Source: Thiobacter sp. AK1 (GTDB taxonomy: Bacteria; Pseudomonadota; Gammaproteobacteria; Burkholderiales; Thiobacteraceae). From it: a stretch of DNA of 64,000 nucleotides. The DNA is taken from assembly GCF_039822265.1 (NCBI RefSeq), contig NZ_JBAJEX010000004.1:1-64000 (forward strand), in the 5' to 3' direction. Shown piece after piece: positions 1-64,000 of the stretch (its first letter is position 1; each line of letters begins with the position of its first letter). Made by a program: the position numbers and the translations under genes. Under the pieces are notes generated by a model, which saw nothing but the letters and a program-made list of their open reading frames with translations, was not told where the DNA came from and made no database searches.

Positions 1-42
1 TCGCATCTTCCGTATCTCCTGCAACACTTCCGTCCGTCTCAT
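1..42 (-). CDS. Transposase, N-terminus only (cut by window edge)
   Basis: Only the first 14 codons lie inside the window, reading MRRTEVLQEIRKMR from an ATG at 42. A strong ribosome binding site (GGAGG) sits 6 bp upstream. The opening resembles the N-terminus of ISNCY/IS481-like DDE transposases that begin with a helix-turn-helix domain; this is recognition from memory of that family and cannot be tested on 14 residues. The gene reads out of the window, so its integrity is unknown. Confidence 0.55.
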   Translation of the reverse strand, partial: MRRTEVLQEIRKMR

Positions 43-100
43 CAGGCACCTCCTCGGTACCCAATAAAACCGGACAACCATCGTGCTACAAGTCCGGACA
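1..100 (-). mobile_element. End of an insertion sequence (ISNCY-like)
   Basis: Between the transposase start and position 100 lies a terminal sequence that, read on the minus strand, starts TGTCCGGACTTGTAG and contains a second CCGGAC block (GTCCGG at 92-97, CCGGAC at 70-75), as expected for a terminal inverted repeat. The boundary near 100 is inferred from the terminal TGT; the other end lies outside the window. Confidence 0.45.
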
Positions 101-201
101 GTTTATTTGCTCTCTACACCTGAGATTTCCCGCGCGTTGACAAGGGGCACCGTCATACCGCAACATCCCCAGTCCCCACCGCAGCCTCCCGGGAGAAGGC
201 C

Positions 202-480
202 ATGCCCCACGAGATCATCCAGCTGAAGGACGAAGAAATCACAATGTTGCGCAAGGAGCTGGAGCTCCTCATGGGCGAACGCGAGCTCCTTTTGCGCATC
301 GCCGGTGCGGCCGCCGCCTTCGTAGCGGAACTGGACACTTCGAAACTGCCGCCCGAGACCTACGAGGCAGCGGAGCTCTTGGCCGAATTCCTCAACGAAA
401 CCACGGAAGAGACGCTGCGTGAGGCCCTGGAAGCCGTCAAGGCCCACATCGTGGCCGACGGCGAGGAACAGCGCGTTTAA
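202..480 (+). CDS. Small coiled-coil protein, unknown function
   Basis: The 92-residue product starts with a Leu/Glu-rich amphipathic helix (residues 5-30, with ELELL and ERELLL) that should form a coiled coil. A hydrophobic Ala-rich helix around 31-42 and an acidic Glu/Ala-rich C-terminus follow. The start is supported by GGGAGAAGG 4 bp upstream of the ATG. The composition (acidic, Leu/Ala/Glu heptads) looks like a real cytosolic protein and not a shadow frame. No family was recognised. It sits just beyond the insertion-sequence end, so its upstream promoter may have been altered by that insertion. Confidence 0.55.
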   Translation: MPHEIIQLKDEEITMLRKELELLMGERELLLRIAGAAAAFVAELDTSKLPPETYEAAELLAEFLNETTEETLREALEAVKAHIVADGEEQRV

Positions 481-547
481 CCTAGATCATCCATCAAGAC
501 GCGGCATAGGGGTGGTCCCAGGCGCGCCTGGGTTGCGCCACACAGGG

Positions 548-655
548 GCAGGCCAGGTTGCACACCTGACCGAGAAGTGGAACTTAAGCCGCCTCCTTGG
601 GACCGAACACACCCGCGTGCGCGCGGCTGGCTTCTCAAAAACGGCTGAGGAATGT
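548..655. repeat. Dispersed intergenic repeat, copy A
   Basis: The block beginning GCAGGCCAGGTTG and the block beginning CACACCCGCGT recur near 34806-34890 in the same order and orientation, with 28 of 33 matches over the first block by eye. The second block carries a hairpin, CCGCG-TGCG-CGCGG, with a 4-nt loop. The rest of 481-714 holds nothing I can name. Confidence 0.45.
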
Positions 656-714
656 CATGTGTCGGACAGCCCATTAGGCGCACGCCGGCCTAGTGGGTGA
701 GCTGCGTTCATGCC

Positions 715-3387
715 TCACGGCTGGGCTTGCGCCGCCGGCTCGGCTGGCGCCAGGCCAGCCCGGGAGGCCAGGCCCTTACCACGCAGCGTCGGCGCCTCGA
801 GGCTTCCCTCCACCGTCAGGGGCACGCGCAGGGTGCCGCCGCGGGAGCGCAATTCGGTGAGGATGCTGCCGGAAAGCCCATGATCGGGCTCGATGACGGC
901 ATTGCCAGTGGCGTTGAGCATCCCCAAGTGCAGCCGCAACTGCTGGTAGCGGTAGCGGCCATCGGCGAGCTCCAGATAGCCAGAGAAACCGTTGAACTTG
1001 GTCTCGCCGCCGCTCACCGCACTCCCCGCGGCGGCATTGATGGCGCGCACCAGATCCACGTTGCCCAGCGCCCCATCCTTGGCCGCGAAGGTGGCGCGCA
1101 CCATGGGCGCGTCGGTCAGCGCGCCCAGCCGCTCAGCGGTGAGTTGGATACGCGCCTTGGCCGAGAGCGTGCCCTCCGCGCGCAGGGCAGGAGTGAAAAC
1201 AGGGAGGGCGGCGGCGAGATCGACGTTGCCGATATCCAGGTCGAAGAGCGCCTGCCAGCCGCGCGCCCAGCTCACCCGCCCGCTACCCTCTACCCTGCCT
1301 CCGTAGAGGTCCCCGTTAAGGGTCGTGATCTCCAGGGTCTGGCCGCGCGCAAGCCCTTGCAGATCGAGCCGATCAAACATCAAATCGACCCCCAGTGGCG
1401 GCGTCCAGCGGGCCGCTGCGAGCCGTACCTGCCAGCCTCCCGTCACGGGTTGCAGAGTCAGGGTGGCCCGCCCATCCAGGGTGGTGAGAACGGCTTCGCG
1501 CACATTGCCGCCCTCCGCCACCAGCCGTCCGCCGAAACCCGGCAGCTTAAGACCGGGAACGTGCAGGCGCACCTGCGCCAAGTCCACGCGGCTTGCTAGA
1601 AAAGGCGCGGTAGGCTGGCGCGCGGCCCAAACCGCCAGCCGCGGCAGGGCGTCCGCCTCCAGCGTGACGCCATCCAGCATCAGCCGGGCGAGCCGCATGC
1701 GCGCCCGGCCCCAGTCCGTCACCTGAGGCGTAAGCTCGGCGCGGGCGATCCGAATGTCCTCAAGCACGCCGATTTGCACCTGCTCCAATTTCCAGTGAGG
1801 CGCAGGGAACGCAGAAAAGCGCAGCGCGCCAATCCGCACCGGCTCGCCCAAAGTGCCCGCAAGCCGGGCCGCCAGCCAGGGGGCGTAGAAGTTGAACGAG
1901 ATTAGATGTGCCAGCACCAGCGCGACCACCAGCGCAATTCCCAGAGCCGCTGCGGCGCGTCTGGCAGCCTTGCGCCAGTCGAAGCGCCAGCGGCGCAGGA
2001 CGGTTCCCCGCAGCAGGCGCTCGACTGCATCCTGCTGCGCCGCCTTCAGGCGCGCTAGCTCCACCGCGCGCGCCCCGGCCTCGGCCCGTTCGCGCTCTTC
2101 CTCTTCCATGAGCCGACGCGCCTGTTCTTCCGCGAAACGGCGCGCTTCCTCGGCGGCCTCGCGCGCCGCCCGTTCCGCTGCGGCTTTGGCCGCCGCGCGT
2201 TCCGCTTCCCGAGCGGCTGCCGCGGCCTCTGCCGCGGCCCGTTGCTCGGCCAGCTCCCGGCTGCGGCGCGCCGCCTCCTCCCGCGCCCTGGCTTCCGCTT
2301 CCTTACGGCGCCGCGCCTCTTCCTCCAAGCGCGCCTGGGCTTCCGCTTCTGCCCGGGCCCGCGCTTGCGCTTCGGCTCTGGCCTGGGCCTCGGCCTCTTC
2401 CCGCGCCCGCCGTTCGGCTGCAAGCCTCGCTTCCAGCTCCGCCCTCGCCCGGGCTTCTTCTTCCCGCGCTCTCGCTTCCGCTTCCTTACGGCGCCGCGCC
2501 TCTTCCTCCAAGCGCGCCTGGGCTTCCGCTTCTGCCCGGGCCCGCGCTTGCGCTTCGGCTCTGGCCTGGGCCTCGGCCTCTTCCCGCGCCCGCCGTTCGG
2601 CTGCAAGCCTCGCTTCCAGCTCCGCCCTCGCCCGGGCTTCGGCTTCCGCCCGCACGCGCGCTTCTTCCTCGGCCCGGCGGCGGGCCTCTTCCTCTTCCCG
2701 CGCGCGCGCCTCGAGGCGGCGCTTCACGCGAGCCTCGAGCTCGGCCGCAAGACGCGCCGCCCGCAGCTGGCGGGCGAGGTCCCGACCTTCGGAATCAGCC
2801 TCTAGCTTCCCGGCCTCGGCCTGCCTCAGGCGGGCCTCCCGGGACACCGACCCGCTGTATCGTGTCTGGGGTGGTCCTTGCGTTGGCGGTGGCGCGGGCG
2901 CGCCGGCTTGCCCCGCCGATGCTTGAGGCGCCGTCACCTCTGGCTTGGCGAGGGCGGCGTCGGAAGCCGGTGGATTTTGTTCGCCCTTCAATTCATTGAG
3001 CAGCGCGGCGCGCTGTCTTTCTGTCTCCGCCTGACTGCGCTGGGCTTGTTGGCGTGCCCGTCGCTCCAGCTCCCGCTGGGCCTCGATGAACGCCTGGGTG
3101 TTCGCCTCATCGACGATGATGGTGGAAGAAAAGCCGAGCTCATTGGCAAGCACCGTCTGGGGCCCGCTACGCATGCTGCGCACGAAGCCCTCCGCTTCCA
3201 GACTGGACAACACCCGCGCAAGCCGCGCCTGGGACATGCGCTCGGCACGCTCCAGCATCTGCGCCAAGGTGGAACGCCCATCCACCAGGGCCAGCACGCG
3301 CGCCTGCTCCCGGTTGAGCAGGCGCGTCTTGCCGGCCGCCTCCAGGGCGCCCTTGGAAGTCTTGGTGAATACGAGGTTCGGATCCAT
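715..3387 (-). CDS. AsmA-like membrane protein with long Ala/Arg/Glu coiled coil
   Basis: This 890-residue protein has four parts. Residues 1-80 look like a winged-helix or DUF4388-type domain. Residues about 190-460 are an uninterrupted Ala/Arg/Glu coiled coil. A single transmembrane helix lies at about 481-499 ([14 protein letters not shown]). Residues 500-880 form an AsmA-like beta-rich region as in proteins that link the inner and outer membranes; this assignment rests on pattern (repeated short beta segments, '[14 protein letters not shown]'-type motif, GG-rich turns). The N-terminus would be cytoplasmic and the AsmA-like part periplasmic. The coiled coil contains an in-frame tandem duplication of 61 residues (about 249-304 and 310-365). 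The start follows AGATGCGATCGCG with only a weak ribosome binding site. The role is probably envelope maintenance or lipid transfer; the gene stands alone. Confidence 0.7.
2291..2640. repeat. 183-bp in-frame tandem duplication inside the coiled-coil gene
   Basis: Positions 2291-2457 and 2474-2640 are identical by eye over 167 bp, giving a period of 183 bp (61 codons), with partial similarity extending leftwards. The near-perfect nucleotide identity implies a recent duplication or ongoing gene conversion, and recombination here would change the coiled-coil length by whole heptad-compatible units. Confidence 0.85.
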
Positions 3388-3689
3388 CGCGATCGCATCT
3401 TCGCCGTAGCGGCGACAGGTCTGTCATCGTCCCGTGATCGCCAGCCTTTAGGCTTAACGGGCCATTATAGACAGATTCATGCTAATGCGCTGACCCACTT
3501 TCGCCTGGAAACTGGCGTCAGTTCAGGGAGTTGGGCGCAACAAGCAATACGCCCGGAAAGTGAATGTTTGGTCACCATGCCTCACCTCAAACCACCTCGG
3601 GCCCGTGCTTGCTCGCCCTCTGGAAAGGGACTGAAAGAGCCGATCATGCAAGCCGCTTGATCATCCTAGCCGGCCCATCGCCACGACCG

Positions 3690-4553
3690 TCAGCGATGGA
3701 GCAAGGAAGCCAGACGGCGCCGGCATTCGGCTACCTCCTGCGAAGGAAACGCGGGCAAATCCAGCACGGCAAGCAGCGCCCGGCGGGCCAGACCCTGCTC
3801 CCACTGGGGATCGCGAGCGATGAGTTCGAGCAAGTCATCTGCCGCGCCCAGGAAGTCGTCGTCCACCAGCCGGCGCGCGGCGCGGGCGAAGCGGGCCGCC
3901 GAATCATCCGGAGCGGCGCCAAGCCGCGCCTCCAGGGCGGCTGGTTCGGAAGCCGCCTCGGCAGCGAGGATCAGGCTCAGATGCAGGAACAGCCGCTCGA
4001 TCTCGGGGTGGCTAGCGGCTGGCTGCGGCAGGTTGGCCAGCAACGCATGGGCGCGGGCATGCTCGCCGTTTCGTACCATGAGGCGGGCGAGATCCAAGGG
4101 CAGCAGGGGATCGTCTGGGTCGTCCAGCGCCGCCTGGGCCAGTTTGGCATAGGCAGCATCCACCTCGCCGCTCTGGAACAGGCGCTGGGCCTCGAGCCGG
4201 GCCGGGTTGGCTGCGCGGGGCAGATACCGTTCCAGCGCGGCACGCAGGCTCGCCTCCGATTCCGCGCCGTGAATGGTGTGCACCACCTGCCCGTGACGAA
4301 AAAATTTGACCGTGGGCACGCTTGCCACACCCCAGTCGCGGGCCAGGCGCGCCAGCTCGTCCACGTTGAGGCGGACCAAGAGAAAGCGCCCGGCATGACT
4401 TTCCGCCAGGCGCGTAAGCCGCGGCATGATCATCATGCAAGGCGCGGCACGGGGGGACCAGAACAAGGCCACCACCAGCCCACGCGCCGAATTTTCCAGC
4501 ACGAGCGTGGGAAAGGTTTCGGCGCTGGCGTCGAGGACGAAGGGGGAAGCCAT
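3690..4553 (-). CDS. Thioredoxin-TPR chaperone-like protein (YbbN/CnoX-like)
   Basis: The 287-residue product has an N-terminal thioredoxin fold (about 1-110), with the cis-Pro loop 'VPTVKFF' near residue 87. A TPR-like helical region (about 120-287) follows, the YbbN/CnoX architecture. The active-site segment reads FWSPRAAPC at 31-39: it aligns with FWAPWCGPC but the first, nucleophilic cysteine is Ala36 and only Cys39 remains. A protein like this is unlikely to be a disulfide reductase. By analogy with E. coli CnoX, which also lacks the standard CxxC, a holdase role or mixed-disulfide role through the single cysteine is likelier. The start at MASPF matches the beginning of the fold; the reading frame is open further upstream but without domain content. 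The 302-bp gap to the AsmA-like gene (3388-3689) shows nothing identifiable. Confidence 0.8.
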   Translation of the reverse strand: MASPFVLDASAETFPTLVLENSARGLVVALFWSPRAAPCMMIMPRLTRLAESHAGRFLLVRLNVDELARLARDWGVASVPTVKFFRHGQVVHTIHGAESEASLRAALERYLPRAANPARLEAQRLFQSGEVDAAYAKLAQAALDDPDDPLLPLDLARLMVRNGEHARAHALLANLPQPAASHPEIERLFLHLSLILAAEAASEPAALEARLGAAPDDSAARFARAARRLVDDDFLGAADDLLELIARDPQWEQGLARRALLAVLDLPAFPSQEVAECRRRLASLLHR

Positions 4554-4600
4554 GGCCGATGATGACCCGCGGCTTGTTAGCCGGATAGCCGACTCGAAAC

Positions 4601-4990
4601 TCAAGCTTCCAGCGCTGCCTTGACCCGGTCCAGCCGCGCGCGGGCCTCTTTTGCCACTTCGCACACGGCCTTGTTGCTCACCAGCTCCACCATGAGGTTG
4701 GGATCCAGCAGCAGGATGCTCACCTTGCCGTCGGGCTCCTGGCGCACCACCACGTTGCATGGCAATAGCAGGCCGATGTCGGGCTCGAGCTCGATGGCCT
4801 TGTTGGCCAGCACCGGATTGCACGCGCCCAGGATGCGATAGGGCAGACGCTCCACGTTGAGCTTGGCCTTCAGGGTGGCTTGCACGTCGATGTCGGTGAG
4901 CACGCCAAAGCCCTCCTTCTTCAACTCCTCTGTCACGCGCGCGACGGCGGCATCAAAAGGCATGTCCACGGTCACGGTCAATCCGTACAT
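4601..4990 (-). CDS. DUF302 domain protein
   Basis: At 129 residues the protein is essentially one DUF302 domain. It opens with a beta strand and helix ([29 protein letters not shown]) and carries the family's 'LGACNP' segment with a conserved cysteine near residue 56 and '[10 protein letters not shown]' with a second near 78. A GGAG ribosome binding site precedes the ATG. DUF302 proteins in sulfur and nitrogen oxidisers are small soluble or periplasmic proteins of unknown function; no signal peptide is present, so this one is probably cytosolic. It is followed after 47 bp by the thioredoxin-TPR gene and may share its transcript. Confidence 0.85.
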
Positions 4991-5056
4991 CGCACTCTCC
5001 TCGCCAAAAAAAGGCCATTATATGGCGATTGGCGAAAGCAGATGAGCCGCGACGCG

Positions 5057-5156
5057 TGCACCGTCATTGCGCGGGCAGGAATGTCAGCCGCGCGTCCTTA
5101 CAGCGGGCGCGGCTTGCTGGATTTCGGATTGCGCTACGCTCGCCCGGAATGACGGC
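5057..5156. repeat. Degenerate palindromic intergenic repeat
   Basis: The stretch holds inverted arms related to the 'cgtcattgcgcgggcagg...cgcccggaatgacgg' type of intergenic hairpin found elsewhere in the window (compare 40055-40160 and 41355-41435). The rest of the 385-bp gap 4991-5375 shows no gene. Confidence 0.35.
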
Positions 5157-5375
5157 TACGGCGTCAGGATGGCGCAAGCGGGTATCCGGAACACTTCATG
5201 GCCATTGCCTCGGCTGCGCGCCCATTCGGGAACGACGGAAATTTCCGCCGCACCGACCTCATCTTCCAGCGTGGCCGCTGCGCATGACTTTAAAGTCACG
5301 CGCAAGCCTCAAGAATTCGCAACCACGGTCCGCTATTGCTCCAAGTGGAGCCGTCCTCCCACCCGGCGCAATCCC

Positions 5376-6827
5376 ATGCTAAGCAAATATTTCAAACTAT
5401 TCGGTGGCACGCAGAAAAAAAACCGCGTGGTGCCCAACGCCTCTGCCCACGCCAGCGAACCCGCGCTCGATGCCATCGTTCCCTTGCTTAACACCCCGCC
5501 TAGCGCAGCCGCGTCGGTGGGACGGGTGGTGGATACCACCGCGGCCAACGCCGTGGTGAGCGATGTCCTCCCCATCGATACCCACGGTCGGCGCACCCAA
5601 GTCTCCGACCTGCTCAAGCGTTTCCTGGGCCGCCAGCCGGTGCTTGAAGCCGACGGCCGAACCCTGGGTTATGAGCTGCGCCTGAAGAAAAGTCCACCGC
5701 CCGGCGCCCCCTCGGGTCCCACCCTGATGCAGATGATGGACGAGATGCTGCTCGCCAGCCTGCTCGACCTCAACATCCACGCTTTGCGTGGTGGGCGTCA
5801 AATCTTCCTACCCTTGTCCGTACATACGTTGGATAGTGGCTTTCTTACGCGTCTTGCAGGCGAGGGACTGGTGCTGGCGCTGCGTCCGGAGGGTGACATG
5901 GCAGCCCTGGCCACGCGTCTGGCCGAGCTCAAGCGTATGGGCTATGCCATCGCCCTGGACGAACCCACGCTGGATGCGGCCACGCGTCCGCTGCTTAAGC
6001 TTGCGGATTTCCTGCGCGTCGATGCCCACGGGCGCGACGCCATTGCGCTAGGGGAGTTCGCCGTGGCGGCCCTCAAGCAAAGCCGTGCGCGACTGGTAGC
6101 CACTCACGTGGACGTCGAGGAGCTGTTCGAGGTCTGTCGCAAACTGGGTTTCAAGGCCTTCCAGGGCTATTCCTTCACGCGCCTTGAGTCCACCCAAGGC
6201 GCTCGCCTCAACCCTCAGCGTCTGCGCATCATGGAACTCATCAACCTCACCGTGAGCCGCGCCGAGATCGAAGACATCGAGGCGGTATTCAAGCGTGATG
6301 CGGCCCTCGCCTACAACTTGCTGCGCTACATCAACTCAGCGGCCAATGGACTTATGCAGCCCGTGCGCTCCATCGGCCACGCGCTGATGGTCCTGGGCTA
6401 CGATCAACTCTACCGCTGGCTCACCCTCCTGCTGTTCGCCAGCGGCGAGCCCGACTTCCGCAGTCTCGCTCTCATGCGCACGGCGCTGGTGCGCGGGCGC
6501 TTCGCCGAGCTTTTGGGGCAGCCACGGCTGGCGCCCGAGGCGCGCGGCGGGCTGTTCATCGTCGGCATGTTCTCCCTGCTGGATGCCTTGCTCAACCTGC
6601 CCATGAAGCAAGCGCTAGCGGGGCTGAAGCTGCCGGGCGAGATCGCACAGGCCTTGCTCGAGCGCGAGGGACCCTACGCCCCCTATTTGGAACTGGTGCT
6701 CGCCACCGAGGAAGGCGAGGCGCACATCCTGGAAACCTACGCCGCGGTGTGCGGCATCGAGGCGCGCGAACTCAACGAGGCCCACGCCCAGGCCCTGCTC
6801 TGGGCCGACCAAGTGGCCCTGGCGTGA
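5376..6827 (+). CDS. Degenerate EAL plus HDOD signalling protein (YuxH-like)
   Basis: The 483-residue product has a variable N-terminus (1-80). A degenerate EAL-like domain (about 85-270) follows, in which the usual QP...YELLxR signature reads 'RQPVLEADG...GYELRL', so phosphodiesterase residues are not conserved. The C-terminal HDOD domain (about 285-470) has the typical 'DAALAYNLLRYINSA' helix and 'IGHALMVLG' motif. EAL-HDOD proteins of this type act as c-di-GMP-linked or stress-linked regulators, not enzymes. The start was placed at MLSKYFKLFGG because the frame upstream is open but compositionally unlike protein. It stands alone on the plus strand. Confidence 0.8.
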   Translation: MLSKYFKLFGGTQKKNRVVPNASAHASEPALDAIVPLLNTPPSAAASVGRVVDTTAANAVVSDVLPIDTHGRRTQVSDLLKRFLGRQPVLEADGRTLGYELRLKKSPPPGAPSGPTLMQMMDEMLLASLLDLNIHALRGGRQIFLPLSVHTLDSGFLTRLAGEGLVLALRPEGDMAALATRLAELKRMGYAIALDEPTLDAATRPLLKLADFLRVDAHGRDAIALGEFAVAALKQSRARLVATHVDVEELFEVCRKLGFKAFQGYSFTRLESTQGARLNPQRLRIMELINLTVSRAEIEDIEAVFKRDAALAYNLLRYINSAANGLMQPVRSIGHALMVLGYDQLYRWLTLLLFASGEPDFRSLALMRTALVRGRFAELLGQPRLAPEARGGLFIVGMFSLLDALLNLPMKQALAGLKLPGEIAQALLEREGPYAPYLELVLATEEGEAHILETYAAVCGIEARELNEAHAQALLWADQVALA

Positions 6828-6891
6828 CAAGGCGAGCGCGGCAACCGGCGGCACGCAGGGACAAGCCTTGCGCCACGCGGGTAAAGTTGGA

Positions 6892-7242
6892 TCAGGTCTC
6901 GCGTGGAGGCTTGAGGGACACCACGCTCGCGGCGGTGGCCGCCGGTGCCACAGGATTCGGGTCCGACAATAGACTGAGCGACCAGAGAAAACCCCGGTCG
7001 CCATAGACGAGCTGCCACATCATGTTGGAGAGCTTGATGCAGGCCTGCATCGGGTTCTCGCAGCGGACGCGCTCCACGTCGATGCGCCACTGGAAACGCT
7101 CGAGGCGCTGGCGGATATGGGGTGGCGCCTCGTTGATGAGTGCCTCGATGGCCTGCTGCCGCCGCGCGTCGAAGGCAGCCGGATCCGTTTTCGCGAGCCG
7201 CATCCACTCGTCGAAATCGAAGCGGAAATCGCGCTGACTCAT
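6892..7242 (-). CDS. DUF3135 protein
   Basis: The 116-residue product shows the DUF3135 signature near the N-terminus (FDEWMRLAKTDPAAF, residues 10-24), followed by 'RLERFQWRID'. A GGAGGC ribosome binding site precedes the start. The family is found in gamma- and betaproteobacteria as a small cytosolic protein without a known role. The C-terminal 25 residues are Ala/Val-rich and probably disordered. The flanks 6828-6891 and 7243-7437 show nothing further. Confidence 0.8.
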   Translation of the reverse strand: MSQRDFRFDFDEWMRLAKTDPAAFDARRQQAIEALINEAPPHIRQRLERFQWRIDVERVRCENPMQACIKLSNMMWQLVYGDRGFLWSLSLLSDPNPVAPAATAASVVSLKPPRET

Positions 7243-7437
7243 GGCTTGCCTCCGTGAACGCCGCCGACACGACCATCGCCCCCATTATGCAGTAGGACCT
7301 GCGCAAAAATCCACGATGGTGGACCTCGGTACGGCATACCTTCCCACCCCACCCCCATTACACCTTGTGCCAGAGCCACGACGCCCTGGCGCGGCGATGG
7401 AAACTTACGAAAGTGGCGACAGGCAGCGTGTGGACCG

Positions 7438-8619
7438 TCATTCTCGCATTTCCCCGTCATTGCCGCGCAAGCGCGACGCCAGGCTGCGCAAGGGCGTGTG
7501 CTCGTTGAGCGTTGCCACGTAGTCGGCCAAAACTTCGGTCTCCTGGGCCAGGAAGCGTGCCACCGCCTCGCGCAAGCCCGCATCCGCGATCCAGTGCGCC
7601 GACCAGGTGGTGACGGGGACGAGGCCCCGCGCGAGTTTGTGTTCGCCCTGGGCGCCGCCTTCGAAGCGGGACAAGCCACGGGCGATGCAAAATTCGATGC
7701 CCTGGTAATAGCAGGTCTCGAAATGCAGACCCGACACGAATCGCAGACTGCCCCAGTAGCGCCCGTAGAGTGCTTGGTCGTCGAACAGGTTGAGGGCACT
7801 GGCGATGGGCACGCCATGCTGGTGGGCGATGATCAACAGACAGTGGTCACCCAGACGCCGCCCCAGCTCGAGGAAGAAGTCCAGATTGAGATAGGGCATG
7901 GAGCCATGCTCCCGGTAGGTGTTGCGATAGCAGCGCTCGAAAAAGCGCCAGTCCGCCTCGGTGATCTCGGCGCCGCTGCGCCATTGGAAATCCACGCCCG
8001 CCTCGCGCACTCGCCGCCGTTCCTGACGGATCTTCTTGCGCGGGTTGCGCGCAAGCTCAGCCAGGAAATCTTCGAAGCTGCCATAGCCCGCGTTGTGCCA
8101 GTGAAACTGGACGCCCCGTCGCAACAGCAGACCCGCACGCGCCAGGGCGTGCGCCTCGCCCTCGGTGGGAAACAGGCAGTGCCAGGAAGATACCCCCAGC
8201 TCACGAACGAGGTTCAAGGCGGCTTCGATCAGAGCCTGCCTGTCTTCTGGCGCGCCCAATAGCCGCCTGCCCGTCACCGGCGTGAAGGGCACCGCGGTGA
8301 GGAGCTTGGGATAGTAACGGCCACCGCGGCGCACGTAGGCCTCGGCCCAGCTGGAGTCGAAGACGAATTCACCCCGGGAATGATGCTTGAGGTAAAGGGG
8401 CAACGCGGCGCACCGCTTGTCTGCTTTGCGCAGGATCAGATGCCAGGGTAGCCAGCCGCGCGCCTCGCTCACGCAGCCGGTGGTCTCCAGGGCCTGCAAG
8501 AAGGCATGCCGCACAAAGGGCTGACCGCCGGCGAGCTCATCCCATTGCGCCGCCTCCACCTCGGCCAGGGCATGCACCACCTCGAGCCGCGCAGGTGCTA
8601 GATCTGCTTCCTTATTCAC
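7438..8619 (-). CDS. FemAB-like acyltransferase (PF04339 / DUF482, GNAT fold)
   Basis: The 393-residue protein fits the 'peptidogalycan biosynthesis/DUF482' family, which has a double GNAT fold related to FemAB. Key stretches are 'HAFLQALETTGCV' near the N-terminus, 'NPRKKIRQERRRV' near the middle and 'RFEGGAQGEHKLARGLVPV' near the C-terminus, all conserved landmarks of this family. The start is a GTG with an excellent ribosome binding site (GGAGGAAATCCT, then GTG). The next upstream ATG lies inside the divergent sucC gene region. Substrate is unknown; cytosolic aminoacyl- or acyl-transfer is expected. It is divergently transcribed from sucC with 54 bp between starts. Confidence 0.85.
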   Translation of the reverse strand: MNKEADLAPARLEVVHALAEVEAAQWDELAGGQPFVRHAFLQALETTGCVSEARGWLPWHLILRKADKRCAALPLYLKHHSRGEFVFDSSWAEAYVRRGGRYYPKLLTAVPFTPVTGRRLLGAPEDRQALIEAALNLVRELGVSSWHCLFPTEGEAHALARAGLLLRRGVQFHWHNAGYGSFEDFLAELARNPRKKIRQERRRVREAGVDFQWRSGAEITEADWRFFERCYRNTYREHGSMPYLNLDFFLELGRRLGDHCLLIIAHQHGVPIASALNLFDDQALYGRYWGSLRFVSGLHFETCYYQGIEFCIARGLSRFEGGAQGEHKLARGLVPVTTWSAHWIADAGLREAVARFLAQETEVLADYVATLNEHTPLRSLASRLRGNDGEMRE

Positions 8620-8673
8620 AGGATTTCCTCCAGAATTTCGCTTCCCTCTGCATTGCCCACTCTGGAAGCGATC

Positions 8674-9858
8674 ATGAATCTGCACGAATACCAGGCCAAG
8701 GAACTCTTGCGTGAGTATGCCATCCCCACCCCGCGTGGGGTGGTGATGGAAAACACCCTGCACGCGGAAGTCGCCACCAACGAACTGGGCGGCAGTCGTT
8801 GGGTGGTGAAGGCACAGATCCATGCCGGCGGGCGGGGCAAGGCCGGTGGTGTGCGCGTGGTGAACTCGGTGGACGAATTGCGCCAGGTTGCGGACGAATT
8901 GCTGGGACGACCGCTGGTGACCTATCAGAACGCGCCCCAGGGCCAGCCGGTCTTGCGCGTCCTTGTGGAGGAGACCCTGGCGGTGGCGCGGGAGCTGTAT
9001 CTATCGGTGCTCGTGGATCGGGAGAAGGAGCGCATCGCAGTCGTGGCTTCCAGCGCTGGCGGCATGGACATCGAGGACGTGGCACGGAGCACGCCCGAAC
9101 GCATCCTGCGCGAGCTGTGCGACCCTTTGCTGGGCCTGCAGGAATTCCAGTGCCGCGCGCTCGCCTTCGCCCTGGGGCTGCGCGGGACCCAGGTGAGCGA
9201 GTTGACGCGCCTTTTGCGCAATGCCTACCGGCTGTTCGTGAGCAACGATTTGTCGCTGTTGGAGATCAATCCCCTGGTGCTCACGGAAGACGGCAGACTG
9301 GTGGCCCTGGATTGCAAGATCAGCGTGGACGACAACGCCCTATGGCGGCGACCGCGCCTGGCCGACCTGCGCGACGCGAGCCAGGACGATCCCAAGGAAG
9401 CCGCCGCGCACGCCGTGGGCCTCAACTACATCGCCCTGGACGGCAACATTGGGTGCATGGTCAATGGCGCGGGACTGGCCATGGCCACCATGGACCTCAT
9501 CAAGCTGCATGGCGGTGCGCCCGCCAACTTCCTGGACGTGGGGGGCGGCGCCACTGCGGAGACCGTGGCCAAGGCCTTCAAGATCATCCTCTCCGATCCC
9601 AAGGTGAAGGCCATCCTCGTCAACATCTTCGGCGGCATCATGCGCTGCGACGTGATCGCCGAGGGCATCATCCAGGCGGTGAAGGAGGTGGGTGTAGAAG
9701 TGCCGGTGGTGGTGCGACTGGAGGGTACCAACGTCGATCTGGGACGCAACATGCTGGCCCAGTCGGGGCTGAAGATCCTCTCCGCTCCCAGCCTCACCGA
9801 AGCCGCGCAGCTGGCGGTGGCGGCCGCCTGCAACGAGCACGGCCGTAGAAAGCCCTGA
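8674..9858 (+). CDS. sucC: Succinate-CoA ligase beta subunit
   Basis: The 394-residue protein has the ATP-grasp domain from [12 protein letters not shown] onward, the GGRGKAGGV loop near residue 50 and the C-terminal ligase fold with '[11 protein letters not shown]', 'FLDVGGGA' and '[10 protein letters not shown]'. Length and motifs fit SucC, which with SucD makes succinyl-CoA synthetase of the TCA cycle. GGAAG lies 8 bp before the ATG. The alpha subunit gene sucD normally follows directly; here 200 bp of featureless sequence and then an IS256-family copy follow, so sucD must be elsewhere or lost. A malate-CoA ligase (MtkA) is an alternative that the sequence alone does not exclude. Confidence 0.9.
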
Positions 9859-10167
9859 GGCGACGACACCACGCCCCGCCACCATCCTTGCCCTTCATCC
9901 ACCGCCAGGGAAAAGCGGACGGCAGAAACACTTCACGTCATTCCCAGCGAGCTTGAAAAAAGCACGTGACGAGCTGCCCGTGGACGTGGTTTGCGGGCAC
10001 GCGCAAATCCAGCTATCGTGGCCATGGCCGGGGCTGATCGTGGACGCCGGCTAGTTGTGTGTGTCAAGTTGTGCAAATATGCAGATCAGGTAAGTGGTTG
10101 ATCTCCGTTGCGCTGTCGGTGCCGCGTAGGGCAGAGGCCGAAGCGGTGCCGACAGCGGCTAGCCGCG

Positions 10168-11233
10168 TCAGGCGGCCAGTCTCAGCGCCTCCTTTTTCTG
10201 CTCCGCCAGCAGCGTCATGTTCAGGTAGCGACTGTCCTTTAGCCACGCTTCGTGGGTCTCGACGCACAGCGCCCGGATCAGCCGCAGGCAGGCGTCGTCT
10301 GCCTTCTGCGGCAGGTCGTCCAGGGCATTCCTCAAGAAATGCACATAGCAGCGCTGCCAGCCGGCTTCGGTCAGGGCCTCCCGGATGGCCTTCTTGAGGC
10401 CGGCATGGTCGTCGGAGACGACGAATTCGACACCGGATAGCCCCCGCTGCTTGAGCCGAATCAGAAAGTCCTTCCAGCTGCTCTGGCTCTCGCGGTTGGC
10501 CAGCTCGACCGCCAGCACCTGGCGTTGCCCTTCCCAGTTGATGCCGATGGCGATCCGCACCGCCCGCTGCTGGATCACACCCGCTCGTAGCGGGCGTTGA
10601 GGATCAGGTCAGGATGGGGTTCGGTCAGAAGGCGGTTGGCAAAGCGCGCCAAGGCATCATCCAGCCCCTTGTTGATGGCACTGATGGCGCTGGCCGAAAA
10701 ACTGTGGCCGCAGCGTTCTTCGGTGATGGCCTTGACCTTGCGGGTGGAGACGCCCTGCACATACATCTCGGCCAGCGCCGCCACCAAGGCCTTCTCGCGC
10801 CTGGCGTCGCGCTCGAACAAAGCCGTAGAGAATTCGCAGCTTCTGTCCCGCGGCACCCGCAGCTTATTGAGCATCACGTAAGTAGGTCACACCGTTGTGT
10901 CGTCCCCGCGAAAGCGGGGACCCAGGAACATGGCGAGAAATACCCTGGATTCCCGCTTTCGCGGGAATGACGTTTGACTTACGCAGCCTGTCAACGACTG
11001 ACGTTACGCTCAATAAGCGTGCCGATACGGGTGATGAGGCTGCGGCCGTCGTCGCCCGCACGGTCGCCATTCCTGCTCTCGGTCCGCTCGCCCGGCGCCG
11101 CCCCCAGAAATTCGGTCATCTCGCCTTCCAGAACCTCTTGCAGGGCTTCCTTCATCAGCGCCTTCATCAGGTCGCGGTCGTTTGCGACCGCTTCCACTGC
11201 CAACATCTTCGTCTTATGATTCCTCGTGGTCAT
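10168..11233 (-). pseudogene. Mutator/IS256 transposase, broken
   Basis: Three pieces are recognisable. 10991-11233 is the N-terminus (MTTRNHKTKML). 10575-10877 is the middle. 10168-10578 is the C-terminal catalytic part with the 'VVSDDHAGL' and 'WQRCYVHFLRNAL' motifs. The gene is interrupted by a MITE, frameshifted after 'ARYERV' (a run directly followed by TGA) and shortened by a 264-bp deletion that removes the segment containing the catalytic glutamate. The first catalytic Asp of the DDE triad appears as Asn ('ILNARYERV', where the family has LDxxY). Not functional. Confidence 0.85.
10867..11013. repeat. 147-bp MITE, copy inside IS copy 1
   Basis: Begins TTGAGCATCACG and ends GTTACGCTCAA, flanked by TA on both sides. 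It contains two internal hairpins (GTCCCCGCGAAAGCGGGGAC and TTCCCGCTTTCGCGGGAA). The TA duplication and terminal repeats point to mobilisation by an IS630/Tc1-mariner type transposase; no such transposase lies in the window. Confidence 0.85.
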
Positions 11234-11387
11234 GGTTTGCCCTCCTTCAGGGTTCAAGGTCGATCTCAATCATCAACCTCTTACCATGACCACCCGCCCG
11301 CTCCCTACTGACTGCAGACGCTTTTGCACATAAGTCAGCACATACCCCGACTGACCTGCTGCTGCATGTAGGGGATGCCACAACTTC

Positions 11388-12125
11388 TCAGGGCAGGAAG
11401 ACATGCGCGCGGTGATACCGCAAATACTTGCGGTGTCCGGGCAAGACGAAACGCAGGCGCGGCAGCGCGTCGAGTTTCAGGAATTGCCTCGCTTGCACTG
11501 CGAGGCGCGAGGAAATGAGAGTCTGACCTTCGTCGTCGAACGCGATTAGACCTTGGTCGAATAGCGCGTCAAACTGGACTGCCAGCAGCAGGCCGTTGAA
11601 GGGGTCCAACCGCTCTTCGTCTGTCGCGCGTGCCCATGGTTTGGCGTGGCTGGCGCGCAGCAGGGCTGGGGGCAGGGCCAGATCGCAGAGCGCGCAGCGC
11701 CCCTCCCACAAGTTCATCAAAGCCTCGCGGAAGAGGTCCTGGCCGATGCGCTGGCGTACCTCCCGCGTGCGTTCGGTTTCTGGAATGGCCGCCAGGCGAT
11801 CCTCCAGCGCGGCCAAAAGCAGCGTCGCCCGATGCGCTTGCAACGCATGCAGCAGCCGCAGCGCCTCGTAAAGCTGGTCGTCTCTCGTGGCCAGGCCGAC
11901 GTCGCGCATGCCCGGCGGCGTTGCTGTCTGCGCCGCGACGAGTCCAACACGGTGAACCAAGCCGGGCTCCGGCGTGGCGATCAAGGTTTGGCCGCCCTCC
12001 GAGCGGATGGCCAACACCGCCTGTGAGCCGCTGACTCGCGCCTGGAACCACCCGGCCGGGGTCGTGGGCTCGACGAGGTCGTAACCGGCGTCATTCAACG
12101 CTTTTTCAACCAGGATCGGAAGCAT
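11388..12125 (-). CDS. HNH endonuclease (HNH_2-like), last gene of the island operon
   Basis: The 245-residue protein has an unassigned N-terminal region (1-130) and a C-terminal HNH_2-type domain: Cys144-x2-Cys147, SHAKPW at 159-164, 'DPFNGLLL' at 174-181 and 'FDALFDQGLIAF' following. This pattern marks metal-dependent DNA-nicking or cutting nucleases common in restriction and defence loci. It starts 2 bp after the stop of the RNA-ligase-like gene, so the two are probably co-translated. Its position at the operon end next to an IS copy means a downstream gene may have been lost. Target and strand preference are unknown. Confidence 0.8.
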   Translation of the reverse strand: MLPILVEKALNDAGYDLVEPTTPAGWFQARVSGSQAVLAIRSEGGQTLIATPEPGLVHRVGLVAAQTATPPGMRDVGLATRDDQLYEALRLLHALQAHRATLLLAALEDRLAAIPETERTREVRQRIGQDLFREALMNLWEGRCALCDLALPPALLRASHAKPWARATDEERLDPFNGLLLAVQFDALFDQGLIAFDDEGQTLISSRLAVQARQFLKLDALPRLRFVLPGHRKYLRYHRAHVFLP

Positions 12126-12127
12126 GG

Positions 12128-12826
12128 CTAGCCTTGCTCCGCACTCGCCTTGAGCCGGTTCCAGCGCAAGGGTTGACGGCGCCAGTGCGTTTCGATGCCC
12201 TGAACAAAGTCGGGGCGCACGAGTTTGGCGCGCGCACGCAGCCACGCATCGTCTTCCCGGCGCAGGATGACACCCTCCGGAGGGCCTAGGCGATATCGGC
12301 TGGCGCTGCGCATCACGGCATCCTGCAACTGCGGCAATGTGAAGCGGCCCTGATGCAGGCGGGCAATGTGCGGCACGCCAGCCGCATGCGCCCAGGCATT
12401 GCGCCGCGTCGTGCTCCAGAAGCGCTGCGCGTTGCGATCCCACACATCAAACACCAGCCACCAGTCCGGGAGCCTGTCGTAATCCAGGGAGTGGCGGGCT
12501 GCGCACCACTCTCCAAAAACTATCAGATGTGGCTCGAGCGCATCGAACAGGCGCTCCTGATGCTGAACCAACCACGCTCCCAGCCGGCGGAACTCGCCGG
12601 AATAAGGCGGCGACAACCAGCCGCCGCGGTGTTGCACGCGCAAGCTGCCGTCCGGGCTGATCGACAGGCCCAGATTGGCACCATCGAGCTTTTCCTCGAC
12701 AACGATCTCGCCGCCGAGGAGCTCGTCGGTCTCTGCCGGCGAAAGTACCTTGTCATCACGCGGCTCGCCCTTGCCGAGCCAGACGAGGTGCGGCGTGTGC
12801 GGGAAACGGAAGAAGGCTTCGTTCAT
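12128..12826 (-). CDS. RNA-ligase-family nucleotidyltransferase
   Basis: The 232-residue protein contains the ordered motifs of covalent nucleotidyltransferases: motif I KLDGAN at 46-51 (Lys46 would carry AMP), 'LIVFGEWC' (motif III), 'WWLVFDVWD' (IIIa), 'PPEGVILR' (IV) and 'RAKLVRP' (V). It is compact and lacks any obvious extra domain, so it resembles the PF09414 RNA ligase group more than replicative DNA ligases. The expected reaction is ATP-dependent adenylation and sealing of a nick or break. The ATG overlaps the stop of the PIN gene by one base (TGATG), implying translational coupling. In this context it may repair RNA or DNA cut by neighbouring nucleases; that is inference. Confidence 0.85.
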   Translation of the reverse strand: MNEAFFRFPHTPHLVWLGKGEPRDDKVLSPAETDELLGGEIVVEEKLDGANLGLSISPDGSLRVQHRGGWLSPPYSGEFRRLGAWLVQHQERLFDALEPHLIVFGEWCAARHSLDYDRLPDWWLVFDVWDRNAQRFWSTTRRNAWAHAAGVPHIARLHQGRFTLPQLQDAVMRSASRYRLGPPEGVILRREDDAWLRARAKLVRPDFVQGIETHWRRQPLRWNRLKASAEQG

Positions 12827-13353
12827 CAGAGCGGCGGCGGCACTTCGCCCGGAAACTTTTTCTGGAAGAACCTGCGAATATCCTGCGGGCATGGGAACTC
12901 GACGCGAATGCCGTGCGCTTGAAGCTGACTTTGCCAGCGCAGCCATTTGCTGTCGGCGGCCTGCAAAACTGGAGGCTTGCTTGGATGCGCATACGCCACC
13001 GCGACATATTTGCGGTCTGGCGGATCGAACTGATCGGCCAAAGCGGGATCTGGAAACTCGGCGTAATCGTGGTCTGCATGCTTGGTGAGCGCGACCTGAT
13101 GCACTTTGTTCGGATTGGCCTTGTTTTGCAAAAGCCATTTGAGAAATGCCTCGCCCGGCCCCTTGCCTGTCCGCGTATCGAGCTTGCGCTGATATTCGCC
13201 CAGAATCTCGAACGCCTTGTCGATGACCACGCATTCGTTTTTTTGAATGCGCTCGAGCCGTTCAATGCACGCCAACACGCATTGGGGCGATACGTCGTGA
13301 TGGCGCTGACTGGCGACCAGCAGCACATTGGTATCGATGACGACCTCAGCCAT
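12826..13353 (-). CDS. PIN-domain ribonuclease-like protein
   Basis: The 175-residue protein begins with the PIN strand VVIDTNVLL (Asp7). It also carries an acidic helix 'DKAFEILGEYQ', a third acidic site 'DPPDRKYVAVA' and 'QAADSKWLRW', the order of acidic residues expected for a PIN active site. I chose the start at MAEVVID because GGAGGGG lies 7 bp upstream; an in-frame ATG at 13368 is also possible. Either start overlaps the end of the ATPase gene (8 or 23 bp). PIN proteins are usually single-strand RNases; pairing with an ATPase, as here, is often seen in toxins or defence effectors. No VapB-type antitoxin is adjacent. Confidence 0.8.
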   Translation of the reverse strand: MAEVVIDTNVLLVASQRHHDVSPQCVLACIERLERIQKNECVVIDKAFEILGEYQRKLDTRTGKGPGEAFLKWLLQNKANPNKVHQVALTKHADHDYAEFPDPALADQFDPPDRKYVAVAYAHPSKPPVLQAADSKWLRWQSQLQAHGIRVEFPCPQDIRRFFQKKFPGEVPPPL

Positions 13354-14740
13354 GTAAAACCCCTCCATCGTTCATCTGACGCTGCATGGCGGCTTTGGTG
13401 CGCGCCGCGATCTCGCCCAGATCATCGCCAAAAAAACCTTCGGGCCAGTTTTCGATCTCACCGAAGCGATTGAGCTTGAGTTCTTCGAGCTGCGCGCCTG
13501 TGTTGCCATCGCGCACGAAATAGACCGCCACGTCCTCGGGTTCGAGAAGCCGCTCGGCCACGCGCCGCTGCAGGCGCAGCAAAAAGTGCTCGGAGTGACT
13601 CTCGATCACGAGCTGTACGTTGCGCGGCCTGCCGTTTTCATAGGCCTGGACCGCGCTGATGAAGGCATCGGCCAGCTCGGCCTGCACCTTCGGGTGGAGG
13701 TGAATTTCCGGCTGCTCCATCCACACCGTGCTGTGCGGTGGCGCGTAAAAAGCCTGCACCAGCGCCGGCAGAACTTGCGAGACCCCAAAACCCACGTCGG
13801 TAAGTTTGACGTCGGGGCCGTTGGCGCGGGTGCGGACGACCACTTCGTATTCTTTCCGCCCTTTGGCGATCGGCCGCACGTTGAAGCTGTGTATCACACC
13901 GAGGTCTTTGAGCCACGCGGCGATGAAGGTATCGAAGCGCTGGCGGCGCTGTTTATAGCAGCGATTGAGTTCTCGGCCGGCGTCGGCGGCGGCCAAGATC
14001 GCGGCGATCGCATACTCCCCGCGCGCTCCCACATTCGGCACCGTGTCGCCCGCCCAGTGATAGGTGCGCTGCGGTGGTTCGCGCAGCGGCCCGAGGTACA
14101 CCAGCCCATCCAGCAGACGCTCGAGCTCCAGCGGCAAGACTGCGAGCGCATCGGCGTTCTGGTAGCGCGCCAGTGTCACGTCCGAGAAACGGTAGAACTT
14201 CTCGGGCGGCTCGACATCCCACTTGCGCCCTAGCGCATGTATCAAGCGCATCGGTTTGACATCGAGTTTTGCTTTACCGCGCGCGTCAAGTCCGTGCGTG
14301 ACGTTCAAGGTCGTTTGATTTTCGTGCAGCAGCGCGTAACTGAACTGTTCGACCATGGGCAAGCCGCGGGCATCGGCCCGCAGGGTGGTAGAAAGCCGCA
14401 GGTGATCGGCGGGAAAGGCCGCTTTCTTGTTGAGGGGGTCGGTGATCGTGAGCGGCACCGGCAGTTTCCAGCCCAGCATGAAGCTGAGTTTGGCCTTGAG
14501 ATTATGCTGATAGAGGCAGTCCTTGAACGTGCCCAGATCGATGTCCGACTGCAGGTCACCCAGATGGAGCGCGCGCTTGCGATCTGCCAGCCGCGCGGTC
14601 TGCTTGAGCGCCAGCAGCAGGTGCCCCAAGCTGCTTTTACCGGCGCTGTTGGCGCCGAAGATGATTGTCAGCGGCGCAAGGCGGATCGGGCCCGTGTCGC
14701 GCCAGGCTTTGAAGTTCTGAATTTGCAGTTCGGTCAACAT
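13346..14740 (-). CDS. AAA ATPase of the DUF3696/OLD-like group
   Basis: The 464-residue protein starts with the family's typical MLTELQIQNFKAW strand followed by a Walker A loop GANSAGKS (29-36). The Walker B region reads 'MEQPEIHLHP' near residue 330, and 'IESHSEHFLLRLQRR' follows, a hallmark of DUF3696 ATPases. No TOPRIM nuclease domain is seen, so cleavage would depend on a partner, plausibly the overlapping PIN protein. The start has GGAG upstream and lies 13 bp after the methyltransferase stop. The frame upstream of the ATG is open but is a shadow of the methyltransferase gene. Confidence 0.9.
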   Translation of the reverse strand: MLTELQIQNFKAWRDTGPIRLAPLTIIFGANSAGKSSLGHLLLALKQTARLADRKRALHLGDLQSDIDLGTFKDCLYQHNLKAKLSFMLGWKLPVPLTITDPLNKKAAFPADHLRLSTTLRADARGLPMVEQFSYALLHENQTTLNVTHGLDARGKAKLDVKPMRLIHALGRKWDVEPPEKFYRFSDVTLARYQNADALAVLPLELERLLDGLVYLGPLREPPQRTYHWAGDTVPNVGARGEYAIAAILAAADAGRELNRCYKQRRQRFDTFIAAWLKDLGVIHSFNVRPIAKGRKEYEVVVRTRANGPDVKLTDVGFGVSQVLPALVQAFYAPPHSTVWMEQPEIHLHPKVQAELADAFISAVQAYENGRPRNVQLVIESHSEHFLLRLQRRVAERLLEPEDVAVYFVRDGNTGAQLEELKLNRFGEIENWPEGFFGDDLGEIAARTKAAMQRQMNDGGVLHG

Positions 14741-14753
14741 CGGATTCTCCGGA

Positions 14754-19105
<4,352 letters not shown>

Positions 19106-19109
<4 letters not shown>

Positions 19110-21901
19110 GCGCAGGCTCCCGGCAGCAGTACGTAGGCGGCGATCACATCCACGGGCTTGAGCGCTCGCACTTCGTAGCGTCCGCGCGCGTCGGCTGCCT
19201 CGCGCACGCGGCGGTGGTCGGCGAGCAGGCGTTCGGCCTGGGCGTCGGCCAGCCGTTCGAGCCAGGGCTGGCGTTCTCGTATCGTGTCCAGAAGGGTTTG
19301 CATTTCGCGCTGCCGCACGGCATCGGGCAGGTTGCCCAGAGCCGGGGCCTGCAGCCAGGCCAATACCTCATCGCCCTGCACTTCGACGGGATCGGTACGG
19401 CCCTGCCAGGCCACGGGCAAAGCTTCTTCGACTAGCAAGGTGCGGCTGGCGCCAGCACGGGTGGCGATGAGTTGATGGCGCAGGCGCAGCAGCAGAACAG
19501 CGGTGATGCGCGTAACCGCCGGGCTGCGCCAGACACCGATGCGTCCGAGCGTGGCGAGCTGTTGGCCATCGTGCGCGTCTCCGCTCAAGGCGCGCTCGAG
19601 CAGCTCCTCGGCCAGCGTGGCGATCAGGGGGTGGCTGCGGTGAATGAAACGGGCGCCCGGCGCAGGCGGCTGGGTGAAGTCCACGCGCAGATCGTGCTCG
19701 ATGCCCACGCTGGCCAGACGCTCGCGCAGGCCAGGCGGCAGACTGCTGACCGGCACGGTGGCGCCGCGCGTGTGGAAGGTGAGCGCCGCGCCGAGTCGGG
19801 CCATCGCCTGGGTGACGAAGCGCTTGACGTCGTCGCTCGAGCCGAGCACGGCGCGCATGCGCTCCCACTCCGGCAGCACGTCGGCCGGGCGCAGGCGCCG
19901 CTGCGCGAAGACGGTGCGGTTCTTCTTGGCTTTTTCGGCCAGATCGGTCCAGCGCAGATCGAGCGCCCGGCTTTCTGCGTAGTCCTCGAAGTCGAACGCC
20001 TGCTGCGGACCGCGATTGCTGCGCAACATGACGGCCTTCATCAGCGCCTGGGTGAGCGTGTGGTCGTCGTCGGGCAGGGGCACGGGAACGCCCAGTTCCT
20101 GCCGGATTTTCTCTGCCTTGCGCAGGATGACCTGAAGCACCGCGCCATCCACGGGGTTGTTGGCGCCATAGATCAGCGTGGCGCGGACTGTCGGGCTGGG
20201 CTGACCGAAGCGATCGACGCGGCCTTCGCGCTGCTCGTGCCGGGTGGGGTTCCACGACAGGTCGTAGTGGACGATGGCATCGAAAAACTCGTGCAGGTTG
20301 ATGCCTTCCGACAGGCAGTCGGTGGCGATGAGCAGGCGGCGCTCGGCCTCGCCCAGCGCCTCGACACGGCGCGCGCGCTCCTCGGGCGGGAACTCGCCCG
20401 TGACACTGTCTACCGCCACCCCGCGAAACCGGCCGTGCAGGTGCTGGCGCAGGTAGTGCGCGGTGGCGATGTAGCGGCAGAACACCACGGGGTTGAAGCC
20501 GTCGTTCAAAAGCTGCTGGAGGTGGTCGGTGAGCAGGCGCAGCTTGGGGTCGCCCGCCTCGCCAGCGAGCGCCTCGGCCTCGCGCAACAGGCCGCGCAGC
20601 ACGGGGTCGCCGGTGTCGGCGGCGGGCGCCACATCGTCCTCGCTGAGCTGATCCTCCGCGCCGTCGAACAGCGGGCCCACCACATCTTCCGGTGACAGCT
20701 CCACCTGCTCGGCGGAGAGCCGGGTGCGAAGCGCCTGCACGGCGGCCGCCGGGCTGCTGGCAACACAACGCATCAGCGCCAGCGTGCCCCAGAAGGAGAG
20801 GCGCTGGCGGCGTTCGTCGTCCCCGGCGCGGCTCACCACCTCGCGGCAGTAGTCGAGCACGGCCGCAAAGAAGCGGTCCCACTGTCCGCTTAGCCGGTAG
20901 GTAATCTCCGTCGTCTGCCGCTGCGGAAAGATCCCGCCGTCGTGCCATTCGTCGATGTCAGGGCGGCGGCGCTGAACGAAATGCTGGGCGAGCTGCTCGC
21001 GCAGCTTCTCTTTGGCCTCGCCGGTGGCCGTGGCCAGCGCAGCGAATTCCGCTTTGAGCAGCGCAAGCAGGTTGAAGAAAGCGTGCTGATCGCCGCTGTG
21101 CGGCGTGGCGGTGAGCAGCACGAGATGGCGTGCGGCGTCTTGCGCGAGCTGTCGCAGCAGCTCGTAGCGTTGCTGGCGGTTCTGCCCGCTGCTGACGCAG
21201 GTGTGGGCCTCATCGACGATGACGAATTCAGGGCAGGCACGGATGAAGTCGTGACGGTGCCTTTCGGACTTGATGTAGTCGAGGCTGACGACGGTGATCG
21301 GATGGACGCGGAACAGCGATTCCCCGACCGGGATGCCGCGCTCGAGCCGTGCCGCACTGCTCGCTGTGACCGCGATCGCATCGAGATGGAAGCGTTCGGC
21401 CAGTTCCTGGGCCCACTGCTCGACCAGATGCGGCGGGCAGAGCACGGCCAGGCGCTGGATCTCACCGCGATCGTAGAGCTCGCGCGCGATCAATGCCGCC
21501 TCGATGGTCTTGCCGATGCCCACGTCGTCGGCGATCAGCAGGCGCACGGGGTCCAGACGCAACGCCATCAGCAGGGGCACGAGCTGGTAGGTGCGCGGCT
21601 CGACCGCAATGTTGCCAAAGGAGCGGAAGGGTCCTGCGCCGCGCTTGAGCGCCAGGCGCAGCGCGTCGGCGAGCAGAACGGCCTCGATCTGGCTGCCCTC
21701 TTGCACCGCGTCCGGAGGCGGGAAATAGGCGGATTCGATGCCGGGCTCGAGCGCGGCGTGAATCAGCGCCGTCTCGTCCTCGCCACCCGACAAGGGGCGC
21801 AGCCGCAGCAGCGGCGGCCGGCTTCCGGGCTGGACGATCCATTCGCGTCCCCGCACGCGAACCAGCGCGCCAGGGGCATAGTGCGGTGCAGCCGTGCTCA
21901 T
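19106..21901 (-). CDS. SNF2-family helicase/translocase, DISARM DrmD-like
   Basis: The 931-residue protein opens with a small beta-rich segment ('[11 protein letters not shown]', residues 13-23). An SNF2 ATPase follows: motif I 'DDVGIGKT' near 125, 'CPPHLVEQW' and DEAH near 230, then helicase C with '[12 protein letters not shown]' and '[13 protein letters not shown]' near 525-570. The helical C-terminal third is unassigned. Both flanking junctions overlap by 4 bp, typical of a co-translated complex. In class 1 DISARM the SNF2 helicase DrmD sits next to DrmMI in this way; the match rests on architecture and neighbours. Confidence 0.9.
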
Positions 21902-24900
21902 CGGGATGCCCCGTCAGACAGGCCGAGAAGCCGGGCCAGGCGCTGGAACATCGGCGTCCAGGCATTGGGATCGGCCGAAAAGCGCACGAAGGTGTAGCCC
22001 CGCTCCTCCCATTCCGCCTGCAGGTCGCGGCTAGTATCGGGCAGCGCCACCGCCACGTAATGATCGGGCCAGTGCAGCAATTCGGTGCCGTCGATGCGCA
22101 CCTTGGCCGGTGCCGGGGCTTTGGGCAAGTGTCGCGCGGCGGCCTGCTGCCATTGGCCCCCCCAGCCGGGTGCTGGCGCTGGTTCTGGCGGTAGTTCAGC
22201 CATGGTGGGGTCGGAGGCAAGCTCGGTTTCGATTTGCGCAAGCCGCCAGAGGATGCGCCGGGCGTGTTCGTCGCGCCGGTCGATGAGCTCGTGGTCGGGT
22301 TGGTTGTAATACGACAGCAGGCATCGATAGCAGCCCGCCACACAGCGGGTGTCGGGTTGGTCGTCGATCATTGCGAAATCGGGCCATGGCGCTGCCGGAT
22401 CGGTTGGTACGTCGTAATGCATGACGTGCAGTGCCTGGCGTGCGACCTGAGCCAAGGCACGGGGATCATTGACGAGCCGGGTGAGCACACCCGCGCCACC
22501 CTCGGCGGCTTCGTAAAAGAGCACACCCGTGCGGTTCTTGGCATCTGGCAGAGCCTCTGCAAGGAGTTCGGCTTCTTCTAACTGGTAGGTCGCCTCGATG
22601 CCGCGCTTGAGCGCGTGCTGCACCGTCGCCAGGGTGGTCGCCGACCAGGCTCCATGCGGCTGCAGGAGCAGCGCGTTCTTGTGGTCCTGCACGTAGGGGA
22701 CGACACGCTGCGGTGGCAGTCGATCGGCCTCGCCGCTGGCATCGTTGCCCTCGTCGTCGTCTGCCTCCTCCTTCACCCACCAGCCCGTGCGTGGATTGAT
22801 GAGAAAGCCGAATTGGTTGGGATTGCGGCGGCGGCGCAAGCCCTTGTTGATCCGCGTGATGGTCGCGCCAGCACCATAGCGCAGGGTGAGGATATCGCCT
22901 TCGCTGTCACGCGCCCGCACGCTGCGCGCGTCCACGCGGCGATTGCGGATGGCCCACTCGAAGACGGTTTGCAACTCGAATGCCTGCCGCTGGCGCTCTT
23001 CGTCGTTGGCGGTGATGCGTTCCGTGGGTTCTGTGTCCACGTTGTCGATGCGGTAGAGACCATTGATCACGGTCGCGTCGGCGAGAGACTGCCCGCAGGC
23101 GTGGCAGTCGTTCCAGTGGGCTTCGAAGTGAGCGGCCCCGCAGTGCCGGCAAATGCGTACGGCACGGGTGCTGAGGTTGCCGTCGGCGGTGGCCTGTTCG
23201 GCTGTGGAGAGCGCGATGCGTGCGCGCACGACGCGATAGGCTCGTCCTTCGTGGTAGACGAGGCTGCGCGGGCCGAACTCGGACAAGGCCAGAAAGCGAG
23301 GCCGTTGCAGGAAGGTGTTGCCCCTGCGCACGTCCAGACGACCTGGGATGTAGGCCATCAGCGGCAGACGGGGAAAGTTGTATCCGGGCAGGAACCCTTC
23401 TGTGGCCAGATAGCGGTAGGTGTAGAAGTCGCTGGAGAACGACTCGTGTCCGTGCAGCAGCAAGTCGATCTGATCGAGCGCCTGTCGGAGCCGGCGCTTG
23501 GCATCTTCGCGCTCACGCCTGTCGGTGATGGTGTAGTTGTCTAAGGTGGCCTGCGCCAATTGCTTTTGTCGCTCAGCCGATGTGAACAGGGCTCGCCAGC
23601 GGTTGAACGCCCGGTCGAAGGCATCGAGTGCATTGGCGATCACGGCTTGCGCATAAGACTGCGCGTCGGTAAACCAAGGGGCCCTTTGCGGTGAAAGATG
23701 CGCTTGGACTTGGCGCAGCACGGCGACGGCGCGACGGTTGGCCTCCTCGGCGACGACGGGCCGAGCGAGCGCAGCAAGGATGGCTTCGGACACCGGCTGT
23801 CGCGGCAGGCTTGGGTCAACGATGTTCGAGATGGAGCCGTCCAGCTCATGACGGCTCGCGGCCAGCCAGATGGCTTGCAGGTGACTTTGGATGAGGTCTT
23901 GATTGGCCAGATCGATCAGCGGCGGCTTGACGACGCCGTGAACCATGCCCGCGGCATCGCGGAAGAAATACTGGTCGTGGGGACTGCGCGCCGCGCAGTA
24001 CGTCACGATCAGCGCCGCCTGACCGCTGCGCCCAGCGCGCCCAGCGCGCTGCACGTAGTTGGCTGGCGTGGGCGGCACGTTGCGCAGATACACGGCGTTG
24101 AGCGCGGAGATATCAACGCCGAGCTCCATCGTCGGCGAACAGAACATCACGGGCAGAAAGCGATTGGGCTCGCCCAACTGTCGGGCCTTGTCAAGCAATT
24201 CCCCGCTCTTGAGGCTATCAGACTCGGGCTTGCCGAAGCGGAAGCGGGCCTCGCGTAGCGCGCGCAAATCGCCATCGACCTGGGCGGTATGCTCGCGGGC
24301 TTCCAAGCCGAACAGGAAGCAGCCGTCATGTTCGAGCAAGTCGGCGACGGCGGTATATAGGTTCCGAAAGAACGCGTTGGGACGAGTGCCCGCGTCCGCC
24401 GCTGCACGGAATCGAATGCGCCCGGCGTTGAGCCGGAATCCGGGGATATTGAACGGGGTGTTATCGTCACGGCGGATGAATCCGCCGCTCTGCGCGGCAC
24501 GAATCAGAGCCACCAGCAAATCCTCATAGTCATTGCGGCTCAGTGAAGCCGCTTCAGGTCGGCCCCCCCACAAGCGGGAATTTCGCAAGGCCTTGCCGAG
24601 GACGGTCTGCAAGCCGCCGCGAAGCACTAGTTCTTCGTCTGACCCACGCAAGGCATTGCGCGGCGGTGGCACCACAAACAGCCAGCGCCATCCCAAGAGG
24701 CGCTCTTCCCGGCCAATGCTCCAAGGATCGCGCAGCAGGCGCAGCGCGTCGTCCTTGCATTGGTTGAGACGCTGCGGATCGAGGGCGGCGGCGTCAACCG
24801 CAAGCCCCTTGCGCATGTGGTCGAACAGACAGCGGTAAACGGCCTTACGCACCTCGGGCGCGGCGTCGCGAAGCAGCGCTGGTGTGTTGCTGAAAAGCGC

Positions 24901-27186
24901 GTCGTTGGCGCAGAAGCCGTCGAGGTCGACGTACTCGGTTTGAAGCAGGCCAAGCTCTTCGAGATTGGGGTTGGTGTAGCGCCAACCCCGCCGCTGGTCG
25001 TACCAGGCGCGATAGGCCAGCACAAAGCGCAGTGTCTCTTCTGCATCCGCGAGATCGCGCGCAGTGGCTTGCGGATCCTGCATCCATTCGCGCCGGTGAC
25101 TGTCGGCCGGATCGCCCTGCGGCGGCTTGTCAAAGCCCAGCGCGGTGCGTACGGCCGCGCCGAGGCTGCTGTCGTTCAGGCCGGCAGGGCCTGCGTTTCG
25201 CAAGGCGCGGTAGATCGCGCCGCGCAGCAGGCTCACAAACGCAAAGTCATTGAAATGACCCGACTGCAAAGCGGCATCCTGCCTGTTGTCGGTGAAGCCC
25301 AGCAGCTTGCGCTTGTCTTCCGGAACTCTGCTTTCCGCGCCATGCATCCAGCGCAGTGCGCTCATGGTCAGGATGGTCGAGGCGGAGCTGCGGCCTTCGG
25401 CCGAAAGCGATGCCAGGCGGTTGCTATCCTTGCCCTGCGCCCCATGAACAGCGCGACAGCGCAGGCAATATCGGAACTTGCCCGGCATGAACCAGACAGG
25501 GTTTCCTGTTCCGACCCGGCCACCAGGGTCAACTGAAAGTCGTTCTGCTGCCAGATGCCGGTAATCGCGTTTGAGGCGCGCTTCTCCAGCGCGTGTCGTT
25601 TCGATCCATGTTTCCGGGTAGTCCTCTGGAAGACCCTGGAACTCCAGTGGATCGGTCGGACTCAGCGGCAGGACAAAACCCAACCGTTCTGCCTGCTGAT
25701 CATCGTCGCTGGAATCCTGGCCGTCTCCCGCGGCGGTCTTTGGCATGTCATCGATGTCGCGGGGCAAAAGCTTCTGGCCACCATCCTCGCGGATCAGTCG
25801 AACAGGGTGATACTCCTGTCCGCAGTCGCGACAGAAATACGTGGCAAAGAGTCGCTTGGTCGGATCGGAAGGCAGAAACTGCTGGCCTTCGAGCTCGACC
25901 GGGCGACTGCCCGGCACATCCAGCGTGGTGAACACCAAGCCTGCGCCGCTGATGAACTGATGCAGGCGAAACGCGAAGAATGCCCGGTCAGATCCACCGG
26001 GACGACGGTTGCGCTCTGGCGATGCAGCCAGCAACAACAGAGTGCGAAGAGCCTCGCCGCATGCGCGTTCGTCGCGCCCGGCCTCGCTAGCGAGCAGACG
26101 GGCAGCTTCCGCCATGGGGCGCGGATGCGCACGCGTCCATTTGCTGCCGGTTTCTCGAGTGATTCCAAGACGCGTCTCGACCCAGATGGCAAGCGGATGG
26201 GTTCGGAGTTCTTCGTTCGAGATCGACCGACTGATGCCGGCGTCTATCGCTGCGCCAAGCAGTGGGCGAACCGAATCGGCTGTCTGCGCTGGATCTGTGG
26301 CGCGGTCGAGATCCTCCGTGATCACATTGAATGGCGAAATTGGCGTCGCGAACAGTATGGAAGCCACCTCAGCCACTTTCTGGTTCCGATCGTCCTGGCT
26401 CCCACCCGATGACATCGTCGCCGAAGTTCCGATGCACAAAAGCCTGTCAGGAGCCAGGCGTTCCCGTACGCGGCGCACCAGCATGGCCACATCCGCACCC
26501 TGCCTTCCGCGATAGGTATGCAATTCGTCCAGCACGAGAAACTGCAGACCAGCGCAGTTTTCGATCACCTTCCTGTCGGTTTCGTTCTGCCGGGTCATGA
26601 GCATTTCCAGCATCATGAAGTTGGTCAGCAGAATGTCGGGCGGATTGTCCTTGATCCGGTCGCGCTCCTCAGAGGTCTCCTGGCCGGTATAGCGCGCAAA
26701 TGAAACGGGGCTGTTGTCTCCGATGAACTTGATCAGCTCTTCGCGCTGGCTGTTGGCCAGCGCGTTCATCGGATAAATCACAATCGCGCGCGTGCGTGGG
26801 GTGCTGTCATGCCTTTTCGCGCGCAGAACTGCATCTACGATGGGGATGAAGAAGCACAGCGACTTTCCGGACCCGGTTCCCGTGGTCACCACGAAACTCT
26901 CGCCCTTTGCGGCGAAGGCGATCGCCTGTTCCTGATGCGTGTAAAGCTCGATCGGAAAACACTCCGCGGTTTCAGGCAGGATTTCCCTGCGGGCCGCGAG
27001 CTGCGATGTGTGGTCGCCAGGTTTGTAGCGCGGATTGATCTGTATCAGCGGTTCAGGCCAAAAGTGATTGCTGTTGTAAGCGGCCTCCACTCCTGCGCGG
27101 ATATCGTCAGCACGGATGGAGGTGAACGAACGAGCGAAGCTGCTGTAGTCAGAGACCAAGCTCTCCCGTAGTTTGAATACATCCAT
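21898..27186 (-). CDS. DEAD/DEAH helicase with C-terminal DUF1998 (DrmA-DrmB-like)
   Basis: The 1762-residue protein has Walker A TGTGSGKS at 102-109, 'LLTNFMMLE', DELH at 220-223 and helicase C motifs '[11 protein letters not shown]' and '[11 protein letters not shown]' near 1095-1140. A Cys4 cluster follows (CRHCG...CHACG, near 1385-1410). A DUF1998 region follows, with '[12 protein letters not shown]' and '[15 protein letters not shown]' near 1600-1670. The last 90 residues add an unassigned domain ('[14 protein letters not shown]') that has the look of a restriction-endonuclease-like fold but no certain catalytic residues. The start at MDVFKL has a very strong ribosome binding site (GGGAGGGAG). 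In DISARM, DrmA (helicase) and DrmB (DUF1998) are separate proteins; here both types of sequence sit in one chain. First large gene of the operon. Confidence 0.9.
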
Positions 27187-27251
27187 TGTTCTCCCTCCCT
27201 TGAACCCCAAGCGAGCCGCCGTAGTGGCGAGCCTGCCAATTGCTTAGAGAT

Positions 27252-27440
27252 TTACTTTGTCCTCTTGTCCGGGGCCGATCCGGGCCGCTGCTTGGCCATA
27301 TATTCTTCGATTGCCTGTCGAACGACCCATGCCAACGACACCTTCATGCTCGCGGCGAGCCGCTGCAGTTGTGTATCTTTCTTTCTGTAAATTCCGTTCC
27401 GCTGCCACCGCAGGGCGGTAGGCGGTGAGTCTGTCGCCAT
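27252..27440 (-). CDS. Ribbon-helix-helix (CopG-like) protein at the operon head
   Basis: The 62-residue product contains a basic strand followed by two helices ('KKDTQLQRLAASMKVSLAWVVRQAIEEYMAK' region, residues about 20-50), the CopG/Arc type ribbon-helix-helix arrangement. It lies 65 bp upstream of the helicase start on the same strand, so it may repress the operon or act as an antitoxin-like partner of the PIN protein. No clear ribosome binding site precedes the ATG, and the N-terminal 18 residues may be non-native sequence joined by the adjacent insertion, so the true start may be later. Confidence 0.5.
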   Translation of the reverse strand: MATDSPPTALRWQRNGIYRKKDTQLQRLAASMKVSLAWVVRQAIEEYMAKQRPGSAPDKRTK

Positions 27441-27472
27441 GACATCGAGAAAGGAGCATATTCACCCTGGCG

Positions 27473-27594
27473 ATGCGACTCGAAGCAAACCCCTTGCAGG
27501 CGGCGTATGCCGCCCTGCTTGAGAATGGTCTCGATGGGGCGGCGAAGGGCAGCGTTCTGGTCAACGAAGCTGCCAAAATCGAACGAAGCGAGTT
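27473..27594 (+). pseudogene. 5' remnant of a second IS256-type transposase
   Basis: The plus-strand frame reads MRLEANPLQAAYAALLENG and later 'VLVNEAAKIERSEF', which I recognise as the N-terminus of a different IS256-family transposase subgroup ('...LLNEAxKIERSEFL...'). It is cut after 'RSEF' exactly where IS copy 2 begins. The remainder was not found in the window. Confidence 0.5.
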
Positions 27595-27710
27595 TAGTTG
27601 TGTGTGTCAAGTTGTGCAAATATGCAGATCAGGTAATTGGTTGATCTCCGTTGCGCTGTCGGTGCCGCGTAGGGGGGAGCCCCAAGCGGTGCCGACAGCG
27701 GCTAGCCGCG

Positions 27711-29040
27711 TCAGGCGGCCAGTCTCAGCGCCTCCTTTTTCTGCTCCGCCAGCAGCGTCATGTTCAGGTAGCGACTGTCCTTTAGCCACGCTTCGTGGGT
27801 CTCGACGCACAGCGCCCGGATCAGCCGCAGGCAGGCGTCCGCGTTTGGGAAGATGCGGACAACACGGGTGCGGCGCTTGATCGCCTCGTTGAGCCGCGCC
27901 AGCATGTTTGTGCGCTTCATGTGCTTGTGATGGGCGCGCGGCAATCGGTAGAAGGTCAGTGTCTCGGCGATGTTCGCTTCCACCCAGTGGACCAGCTTCG
28001 GATACTTGCTTTGCCATTTGCCGATCCAGGCCGAGAGGTCACGATGGGCCTCCTGGATGTCGCGCCGGTCGTCGGTCCAGCGCAGCGCCTGCAGGCAATC
28101 GTCGTCTGCCTTCCGCGGCAGGTCGTCCAGGGCATTCCTCAAGAAATGCACATAGCAGCGCTGCCAGCCGGCTTCGGTCAGGACCTCCCGGATGGCCTTC
28201 TTGAGGCCGGCATGGTCGTCGGAGACGACGAATTGGACACCGGATAGCCCCCGCTGCTTGAGCCGAATCAGAAAGTCCTTCCAGCTGCTCTGGCTCTCGC
28301 GGTTGGCCAGCTCGACCGCCAACACCTGGCGTTGCCCTTCCCAGTTGATGCCGATGGCGATCAGCACCGCCCGCTGCTGGATCACACCCGCTCGTAGCGG
28401 GCGTTGAGGATCAGGTCAGGATGGGGTTCGGTCAGAAGGCGGTTGGCAAAGCGCGCCAAGGCATCATCCAGCCCCTTGTTGATGGCACTGATGGCGCTGG
28501 CCGAAAAACTGTGGCCGCAGCGTTCTTCGGTGATGGCCTTGACCTTGCGGGTGGAGACGCCCTGCACATACCTCTCGGCCAGCGCCGCCACCAAGGCCTT
28601 CTCGCGCCTGGCGTCGCGCTCGAACAAAGCCGTAGAGAATTCGCCGCTTCTGTCCCGCGGCACCCGCAGCTTATTGAGCATTACGTAGGTAGGTCACACC
28701 GTTGTGTCGTCCCCGCGAAAGCGGGGACCCAGGAACATGGCGAGAAATACCCTGGATTCCCGCTTTCGCGGGAATGACGTTTGACTTACGCAGCCTGTCA
28801 ACGACTTACGTTACGCTCAATAAGCGTGCCGATGCGGGTGATGAGGCTGCGGCCGTCGTCGCCCGCACGGTCGCCATTCCTGCTCTCGGTCCGCTCGCCT
28901 GGCGCCGCCCCCAGAAATTCGGTCATCTCGCCTTCCAGAACCTCTTGCAGGGCTTCCTTCATCAGCGCCTTCATCAGGTCGCGGTCGCTTGCGACCGCTT
29001 CCACTGCCAACATCTTCGTCTTATGATTCCTCGTGGTCAT
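27711..29040 (-). pseudogene. IS256 transposase, longer broken copy
   Basis: Pieces: 28798-29040 (N-terminus), 28382-28681 (middle) and 27711-28385 (224-residue catalytic part). It shares with copy 1 the MITE insertion, the frameshift after 'ARYERV' and the Asp-to-Asn change in 'ILNARYERV'. In addition the segment that normally carries the catalytic Glu (TNxxExxNxExKRR) reads TNMLARLNEAIKRR, with Ala in both Glu positions. This copy retains the 264 bp missing from copy 1. Not functional. Confidence 0.85.
28674..28820. repeat. 147-bp MITE, copy inside IS copy 2
   Basis: Same length, ends and insertion site as the MITE in IS copy 1, differing at only a few bases. TA flanks are present on both sides. 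Confidence 0.85.
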
Positions 29041-29258
29041 GGTTTGCCCTCCTTCAGGGTTCAAGGTCGATCTCAATCATCAACCTCTTACCATGACCAC
29101 CCGCCCGCTCCCTACTGCCTGCAAACGCTTTTGCACATTAAGTCAGCACACTACCCGCCGGCTCGCTTTACCTGGCCAGAATGGCCGCCGAGTGGCGCTA
29201 AAGCGTCTCCCACCACCCCGGGGGGAAGAGTCCGTCGAAGGGGTTTTAGCGGCGATTG

Positions 29259-31562
29259 CTAGCGCCTGAGTCTGGCCAGCGCGGCGGCCATGGCACCCTG
29301 GGCCGCAGGCGCATCCTCGCGCCGCTGGTTTTTGCTGCGCCGCCCGCGCCCCACTTCGCTCATGCCTCGCGGCGCCGCCTCCGCCCCATCGGTAAGCCGC
29401 ATGCTGAGGGAAATGCGCCGCCGCGGCAGATCCACTTCCAGCACCTGCACCTTGACCACATCGCCCGCTTTCACCACCGCGCGCGGGTCCTTCACGAAGC
29501 GTTCCGAGAGGGCCGAGACGTGTACCAGCCCATCCTGGTGCACACCGATGTCCACGAAGGCGCCAAAGTTGGTGACGTTGGTGACCACGCCTTCCAGCAC
29601 CATGCCCGGCTTGAGATCGCGCATGTCTTCCACGCCCTCCTGGAAACGGACGGTGCGGAATTCCGGCCGCGGATCGCGGCCAGGTTTTTCCAGCTCACGC
29701 AGGATGTCCCTCACCGTGGGCAGACCGAAGCGTTCATCCGTGTATTTCGTGGCCGGCACGCTTTGCAAGATCCGGGCATTGCCCAGTACCTCGCGCAGAC
29801 TCCTGCCCAGGTCGGCGAGGATGCGCTCCACCACGGGATAGGCTTCCGGGTGCACAGCGGAGGCATCCAGGGGGTTGTCACCCTGCATGATGCGCAGAAA
29901 GCCTGCCGCCTGCTCGAAAGTCTTCTCACCGAGGCGAGGTACATTCTTCAGCTCCTGGCGGTTGCGGAAGGGACCGTGCGTGTCACGCCAGGCCACGATC
30001 TGCGCGGCGAGGCTCTGATTGAGCCCCGAGATGCGCGCAAGCAGTGGCACGGACGCGGTATTGAGATCCACCCCGACAGCATTCACGCAGTCTTCCACCA
30101 CCGCATCCAGGGCACGCGCCAGCCGCGTCTGGGACACATCGTGCTGATACTGACCGACGCCGATGGACTTGGGATCGATCTTCACCAGCTCCGCCAGTGG
30201 GTCCTGCAGACGGCGCGCGATGGACACCGCGCCCCGCAGCGTAACGTCGAGATCCGGGAATTCCCGTGCCGCCAACTCGGAGGCGGAATACACCGAGGCA
30301 CCGGCTTCCGACACCATCACCTTGGTCAGGCCCAGTTCCGGATGACGACGAATGAGCTCGGCCACCAGTCGGTCCGTTTCGCGCGAGGCCGTGCCATTGC
30401 CGATGGCGATCAGTTCGATGTGGTACTTCTTCGCCATCGCAGCCAATGCGCGCAAGGCGCCCTCCCAGTCGCGTCTGGGTTCGTGGGGATAGAGGGTGGC
30501 CGTATCCAGCAGCTTGCCGGTGCCATCCACCGCGGCCACTTTCACGCCAGTGCGCAAGCCGGGATCGAGCCCGATGGTGGGGCGCGGGCCAGCGGGCGCG
30601 GCGAGCAGCAAATCCTTGAGATTACCGGCGAAGACGCGAATCGCCTCCTCCTGCGCGCGCTCGCGCAGGGCATGCATCAGCGTAAGCTCCAGGTGCAGGG
30701 AAATCTTCACCTTCCACGCCCAACGCACCGTTTCTAGGAGCCAGCGGTCGGCTGCGCGGCCCTGATCGCGAATGCCAAAGCGGGCGGCAATAAGCGCCTC
30801 GCAGGGATGGGTCGCGCCGGGCTCGGCGGTGAGTTCTGAATCCAGCACCAGTGCAAGCTGTAGCACCGCCTCGTTGCGTCCCCGAAACAGGGCCAGTGCG
30901 CGATGGGATGGAATGCGGGCCCAGGGTTCCGCGAAGTCGAAATAGTCGCGGAACTTAGCGCCCGCTTCTTCCTGGCCCGCCACCACCGTCGCTTTCACCA
31001 CGCCGTGTTGTTCCAAGTAGGTGCGCAAGCTTCCCAGCAGCTCAGCGTCCTCAGCGAAGCGTTCCATCAAAATCTGGCGCGCGCCTTCCAGCACGCCTTT
31101 CACATCCGGAAAGCCGGCTTGCGCGTTGAGATACTTTTCCGCCTCGTCTTCCGGGCACAAAGTGGGGTCAGTGAGCAGCGCCTCGGCGAGCGGCGCGAGT
31201 CCCGCTTCACGGGCGATTTGAGCCTTGGTACGGCGTTTGGGCTTGTAGGGCAGATAGAGATCTTCCAGCCGCTCTTTGGTCTGCGCTTGCGCGATCTCGT
31301 TCGCGAGTTCTGGCGTGAGCTTGCCCTGCTCCTGAATGCTGGCGAGGATGGCGGCGCGGCGCGCCTCCAGCTCGCGCATATAGACCAAGCGCTCTTCCAG
31401 CGTGCGCAGCTGGCTGTCGTTAAGCCCACCGGTGGCCTCCTTGCGGTAGCGGGCGATGAAGGGCACCGTCGCGCCATCGTCGAGCAAGGCGATGGCAGCG
31501 CAAACTTGTTGGGGTTTGACGCCAAGTTCGGCGGCAATGCGATGTTCGATGGGTGGAAGCAT
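29259..31562 (-). CDS. tex: Tex-family RNA-binding transcription accessory protein
   Basis: The 767-residue protein follows the Tex plan. Helical N-terminal domain ('[15 protein letters not shown]', '[17 protein letters not shown]'), YqgF-like RNase H fold in the middle ('[20 protein letters not shown]'), helix-hairpin-helix motifs, and a C-terminal S1 domain ('[21 protein letters not shown]'). It associates with RNA polymerase and nucleic acids and affects transcription termination and stress responses. The start at [10 protein letters not shown] matches the usual family start; an in-frame start 60 bp upstream is less likely. It borders the IS256-bounded island (108 bp to IS copy 2, with nothing visible in that gap). 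Confidence 0.95.
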
Positions 31563-31637
31563 GGGAATCGGGCGGGCTACGGCAAGGCCGGCATTGTCGC
31601 CGTGAGGGTTATCCTTGAGCAACCCTCACCAGCCGTG

Positions 31638-33311
31638 TTAGGCCGCGCCTTCGCGCTGGAACAGCCAGTACCGCTCCTTGGTGTCCCCCGGCCGCGCGCC
31701 CTGCCACAACAAACGCCACCGACCCTCAGGCCAGGGCGTGTTTTCGCGGGCACTGCCCTGCCATAGGATGAGATCGCATGCATCCTTTCCCCCCGTCTCG
31801 TGGCGGTGGGTCGTAATGCCCAGGTAGTAATCCAACAAGGCCCGCTGCGGCTCGCCCAAGCCGTGGCTCTCCATGCAGCGGTATTGAGCAGGCAGCGCCC
31901 GCTTTAGGCTCATGAGCATGCCGCGATAGCTCATGCCGGTATTCAGCCAGGGCAGCAGCAGAGTCGCCGCAAGCGCCCAGGCCAAGGCAACACCGCTACT
32001 CCAGCCAAGCAGGGCGCGTCCTGGCCGCTGCCGCGCCAGCGCCATCAGCGCCAGCCAGCCTAGACTGATGGTTATGGCAAAGCCGAGAGCGAGGGGACGC
32101 GCCGTCGGCTGGTAGCCTGGTTGGAACGCCGTCAAGCGCGCCGCCACTGCGGCCGGCACGCCCAAGTCCACCGCCGCCCAAATCACCCAGAGGACACACG
32201 CTGCCAGCGCGAAAAACCCCAGCCCCAACCCATACAACGCACCCTCGAGCCGCCGCGGCAGGCTTTCCATCTCGACTGCCGCCAATAGGGCGATGGGCAA
32301 CAACAGGGGTAAAGCGTAGAGTTCACGCGCCGAGGATGAGAGACTTAGCACACCCAGCGCAACCGCCAGAAAAACGCAGGGTAGCTGCAATTCGGCTCGT
32401 GTGAGACAACGCAGCCTATTGCGCCATAATGTCCATAACGCGAAGGGCACTGCCGGCCAGGCGAGATACGGCAGACGGAGCAGGTAGAAGAACGGCTCGC
32501 TGGTGGGCCCCAGGGGAGCAAAGCCGAGGAAGCGTCCGAAATTGTTGATCCAGAGCCATTCCACGAAAAGCTGGGGCGAGCGGCGGTATAGCGCGAAGGG
32601 CCAGATCGTCACCCAGGGTAGCACAGCAATGGCAGCCACCCCGAGCGACCGAACATAGCCCCGCGCGCGCCAAGCAGGAAAAGCCAGCATGGCCACTGCC
32701 GTCACACCAAGCAAACCCGGCGCGAGCAGACCCTTGCTCATGAAGCCGACGCCGGCACCCGTACCCAATAAGATGCCGCCCGCGACCGGGCGACTGCGAG
32801 CCATTGCCAAGCCGAGCAGACCCATGGCGGTGCCACTCACCATCGCCAGGTCGGTGAGAATCTGATGTGCCGGCAGCAGCAATCCGAAGCAGCCGACGAA
32901 TGCCATCACCGCTGGCCACGCGCGTTCCTTTGCGTACAAGTGGCGCGCGGTGAACGCCAGGCACAGGAGTGTGATCGCCATGTAGAACGCACTGGTCAGA
33001 CGGGCTGCATCATGCAAAGCCAGGGGCGGCGATAGGAGGTGGACGAACAAGGCCGCCGTCAAGAAATAAAGCGGCGGCTTTTCCATGAACGGCTCGCCGC
33101 CCAGGGTGGGCACGACCCAGTCGCCGCTTCGCACGATGTGATAGATCAGACCGAAACCGTACGCCTCATCCGGCTTCCACGGGTCATGGCCGGTCAGGCC
33201 CGGCAACAACCACACCAGGCACACCAGGAGGTATATCCACGGCTTGAGCCAAGCGCGGTCAGAGCAAGAGACGCCGGCGGGATGAGACATGTGTTGTTTG
33301 TGCGCTAGCAT
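31638..33311 (-). CDS. ArnT-like membrane glycosyltransferase (PMT/GT83-type)
   Basis: The 557-residue protein has 10-12 predicted transmembrane helices. The first periplasmic loop holds the catalytic 'DPWKPDE' segment followed by 'GEPFMEKPPLYF', the signature of ArnT and related polyprenyl-phosphate-dependent sugar transferases. The soluble C-terminus ends in 'LLWQGARPGDTKERYWLF'. It would transfer a sugar from undecaprenyl phosphate to a lipid or protein acceptor in the periplasm; the acceptor cannot be told from sequence. The start is uncertain: MLAHK (chosen) or MSHPAG 21 bp later, neither with a strong ribosome binding site. Confidence 0.85.
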   Translation of the reverse strand: MLAHKQHMSHPAGVSCSDRAWLKPWIYLLVCLVWLLPGLTGHDPWKPDEAYGFGLIYHIVRSGDWVVPTLGGEPFMEKPPLYFLTAALFVHLLSPPLALHDAARLTSAFYMAITLLCLAFTARHLYAKERAWPAVMAFVGCFGLLLPAHQILTDLAMVSGTAMGLLGLAMARSRPVAGGILLGTGAGVGFMSKGLLAPGLLGVTAVAMLAFPAWRARGYVRSLGVAAIAVLPWVTIWPFALYRRSPQLFVEWLWINNFGRFLGFAPLGPTSEPFFYLLRLPYLAWPAVPFALWTLWRNRLRCLTRAELQLPCVFLAVALGVLSLSSSARELYALPLLLPIALLAAVEMESLPRRLEGALYGLGLGFFALAACVLWVIWAAVDLGVPAAVAARLTAFQPGYQPTARPLALGFAITISLGWLALMALARQRPGRALLGWSSGVALAWALAATLLLPWLNTGMSYRGMLMSLKRALPAQYRCMESHGLGEPQRALLDYYLGITTHRHETGGKDACDLILWQGSARENTPWPEGRWRLLWQGARPGDTKERYWLFQREGAA

Positions 33312-33349
33312 TTGTCCGCGCGCCATTCTAGCCAACCGGCGCACCCACG

Positions 33350-34660
33350 TCAGCCACGCAGCGCAGCCCGCCGTCCCCGCCTCACGCTTACCCCAGCCAG
33401 AATCGTGAGCCCGATCACGAAATAGCTGCCCACGATGAGGATCGCCAACCTGTGGTTGCCGCGGCTTACCCAAGTGGCCACGCCGTAGGTGAGCGGGCCG
33501 AAGATGGAGGCGAGTTTCACCGCAAAGCCCCACAGCCCGAAGAACTCGGCCCGCCGCGCCGCCGGGCTCAGCAGCCCCACCAGGGCGCGGCCGGCAGACT
33601 GGCTGGCACCCATAGAGATGCCGGCGAGGTTGGCGGCCAGCCAGAACAGGATGGGGCCGCGGGCGATGTAGGCCAGCAGCACCATGAAGATCCAGCCGAC
33701 TAACGTGAGCGCAATCGTCGCCACGTGGCCGATGCGGTCTTGCAGCCAGCCGAACAGCAACGCGCCCAGGGCCGCGGTGATGTTGACCACGAACACCAGC
33801 TCGATGGTCTCGCGCACGGAAAAGCCCATCACCTGCTGGGCATAGATGGCGGCCAGCGCGATCACCGCCTGGATGCCGGCTTGATAAAACAGCGTGCACA
33901 GCAGGAAGCGGAATAGATCGCGAAAGGCGCGCGCCTCGCGCAGGGTGTGGGCCAGGCGCACAAAAGCCTCTCGCACGCGCTGCCCAGCAACCCGCTGCGG
34001 CTGCGGCACGGCGCGTTCCCGCAGAAACAAAAAGGTGGGCGTTGCCGCCAGGGCAAAAAACAGCGCCGTGATGACCATGGTTGCCGGCACGAACTGCACC
34101 GCCGTCTGCCCGCGCGCCTCGGCCCACGCGATGTAGGCTAGGCAGGCGGCCAGGCTCACGAGGCCCCCCAGATAGCCTAAGCTCCAACCCCAGGCCGAGA
34201 CCCGACCGATGGCACGGGGGCGCGCCAGCTCTGGTAGAAAGGCGGCAATCAGATTCTCGCCGGTGCCGTAGAAAAAATTCGACAGCAGAATGAACGCCAC
34301 AGCGGCGCCGAAGCGACCCGGCTCCACGAGGCCCAGGGCCGCAGTGAACAGCACGCAGCCGATGGTGGTGAAAAAAAGCAGGCGCTTCTTCGCAGCCCAG
34401 GCATCGGCGTAGGCGCCGATGACAGGCGCGGTGAGCACGATCAGGGCATAGGAAACCGAGAGCGCCAGCGTCCAGGCGAAGGTGGCCCAGGGGGCATTGC
34501 CCACCACCACCGAAACGAAATACGCATTGAACACCGCAGTGATGACCACCGTGGTGTAGCCGGAGTTGGCAAAATCGTAGAGCGCCCACGCCCACATCTC
34601 GCGTGGCGCCACGCCGGGATTGAGGAAGGATGCGAAGAGCGGGCGAGCCATGCGCGCCAA
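33350..34660 (-). CDS. MFS transporter of the UMF1/Atg22-like group
   Basis: The 436-residue protein has about 12 hydrophobic segments and begins with the UMF1 signature 'WALYDFANSGYTTVV' (residues about 25-39), followed by 'APVIGAYADAWAAKKRLLFF' and 'LSNFFYGTGENLIAAFLPELA'. These are conserved in the UMF1 subfamily of the major facilitator superfamily, whose substrates in bacteria are unknown. Two Met codons 9 bp apart could serve as start (34660 or 34651). It is convergent with nothing and precedes the glycosyltransferase on the same strand by 38 bp, so the two may be co-transcribed. Confidence 0.85.
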   Translation of the reverse strand: MARMARPLFASFLNPGVAPREMWAWALYDFANSGYTTVVITAVFNAYFVSVVVGNAPWATFAWTLALSVSYALIVLTAPVIGAYADAWAAKKRLLFFTTIGCVLFTAALGLVEPGRFGAAVAFILLSNFFYGTGENLIAAFLPELARPRAIGRVSAWGWSLGYLGGLVSLAACLAYIAWAEARGQTAVQFVPATMVITALFFALAATPTFLFLRERAVPQPQRVAGQRVREAFVRLAHTLREARAFRDLFRFLLCTLFYQAGIQAVIALAAIYAQQVMGFSVRETIELVFVVNITAALGALLFGWLQDRIGHVATIALTLVGWIFMVLLAYIARGPILFWLAANLAGISMGASQSAGRALVGLLSPAARRAEFFGLWGFAVKLASIFGPLTYGVATWVSRGNHRLAILIVGSYFVIGLTILAGVSVRRGRRAALRG

Positions 34661-34805
34661 GCATACCCCACGCCCTACGTGTGGGCATCCATTGAGCTAC
34701 GGGCCGTCGCCGCGCGTGTCGGTTTACCTTACCCGCGCAAAGCGTTACGCTCAGCTCTGTTCGATCTTTCTGCGCCCAGATTACCCCTTAGGGCGCGAGA
34801 TGGTC

Positions 34806-34890
34806 GCAGGCCAGGTTGAACACTTGGCCGCGAAGTGGGGCCGCCCACACCCGCGTAAGCGCGGGTGGCATCTCATAAAGTTATGAATGT
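34806..34890. repeat. Dispersed intergenic repeat, copy B
   Basis: Counterpart of the repeat at 548-655. The hairpin here is CACCCGCG-TAAG-CGCGGGTG, a perfect 8-bp stem with a 4-nt loop, so the structure is kept although the sequence differs from copy A. The rest of the 284-bp gap 34689-34972 shows no gene. Confidence 0.5.
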
Positions 34891-34972
34891 CTGGGCCGCG
34901 CAGTGCCTTGGGCACTCGCCAGTCTACATCGGGCACGCGCCGGTCCAATGGATAATCCGGATTGAAGACACG

Positions 34973-36175
34973 ATGGAAAACACCGATCTCTCCCGTCTTA
35001 CCCTCTCACGGGACATTCCACGGCCGCGACGGCGGCGCTGGCCCCTGCTTTTGGGTGTCCTGATTCTAGCCGCGGCTCTTTTTGCCTGGTGGTTCACCGC
35101 CAAGCGGGCAATTCCAGTGCAGAGTACCCGTGTGACCCTCGCCTGGCCCTCCCAAGCGCTGACCGTCATCAATGCCACCGGCTATGTCACCGCGGCGCGC
35201 AAGGCGTCGGTGGCCTCCAAGGCGTCTGGCCGTCTGGAATGGCTGGGGGTGACCGAAGGCAGCCGGGTACGCGCGGGCGAGGTGATCGCCCGCCTGGAGA
35301 ATGCCGATCTATTGGCCCAGGTGCGGCAAGCCGAGGCCAATGTCCGCGTGGCTAAAGGTCAACGGGAACAAGCCGCCGCCGAATGGCGCGATGCCGCCCG
35401 CGCCTTGGCCCGCGCCCGCGAGCTATTCGCGCGGCGCTTCCTCGCCGAATCCGCTTTGGATGCGGCGCTCGCGCGCGAAGACAAGGCGCGCGCCGCCCTC
35501 GCCTCCAGCGAGGCGGCGCTGGCCGCGGCGCAAGCGGCGCTTGCCAACGTGCGTGTGCTGTTGGATTACACCGCGATCCGCGCGCCTTTCGATGGGGTGG
35601 TACTCAGCAAGCACGCCAACGTGGGCGATGTAATCACGCCTTTCACCTCGGCACTGGAAGCGAAGGGCGCGGTGGTGACGCTCGCCGACATGTCCACGCT
35701 GGAAGTGGAAGCGGACGTGTCAGAGTCCAACCTGCAGGCAGTGAAGGTGGGCCAGCCCTGCGAGATCCAGCTCGATGCGATTCCTGATGCACGTTTTACC
35801 GGGCGTGTCTCACGCATCGTACCCACCGTGGACCGCACCAAGGCCACCGTCCTGGTCAAGGTGGCCTTCGATCGTCTCGACCAACGTGTGTTACCTGATA
35901 TGGCCGCCAAGGTGGCCTTTCTGTCCCGTCCCTTGCGCGCGCAGGAACATCAGCCCCGGCCCGCCCTGCCCGCCGCGGCGGTGATGCGGCGGGATGGCCG
36001 CGCCGTAGTGCTGCGCATCGATAAGGGCCGGGCGCGCGAGGTGCCCGTCACCCTAGGGGAGAGCCTTGGCGATCTGGTGGTCATCGATGGGGGACTCAGC
36101 CCCGGCGAGACCGTGGTGCTCCATCCCGGCACTCTGCGCGATGGTAGCCGGGTCCGCATTGCAGAAAAAGAGTGA
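34973..36175 (+). CDS. Periplasmic adaptor (HlyD/MacA-like) of an ABC export system
   Basis: The 400-residue membrane-fusion protein has an inner-membrane anchor (residues 25-42), a split lipoyl domain ('ARKASVASKASGRLEWLGV' and 'YTAIRAPFDGVVLSKHANVG'), and an Ala-rich alpha hairpin between them (about 100-195). The beta-barrel and membrane-proximal domains ('LEVEADVSESNLQAVKVGQ', 'FTGRVSRIVPTVD') follow. It would bridge the inner-membrane transporter to an outer-membrane channel. First gene of a four-gene operon with the ATPase and two FtsX-like permeases. No TolC-type gene is adjacent. Start chosen at MENTDLS; the frame upstream overlaps the intergenic repeat. Confidence 0.9.
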   Translation: MENTDLSRLTLSRDIPRPRRRRWPLLLGVLILAAALFAWWFTAKRAIPVQSTRVTLAWPSQALTVINATGYVTAARKASVASKASGRLEWLGVTEGSRVRAGEVIARLENADLLAQVRQAEANVRVAKGQREQAAAEWRDAARALARARELFARRFLAESALDAALAREDKARAALASSEAALAAAQAALANVRVLLDYTAIRAPFDGVVLSKHANVGDVITPFTSALEAKGAVVTLADMSTLEVEADVSESNLQAVKVGQPCEIQLDAIPDARFTGRVSRIVPTVDRTKATVLVKVAFDRLDQRVLPDMAAKVAFLSRPLRAQEHQPRPALPAAAVMRRDGRAVVLRIDKGRAREVPVTLGESLGDLVVIDGGLSPGETVVLHPGTLRDGSRVRIAEKE

Positions 36176-36253
36176 TGGTTCGCTCTTCCATCGCTTCTGC
36201 GCTGGCTGCACGTGCTAACTAGCCCTGCTTTCCAACTTTTCCAGGTCCACGCC

Positions 36254-36949
36254 ATGTCCGATGAGAAGAAGCCGCTGGTGCTCATACGCCATTTGCGCAA
36301 AGCCTACCGCCGTGGGACACAAGTGGTACCGGTGCTGGACGACATCAGTTTCGACATCGAACGCGGAGAATTCCTTGGTCTGATGGGCCCGTCGGGCTCC
36401 GGCAAGACCACCCTACTCAATCTCATCGCCGGCATCGACCACCCGGACGCGGGTCGCATCAGCGTCGATGGCATCGACATCACCCGCCTCGACGAGGAGA
36501 CCCTCGCCGCCTGGCGTGCGCGTCATGTGGGCTTCATCTTCCAGTTCTACAACCTGATGCCCGTACTGACCGCCCTGGAGAACGTGGCGTTGCCGCTCAT
36601 CCTCTTTGGTCTGTCGCGGCGCGAGCGGCAGGAGCGGGCGAGCCTAGCCCTGTCCATGGTGGGACTGGCCGACCGCATGGACCATTATCCCGCCCAGCTC
36701 TCGGGCGGGCAGCAGCAGCGGGTGGCTATTGCCCGCGCCATCATCACCGATCCCACGCTGATCGTGGCGGATGAGCCGACCGGCGATCTGGATCGCCAGT
36801 CCGGCCAAGATATCCTGGATTTGCTCGAGCGCCTCAACCAGGAACTCGGCAAGACCATCATCATGGTCACCCACGACCCCAAGGCGGCCGAGCGAGCCCA
36901 CCGCCTGCGGCATTTGGACAAGGGCGTGCTCACCCATGACCCGGCGTGA
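36254..36949 (+). CDS. ABC transporter ATPase, MacB/LolD-like
   Basis: The 231-residue protein has Walker [10 protein letters not shown] (about 47-55), the Q-loop '[10 protein letters not shown]', signature [14 protein letters not shown] and Walker B '[12 protein letters not shown]', all intact. The '[14 protein letters not shown]' stretch is typical of the MacB/LolD/DevA group that drives mechanotransmission-type exporters. It lies between the adaptor gene (78 bp upstream) and the first permease gene (3 bp downstream). Confidence 0.93.
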
Positions 36950-36952
36950 GCC

Positions 36953-38107
36953 ATGCTGCTCAAACTCATTCTGAAGAATGTCTTCCGCCACCGGTTGCGC
37001 AGCGGGCTCACGCTGCTGGGCGTGACGGTGGCGGTGCTCGCCTTCGGCTTGCTGCAAACCGTGGTGGGGGCCTGGTATGCGGCCGCGGAGGCCACCTCGA
37101 TGAGCCGATTGGTGACCCGTAATGCGATCTCCCTGGTGTTTCCCCTGCCGCTTTCCTATCTGCAAAAAATCCGCGCCGTGCCCGGTGTAACCCAGGTTTC
37201 CCATTCCAACTGGTTCGGCGGCGTCTATGTCAGCGAGCGCAATTTCTTTCCCCAGTTCGCGGTGGACGCAGCCAGCTACTTCCGGCTCTATCCCGAATTC
37301 ATCGTGCAACCCGCACAGATGCAGGCCTTCCTGCGCGACCGGCAAGGCGCGGTGGTGGGGCGCAAGCTTGCCCAGCGCTTCGGTTGGCGGTTAGGCGACA
37401 CGGTGAGCCTGCGTGGCACCATCTGGCCGGGTACCTGGCGCTTCACCATCCGCGGCATCTACCGCGGCGCGGAAGCCAGCACCGATGAGGGGCTGTTCTT
37501 TTTCCACTGGGCCTATCTCAACGAGACCGCCAAGCGCAACTTCCCCCGCCGCGCCAACACGGTGGGCGTGTTCATCGTAGGCATCGACGATGCCAGCCGC
37601 GCCGCGGCGATTTCTAACGCACTCGATGCGCTATTCCGCAACTCACTGGCCGAAACCCGCACCGAAACGGAAAAGGCCTTCCAGCTTTCCTTCGTGTCCA
37701 TGACCGAGGCCATTCTCCTTGCCATTCAGACTGTCTCCTACGTGGTGATCGTGATCATCCTGGCGGTGATGGCCAATACCATGGCGATGAGTGCCCGCGA
37801 ACGCCTGGCGGAGTACGCCACCCTCAAGGCGCTCGGCTTCGGTCCCGGCTTCGTGCGGCTGTTGGTCTATGGCGAATCACTGGCCATCGCCCTGCTGGGC
37901 GGGGCAATGGCCATGGCTCTCACCTTTCCCGCGAGCGACGCTTTCGGCAGGCAACTCGCCAGTCTGTTTCCAGTTTTCCGGGTCCAGCCTCAGACCCTGG
38001 GACTGCAGGCCTTGGCTGCATTGCTGGTGGGGTTCATCGCCGCGCTGGTGCCGGCCGAGAAAGGCGCGCGCGTAAACATCGTCGCTGGATTGCGGAGTAT
38101 TGGTTGA
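36953..38107 (+). CDS. FtsX-like ABC permease, first of two
   Basis: The 384-residue protein shows the MacB/FtsX topology: one N-terminal transmembrane helix (about 15-38), a large periplasmic domain (about 40-260), then three transmembrane helices with '[24 protein letters not shown]' before the third. It starts 3 bp after the ATPase gene and overlaps the next permease gene. Two different permeases imply a heterodimeric transporter. The cargo is unknown. Confidence 0.88.
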
Positions 38108-39282
38108 TGACAGGGCTGGGCGTACCCTTCTCCTACGTGGCGCGCAACCTGGCCACGCGGCGTGCCACCACGCTGCTCACGGCGAGCGGCATGGCGCTGG
38201 TGGTGTTCGTGTTCGCCACCGTGCTCATGCTGAGCGAGGGCTTGCGCGCGGCATTGGTCCAAAGCGGCTCCCCGGACAACGCGGTGGTCATCCGGCGCGG
38301 TGCCCAGACCGAAGTGCAAAGCGGCGTCGAGCGCGCCCAAGCGGCCATCGTGGAAAGCCAGCCGGAAGTGGCTTTCGACGCGCACGGCCAGCTACTCGCT
38401 TCCCGAGAGATCGTGGTGCTCATCAGCCTACGCAAGCGGGCGGGAGACGGCCCGGCCAACGTCACCATTCGTGGCGTGGGGCCGCAGGGTGCCGCCTTGC
38501 GACCACAGGTGCGACTCACGGACGGGCGGCCATTTCGCCCGGGCGCTTCGGAGGTCATCGCCGGTCGCAACGTGGCGGCGCGCTTCCAGGGCGCGGGGCT
38601 GGGCGAGACGCTGCGCTTCGGTCAGCGGGAATGGCGCGTGGTGGGCCTATTCGATGCCGGCGGCAGCGCCTTTGATTCCGAAATCTGGGGCGATGCCGAT
38701 CAGCTCATGCAGGCCTTCCGCCGCCCGGCCTATTCTTCCGTGATCGTGCGCCTGCGTAACCCACAGGCCTTCGATGCCTTTCAGGCGCGGCTTGCCTCCG
38801 ACCCACGCCTGACGGTGGAAACCAAGCGGGAGACGCGCTTCTATGCCGACCAGTCGGAGACCCTCGCCCGCTTCATCGAAATCCTGGGGCTTGCGCTGGC
38901 AGTGATTTTTTCCGCAGGAGCCACCATCGGCGCCATGATCACCATGTACGCGGCAGTGGCCAACCGCACGCAAGAGATCGGCACCCTGCGCGCGCTGGGC
39001 TTCACGCGCCGGCGCATCCTCACCGCCTTCCTCGCGGAATCACTGCTTTTGGCACTCATCGGCGGCGTGATCGGGGTAGTGGCCGCCTCCTTCATGCAGG
39101 TGTTCACCCTGTCCACCATGAACTGGCAAACTTTTGCCGAGATCGCCTTCGGTTTTCGCCTCACGCCAAGGATCGTCGCCGCCTCGCTAGGGTTTGCGTT
39201 GGCGATGGGTGTGGCAGGTGGCTTTCTGCCTGCTCTGCGCGCGGCGCGCCTGAACATCGTGGACGCGCTACGTGCCGCGTGA
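38107..39282 (+). CDS. FtsX-like ABC permease, second of two
   Basis: The 391-residue protein has the same topology as its neighbour, with the conserved 'NRTQEIGTLRALGFTRRRIL' cytoplasmic helix near residue 295-315 and three C-terminal transmembrane helices. The ATG overlaps the previous stop (TGATG), so the two subunits are likely made in equal amounts. The protein ends in 'RAARLNIVDALRAA', the common C-terminus of this family. Confidence 0.88.
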   Translation: MTGLGVPFSYVARNLATRRATTLLTASGMALVVFVFATVLMLSEGLRAALVQSGSPDNAVVIRRGAQTEVQSGVERAQAAIVESQPEVAFDAHGQLLASREIVVLISLRKRAGDGPANVTIRGVGPQGAALRPQVRLTDGRPFRPGASEVIAGRNVAARFQGAGLGETLRFGQREWRVVGLFDAGGSAFDSEIWGDADQLMQAFRRPAYSSVIVRLRNPQAFDAFQARLASDPRLTVETKRETRFYADQSETLARFIEILGLALAVIFSAGATIGAMITMYAAVANRTQEIGTLRALGFTRRRILTAFLAESLLLALIGGVIGVVAASFMQVFTLSTMNWQTFAEIAFGFRLTPRIVAASLGFALAMGVAGGFLPALRAARLNIVDALRAA

Positions 39283-39283
39283 A

Positions 39284-39622
39284 TCAGTGGCCCCAGGCGG
39301 CGCGCACCTGGGTCTCGGCCTGTTCCACCCGCTTGCGCGCGGCGGCCAGCCCTTCGCGCCGAGCCTGTACTTGGCTCTCCGCCGCTTGTCGCGCCGCCTG
39401 TGCCTCCTTGAGTTGCCGCGTCAGGGTTTCCTCCCGTCGCCGGGCGTCGGCGAGGTCTTGTTCCGCCAGCCGCAGGGTCCGCTCCGCCTCGGCTTGCTCC
39501 TTGCGGGCAAGTTCAAGTCGCATCTGCGCGGCGCGCGCGGCGGTCTCCGAGACCGGGCGCTCCGCCCAGGCCCAAGTAGGCAGACATAGCGTGGCGATCA
39601 ACACCCATTCAATGCGCGTCAT
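39284..39622 (-). CDS. Small secreted coiled-coil protein
   Basis: The 112-residue protein begins with a signal peptide (MTRIEWVLIATLCLPTWAWA, cleavage after AWA). The rest is one long Ala/Arg/Glu-rich helix with heptads (about 30-110), a periplasmic coiled coil. It converges tail to tail with the second permease, only 1 bp apart. The start overlaps the end of the upstream gene by 14 bp, so the two minus-strand genes are probably co-translated. No family was recognised. Confidence 0.65.
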   Translation of the reverse strand: MTRIEWVLIATLCLPTWAWAERPVSETAARAAQMRLELARKEQAEAERTLRLAEQDLADARRREETLTRQLKEAQAARQAAESQVQARREGLAAARKRVEQAETQVRAAWGH

Positions 39623-39974
39623 AACCGAAAGCTCCGCGCCAGGTTCCATCCTGGTAGTCGATGCTGAGCCAGCTGGGTTGGAAGGCTTCGACATGGCACA
39701 CCTCGACCTCCGTGAGCGGCGGGGGCCCATCGGCCACCTTGGCTCCACAGGCCTTGGCCACCACGGGGCGGAAACGCACGTAGAGCTTTTCGCTCACGCA
39801 CACCGCATCGGACTCACCCGCCAGAGACCGGAAACGCACCGCTTTGCGGATAAGACAGCTGAAATAAAGTTCCATCTCCGCCACCAGCGGTTCGGCCAGG
39901 TTCGCCAACGCCGCCTCTGCGCGCGGCGAAAGCACTATGTCGAGCGGCTTGCGGTGGAGCAGGATGCTGGGCAT
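39609..39974 (-). CDS. Hypothetical protein, 121 aa
   Basis: The product begins MPSILLHRKPLDIVLSPRAE, has one Cys in 'LYFSCLIRKAVRF', two more in 'DAVCVSEK' and 'KACGAKV', and a C-terminal 'CHVEAFQPSWLSIDYQDG'. A GGAGG ribosome binding site lies 8 bp before the ATG; a GTG 9 bp upstream is an alternative. No transmembrane segment or signal peptide was seen. I do not recognise the family. Confidence 0.6.
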   Translation of the reverse strand: MPSILLHRKPLDIVLSPRAEAALANLAEPLVAEMELYFSCLIRKAVRFRSLAGESDAVCVSEKLYVRFRPVVAKACGAKVADGPPPLTEVEVCHVEAFQPSWLSIDYQDGTWRGAFGYDAH

Positions 39975-40054
39975 GGCGAACACCTCCGCAGGGATGGGGG
40001 AAAATTATCCGGCAGGAAATGATCTTCTCCCGCCTCCACAGGGTTGATGCCTTC

Positions 40055-40160
40055 GTCATCATTCCAGCCAATATCGCCGCAAGCCGGAATCCAGGACATC
40101 ATCCAAACCGCAGCAATCCCCGCCTGCGTTCCGGCTTGCGCGGGAATGGCGATCTCGGGG
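40055..40160. repeat. Degenerate palindromic repeat in a 332-bp gap
   Basis: Arms read 'gccgcaagccggaatccagga' and 'gcgttccggcttgcgcgggaatgg', an intergenic hairpin related to the MITE interior. No gene was found in 39975-40306. Confidence 0.45.
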
Positions 40161-40306
40161 TAGGCTCAACAACCCTTGTCAGTCTCGATGGAATTATCTC
40201 TACGGCAATGGCAAATTTGTCAACGCTTAAGACGGACCGCGCGTTACCGGCATGCGGCATGGGAAATGTTCCCGTGCCCAGCTTGAGTCGATCAAAGGAG
40301 ACCATC

Positions 40307-40567
40307 ATGCGTAAGTTGTTCATCCTCATCCTCGCCACCGGTGCGCTCGCCAGCTTTGGCGCCCAGGCCGCCAACCCCCATCGCGCCACGCCTGCCACCC
40401 CCGCCGAACCGGCCATGCCCGCGCCCCACGACATGGGGCGGCCCGCAGAGCCACCCAAGGCCACCCCGGCCACCCCCGCCGAACCGGCCATGCCCGCGCC
40501 CCACGAGAACGAAGGCCGGCACAAGGGTGCCGACAAGGGCAAAAAGAAAGGCCACGACAAGCATTGA
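40307..40567 (+). CDS. Small secreted Pro/Ala/His/Lys-rich repeat protein
   Basis: The 86-residue product has a signal peptide (MRKLFILILATGALASFGAQA). Two near-identical repeats of 'ATPATPAEPAMPAPH' follow, then a basic tail rich in Lys, His and Asp (KGADKGKKKGHDKH). GGAG precedes the start. The composition suggests an extended periplasmic or metal-binding peptide; that is inference. No family was recognised. The repeats are also nearly identical at the nucleotide level, so the region is a candidate for length variation. Confidence 0.7.
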   Translation: MRKLFILILATGALASFGAQAANPHRATPATPAEPAMPAPHDMGRPAEPPKATPATPAEPAMPAPHENEGRHKGADKGKKKGHDKH

Positions 40568-40714
40568 CATCCCACCCCAGGGTCACGCCCTGGATCCAAA
40601 CCAGGCGTGACCCGCACCCCTCTCTCCAGGGCGTAGCCACCATACCCGCGACAGCAGAACGCTCGCCCATAGCGCGCGAGGAAGTGGCAGAAAGGTCGCG
40701 CACTCAGCTGATTC

Positions 40715-41128
40715 TCAATCTTTACGCAAGGCGTCGCGGATCTCACGCAAAAGCTGGACGTCCTCCGCCGGCGAGGCAGGCGCAGGCGGCGTTGCGCGTT
40801 TGACCCGATTGTAGAACTTGGCCACCAGAAAGAGAGCGAAGGCGACGATCACGAAATCGACCACTGCGTTGAGAAACGCGCCATAGCGCAGGATCGGCGC
40901 GCCTGCCTTCTCGGCAGCCTCGAGGCTGGGGTAACCGCGGCCACTGAGGTCGATGTATAGCTGCGCAAAATCCACCCCGCCAAGCAGCATGCCGATGGGG
41001 GGCATCAGAATGTCCTTGACGAAAGCGTTGACCAGCTTGCCGAAAGCCGCCCCAATGACCACGCCAACGGCCAAATCGACCACATTCCCCCGTGTGATGA
41101 ACTCCTTGAACTCCTGAGTGATGGGCAT
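40715..41128 (-). CDS. mscL: Large-conductance mechanosensitive channel
   Basis: The 137-residue protein is a full MscL: '[28 protein letters not shown]' (N-terminal helix and TM1), a periplasmic loop with '[19 protein letters not shown]', TM2 '[16 protein letters not shown]', and the C-terminal helix '[17 protein letters not shown]'. AGGAGG lies 6 bp before the start. It opens under hypo-osmotic shock to release solutes. Confidence 0.97.
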
Positions 41129-41354
41129 GCGGATCCTCCTTCTTTTCGAGTTACCAGACTCAATGATCGGCCGCGTGCTTCCATCGACATGGCCGCGACC
41201 CGCGGCAGCATCGTCACGCCCACGCCGATGGGCCCTTCGCCGCATGGGACTTTTGCTGGGCTTCCCCGTCGCAGGCGATGACATGGAGACCGTGGAGGCC
41301 CACTCGCCTGGATGCCCATTGGCAGCACTGCGACCTGAACCAGCATACCGTTCG

Positions 41355-41475
41355 CCGCAGGCGACCGGGAATCCAGAGGCGGCGCGGGTCGTGCGCACGT
41401 GGAGCTGGATTCCCGCCTGCGCAGGCATGACGGCCCGGGCGGAGCGTGTCACCTACTTGCGTAAGCTTCGATGGT
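41355..41475. repeat. Degenerate MITE-like repeat
   Basis: Contains 'ggattcccgcctgcgcaggc', then 'gtgtcacctacttgcgtaagc', which match the right half of the 147-bp MITE in reverse order of decay. It lies in the 363-bp gap 41129-41491, otherwise without visible gene. Confidence 0.45.
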
Positions 41476-41491
41476 TACACCCCATGACGCT

Positions 41492-42457
41492 TCACTGGCC
41501 GCCCACGTTGCCCAGCCAGAATACCTGATCCATGCCAAGAAACTCGTCGTAGGGAATATAGTGGGAGCCGTCGCAGGAAAAGGTGAGGCCGACGATTCCG
41601 TTGAAGAGATTGAGCGTGCCTGAACGCAGATAAAACATCTCGTCCATGAAACGCAGGGCCCTGAGCTGGGTGAGCACCGGCCGGATCGCCTCCCTGGGCA
41701 CCACCGTGCCTTCCGGATAGGGACGCCGCGGATAGGCAAGACAACTGTCGGGCGAGACCAGGGCATCGATGTCCAAAAGCCGGTAGCGGTAAGGGTCATC
41801 GAAAACCCACAGCACCGCGCGACTGCTGGAAAAATGCAGGATCACGTGGAACACCCCGTGGTCCACCATCAGCTCCTCCACCACCGCCAGCACGGTATCG
41901 ATCCTGCGATCCATTTCGCTCTCGGTGCGCGTCTGGTGGAAGACCGTGCCGCGAATCGAGGGATCCCCCTTGATCTGCCGCCAATAGCGCGGCTCCTCAT
42001 AGAGCTCGCGGGTGAGCGGCAAATCATGCAGGAAAAAATCGGCGCCAATGAAACCCAGCACCATGCCGGAATCGTCGCGCACGAGCTGAATCGCCGTCAG
42101 GGCAGGGCGCTTTTCGCGCAGGTTGATATAGGCCTGGGACAGGCGAAAGCCCTCCGCGGGCACCGCCTCGCGCAGATAGGGACGCTCGGAGCGATCGCGC
42201 CCGTAGTCCGCCTGCACGATGCCCTCATGTCCCACGTTGTCGCTGATCTGCACGCCGTGGACATCTAGGGCGTAGAGGTATTTGCAGTGGGGCACGCGCG
42301 CTAGAAGGTTTTGCAGCACGCTATCGAGTTCCGCCCGCCGCGGCCAGACACGCGCCGCCGCGCGCGCCACCTCACGCAGGGGTGCCTGAAGCAGCGCTTT
42401 CAACTCCCGTCGCTGCGCCGCGATGCTTTCTTGCAAGGTTTCCTTGGGGGGATGCAT
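41492..42457 (-). CDS. PDC/Cache-type sensor-domain protein
   Basis: The 321-residue protein has no signal peptide or transmembrane segment. Its central region (about 55-160) reads 'YLYALDVHGVQISDNVG', 'YGRDRSERPYLREAV' and 'LTAIQLVRDDSGMVLGFIGADF', a PDC/Cache-type ligand-binding fold, usually periplasmic. A second domain (about 180-321) is unassigned. A sensor domain without a membrane anchor or output domain is unusual. The start is at MHPPKE. Confidence 0.7.
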   Translation of the reverse strand: MHPPKETLQESIAAQRRELKALLQAPLREVARAAARVWPRRAELDSVLQNLLARVPHCKYLYALDVHGVQISDNVGHEGIVQADYGRDRSERPYLREAVPAEGFRLSQAYINLREKRPALTAIQLVRDDSGMVLGFIGADFFLHDLPLTRELYEEPRYWRQIKGDPSIRGTVFHQTRTESEMDRRIDTVLAVVEELMVDHGVFHVILHFSSSRAVLWVFDDPYRYRLLDIDALVSPDSCLAYPRRPYPEGTVVPREAIRPVLTQLRALRFMDEMFYLRSGTLNLFNGIVGLTFSCDGSHYIPYDEFLGMDQVFWLGNVGGQ

Positions 42458-42577
42458 GGACGCCAGGATACCGGCATCCTGTTACAAGTTGAATCCCTGC
42501 TCAACTAGAGCAACGGGGCGCCCTGTATCGCGGGTTAAGCCACTCTCGCACTGCTCTGGGAGGGGCTTGAGTGCTGT

Positions 42578-42645
42578 GGGCGGCACCCTAGCGGCGGTGG
42601 GCAAGCTTCAATGGGTTCATCGCGGCTAAAGCCGCTCCCACATGA
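42578..42645. repeat. REP-type composite repeat, copy 1
   Basis: Contains GGGCAAGCTTCAATGG and the palindrome CGCGGCTAAAGCCGCTCCCAC, both recurring at 43957-44048. The CGCGGCTAAAGCCGC hairpin is the core of a widespread REP class. Confidence 0.7.
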
Positions 42646-42718
42646 GCCCTCCCACATTGGCGGCGCGCACAATGTCCCCCTGCGCGGCCCACCCCTGCGG
42701 GGCGCCGCACCCAATGCT

Positions 42719-43093
42719 TCAGGCAACGCTTCCGAAACTGGGATCGCGGGCGATGAAGGGCGGCTTGATACCCGCCAGCCGACAGCCCTGGGCGATGGGT
42801 CCGCAGGGGAACAGCTCGTAGAGATAGCGGATGCCGCCGCGGGCATGGAAAGCCTCGTCCAGTGCATCGTGCAGATCGCGCAGATGGATGGGCAGACCGG
42901 CCTGCTCATGGCGGCTAAACCAGGCACGCAGGGCCTGGATGACTTCCCAGTGCTCGTCGCTAAGGGTGAGCCCCTCGGCGCGCGCCGCCCGTTCGGCCTG
43001 CCCGCGGCTCCAATCGGGCGCGATGAGGCAAGCATCGGGATCGCGGGGAATGTCCGGCTGAATATCCGGTGTGACATGGGGTGTGGTGTGCAT
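42719..43093 (-). CDS. DsrC/TusE-family sulfur-carrier-like protein
   Basis: The 124-residue protein has the family pattern 'LTDEHWEVIQALR' (here LSDEHWEVIQALRAWF), 'GGIRYLYELFPCGP', 'QGCRLAGI' and 'DPSFGSVA' at the C-terminus. It retains the internal Cys in QGCRLAG but lacks the penultimate C-terminal Cys that carries persulfide in DsrC and TusE. The true function in sulfur relay is therefore uncertain. A GAGGAGGG ribosome binding site supports the start. Betaproteobacterial sulfur oxidisers often carry such variants. Confidence 0.85.
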   Translation of the reverse strand: MHTTPHVTPDIQPDIPRDPDACLIAPDWSRGQAERAARAEGLTLSDEHWEVIQALRAWFSRHEQAGLPIHLRDLHDALDEAFHARGGIRYLYELFPCGPIAQGCRLAGIKPPFIARDPSFGSVA

Positions 43094-43190
43094 GGTACAA
43101 CCCTCCTCGTCGGTCGCGTAGTCAAGCATGGCCCAACGCGCGGCAGGGCAGCGCGCGTCTGGCCGTGCGAACCCTCTTAATTTGAACCTA

Positions 43191-43337
43191 TTGAGCGTTA
43201 CGTAAGTCGTTGACAGGCTGCGTAAGTCAAACGTCATTCCCGCGAAAGCGGGAATCCAGGGTATTCCTCGCCGTATTCCTGGGTCCCCGCTTTCGCGGGG
43301 ACGACACAAAGGTGTCACCTACTTACATAATGCTCAA
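43191..43337. repeat. 147-bp MITE (reverse orientation)
   Basis: Starts TTGAGCGTTACG and ends ATGCTCAA, with TA on both sides. It lies just upstream of the DsrC-like gene (98 bp from its start), so it may affect its promoter. Confidence 0.85.
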
Positions 43338-43358
43338 TAGTCTGCGAAGGGCCGTCCT

Positions 43359-43916
43359 TCAAGTCGAGTCGCGCCGTTCTTCGCGCCAGAAAGCGTAGAC
43401 CGCCTCTGCCGCCAGAGGCAGCGCCTGACATAGGCGCGCATGCTGGCTACCACCATCCGGCTTGAGGCGGGCGAGACGGAAAATCACATCCAGCGCATCC
43501 TGCAACATCTCCCGCGCAGCGCCCGTCCAGTGCTCACGGAACAGATTGGTGCCAGCGATGAAGCCTTCGCACCAGGAACGGGGATCGAGGTAGACCGCCC
43601 CGCCGCCGGCGCGCACGTATTCCAGCACGGGGCGGAAATCACCCGCCGCCAGGCCGTGCTCGATGTCGCGGTAAAGGGCGAGCGCCAACCCCAGCATGTC
43701 CTGCGCCTGCTCGCCGCTGGCAAACACCGGCTCGTCGAACACCAGGCGGATCCATTCCTCCGGCGACAGGCTTTCCGGCCCACACACGCCGGCAGTCAAG
43801 AAACCATGGGCACGCGAAACCCCCATGGCGTCGGGACCGCAGGCGTGAGAGCGCAGGAACTGTTCGAGACGGGCAAGTTCCGCCCCATCGAGGGGGCGAG
43901 AAGGTATGGGTAGCAT
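43359..43916 (-). CDS. UPF0149 family protein (YgfB/YecA-like)
   Basis: The 185-residue all-helical protein shows the UPF0149 landmarks: 'MGVSRAHGFLTAGVCGPE' near residue 35, 'YLDPRSWCEGFIAGTNLF' near 110-127 and a helical C-terminus. Function in the family is not established. It begins MLPIPSR; upstream lies a REP composite and no ribosome binding site of note. Confidence 0.85.
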   Translation of the reverse strand: MLPIPSRPLDGAELARLEQFLRSHACGPDAMGVSRAHGFLTAGVCGPESLSPEEWIRLVFDEPVFASGEQAQDMLGLALALYRDIEHGLAAGDFRPVLEYVRAGGGAVYLDPRSWCEGFIAGTNLFREHWTGAAREMLQDALDVIFRLARLKPDGGSQHARLCQALPLAAEAVYAFWREERRDST

Positions 43917-43956
43917 GTTGTCAGATTGCGTGAGCTTCTCGGAAGCGTCAAGCTTG

Positions 43957-44048
43957 GGTGGCAGGCGCTTTAGCGCCGATGGGCAAGCTGCAATGGCTTA
44001 GTCGCAGCCAAACCCCAGGGTTTATCGCGGCTAAAGCCGCTGCCACAA
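43957..44048. repeat. REP-type composite repeat, copy 2
   Basis: Two palindromes: GGCGCTTTAGCGCC (43964-43977) and CGCGGCTAAAGCCGC (44026-44040). Between them GGGCAAGCTGCAATGG recurs from copy 1. Confidence 0.7.
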
Positions 44049-44100
44049 CCACCCCTCGTACCATCGCGCCTGCCACAATCGCCCCCACTATGGTTCCATC

Positions 44101-44565
44101 TCAATCGCCTCGCCGCTCGTAGGTGCCCATCAGCACCGCCTCGGCCAGCACGTGTCCGGCCATGGCGCGCTCGAGCTGTGCTTTGCTGGCGGCCCCCATT
44201 TCCGGCAAGCGGGTGTCGAGGGCGTAGAGCTTGAAAAAGTAGCGGTGCCGGCCGATGGGCGGACAGGGACCGCCATAGCGCGTGCGCCGGAAATCGTTGA
44301 TGCCCGCGCGCGCCCCGGGCGGTAGCGTCGCCGCTTCCGCCAGCCCCGTGCTGTCGGGCGGCAGGTTGTAGAGCACCCAGTGCACCCACACCATGCGTGG
44401 CGCGGCAGGGTCCGGAGCGTCCGGGTCATCGACGATGAGTACCAGGCTGCGGGTGCCAGGGGGCAGCGCGCTCCAGGCGAGCGGCGGCGAGACGTCGCGA
44501 CCGTCACAGGTATAGGCAGCGGGAATCGCCTCCCCATGGCGAAAGGCGGGGGAAGTGAGTTTCAT
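44101..44565 (-). CDS. YbhB/YbcL-type PEBP protein
   Basis: The 154-residue protein matches phosphatidylethanolamine-binding-protein family members: 'CDGRDVSPPLAW' near 20-31, 'DPDAPDPA' near 48-55, 'VHWVLYNLP', 'GGPCPPIGRHRYFFKLYAL' and a helical C-terminus. GAGGAGG ribosome binding site. Ligand and function in bacteria are unclear. No signal peptide, so cytosolic. Confidence 0.92.
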   Translation of the reverse strand: MKLTSPAFRHGEAIPAAYTCDGRDVSPPLAWSALPPGTRSLVLIVDDPDAPDPAAPRMVWVHWVLYNLPPDSTGLAEAATLPPGARAGINDFRRTRYGGPCPPIGRHRYFFKLYALDTRLPEMGAASKAQLERAMAGHVLAEAVLMGTYERRGD

Positions 44566-44610
44566 GGTGGCCTCCTCGCTCTGTCCCGTAAAAGCCACGC
44601 CGGCGCTGCT

Positions 44611-45090
44611 TCAGCGAAAGCGTTTCGCGACGCGCTCCACCGCCTGGCGCAAGTCCTCCCAGGCTTTTTCGGCGCCACTTTTGAGATCTTCCCAGGCGCC
44701 CTCTGCCTGCATGCGGATTTCCTCCAGCCGCCCGCGCAACCGGTTGCGCAGCCCTTCCAACGCGTCGAGCTCCTGCTGGAATTCGCTCTTGAGCTCCAGT
44801 CGGGCAAGACTGGCCTGCACCTTGAGGGACTCGATGCGCTCGTCCAGCTCGCGCAACTGGTTCTCCAGCTGGCTCTGGAAACGCTGTTTCGCGCTCACGG
44901 AAGCGGGCAGCGCGCCGGCCGCCAGCATGCGATCGATCTCGGCTTCCGCCTCGAGCCAGTCCTGGACCGGATCCCCTCCGACGAAGCCCCGCCGCTGGGC
45001 GCGGAAATACGCCGCTTCGGCAATCAGGCGATAGCGTTCCTCGGGCGTGACTTGCACGGGTGGAGAAGAGGCGGATTTCGGATCGGACAT
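44611..45090 (-). CDS. DUF2934 plus coiled-coil protein
   Basis: The 159-residue protein has a short DUF2934 region near the N-terminus ('RYRLIAEAAYFRAQRRGFVGGDPVQDWLEAEAEI', residues 20-53), then a long coiled coil (about 70-155). GAGGAG ribosome binding site. It may interact with DNA or with another coiled-coil protein; role unknown. The GIY-YIG gene lies 55 bp upstream on the same strand. Confidence 0.75.
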   Translation of the reverse strand: MSDPKSASSPPVQVTPEERYRLIAEAAYFRAQRRGFVGGDPVQDWLEAEAEIDRMLAAGALPASVSAKQRFQSQLENQLRELDERIESLKVQASLARLELKSEFQQELDALEGLRNRLRGRLEEIRMQAEGAWEDLKSGAEKAWEDLRQAVERVAKRFR

Positions 45091-45145
45091 GGTGGGCTCC
45101 TCTGACAGGGATCCAAGGATGCGGCGGAGGCCAGACACCCCTGTC

Positions 45146-45436
45146 TCAGTCTAGACCATAATCCCGGAAGGGACGGGTGAGGCCTTGCGCGGCCTCGACC
45201 AGACGCCACTTTTCCCGCGCGCGTAGTGCTTTGATGGCGCGCTCTCGCCGCAAGGCCGCGCTGCGGTCGCCGACTTGTTCCTGATAGACGAGCACAACTG
45301 GCAACCGGCTGCGGGTATATTTGGCACCACGCCCCGCATTGTGGGCAGCCAGGCGTGCCGCCAGATCGGTCGTGATGCCGGTATAGAGGCTGCCATCCCC
45401 ACAGCGCAGCACGTAGACGATCCACTGAGTTTCCAT
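45146..45436 (-). CDS. GIY-YIG domain protein (YhbQ-like)
   Basis: The 96-residue protein has VYVLRCGDGSLYTGITTDL near the N-terminus, the GIY-YIG motif, then 'RGAKYTRSRLPVVLVYQE' and 'REKALKAL'-like RERAIKALRAREK. Small UvrC-like GIY-YIG proteins of this length are putative nucleases in bacteria; roles are undefined. The start METQW fits other family members; no strong ribosome binding site. Confidence 0.85.
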   Translation of the reverse strand: METQWIVYVLRCGDGSLYTGITTDLAARLAAHNAGRGAKYTRSRLPVVLVYQEQVGDRSAALRRERAIKALRAREKWRLVEAAQGLTRPFRDYGLD

Positions 45437-45542
45437 GACAAGATGTGTGCCCGCCTCCTCCCCCCATTGTGCATCCGAGCCTGCCGACGCGCATCCGCTA
45501 CGGTTATACTTGCGTCCTACGCGCCCGCAACGGAGACCTTCC

Positions 45543-45887
45543 ATGCCCATGCCAGTCTCGCGTCTGACCCCCGTCGTCCTCACGGGCCTACTCGCAGCCT
45601 GCACGACGGTGACCCCAATCGGCGAGATTCTCACCCATCCCCGCGACTATGCCGAGAAGACGGTCACGGTGCGCGGCGAAGTCAGAAGTGTGTTTTCCCT
45701 GCTCTTCGTCAAATATTTCACCTTGGATGATGGCACCGGCACCATCGCCGTGGTCACGGAACGGCCCTTACCCAATCGGGGTGAACGGCTGGAAGTCACC
45801 GGCACGGTGAAGGAAGCCTTTTCCCTAGGGGATCAGACCCTGACCCTGATCGTGGAGCGCGCCCCCGCCCAAGGCACCCCCCGCTAG
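45543..45887 (+). CDS. Small lipoprotein with OB-fold-like domain
   Basis: The 114-residue protein has a lipobox (LLAAC, Cys near residue 20) and a nucleic-acid- or metal-binding-type OB-fold ('EKTVTVRGEVRSVFSLLFVKYFTLDDGTGTIAVV'). The downstream ATPase gene may start within its stop codon. GGAGA ribosome binding site. No family name was recognised with certainty. Confidence 0.7.
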   Translation: MPMPVSRLTPVVLTGLLAACTTVTPIGEILTHPRDYAEKTVTVRGEVRSVFSLLFVKYFTLDDGTGTIAVVTERPLPNRGERLEVTGTVKEAFSLGDQTLTLIVERAPAQGTPR

Positions 45888-45916
45888 TGGCCCGCCAATC
45901 GCCAACCGCAAACGAT

Positions 45917-46726
45917 ATGTCCATGGACAGCCGCGATCCTGTCATCGAAATCTCGGACCTGCATTTCGCCTACAACGACAACGCCATTCTCAAGGGCATC
46001 GAGCTGGCCGTGCCGCGGGGCAAGGTGTGCGCCATCCTCGGCGCCTCCGGCTGCGGCAAGACCACGCTGCTGCGCCACATCGGCGGCCAACTGCGTCCGC
46101 AACGGGGCTTCGTCAAGGTCGATGGCCAGACGGTGCACGAATTGGACAACGACGCGCTGTACCGGCTGCGGCGCAAGATGGGCATGATGTTCCAGGCCGG
46201 CGGCTTGTTCTCCGACCTCACCGTCTTCGACAACATCGCCTTTCCGCTGCGGGAGCACACCGACCTGCCGGAGCGCATGATCCGCGACCTGGTGCTCATG
46301 AAGCTGGACGCGGTGGGCCTGCGGGGCGCGCGCGACCTCTATCCCAGCGAGCTGTCCGGCGGCATGGCACGCCGCGTGGCGCTCGCCCGCGCCATCGCCA
46401 TGGACCCCGAGATCCTGATCTACGACGAACCCTTCGCCGGGCTGGATCCCATTTCCCTGAACGTCATCGCCAACTTGATCCGCAAGCTCAACGACGCCCT
46501 GGGCGTCACCTCCATCGTGGTCACCTACGACGTGAGCGAGTCCCTCAAAGTGGTGGACTACCTCTACCTGATCCTGGACGGCAAAATCGCCGCCCAGGGG
46601 CCCACCGAGGAAATGGTGGCCTCCCCCGACCCCTTCGTGCAGCAATTCCTGCACGCCAAGCCGGAAGGGCCGGTGCCCTTCCACTACCCCGGCCTGGCCT
46701 ACACCGCCGCCCTGGGCCTGGCCTGA
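45917..46726 (+). CDS. MlaF-like ABC ATPase without partner genes
   Basis: The 269-residue protein has Walker A GASGCGKTT, the MlaF-type signature LSGGMARRVALARA and D-loop YDEPFAGLDPISL. MlaF belongs to a phospholipid transport system; mlaE, mlaD, mlaC and mlaB, normally adjacent, are absent here. A GTG at 45887 overlapping the lipoprotein stop would add 10 residues and imply translational coupling; ATG at 45917 (MSMDSRD) is chosen for similarity. Confidence 0.85.
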   Translation: MSMDSRDPVIEISDLHFAYNDNAILKGIELAVPRGKVCAILGASGCGKTTLLRHIGGQLRPQRGFVKVDGQTVHELDNDALYRLRRKMGMMFQAGGLFSDLTVFDNIAFPLREHTDLPERMIRDLVLMKLDAVGLRGARDLYPSELSGGMARRVALARAIAMDPEILIYDEPFAGLDPISLNVIANLIRKLNDALGVTSIVVTYDVSESLKVVDYLYLILDGKIAAQGPTEEMVASPDPFVQQFLHAKPEGPVPFHYPGLAYTAALGLA

Positions 46727-46742
46727 CGGGCGGATCCCACAG

Positions 46743-46787
46743 CCCGCGGGTCAAAGACCCCCTGCGGCGCTAAAGATTTTTTTCCTC
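46743..46787 (+). terminator. Possible intrinsic terminator after the MlaF-like gene
   Basis: Hairpin CCGCGGGTC-AAA-GACCCCCTGCGG with a bulge, followed by ATTTTTTT. Confidence 0.4.
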
Positions 46788-46798
46788 CCCGCCGCTAT
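46771..46798 (+). promoter_or_regulatory. Candidate sigma-28 (FliA) promoter
   Basis: TAAAGATT at 46771-46778 and GCCGCTAT at 46791-46798, spacing 12 nt (consensus TAAAGTTT-11-GCCGATAA). It lies 64 bp upstream of a chemoreceptor gene, where such a promoter is expected. Confidence 0.4.
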
Positions 46799-46861
46799 AG
46801 CCCCCACAAGGCGCCGGGGGGCGCCGCTATTGGCTACCGTTCCCAATAAGGAGAAAGCACC

Positions 46862-48487
46862 ATGCGCAACAACCAGCCCGTCACCCAGCGGGAATACCCC
46901 GTCCGCGCGGACTGTTCCATCATCTCGCACACGGACACCAAGGGGCGCATCACCTATGTCAACGACGACTTTGTGGAATACGCCGGCTTCACGCGGGAAG
47001 AGTTGCTCGGCCAGCCCCACAACATCATCCGCCATCCGGACATGCCCGAGGAAGCCTTTCGCGACCTGTGGGCAACACTCAAGGCGGGCCGCGCCTGGCA
47101 TGGCCTGGTGAAGAACCGCCGCAAGGACGGCGACCACTACTGGGTCAAGGCCACCGTCACGCCCCTGCCGGATGGCAGCGGCTACATGAGCGTGCGGCTT
47201 GCCCCGAGCCGCGAGGAAGTGGCCGCCGCTGAATCCCTCTATGCCCGCATGCGCGCGGGCGAGGGCTTCCGCCTCGATGGCGGACGGGTCATCCCGCCTG
47301 GTTTGCGCGGTTGGATAACCCGCCTGTCCCTGCGCCTGGCCGATGTGCACCTCTCCACCCGCATCGCGCTGCTCGGGGTGCTGGGTGTGGCCATGAGTGT
47401 GATCGTGGCCGTTCAGGCCCACGGCAAAGCGCTGTTCTTCGAGATCGCCGGGGCGGGGGCGCTGTTGATGAGCGTGCTTGCCTTCGACACCTGGCGGCGG
47501 GTAAGCAGCGGCCTCAGACAGGCCGTGGCGGTGGCGGACCAGGTGGCGCACGGCGAGTTGCGCATCGACACTCCCAATCTGGGTAAAAACGAGGTGGGGG
47601 TGCTCATGGACCGCCTGCAGCAGATGCGCAACCGCCTCTGTGAGCTTGCCATAGAAATGCGCCACAGCGCCAGCCGCATGACCCTGGCCGCCGCCGGCAC
47701 CGCGGCATCCGCCCAATCCGTGGCCCAGGACGCGGCGAGTGCCTCGGAAGCCACCTCCGCCATGGCGGCCACGGTGGAGGAACTGTCGGTGTCCATGGAC
47801 CATGTGGAAGCCAACGCCGCTGACGCCCGGCGCGCAGCGGAAACGGCCGGCCAAGCGGCGGAAAATGGCGCGAGAGTCGTACACGAGGCGGCAGGCGAGA
47901 TCGCCCGTATCGCCGACACCGTGCGCCAGGCCGCCGATGGGATAAACGAGCTGGAAAGCATTTCCGGCGAGATCGGCGCCATCGTCAACACCATCAAGGA
48001 AATCGCCGACCAGACCAATCTGCTCGCGCTCAATGCCGCCATCGAGGCCGCCCGCGCCGGCGAGCAGGGGCGTGGCTTTGCCGTCGTCGCCGACGAGGTG
48101 AGGAAACTCGCCGAGCGCACCGCCCACTCCACGGTGGAAATCGGCCGCATGGTGGAACGCATCCAGTCCCAGACCCGGGCCGCCACGGGGCAGATGGGCG
48201 CCGGGGTCAAGCTGGTGGAAGACGGGGTGGCGGTGGCCAATCAGGCCGGAGACGCGGTGGCGGCCATCCGCCATCAGACCGACGCAGTGCTCGCCGCCAT
48301 CACGGAAATCGGCGCGGCGCTGAAGGAACAGGCGGAAGCCACCCGGGAAGTGGCGCGCACGGTGGAGCGCGTGGCCCAGGCCTCGGAAAGCACGGCCGGT
48401 GCCGCCGGCGAGGCCGCCCACACCAGCCAGGAAATGGGCCAGGTGGCCGAACGCCTGGCGGAGCTCACCGCCCAGTTCCGCACCTGA
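46862..48487 (+). CDS. Aerotaxis-type methyl-accepting chemoreceptor (Aer-like)
   Basis: The 541-residue protein has an N-terminal PAS domain (about 15-115) with '[33 protein letters not shown]', the Aer signature that binds FAD. Two membrane-crossing segments (about 158-210) and a HAMP region follow. The long signalling helix bundle carries the conserved tip '[41 protein letters not shown]' split around residues 380-420. It senses redox or oxygen and controls CheA/CheW. The start ATG has AAGGAG 7 bp upstream. Confidence 0.92.
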
Positions 48488-48497
48488 GGCCCGTTGC

Positions 48498-50849
48498 TCA
48501 GACGATGGCGAATCGGGGAAATACGAAGCGCTTCACCTGATCCAGTATCAGGGCAAAGCCTAGCGTGGCCCCGAGCAGCACGCCCACCAGCGTCCAGGGC
48601 ACGGCGGCCATCAACAGGCCCAGTCCCGCGAGCAGCGTGACGGCCACCACGTCGGCGAGGCTCGCCCGCAGCATCCAGCGGCCCGGCGCCAGGCTCCACA
48701 GCGGCCCGTCGCAGCGCAGCACGTAGACATTGGCCTGGTTGGTGAACACCAGGATCAGAAAGGCCAGGGTCTGCGCCTGCGCCGGATCGAGGCCCCAGGC
48801 CGTGCGCCCCCACCAGTAGAAGCCAAACGAGAACACCAGGCACAGCGCGGCGAACACGAATGCCGCGCCCACCAACGCCCCCACGCGCCAGCGCTGGGGC
48901 CGCGGCGCCGGCTGCACGCGGTCACCGGCTATGGTCATGGTGACGAAATCGTTGGTGAACAGCAGCAGCACGATGAGCGTCGAGGACATGACGAAGCCGC
49001 CGGTGAGCCACAGGCCCAGGGTGAGGAACACCACGATCTCGAAGGTCTTGAGCACCTTGTTCAGGGTGTAGGTGAGCATGCGCCGGTGCACCTCGCGCCC
49101 TTCGCGGACCACCGTCAGCACCCCGGCAAGCCCCGGCTCGGTGAGCACTACACCGGCCGCGGCCTTGGCCACGTCGGTGGCACTGGCCACCGCCACCCCC
49201 AGTTCCGCCTGACGCAGGGCCGGCGCGTCGTTCACGCCGTCGCCGGTCATGCCGGTCACGTGGCCCCGTTGCTGCAGCGCCTGCACGATGGCGTGCTTGT
49301 CTTCCGGCAGTACCCGCGCAAACAGGTCACAGGATTCCACGTCGCGCAGGCCCGCGCCCCGGGCCTCGCACACCCGCTCGCCCAGCCCCAGCTGGGCGCC
49401 GATGGCGCGTGCGGTCTCCAGCGCATCGCCGGTGGCCATGTGCACGCGCACGCCCAGGGTGCGCAGGCGGGCGATGAGATCGGCCGCATCGGCCCGCGGG
49501 GGATCGGCCAGTCCCACCACGCCCAGCAGGCGCAGATCCTGGGCCTCGCCCGCGGCCACCGCCAGTACCCGCGCCCCGCTCGCGCCGAGCTGCCGTTCCG
49601 CCGCCTCCAGCGCCGCTTGACCCGCGGCATCGAGGCGGCATAGCGGGCCGATCACGTTCGCCGCACCCTTGACCGCATGCCAGGCCCGGCCCGCCACCGT
49701 ATAGATGCCCTCGCTGCGCCGCGTCGTCGGATCGAAGGGGTGGAAGTCCGCGCGCGGCGGCGCATCCCGCAGCAGCCCGCGCGCCCGCGCCGGCACCAGA
49801 ATGGCGAGGTCGAGCGGGTCCTGGGTGGCGTCGTCGCTGGCCAGGGCGGCCGCGCGCAGCACCGCAGCTTCATCCGCCTCCGGCGCCAGCGGTTTCACGC
49901 CGGCCAGGGTCAGGGTGTTCTGGGTCAGCGTGCCGGTCTTGTCCGAGACTAGGGTGTCCATGGCTGCGGCTTCCTCCACCGCCGGCAGCCGCGTCACCAG
50001 CACGCCCTTGCGCGACAGGACGAGGCTGGCGAGCGCCGTGGCCAGCGTGTAGGTGGCGGGCAGCGCGACGGGGACGGATGCCACCAGCAGCATCAGGGCG
50101 AACTCGGCGCTCTCCAGCAGGGGCAGCCGGTGCCGCAAGGCGTAGATGAGCACCAGGCCCACCAGCAGAGAGTCGAACAGCACCAGGCGCTGGACGATGG
50201 CGAAAATGGTGCGCTGCATGTGGCTGGGCGCGCTGGCCGTGCGCACCAGTTCGGCGGTGCGCCCGAAATAGGTGTGCGCTCCGGTGCCGGTGACCTCGCC
50301 GCTGGCTTCACCCTGGCGCACCACCGAGCCGGCATAGGCCGGATTGCCTGCGCCCGCCTCCACCGGCAGCGACTCGCCGGTGAGCGCCGACTGGTCCAGG
50401 GTCACCGCGCCGTCGAACAGCAACAGGTCGGCGGGCACGATGTCGCCCGCGCGCACGTGGACGATGTCGCCGGGCACCAGATCCTCGGCGGCGATCCGCT
50501 GCCACTGCGCGTCGCGCAGCACCCGTGCCGTCACGTGCAGCTGCCGCCGCAGCAAGGCCAGCGCATCCCGCGCGCGGCGCTCCTGCAGGAAGGCGACCCC
50601 CGCATTGAACACCAGCAGTGCGGCGATCACCGCCGCTTCCACGTGCCGCCCGAGCAGCAGCTGGAGCAGGATGACCGCCTCCAGCATCCACGGCACCGGC
50701 GCCCAGAATTTGGCCAGCAGTTGGCGCCAGAGCGGCACCTTGGCCTCCGCCACGGCGTTGGGGCCATAACGGGCACGGCGGGCGTCGGCCTCCTGGGTGC
50801 TCAGGCCGCGACTGCGGTCGGTCCCTGTGGTTTCGGCGGATGGGGTCAT
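48498..50849 (-). CDS. P-type ATPase, IIIA (H+-ATPase-like) group
   Basis: The 783-residue protein has the actuator TGES near 158, phosphorylation site SDKTGTLTQN near 303, and GDGVNDAP near 540. The overall plan with short N- and C-termini and the 'TLDQSALTGESLPV' and 'LSRKGVLVTRLPAVEEAAAMD' stretches resembles type IIIA proton pumps more than Ca- or heavy-metal pumps (no N-terminal CxxC, no CPx in the membrane helix). Start MTPSAETT. A UspA-type protein gene lies 67 bp upstream on the same strand, a common pairing. Confidence 0.9.
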   Translation of the reverse strand: MTPSAETTGTDRSRGLSTQEADARRARYGPNAVAEAKVPLWRQLLAKFWAPVPWMLEAVILLQLLLGRHVEAAVIAALLVFNAGVAFLQERRARDALALLRRQLHVTARVLRDAQWQRIAAEDLVPGDIVHVRAGDIVPADLLLFDGAVTLDQSALTGESLPVEAGAGNPAYAGSVVRQGEASGEVTGTGAHTYFGRTAELVRTASAPSHMQRTIFAIVQRLVLFDSLLVGLVLIYALRHRLPLLESAEFALMLLVASVPVALPATYTLATALASLVLSRKGVLVTRLPAVEEAAAMDTLVSDKTGTLTQNTLTLAGVKPLAPEADEAAVLRAAALASDDATQDPLDLAILVPARARGLLRDAPPRADFHPFDPTTRRSEGIYTVAGRAWHAVKGAANVIGPLCRLDAAGQAALEAAERQLGASGARVLAVAAGEAQDLRLLGVVGLADPPRADAADLIARLRTLGVRVHMATGDALETARAIGAQLGLGERVCEARGAGLRDVESCDLFARVLPEDKHAIVQALQQRGHVTGMTGDGVNDAPALRQAELGVAVASATDVAKAAAGVVLTEPGLAGVLTVVREGREVHRRMLTYTLNKVLKTFEIVVFLTLGLWLTGGFVMSSTLIVLLLFTNDFVTMTIAGDRVQPAPRPQRWRVGALVGAAFVFAALCLVFSFGFYWWGRTAWGLDPAQAQTLAFLILVFTNQANVYVLRCDGPLWSLAPGRWMLRASLADVVAVTLLAGLGLLMAAVPWTLVGVLLGATLGFALILDQVKRFVFPRFAIV

Positions 50850-50916
50850 GGCGTGGCGCGCGGTGGGGCCGCGCCCCATCCGTCAGCGGGAGGAGGCGCC
50901 GGCGGCGTGTCGGCTC

Positions 50917-51363
50917 CTAGCTGCTGCGGATCAGCAGGACGGGCTTGGTCGCCACCCGCACCACGCCTTCGGCCACGCTGCCCAGAAATACATGGCTGAG
51001 GCCGCGCCGGCCGTGGGTGCCCAGCACGATGAGATCGGCGGGCCAGGCTTGGGCCTCTTCCACGATCGCCTCCGGAATGCGATGACCCAGGGTGGTGAGC
51101 TCGATCAGCTTGGAATCCGCCTGGACGCCCGCTGCCGCGGCCCGGGCGGTGGCCTTGTCCAGGAGATCGCGGCCGGTTTTGGCCATGGCCTCCCAGATCT
51201 CGGCCGGATTGGCGTACTCGGCGTCCCAGTTGAGGATCACCTCATCCACGGCATGCACGATGCGCAGCTGCGCCCCCGTCTCCTTGGCGAGGCGCACGGC
51301 CTCCTCGAGCGCGCGGTCGGAAGTGTCGCTGCCGTCGATTGCCACCAAGATACGCTTGTACAT
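50917..51363 (-). CDS. Universal stress protein UspA family
   Basis: The 148-residue protein has the UspA fold with 'ILVAIDGSDTSDRALEEAVRLA' and the ATP-binding pattern GTHGRRGLSHVFLGS near the C-terminus (G-2x-G-9x-GS). It would bind ATP. GAGGAGAG ribosome binding site. Probably co-transcribed with the P-type ATPase. Confidence 0.95.
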   Translation of the reverse strand: MYKRILVAIDGSDTSDRALEEAVRLAKETGAQLRIVHAVDEVILNWDAEYANPAEIWEAMAKTGRDLLDKATARAAAAGVQADSKLIELTTLGHRIPEAIVEEAQAWPADLIVLGTHGRRGLSHVFLGSVAEGVVRVATKPVLLIRSS

Positions 51364-51437
51364 TTTTTCTCTCCTCGAGCAAATGGCGTCCAACATGAAA
51401 AATGGCCGCCGCGTCCCCTGAACGTTTCGTCAAGCTA

Positions 51438-51584
51438 TTGAGCATTACGTAAGTAGGTGACACCTTTGTGTCGTCCCCGCGAAAGCGGGGACCCAGGAAC
51501 ATGGCGAGGAATACCCTGGATTCCCGCTTTCGCGGGAATGACGTTTGACTTACGCAGCCTGTCAACGACTTACGTAACGCTCAA
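51438..51584. repeat. 147-bp MITE
   Basis: TTGAGCATTACGTAAG at the left, CTTACGTAACGCTCAA at the right, TA on both sides. It has the best-conserved ends of the copies. Confidence 0.9.
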
Positions 51585-51616
51585 TAGAAACGGAAGGCAG
51601 CGCCTGCTTGGCACGC

Positions 51617-52084
51617 CTAGCGCGGCACGACGCGCGCCGTCTCGCCGCTGCCTTCGATGCGCACCGCCATGCCGGACTTGAGGCGCGCATCCACGGGCTG
51701 AACGATGGTGACACTGCCGCCGCTGGTCATCTGCACCGTCACCCGCTGGGCATCCTTCTTTTTCATCTTGCTTTCGGCCACGGTGCCGGCCGCCGCCCCG
51801 GCAGCGGCGCCAACCACGGCACCCACGGTGGAGCCGCGCCCCTCCCCGATCTGCGAGCCCAACAGGCCACCGGCCACCGCACCCGCGACAGTGCCGATGC
51901 CGAACTTGTAGTCCTCATCCACCTTGATGAGCTCGAGCTGGGTGATCTTGCCGGTACGCTCGCCGTGGACGCTCGCACTTGTTCCCGTCTCGCCATATTT
52001 GGGCCCGCCGAGCTGGGGCATCTCGGCGCAGCCGGTGGCCAGAACGGCAGCGGCAAGCCAGGCGATTGCCAATTGCGGTTTCAT
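51617..52084 (-). CDS. SlyB-like outer-membrane lipoprotein (glycine zipper)
   Basis: The 155-residue protein has a lipobox (LATGC, Cys19) and a glycine-zipper segment ('GTVAGAVAGGLLGSQIGEGRGSTVGAVVGAAAGAAAG' region, about 62-100), as in SlyB and other 2TM glycine-zipper lipoproteins. A C-terminal beta-rich domain follows ('VTVQMTSGGSVTIVQP'). GGAGAAG ribosome binding site. Likely contributes to outer-membrane integrity. Confidence 0.9.
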   Translation of the reverse strand: MKPQLAIAWLAAAVLATGCAEMPQLGGPKYGETGTSASVHGERTGKITQLELIKVDEDYKFGIGTVAGAVAGGLLGSQIGEGRGSTVGAVVGAAAGAAAGTVAESKMKKKDAQRVTVQMTSGGSVTIVQPVDARLKSGMAVRIEGSGETARVVPR

Positions 52085-52167
52085 GCCCTTCTCCTTTGGC
52101 TGTCCCGGCCGGTGAATCCGGCCCGTCGATTCAATGTAGACAGCGGGAGCGGGCGAAGCAAGGCGGC

Positions 52168-53784
52168 CTATCCGAAACGCTGCCCGTGCTCGCGGGTGGC
52201 GTGGAAAGCGACCTGGGGCCACTTCTCCATCAGGATGTTCAGGTTGTAGCGGTTGGTGGCCAGATACACCGGGTTGCCGTCCACGTCCTTGGCCATGCGG
52301 TTGTACTGCTCGTTCTCGAAATTGCGGCGCGTGGCCTCATCCGGGAAGGTGAGCCAGCGCGCGGTATAGATATCGGCCGCGTCATAGATCGCATCCACCT
52401 TGTATTCCGCCTGCAGCCGCGCCGCCACCACCTCGAACTGCAGCTGACCCACCGCGCCCAGCAACAGGTCGCCGCCGCTGAAGGGTTCGAACACCTGGAT
52501 CGCGCCCTCCTCGCCCAGCTCGCGCAGGCCCTTCTGGAGCTGTTTCGACTTCATGGGATCGCGCGATCGCGCGCTGCGGAAGAGTTCCGGCGCGAAATAG
52601 GGAATACCTTTGAACTGGAGCACTTCGCCCTCGGTGAGGGTATCACCGATCTGCAGCTGGCCGTGGTTGTGGATGCCGATGATGTCGCCGGCCACGCCGT
52701 CCGCCATGTGCACGCGCTCGTTGGCCATGAAGGTGAGTGCATTGGAAAGCTTCATCTCCCGCTTGAGCCGCATGTGGCTCACCTTCATGCCCGAGCTGTA
52801 GCGCCCGGAGCAGATGCGGAAGAAAGCGATGCGGTCGCGGTGCTTGGGGTCCATGTTGGCCTGGATCTTGAACACGAAGCCGGTAAAGGCAGGCTCCGCC
52901 GGCTGCACCATGCGCGTGCCGCCATCCCGCGGCTGGGGTGGCGGTGCCCATTCCACCAGCGCCTGCAGGATTTCCTGCACGCCGAAGTTGTTGATAGCGG
53001 AACCGAAGAACACCGGCGTCTGCTCTCCGGCGAGGAAGCGCTTTAGATCGAAGGGTGCGCTCGCCCCCTGGATCAGCTCCACGTCCCCCCTCAGGCGCGC
53101 CACTTCGTCCGGGAAGGCGGCATCCAGCGCGGGATTGTTCAGGCCTTCGATGACCTCCTGCTGCGCACTCACTTTGTCCTCGCCTGGTGTGAACCGCATC
53201 AGGCGCGCGCGCTGCAAATGCCACACGCCCCGGAAGTGTTTGCCCATGCCGATGGGCCAGGTGATGGGCGCGCAGTCGATTTTGAGCACCGACTCGATTT
53301 CCTCGATGAGCTCGATGGGCTCGCGCACCTCGCGGTCGAGCTTGTTGACGAAGGTGATGATGGGTGTGTTGCGCAGCCGGCACACCTCCAGGAGCTTGAT
53401 GGTCTGGGCTTCCACGCCCTTGGCGGCGTCGATCACCATCACCGCCGCGTCCACCGCGGTCAGCACGCGGTAGGTATCTTCGGAAAAGTCCTCGTGGCCG
53501 GGGGTGTCCAGCAGGTTGATCACGTGGCCGGCGTATTCGAACTGCATCACCGAGCTGGTGACGGAAATGCCGCGCTGCTTTTCCACTTCCATCCAGTCGG
53601 AGGTGGCGTGGCGGCTGCTCTTTCTCGCCTTCACCGTGCCCGCGAGCTGAATGGCGCCGCCAAACAGCAAGAGCTTTTCCGTGAGCGTGGTCTTGCCCGC
53701 GTCCGGGTGGGAGATGATGGCGAAGGTGCGGCGGCGGGCCACCTCGCGCAGGCGTTCGGCAGGAAAGGCAGTATCGTTGCTCAT
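52168..53784 (-). CDS. prfC: Peptide chain release factor 3
   Basis: The 538-residue GTPase has the G1 loop in '[16 protein letters not shown]', switch region '[17 protein letters not shown]', '[16 protein letters not shown]' (G3) and 'TFVNKLDRE' (G4), all typical of RF3. It recycles RF1/RF2 from the ribosome. Length matches E. coli RF3 (529). Confidence 0.97.
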
Positions 53785-53848
53785 GGAAATAGCGAAACAA
53801 AAAAACCGCCGGCATGCCGCGCCGACGGTGAAACAGAATTATACCGCG

Positions 53849-54403
53849 CTATGCCTCGGGCCCGCGCTTGGCGCGATACATGTCGGCATCGGCATGGCGC
53901 AGCAGTTCGTCGGTGCGCGCCAGCACCTGCGCCTGGCGGGGCACCGCTTGGGTGAGGGTGAGCCGCCGCGCCTCTTCCCTCTGGCCGGCCTCGTCCAGTT
54001 CCAGGACGCGTTCTACGATCAAGGCCACCTCCCGGTTGAGGGCACGGGCGGCGGCGAGCCTGGCCCGCTCCTCCCCATCCTGGGCACGGGCTTCCACCTC
54101 GGCGCGAGCCTGCATGAAGCGACTGGCGATCTCACCCATCTGCTGGCGGTATTCGTCGCGACGGAAAGGATCGGTCTCCATGAGCAGCATGTGGAGGCGC
54201 AACATGCGTTCTCGCACCGCGAGACGCATTTCGTGGATGAGCGCAAGCCGCGCCTGCTGATCGTCCACGATGGCCTGGACCTGGCTGCGCAGGCCGTGCA
54301 GGCTCAGCAAGGCCACCAGGGTGATGGCGGCCAGCAGGACCAGCTCGAAGATAAAGGCCAGTTTGAGCCAGCGGAGAAAACTGCGATGGGTTGGGTCGGT
54401 CAT
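53849..54403 (-). pseudogene. Diguanylate-cyclase remnant: sensor region joined to the last GGDEF helix
   Basis: The 184-residue product has one transmembrane helix (about 13-35) and a helical sensor-like region (about 40-160, 4HB-like). It ends LLRHADADMYRAKRGPEA, which matches the final helix of GGDEF domains (ADxALYxAKxxG). The catalytic part of the GGDEF domain is missing, so an internal in-frame deletion from a longer diguanylate cyclase is likely. It may still act as a membrane sensor. Called pseudogene because the output domain is lost. Confidence 0.55.
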
Positions 54404-54749
54404 GGGTGGAGCGCGCTTTTTCTACTGCTCTCCTCCCCCAATTACGGCTGTCTCTGGCTGGACTTGAGTCCGCTCTACGGCGGGCGCCTCAAGCCACGCC
54501 GTGCGCAGCACGGCCAGATGCTCGGCCCGTTGCTGGGCCGTGACGCGCTTTGGCCGCCCGTGTTGCCGGCACACACATTCCCGTTTTCCCAGGGGAGAAA
54601 CTCGATCCCCATCCCCTGCAGCCGGCTGCGCGGGGCCCCGAGCGCACAGGTCCGCCAGCGCCTGCTTTAGGCGCCGTCGGGCTCGGGCAAGCGGCGGCCA
54701 GCCGTCTGGCCCGCTCCGCGATGCCTGCCAGACTGGTCACACCTGGGGC
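54404..54749 (-). other. 346-bp gap with an open frame but no start codon
   Basis: On the minus strand a frame of about 100 codons stays open from 54736 to 54431 (content such as RLKQALADLC, GRPKRVTAQQRAEHLA and AWLEAPAVERTQV). It looks protein-like but has no ATG in frame and no recognisable family. Possibly a decayed gene. Confidence 0.25.
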
Positions 54750-55013
54750 TCAGTCCGACGTGGCCTTGATGCCGGCCCGAGTGAGGAATTCGCGCAGCAC
54801 CTTGATGTGATCGCGGGTCAGCACGCTGCTGTGATGGGGGTGATGCAAAAAACCCTCCGTACCATTGAGCAACACCTTGAAGCGCGCGCCGTGCGCGGGC
54901 TCCACCTTGGCGCCCAGGTGGTGCAGCAGGGACTCGACCTCGCGCCAGTGGATGTTGCCACTCACGGGATCGCGAAACAGCGCCTTGAGAAGTTGGTCGT
55001 GCTTGTGACTCAT
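54750..55013 (-). CDS. HicA-like small protein, no HicB partner
   Basis: The 87-residue protein resembles HicA-type double-stranded-RNA-binding folds: 'LLKALFRDPVSGNIHWREVESLLHHLGAKVE' followed by 'FKVLLNGTEGFLHHPHHSSVL' (the His positions near residues 57-61) and 'DHIKVLREFLTRAGI'. Ribosome binding site AAAGGAGCG. HicA toxins normally sit before hicB; none is adjacent, so it may be a stand-alone relative. Confidence 0.65.
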   Translation of the reverse strand: MSHKHDQLLKALFRDPVSGNIHWREVESLLHHLGAKVEPAHGARFKVLLNGTEGFLHHPHHSSVLTRDHIKVLREFLTRAGIKATSD

Positions 55014-55099
55014 GCCTTCGCTCCTTTGGAGATGCTGCAGAATTTCGTCTATCACCACCTGCTAAAGGATCACAGGCTGCGGGTGTGAGGAATGAAGAG

Positions 55100-55173
55100 T
55101 GGGCCCGCTGGGACTCGAACCCAGGACCAAAGGATTATGAGTCCTCTGCTCTGACCAGCTGAGCTACAGGCCC
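55100..55173 (-). tRNA. tRNA with CAT anticodon (Ile2 or Met)
   Basis: On the minus strand the gene begins GGGCCTGTAGCTC, has the anticodon loop CTCATAA with anticodon CAT, the T arm GGTTCGAGTCC and a 7-bp acceptor stem closing with CGGGCCC. No CCA is encoded. The stem-loop GGACTCATAATCC resembles E. coli tRNA-Ile2 (k2C34, GACTCATAATC) as much as elongator Met. Located downstream of rpoD. Confidence 0.9.
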
Positions 55174-55391
55174 GTATAACGGAACTGGCCGGGGAACCCG
55201 GCCAGCGTCGAACCTTGGCATTCTATGCTTTGCGGGCAGGCGCACGCAACGGGATGGCACGTCGCCGACACCGTGCTTGCGCGCTGGTCGGAAGCAATCT
55301 GTCCCGGTTGGCCACGGGTGGGTAGCTGAGCGCTGTCCAGATCAGGCCAAGAGGCAGTACCCTAGCTACCCAGGTGGAGTAAATCCCAGAG

Positions 55392-55416
55392 AAAAAGCCG
55401 GCAGAGCCGGCCTTTT
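55392..55416 (-). terminator. Intrinsic terminator downstream of rpoD
   Basis: On the minus strand GCCGGC-TCT-GCCGGC followed by TTTTT; nearly symmetric, so it may serve both directions. 55174-55522 has no gene. Confidence 0.7.
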
Positions 55417-55522
55417 CATCGCTGATCGCGGCAACCCTGCTACGTTTCCGCCCGTTCCACAGGAACGCAGGTGAGACGTTCGAGGAGGCAGCACCTCGCA
55501 CGGAAGCGGGTTTGCGCCACGC

Positions 55523-57403
<1,881 letters not shown>

Positions 57404-57487
57404 GTCTGCCCGAATCCAGGTTAGGGTTGTCACTGCGCCGAAAAAACCGCGTATTGTAGCCGATTTTCGGCTATCCGCCCACAGCCT

Positions 57488-59236
57488 TTAGGCGCGGCGC
57501 GTGGCCGCAAGTTCCCGCAGCAAAAGCTGTTTTTGCTCCGGTGTCAGGCCTTGGGTACGTTCCAGGGCGAGCAGCCCCTCGATGCGCCGGCGCCGCGCCG
57601 CCTCCTCAATGCGCGCCAGGGCGTCGGCGAATTCCCGCTCCAGGTCGAAGCCGTCGTCTAGCAGCAGGGCCTCGGCCGCCACCTCTTCCATGAGGCGGCC
57701 CGCCTCGGTATCGCGAAACGCTTCCAGGAGTTGGGCGCCGGTCTCCACGTGGGGATGGGCCGCGAGATATGCAAGCACCTCGCCCACCACCGCGCCTTCC
57801 CCATCCTCGGCGGTATCGGCTTGCCACACCACGCCGCGTCCCAAGGCAGGGCGCGCCAACAGCAGGCGCAATAGCTGCCGGTTGCGCGATGGCGCCCGGC
57901 GCACCCGCGGCGCGAAACGCGGCGCCGGGCTGGCCAAGTCGCCCGCCCGCTTCAAGGGAGCAGAAAGCAGCGCGGTCAGTTCGGCTGGTGCGAGGCCTAC
58001 CAGCTCCGCGAGACGTTTGCGCAGCAACATGGCCAAAGCCGGCGCCTGCACCTGTTCGATCAGCGGCCGCGCCTCCTGGAGCAGGCGCGCGCGCCCTTCC
58101 TCGCTTTGGATGTCATTACGCGTGGTGAGCTCGCGGAAGAGGAACTGGCTGAGGGGGAGGGCCTGGGCGAGCTGGGCCTCGAACGCCTGTCGTCCGTGGG
58201 CACGGATGAAACTGTCCGGGTCTTCTCCCTCGGGGAGGAACAGGAAGGAAAGAGTGGCGCCGTCGGTAAGGGCGGGCAGGCTGTTTTCCAGCGCCCGCCA
58301 GGCGGCGAGCCTGCCCGCCGCATCCCCGTCGAAGCAAAACACGATGCGCTCGGCCAGACGCAGCAGACGCTGGACCTGGTGGGGCGTAGTGGCCGTGCCC
58401 AGGGTGGCCACCGCGTATTCCACGCCGTGCTGGGCCAAGGCCACCACATCCATGTAGCCTTCCACCACCAGCACGCGCCCCGCCTCGCGGATCGCCCGAC
58501 GCGCCTGGGCCAGCCCGTAGAGTTCCTGCCCCTTCTGAAACAGGGGCGTCTCGGGAGAATTGAGGTATTTGGGTTCGCCCTGCCCCAGCACCCGGCCACC
58601 GAAGCCGATGACATCGCCACGCACATCCAGAATGGGAAACATGATGCGATCGCGGAAACGGTCATAGCGCCGCCCCGTTTCGTGGTCTATCACCAGTCCC
58701 GCTTCCGCCAGCACGGGGGATGCAGCATAGTCTGGAAACACCGCCGCCAGGTTCTGCCAGTGGTCTGGCGCGTAGCCGATGCCAAAGCGGGCGGCGATCT
58801 CACCCGACAGGCCACGTCGCTTGAGATAGTCGATGGCCCGCGATGAGGCTTTGAGCTGCTGCCGGTAGTAGTGCAGCGCCTGGGCAAGCGCCGCACGCAT
58901 GGCGGCAAAGCGATCCCTGCCGGCTTCGGGCCTTTCGCCCCTTACGTCCCTTGGCACGGTCAGTCCCACGCTCTGCGCCAGTTGCGCCACCGCTTCGGGA
59001 AAACCGATGCCCTGGTATTCCATGAGGAAACCGATGGCCGTGCCATGGGCGCCGCAGCCGAAGCAGTGATAAAACTGCTTGCTCGGGCTCACCGTAAAGG
59101 AGGGCGTTTTTTCCTTGTGGAAAGGACAGCACGCACTATAGTTGGCCCCCGCCTTCTTGAGGGGCACATAACGGCCCACCACCTCGACGATGTCGATGCG
59201 CTTGAGCAGCTCTTCGATGAAAGATTGGGGAATCAT
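57488..59236 (-). CDS. dnaG: DNA primase
   Basis: The 582-residue protein has the CHC2 zinc-binding domain (Cys37, His40, Cys58, Cys61), then the catalytic TOPRIM domain with 'VLVVEGYMDVVAL' near 260. The C-terminal DnaB-binding region follows. It lies 84 bp upstream of rpoD and 28 bp downstream of yqeY, the classic macromolecular synthesis cluster order. Start MIPQSF is the family-typical one. Confidence 0.97.
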   Translation of the reverse strand: MIPQSFIEELLKRIDIVEVVGRYVPLKKAGANYSACCPFHKEKTPSFTVSPSKQFYHCFGCGAHGTAIGFLMEYQGIGFPEAVAQLAQSVGLTVPRDVRGERPEAGRDRFAAMRAALAQALHYYRQQLKASSRAIDYLKRRGLSGEIAARFGIGYAPDHWQNLAAVFPDYAASPVLAEAGLVIDHETGRRYDRFRDRIMFPILDVRGDVIGFGGRVLGQGEPKYLNSPETPLFQKGQELYGLAQARRAIREAGRVLVVEGYMDVVALAQHGVEYAVATLGTATTPHQVQRLLRLAERIVFCFDGDAAGRLAAWRALENSLPALTDGATLSFLFLPEGEDPDSFIRAHGRQAFEAQLAQALPLSQFLFRELTTRNDIQSEEGRARLLQEARPLIEQVQAPALAMLLRKRLAELVGLAPAELTALLSAPLKRAGDLASPAPRFAPRVRRAPSRNRQLLRLLLARPALGRGVVWQADTAEDGEGAVVGEVLAYLAAHPHVETGAQLLEAFRDTEAGRLMEEVAAEALLLDDGFDLEREFADALARIEEAARRRRIEGLLALERTQGLTPEQKQLLLRELAATRRA

Positions 59237-59264
59237 GCCGCCGGCAAGCCCCGCAGCCGGCACA

Positions 59265-59708
59265 CTAGGACAGACGCGCCTTCACCAGGGCCGAAACCTT
59301 GCCCATGTCGGCGCGGCCGGCGAGCTTGGGCCGAACGAGATTCATCACCTTGCCCATGTCGGCCATGGTCTTGGCACCGCTTTCGGTGAGGGCATGCTCG
59401 ACGATGGCCGCCACTTCCTGATCCGAGAGGGGTTGCGGCAGATAAGCCTCGAGCACTTCGATCTCGAATTTCTCCACGTCCGCCAGATCCTGCCGCCCCC
59501 CTTTTTCGTACTGGGCAATGGATTCCCGCCGCTGTTTGATCATTTTCTCCACCACGGCGATCACCTGGGCATCATCCAGGCTGATCCGTTCGTCCACCTC
59601 ACGCTGTTTGATGGCAGCAAGCAACAGCCGCAAGGCGGATAGGCGTGCGCTGTCCTTGGCGCGCATGGCCTGTTTCATGTCTTCGGTGATGCGGTCTTTG
59701 AGATTCAT
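59265..59708 (-). CDS. GatB/YqeY domain protein
   Basis: The 147-residue protein matches YqeY: 'IKQREVDERISLDDAQVIAVVEKMIKQRRESI' and 'VLEAYLPQPLSDQEVAAIV', then 'KTMADMGKVMNLVRPKLAGRADMGKVSALVK', the GatB-tail-like fold. Function possibly in tRNA-dependent amidation or tRNA binding. First gene of the minus-strand yqeY-dnaG-rpoD cluster. Confidence 0.93.
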   Translation of the reverse strand: MNLKDRITEDMKQAMRAKDSARLSALRLLLAAIKQREVDERISLDDAQVIAVVEKMIKQRRESIAQYEKGGRQDLADVEKFEIEVLEAYLPQPLSDQEVAAIVEHALTESGAKTMADMGKVMNLVRPKLAGRADMGKVSALVKARLS

Positions 59709-59729
59709 GGACGACCTCGCGCGGCTACT

Positions 59730-59876
59730 ATGAGCGTTACGTAAATAGGCGACACCTTTGTGCCTTGCCCGCAAAAGCGGGGAGCCAGGAAAACAGCCAA
59801 GAATACTTTGGATTCCCGCTTTCGCTGGAAGGACAGTTTCCTTCCGCGGCCTGACTACTACTTTCGTAAAGCTCGC
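59730..59876. repeat. 147-bp MITE, decayed copy
   Basis: Same length and order as the other copies (TGAGCGTTACGTAAAT at left, TCGTAAAGCTC near right) but with many substitutions and a lost TA at the left end. It lies just upstream of yqeY and may alter its promoter. 59877-60041 holds nothing else visible. Confidence 0.7.
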
Positions 59877-60041
59877 TTAAGTGGTTTCCTGGAGTGCATT
59901 TCGGCCTGGGCAGGCGAAAGATGGGGTGTTTCGAATGTTAGCACCGGCAACCGGCTTTTGACACGAAAGCTTAAAGAAATCCCTGTTTCGGCCGCTATTT
60001 TCAATTTACTCCGCTCAGCGTGGCCTGTGCCACCCAACGAA

Positions 60042-61346
60042 ATGGCGAAATCTGTCTTCTCTGGTCTGCGGCTAAAACTGGTGGCCATCACGGCGGTTGG
60101 GGTGGCGCTCGCCTCCACCGTGCTGGGCACGTGGCGTGTCTCCCTGGAAAAGCAGCGGCTGCAGGCAGAACTCACCCGCTTGGGCCAGGAGCGCGCGGCT
60201 CTCATCGCGGAGGCGGTGGCCAATCTGGTAGTGGGCTACGACTACTCCAACATGGAATCCCTGGCCGAGCGCATCGTCAACCAGGCCGATGTGCAGCAGC
60301 TGGTGGTCCGCAACCGCGACGGCAAGATCATGGTGCTACGCAACCGCCCCGCCTTGCCAGGCCAACCCGTGCTCAGCTTTCGGGTGCCGGTGCGGTTTGG
60401 TGACACGTCGGTGGGCGAGGTGGAGCTCGCCGTCTCCCTTGCCCGTCTTGACCAGGAAATTGCCCGCCTCTATCGCGACGTGCTGGTGGAACAACTCTTC
60501 TTCGCCGTTTTCCTGGGGCTCGTAATTTATCTCGGCACCTCGCGCCTGATCGTGCGTCCCGTGACTCGCCTGACCCGCCACATGCAGGCGCTGGCAGACC
60601 AGCCCGAGGCAGCCCCCTTGCCCGAACCACACAGCCGTGACGAGATCGGGGACCTCGCACGGGTGTTCAACCGGCTGCAAAGCCGCGTGCGCGAAGCCCA
60701 GCAGCGCCTGCGGGAGAAGATCGACCTGGCGGGCACGGCCCTGATGCAGACCAACGAGCAATTGCAGGCGCGTACCCGGGAGCTGGAGGAACGCACGCGC
60801 GAGCTGGAAAAGGCCTTGGCCCTGGTGGAAAAGCTGGCCGTCACCGATAGCCTCACGGAGCTACGCAACCGGCGCTATTTCGACGACAGCCTGGCGGCTG
60901 CCTTCGCCCGCGCCCAGCGTTTCGGTGAAGCCCTGTGTCTAGTCCTAGCCGACGTGGACCATTTCAAGACCATCAACGACAACCACGGTCATGCCGCGGG
61001 CGATGCGGTGCTCCAGGCGTTGGCCGCGGCCTTTCGCAACCGGGTCCGGGACACCGACGTGGTGGCGCGCCTGGGCGGTGATGAGTTCGCCTTCCTGCTC
61101 TACCACACTACCCTGAAGGAGGCTGAAATCTTTTGCGCCGACCTCCTCAGCCTCGCCGCGCAACTGCGCTTTGACTTTCAGGGGCAGGCGGTCTCGGTGC
61201 GCCTATCCATTGGCTACGCCTGCATTAGCCGCGCCACCCCTAGCGTAGAAGCGCTCTACGGCGCCGCGGACGAGGCGCTTTACGAGGCCAAGCGCCGCGG
61301 CCGCGCCCAGGCAGTGGGGTATCCATTCCAAGCCACATCCACTTGA
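60042..61346 (+). CDS. Membrane diguanylate cyclase (HAMP-GGDEF)
   Basis: The 434-residue protein has TM1 at 9-31, a periplasmic sensor region to about 135, TM2 at about 146-166, HAMP and a coiled coil to 260. The GGDEF domain has the intact motif GGDEF at 345-349. An I-site RDTD precedes it by 5 residues, so product inhibition by c-di-GMP is expected. The start was placed at MAKSVF, where hydrophobic and coding content begin; no clear ribosome binding site. Followed 12 bp later by a PhnD-like gene. Confidence 0.92.
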   Translation: MAKSVFSGLRLKLVAITAVGVALASTVLGTWRVSLEKQRLQAELTRLGQERAALIAEAVANLVVGYDYSNMESLAERIVNQADVQQLVVRNRDGKIMVLRNRPALPGQPVLSFRVPVRFGDTSVGEVELAVSLARLDQEIARLYRDVLVEQLFFAVFLGLVIYLGTSRLIVRPVTRLTRHMQALADQPEAAPLPEPHSRDEIGDLARVFNRLQSRVREAQQRLREKIDLAGTALMQTNEQLQARTRELEERTRELEKALALVEKLAVTDSLTELRNRRYFDDSLAAAFARAQRFGEALCLVLADVDHFKTINDNHGHAAGDAVLQALAAAFRNRVRDTDVVARLGGDEFAFLLYHTTLKEAEIFCADLLSLAAQLRFDFQGQAVSVRLSIGYACISRATPSVEALYGAADEALYEAKRRGRAQAVGYPFQATST

Positions 61347-61358
61347 GGAGGCCAGCGC

Positions 61359-62204
61359 ATGCAAAACCCGAACCTGCATCCGATGCCCCGTATTCTCTTC
61401 GCCCTGGTGCTCCTGGCCGCGGCCGCGCTTTGCCGCGCCGCCGACCGGGAACCGCTCTATCTCGGTTCGGTGGCCATGGACACGCCGGCGGAAATGGTGC
61501 GCCGACTCACGCCCCTAGCCGACTATCTGGGTCGGCGCACGGGCTTGCGTGTAGAGTTCCGGGCCTCGCCGGATCTGGGTTCGGCGGTGCAAGAGCTGGG
61601 ACGCAATCTCACCCAGATCGCCTATCTCACGCCGGTGGCCTATCTGGAGGCACGCGAGCAGTACAACGCCCAGCCGCTGGTGGCGCCTTTAACCCGCGGC
61701 AAGACCACCTTCCACCTGGTGATCGCCACCCGCGCCGACAGTCCCTACCGGCGTACGACGGACCTGCGCGGCAAGCGCTTCGCCTTCGGCGACCCCAAGG
61801 CCCTCTTGCAACGTGCGGTGGTGGTGGAAAGCGGCATCCGCCTGGAAGAATTCAGCAGCTACGCGTTTCTCAAGCACTACGACAACATCGCCAAGGCAGT
61901 GCTGAACCAGGATTTCGACGCGGGCATCCTCAAGGACACCGTGTACGAACAATACGAGCCGCACGGGTTGCGGCGGCTTTACACCTCGCCGCCCCTGCCC
62001 TCCTATCTGTTCGCGGTGAGTGAGCGTCTGCCTCCGGCCACGGTGGCGAAACTGAAAGCGGCCTTCCTGGAACTCAAGGCCTCCAACCCTCAACACAAGG
62101 CGATTCTGCGCGAGCTGGACGCAGGCTATGAGGGCTTCGAGCCGGTGGAAGACCGTGACTACGACCTGATCCGCCGCATGACCGCCCCCTTCAGGACGCA
62201 GTGA
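61359..62204 (+). CDS. PhnD-like periplasmic substrate-binding protein
   Basis: The 281-residue protein has a signal peptide (FALVLLAAAALCRAA) and the phosphate/phosphonate ABC transporter binding-protein fold: 'YLGSVAMDTPAEMVRRLTPLADYLGRRTG', 'LTPVAYLEAREQYNAQPLVAPL', 'LRGKRFAFGDPKALLQ' and 'YEGFEPVEDRDYDLIRRM' at the C-terminus. No transporter genes follow. As it directly follows a membrane diguanylate cyclase gene (12 bp gap), it probably senses a ligand for it. GAGGAGG ribosome binding site. Confidence 0.88.
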   Translation: MQNPNLHPMPRILFALVLLAAAALCRAADREPLYLGSVAMDTPAEMVRRLTPLADYLGRRTGLRVEFRASPDLGSAVQELGRNLTQIAYLTPVAYLEAREQYNAQPLVAPLTRGKTTFHLVIATRADSPYRRTTDLRGKRFAFGDPKALLQRAVVVESGIRLEEFSSYAFLKHYDNIAKAVLNQDFDAGILKDTVYEQYEPHGLRRLYTSPPLPSYLFAVSERLPPATVAKLKAAFLELKASNPQHKAILRELDAGYEGFEPVEDRDYDLIRRMTAPFRTQ

Positions 62205-62211
62205 GAGGCGC

Positions 62212-62241
62212 AAAAAAAGCGCCGGGTTCTCAATCCGGCGC
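62212..62241 (-). terminator. Bidirectional intrinsic terminator between phnD-like gene and rpsU
   Basis: GCGCCGG at 62219-62225 pairs with CCGGCGC at 62235-62241 (loop of 9 nt); followed on the minus strand by a run of seven T. It ends rpsU transcription and may also stop read-through from the other side. Confidence 0.8.
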
Positions 62242-62288
62242 GTCTTGCCTGTGTCAACAGCGGCCGGGCTAAAGCCCCGGCAGGGGAA

Positions 62289-62501
62289 TCAGTACAGCTT
62301 GGGCGGCAACATTTGGCTACGCAGGCGCTTGTAGTGGCGCTTGATCGCCGCCGCCATCTTGCGCTTGCGCTCGGCCGTGGGCTTTTCGTAATACTCGCGA
62401 GCACGCAGCTCCGTGAGCAGGCCGCTCTTCTCGATGGTGCGCTTGAAGCGGCGCAGGGCCACGTCAAAGGGCTCGTTCTCTTTCACTCGTACGACAGGCA
62501 T
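62289..62501 (-). CDS. rpsU: 30S ribosomal protein S21
   Basis: The 70-residue basic protein [21 protein letters not shown] onward is typical S21. It starts translation with GAGGTGG and an ATG. It is divergent from tsaD (100 bp between starts, enough for both promoters) and separated from yqeY by the diguanylate cyclase pair. Confidence 0.97.
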
Positions 62502-62601
62502 CAAACCACCTCGGTTGGAAATCCGGTAAAAACCGCAATCCTAGCAACAAAGCCGAGCCAAGACAAGGCGCGGGGGCCGCGGCCAGGGTAGAATCCGCAC
62601 C

Positions 62602-63615
62602 ATGCGCGTATTGGGCATTGAGACCTCCTGCGACGAGACCGGGCTTGCCATCTATGACACGGCGCGCGGGCTGCTCGCCCATGCCCTGCATTCCCAGGTG
62701 CGCATGCACGAGGAATACGGCGGGGTGGTGCCGGAACTCGCCTCGCGCGACCACATCCGCCGCGTATTGCCCCTGACGCGCCAGGTGCTTATGCAGGCAG
62801 GCCTTACACCCTGGGAGCTGGACGCCATCGCCTACACACAAGGGCCAGGCCTGGCGGGGGCGCTGCTGGTGGGCGCGGCGGTGGCCTGCGGCCTGGGCTA
62901 TGCGCTCAACCGACCCGTGGTGGGGGTGCACCACCTGGAGGGCCATCTGCTCGCGCCGCTATTGGAGAATGAGCCGCCCGCCTTTCCCTTCGTCGCCCTG
63001 CTGGTGTCCGGTGGCCACACCCAGCTGATGGCAGTGGAAGGCGTGGGGCGTTACCGGCTCCTGGGCGAAACGCTGGACGATGCCGCGGGCGAAGCCTTCG
63101 ATAAGACGGCCAAGCTGCTGGGCCTGGGCTATCCCGGCGGGCCAGCGCTGGCGCGTCTGGCGGCGGAAGGCCGGCCCGGACGCATCCGCCTGCCGCGTCC
63201 CATGCTTAATAGCGCCGATCTGGACTTCAGCTTCAGCGGTCTCAAGACGGCCGTGCTGCAGTGGGCCCGCGATCACGTGCTGGATCATGAGACCCGGGCC
63301 GACCTTGCCGCCGAGGTGCAGGAGGCCATCACCGAGGTGCTGGAAAGCAAGGCCTTGGCCGCGGTCAGAAGCACCGGCATGACCCGCTTGGTGGTGGCGG
63401 GCGGTGTCGGCGCCAATGCTCGCCTGCGGCAGCGTCTCGATGCAGCAGCCAAGAGGGCGGGCGTGACGGTGTTCTATCCGCGGCTCGAATTCTGCACCGA
63501 CAACGGCGCCATGATCGCCTTCGCGGGTGCCCTGCGCCTCGCCCAAGCCCGGCGCGACTATGGATTCGACGTGCGGCCGCGCTGGGATCTGGCCAGCCTG
63601 CGCCCGCCCGCCTAA
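62602..63615 (+). CDS. tsaD: tRNA N6-adenosine threonylcarbamoyltransferase subunit
   Basis: The 337-residue ASKHA-fold protein carries '[12 protein letters not shown]' at 5-16, the metal-binding HHLEGH near 112-117, '[11 protein letters not shown]', '[23 protein letters not shown]' and '[13 protein letters not shown]'. It forms the TsaBDE complex that adds t6A37 to tRNAs reading ANN codons. Confidence 0.97.
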
Positions 63616-63619
63616 GGCA

Positions 63620-64000
63620 TCACGGTCGCCCATGCAGGCGGGCGACCCACTCCATGAACCAGCCGCTCCCGGTGAGCCGGGCGACCTCTTCCGGATAGAA
63701 GAGAATGGCATACAGGAGCGAGAGCACGAGTAGCAACAGGAGGTGGCCGAACAGTCCTTCCGGCTTGAGCACGCCCCAGTAGCGCATGACGAGGAACATC
63801 AGATCCTTTTTGTGCTCGGACATGCGTCGATAGCGCCTAAACCACGCCACCAGCAAATACACCCCGTAGCCCCCCGCCAGCGCCACGACCACCGCGCGAA
63901 ACACGCCGAACAGGTCCATCGTCCCCCCCAGCACCCGGTGATACATGAGGGAGACCCAGCCCATGACGAAGGCCGCCGCCACCGCGATCAGGACGTTGGC
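63620..64000 (-). CDS. Membrane protein, N-terminus beyond window
   Basis: At least 127 residues with three hydrophobic segments (an N-terminal one in 'VLIAVAAAFVMGWVSLMY', then 'FRAVVVALAGGYGVYLLVAWF' and 'LFGHLLLLLVLSLLYAILFY'). The frame is open to the window edge. It is not PlsY, although plsY often lies at this position. Function unknown. Confidence 0.6.
   Translation of the reverse strand, partial: ANVLIAVAAAFVMGWVSLMYHRVLGGTMDLFGVFRAVVVALAGGYGVYLLVAWFRRYRRMSEHKKDLMFLVMRYWGVLKPEGLFGHLLLLLVLSLLYAILFYPEEVARLTGSGWFMEWVARLHGRP

What the first reader, a model, noticed from the sequence alone, without database searches (positions are those of the whole stretch)
11388..27440. Seven-gene DISARM-like operon with an unfamiliar nuclease/ligase module
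Helicase-DUF1998, SNF2 helicase and PglX-type methyltransferase resemble a class 1 DISARM core. The same operon continues without a break into a DUF3696 ATPase, a PIN protein, an RNA-ligase-fold enzyme and an HNH nuclease. All junctions after the first gene overlap or lie within 13 bp (4-bp overlap, 4-bp overlap, 13 bp gap, 8-bp overlap, 1-bp overlap, 2 bp gap), so the genes are probably one functional unit. I do not know of a described system with this gene set.
Basis: partly seen in the sequence, partly recalled or inferred. Interest (0 to 1): 0.88.

Follow-up and report, generated by a model that had tools for sequence, protein, structure and literature searches.

The report
ARMADA operon carrying embedded RNA-repair module
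These eight bacterial genes are probably an antiviral system of the recently described ARMADA kind, with a separate HNH DNA-cutting enzyme where its relatives use a fused one, and with a self-contained, movable set of three genes nested inside it that looks built to cut RNA and seal it again.

Summary
The seven genes and their tight junctions are real. A small ribbon-helix-helix gene precedes them, and the helicase starts at 27186, not 27440. The operon is not DISARM and not one unit. It has three layers. (1) YprA helicase, SNF2 helicase and PglX-like methyltransferase, in the order published for ARMADA Type I (Bell et al. 2025 preprint). (2) HNH, a regular last gene of many ARMADA-I operons. 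It was found in 0 of 12 loci whose YprA keeps the fused Vsr nuclease motif and in 18 of 21 that lost it, as here, so it probably supplies the DNA-cutting step. (3) DUF3696 ATPase, PIN and RNA ligase, an embedded module. PIN sits directly upstream of the ligase in 75 of 78 assessable loci. The module recurs between ARMADA methyltransferase and HNH, alone with ARMADA scars, and in two genomes between hsdS and hsdR, exactly where the anticodon nuclease PrrC sits. ATPase and PIN are PADLOC's untested candidate HEC-03; the linked ligase is, as far as I found, undescribed. The best explanation is a DNA-restriction core carrying an RNA-cleaving guard with its own resealing enzyme. Nothing was tested experimentally. 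New variant of a known kind.

The parts
27252..27440 (-). 62-aa ribbon-helix-helix (CopG-like) protein, possible regulator of the operon (inferred)
   Evidence: PF01402 E 1.2e-4, above cut-off; 65 bp upstream of the helicase
21898..27186 (-). YprA-family helicase, 1762 aa, DEAD + Helicase_C + MZB/DUF1998; C-terminal Vsr-type nuclease remnant without its catalytic motif
   Evidence: PADLOC DruE 297 bits, DrmA only 49; Pfam DEAD, MZB; tail lacks the PDF...DGPHH motif
19106..21901 (-). SNF2/RapA-like (BrxHII/DrmD-like) helicase, 931 aa
   Evidence: PADLOC 'DpdE' model PDLC02853 687 bits over the full length, DrmD 264 bits; GIGKT and DEAH present
14754..19109 (-). PglX-like N6-adenine DNA methyltransferase, 1451 aa
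   Evidence: DrmMI 225 bits; Eco57I/MmeI; DPACGSG and NPPW motifs
13346..14740 (-). DUF3696 ABC/AAA ATPase, 464 aa (first gene of the embedded module; PADLOC HEC-03B)
   Evidence: HEC-03B E 7e-128 over the full length; AAA_15, DUF3696
12826..13353 (-). PIN-domain nuclease, 175 aa (PADLOC HEC-03A), predicted RNase of VapC fold
   Evidence: HEC-03A E 3e-26; acidic D7, E53, D110, D113 invariant and D134 at 90% or more among 43 sequences; AF2 pLDDT 96.9; VapC21 Z 9.9
12128..12826 (-). Minimal RNA ligase, 232 aa (nucleotidyltransferase domain only, KLDGAN lysine)
   Evidence: PF09414 E 3.6e-33; K46, E106, D127, E184, K201 invariant among 8; nearest solved relatives are Rnl3-type ligases, e.g. PAB1020, MTH RNA ligase
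11388..12125 (-). HNH_2 nuclease, 245 aa, regular last gene of Vsr-less ARMADA Type I operons
   Evidence: PF13391 E 3.5e-10; present in 18 of 21 Vsr-less and 0 of 12 Vsr-bearing ARMADA-I loci
10053..11347 (-). Left IS256-type element, direct repeat of the right copy, 251 bp internal deletion
   Evidence: 98% identity to 27595-29156
27595..29156 (-). Right IS256-type element, same orientation
   Evidence: 98% identity to the left copy; 8-bp direct repeat CGCCGGCT at 10045-10052 and 29156-29163 brackets the pair

Best explanation
The operon is an ARMADA Type I-like DNA defence core (YprA helicase, SNF2 helicase, PglX-like methyltransferase) whose fused Vsr nuclease has decayed and is functionally replaced by a separate HNH nuclease. 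Embedded between methyltransferase and HNH is a semi-autonomous ATPase-PIN-RNA ligase module. Proposed working: the methyltransferase marks host DNA; the helicases engage unmarked invading DNA; HNH cuts it. The ATPase senses that the core is engaged, blocked or damaged and releases the PIN nuclease, which cleaves RNA (tRNA or rRNA likely) and stops translation. The ligase reseals the 5'-phosphate/3'-hydroxyl ends that a metal-dependent PIN should leave, keeping leaky cleavage harmless and letting surviving cells recover. It would be a PrrC-like guard with its own repair enzyme. Shown by sequence: gene content, order, catalytic residues, HNH/Vsr exclusivity, PIN-ligase linkage, slot swapping, the hsdS-hsdR placement. 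Inferred: every biochemical step, trigger and target.
For: Core order YprA-SNF2-PglX equals the published ARMADA Type I order. HNH in 0/12 Vsr-intact against 18/21 Vsr-less loci, Fisher p 1.3e-6; tree shows at least two separate changes. HNH follows the methyltransferase without the trio in plasmids and genomes. PIN directly upstream of the ligase in 75 of 78 assessable loci; ATPase before it in 63. Found independently of the ligase: 15 HEC-03B loci in 398 genomes, all with PIN, 11 with ligase. Trio sits behind an ARMADA-I methyltransferase in 16 of 56 assessable loci. Ligase tree needs 16 changes for 18 ARMADA-linked rows, so the module moves often. Scars: methyltransferase tails before lone trios (L009, L056, L059, L065), ligase tail before HNH (L016, L039). 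Type I RM: HsdM-HsdS-[trio]-HsdR in L026, L028, PrrC's slot. RtcR-type RNA-repair regulator upstream in L031, L037, L063, L081.
Against: No experiment of any kind. Four of 15 HEC-03B loci have no ligase, and in an Acinetobacter ARMADA the ATPase-PIN pair runs straight into HNH, so the ligase is not always needed. Six Burkholderiales carry PIN-ligase without ATPase at one conserved chromosomal place, which suggests a housekeeping RNA role for the pair. VapC cleavage ends are reported as 5'-OH in one study (PMC6459853); if true here, the ligase could not reseal them, as no kinase is encoded. The HNH/Vsr correlation is largely two clades, so the p-value overstates it. L026 and L028 are 96% alike, one event.
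Confidence: 0.57

Rival explanations
1. Toxin-antitoxin-like cargo: PIN is a toxin and the ligase (with or without the ATPase) its antidote by repair; it stabilises the island and has no dedicated signalling link to the ARMADA core.
For: Two-gene PIN-ligase units exist; the trio persists where only scars of ARMADA remain (L009, L056, L059, L065); VapC fold; an Acidithiobacillus ARMADA holds a Phd/VapC pair in the same operon.
Against: Strong preference for DNA-defence slots (between methyltransferase and HNH, or hsdS and hsdR) is more than selfish stabilisation needs; ATPase co-conserved in 63 of 75; six pairs sit at a fixed chromosomal place rather than on mobile DNA.
Confidence: 0.25
2. RNA-processing pair recruited into defence: PIN and ligase together cut and circularise or mature particular RNAs, as proposed for HARP and Rnl3, and in ARMADA they modify a phage or host RNA rather than act as a toxin.
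For: Ligase profile is closest to Rnl3-type solved structures; HARP-Rnl3 is a PIN-ligase partnership (PMC12153264); vertical chromosomal pairs in Burkholderiales.
Against: PIN model is nearer VapC (Z 9.9) than HARP (Z about 7); PIN and ATPase diverge faster than the ligase across ARMADA-type loci, as in an arms race.
Confidence: 0.13
3. One obligate seven-gene system in which all proteins assemble and act together on invading nucleic acid.
For: Overlapping genes; complete order recurs in L086 and L080.
Against: Most trios are outside ARMADA (40 of 56 assessable) and most ARMADA-I loci without ligase selection lack the trio.
Confidence: 0.05

Closest known systems
ARMADA Type I (Bell et al. 2025, PMC12458937)
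   Same: YprA-like helicase first, then BrxHII/RapA-like helicase, then PglX-like methyltransferase; one-piece helicase with DUF1998
   Different: Described as carrying a predicted active fused Vsr nuclease; here that motif is lost and HNH is encoded in trans. The paper's text does not mention HNH, PIN, SMC, DUF3696 or an RNA ligase as components. Only Type II was tested there.
PADLOC candidate HEC-03 (A: PIN, B: DUF3696 ATPase)
   Same: Both models match full length
   Different: HEC-03 has two genes; here, and in 11 of 15 independent loci, an RNA ligase follows. No functional paper found.
PrrC / EcoprrI and RloC
   Same: ABC-type ATPase plus RNase linked to a DNA-restriction operon; the trio is found exactly in the hsdM-hsdS-x-hsdR slot
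   Different: PrrC/RloC are single proteins with a different RNase triad; repair is phage-encoded (Pnk + Rnl1), not in the operon.
HARP-Rnl3 (PIN RNase P and RNA ligase partnership, PMC12153264)
   Same: PIN nuclease and ATP-dependent RNA ligase genetically linked; Rnl3 is the nearest solved ligase group
   Different: Different PIN group, minimal ligase, same-strand overlapping genes, defence setting.
DISARM class 1
   Same: DrmD-like SNF2 and DrmMI-like methyltransferase
   Different: Helicase is DruE-like and not split into DrmA and DrmB; no DrmC; below DrmD cut-off.
Pnkp-Rnl-Hen1 bacterial RNA repair (PMC4411300)
   Same: Immunity-linked RNA ligation in bacteria
   Different: Has end-healing kinase/phosphatase and methyltransferase; none here.

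Membership tests
ARMADA Type I | Operon of YprA helicase, BrxHII/RapA-like helicase, PglX-like methyltransferase, usually in that order | tested here: met
ARMADA Type I | YprA falls in the ARMADA-I clade of the YprA tree | tested here: inconclusive
   DruE-like best hits fit the stated Druantia affinity; reference sequence not available, no YprA tree with it
ARMADA Type I | C-terminal Vsr-type nuclease, predicted active (described as typical, not as the naming criterion) | tested here: not met
   catalytic motif absent in the window and 20 other loci, intact in 12; hence 'ARMADA-I-like variant'
ARMADA Type II | GajB-like helicase fused to RelE follows YprA | tested here: not met
   no such gene in the operon
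DISARM class 1 | Separate DrmA and DrmB (DUF1998) genes | tested here: not met
   one polypeptide holds both
DISARM class 1 | DrmD at or above the NCBIfam cut-off | tested here: not met
   303 bits against 610
DISARM class 1 | DrmC phospholipase D nuclease | tested here: not met
   no PLD gene among the operon genes
HEC-03 | PIN (A) and DUF3696 ATPase (B) adjacent | tested here: met
HEC-03 | Embedded in an Hma system | not tested
   here embedded in ARMADA-I; the expansion 'Hma-embedded candidate' is seen only as a name in searched text
Dpd | DpdE at the NCBIfam cut-off and 7-deazaguanine genes | tested here: not met
   DpdE 198 against 500 bits; no such genes in the operon
PrrC/RloC anticodon nuclease | ABC ATPase and HEPN-type RNase triad in one chain | tested here: not met
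   separate ATPase and PIN proteins
PrrC-like guard (works like) | RNase linked to and controlled by a DNA-restriction enzyme | tested here: inconclusive
   linkage shown; control not testable here
HARP-Rnl3 pair | HARP-type PIN with spike helical domain | tested here: inconclusive
   HARP chains Z about 7, VapC Z about 9-10; no PIN_5 hit

The most novel reading that the evidence does not exclude
A widespread bacterial immune module in which a PIN RNase and a dedicated RNA ligase, usually under an ABC-type ATPase, form a reversible 'cut and reseal' guard that plugs into different DNA-restriction systems (ARMADA, type I RM): host-encoded repair turns an otherwise suicidal RNase response into a recoverable pause.
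Probability: 0.33. Interest if true: 0.85.

Novelty: new variant of a known kind. Interest (0 to 1): 0.66.

Why it matters
PrrC showed that DNA restriction enzymes can carry an RNA-cutting backup, and phage T4 answers with an RNA ligase. This module would put the RNase and the ligase on the bacterium's side, and would make the question whether immune RNases can be reversible directly testable with three small genes. The HNH/Vsr exclusivity would also split ARMADA Type I into two nuclease flavours and predict which protein does the cutting.

Tried and rejected
DISARM class 1 and Dpd (scores under cut-offs, missing genes). HARP identity for the PIN (nearer VapC). PDB sequence search with the PIN profile: only chance matches to designed TIM barrels. 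Reading HNH as part of the RNA module: rejected, it follows the core without the trio. A seven-gene obligate unit: rejected. Viral contigs with the ligase profile gave 44 hits, only five above 35% identity; not pursued. Comparing relatives for an empty insertion site gave only one genome with sucC and Tex near each other. First attempts with wrong coordinates or not-admitted rows failed.
Full report
OBSERVATION. The window's minus strand between 27440 and 11388 carries eight ORFs: a 62-aa RHH protein (27252-27440), then helicase 21898-27186, SNF2 19106-21901, methyltransferase 14754-19109, ATPase 13346-14740, PIN 12826-13353, RNA ligase 12128-12826 and HNH 11388-12125. Walker A and DE-H motifs, the methyltransferase motifs DPACGSG and NPPW, the ligase lysine motif KLDGAN, PIN acidic residues and the HNH motif SHAKPW are all intact.

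THE CORE. PADLOC ranks the helicase with Druantia DruE (297 bits) far above DrmA (49 bits). The SNF2 protein matches DrmD/DpdE/BrxH models and the methyltransferase DrmMI. NCBIfam DISARM and Dpd equivalogs are missed by wide margins. A DruE-like one-piece YprA helicase followed by a BrxHII-like helicase and a PglX-like methyltransferase is the published order of ARMADA Type I (PMC12458937). That preprint tested only Type II; in Type II every gene was needed and defence was non-abortive. In 398 genomes of the window's phylum 13 have a methyltransferase of this kind.

HNH REPLACES THE FUSED NUCLEASE. The preprint gives ARMADA Type I a predicted active C-terminal Vsr nuclease. In the window's helicase this tail is degenerate: the ...PDF...IDGPHH catalytic stretch is missing. 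I collected 33 ARMADA-I loci with helicase tail, methyltransferase and downstream room. Of 12 with the intact motif none has the HNH gene; of 21 without it 18 do (Fisher p 1.3e-6). The three exceptions are an operon with an IS21 element behind the methyltransferase (L133), a Chloroflexota and a Streptomyces locus. A tree of SNF2 plus methyltransferase puts most HNH loci in one clade, with one separate case (L130, sister to a Vsr locus, support 0.986), so there were at least two changes and the p-value overstates independence. Four of the 21 (L039, L066, L080, L086) came in through the ligase search. Inference: HNH is the DNA-cutting subunit of this ARMADA flavour. The preprint's text does not mention it.

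THE SLOT. Between methyltransferase and HNH, ARMADA-I operons hold variable cargo: a roughly 650-aa SMC-like ATPase (L014, L104, L112, L145; the same gene follows the methyltransferase in HNH-less L103, L106, L108, L111), SMEK-type proteins (L024), a DUF3800-like pair (L039; the same kind behind the L109 methyltransferase), a 900-aa ATP-binding protein (L132), or nothing (L105, L128). Domain names without a tool hit here are my reading of the sequences. The window's cargo is ATPase-PIN-ligase.

THE MODULE. A ligase profile brought in 80 genomic loci; the sample is by design close to the window's ligase. PIN is the next gene upstream in 75 of 78 assessable loci (the exceptions are L039, L045, L062); the ATPase precedes it in 63, three are contig edges, and nine are two-gene PIN-ligase pairs. 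Approached without the ligase, HEC-03B hits 15 of 398 genomes; all 15 have PIN, 11 have the ligase. Sixteen of 56 assessable modules lie behind an ARMADA-I methyltransferase, and every such locus with enough downstream sequence has an HNH hit, though in L096 it is only a short match at the contig end. All seven genes in order occur in L086 (Burkholderiales) and L080 (Pelotalea); the helicase end is only partly inside those loci. The ligase tree needs 16 changes to explain 18 ARMADA-linked rows, so the module enters and leaves this slot often (quick tree, many weak branches). Scars agree: methyltransferase tails of about 40-80 residues just before lone ATPases (L009, L056, L059, L065), a YprA fragment in L010, and ligase tails just before HNH in L016 and L039.

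OTHER HOMES. In L026 and L028 (96% alike) the trio lies between HsdS and HsdR of a type I RM operon. That is the position of prrC in EcoprrI, hsdM-hsdS-prrC-hsdR (PMC3014915). Four loci have an RtcR-type (CARF-AAA) regulator homologue nearby on the same strand, directly upstream in L031, L037 and L063 and downstream in L081; RtcR controls RNA-repair operons (PMC7790460). Six Burkholderiales carry the PIN-ligase pair at one conserved chromosomal place between exeA/gspB and an M20 hydrolase/murA, which suggests vertical inheritance of the pair and a possible role outside defence.

STRUCTURE AND CHEMISTRY. The PIN model (pLDDT 96.9) is best matched by VapC toxins (VapC21 Z 9.9, rmsd 3.3, 127 aligned) and less by HARP RNase P (Z about 7) (Foldseek alone gave no E below 0.001). 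The ligase is a minimal nucleotidyltransferase domain nearest to Rnl3-type structures, the type whose genes co-occur with the PIN protein HARP (PMC12153264). Two-metal nucleases are expected to leave 5'-phosphate and 3'-hydroxyl (PMC12409363), the ends such a ligase seals without healing enzymes; none is in the operon. One study reports 5'-OH for VapC products (PMC6459853), so this step is open.

MECHANISM. I favour a DNA-restriction core with HNH as nuclease and an embedded RNA-cleaving guard with its own resealing enzyme, released when the core is engaged or disabled, in the manner of PrrC. Layer assignment is well supported (about 0.9 for the core, 0.75 for HNH as its nuclease). The guard role is inference (about 0.55), with a toxin-antitoxin reading and an RNA-processing reading as rivals.

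MOBILITY. The operon lies between two same-direction IS256-type copies (10053-11347 and 27595-29156, 98% identical; the family name is my reading of the transposase sequence) bracketed by an 8-bp direct repeat CGCCGGCT (10045-10052, 29156-29163), as a composite transposon would leave. The left copy has a 251-bp deletion, so it is probably immobile now.

Noticed in passing
window 10045-29163: Two direct IS256-type copies (98% identical, left one with a 251-bp deletion) flank the operon and are bracketed by an 8-bp direct repeat CGCCGGCT: a composite-transposon-like insertion of about 19 kb between sucC and a Tex gene.
   Followed up: partly
window 8653-9858: sucC stands alone here; sucD, normally next to it, is on another contig of the same genome.
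   Followed up: partly
L026 and L028, 8065-10699: ATPase-PIN-ligase trio sits between hsdS and hsdR, the slot of the PrrC anticodon nuclease.
   Followed up: yes
L057, L078, L079, L090, L093, L098: Two-gene PIN-RNA ligase pairs at one syntenic chromosomal place in Burkholderiales (exeA/gspB ... M20 hydrolase ... murA), without ATPase and outside defence islands.
   Followed up: partly
L031, L037, L063, L081: RtcR-type (CARF-AAA-HTH) RNA-repair regulator homologue near the trio (directly upstream in the first three, downstream in L081).
   Followed up: partly
L014 26435-28417 and others: A roughly 650-aa SMC-like ATPase with weak DUF2326 similarity is the commonest gene after the ARMADA-I methyltransferase; not mentioned in the ARMADA preprint text.
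   Followed up: partly
L135 2685-21084: Nocardioides plasmid carries DISARM drmA/drmB directly beside an ARMADA-I operon with McrBC-like genes in the cargo slot.
   Followed up: no
L146 26123-28780: Acinetobacter soli plasmid ARMADA with ATPase and PIN but no ligase, running straight into HNH.
   Followed up: no
window 31638-34688: 1016-aa minus-strand ORF without a Pfam match, with a strong AT skew (0.31 at 32001-34000).
   Followed up: no
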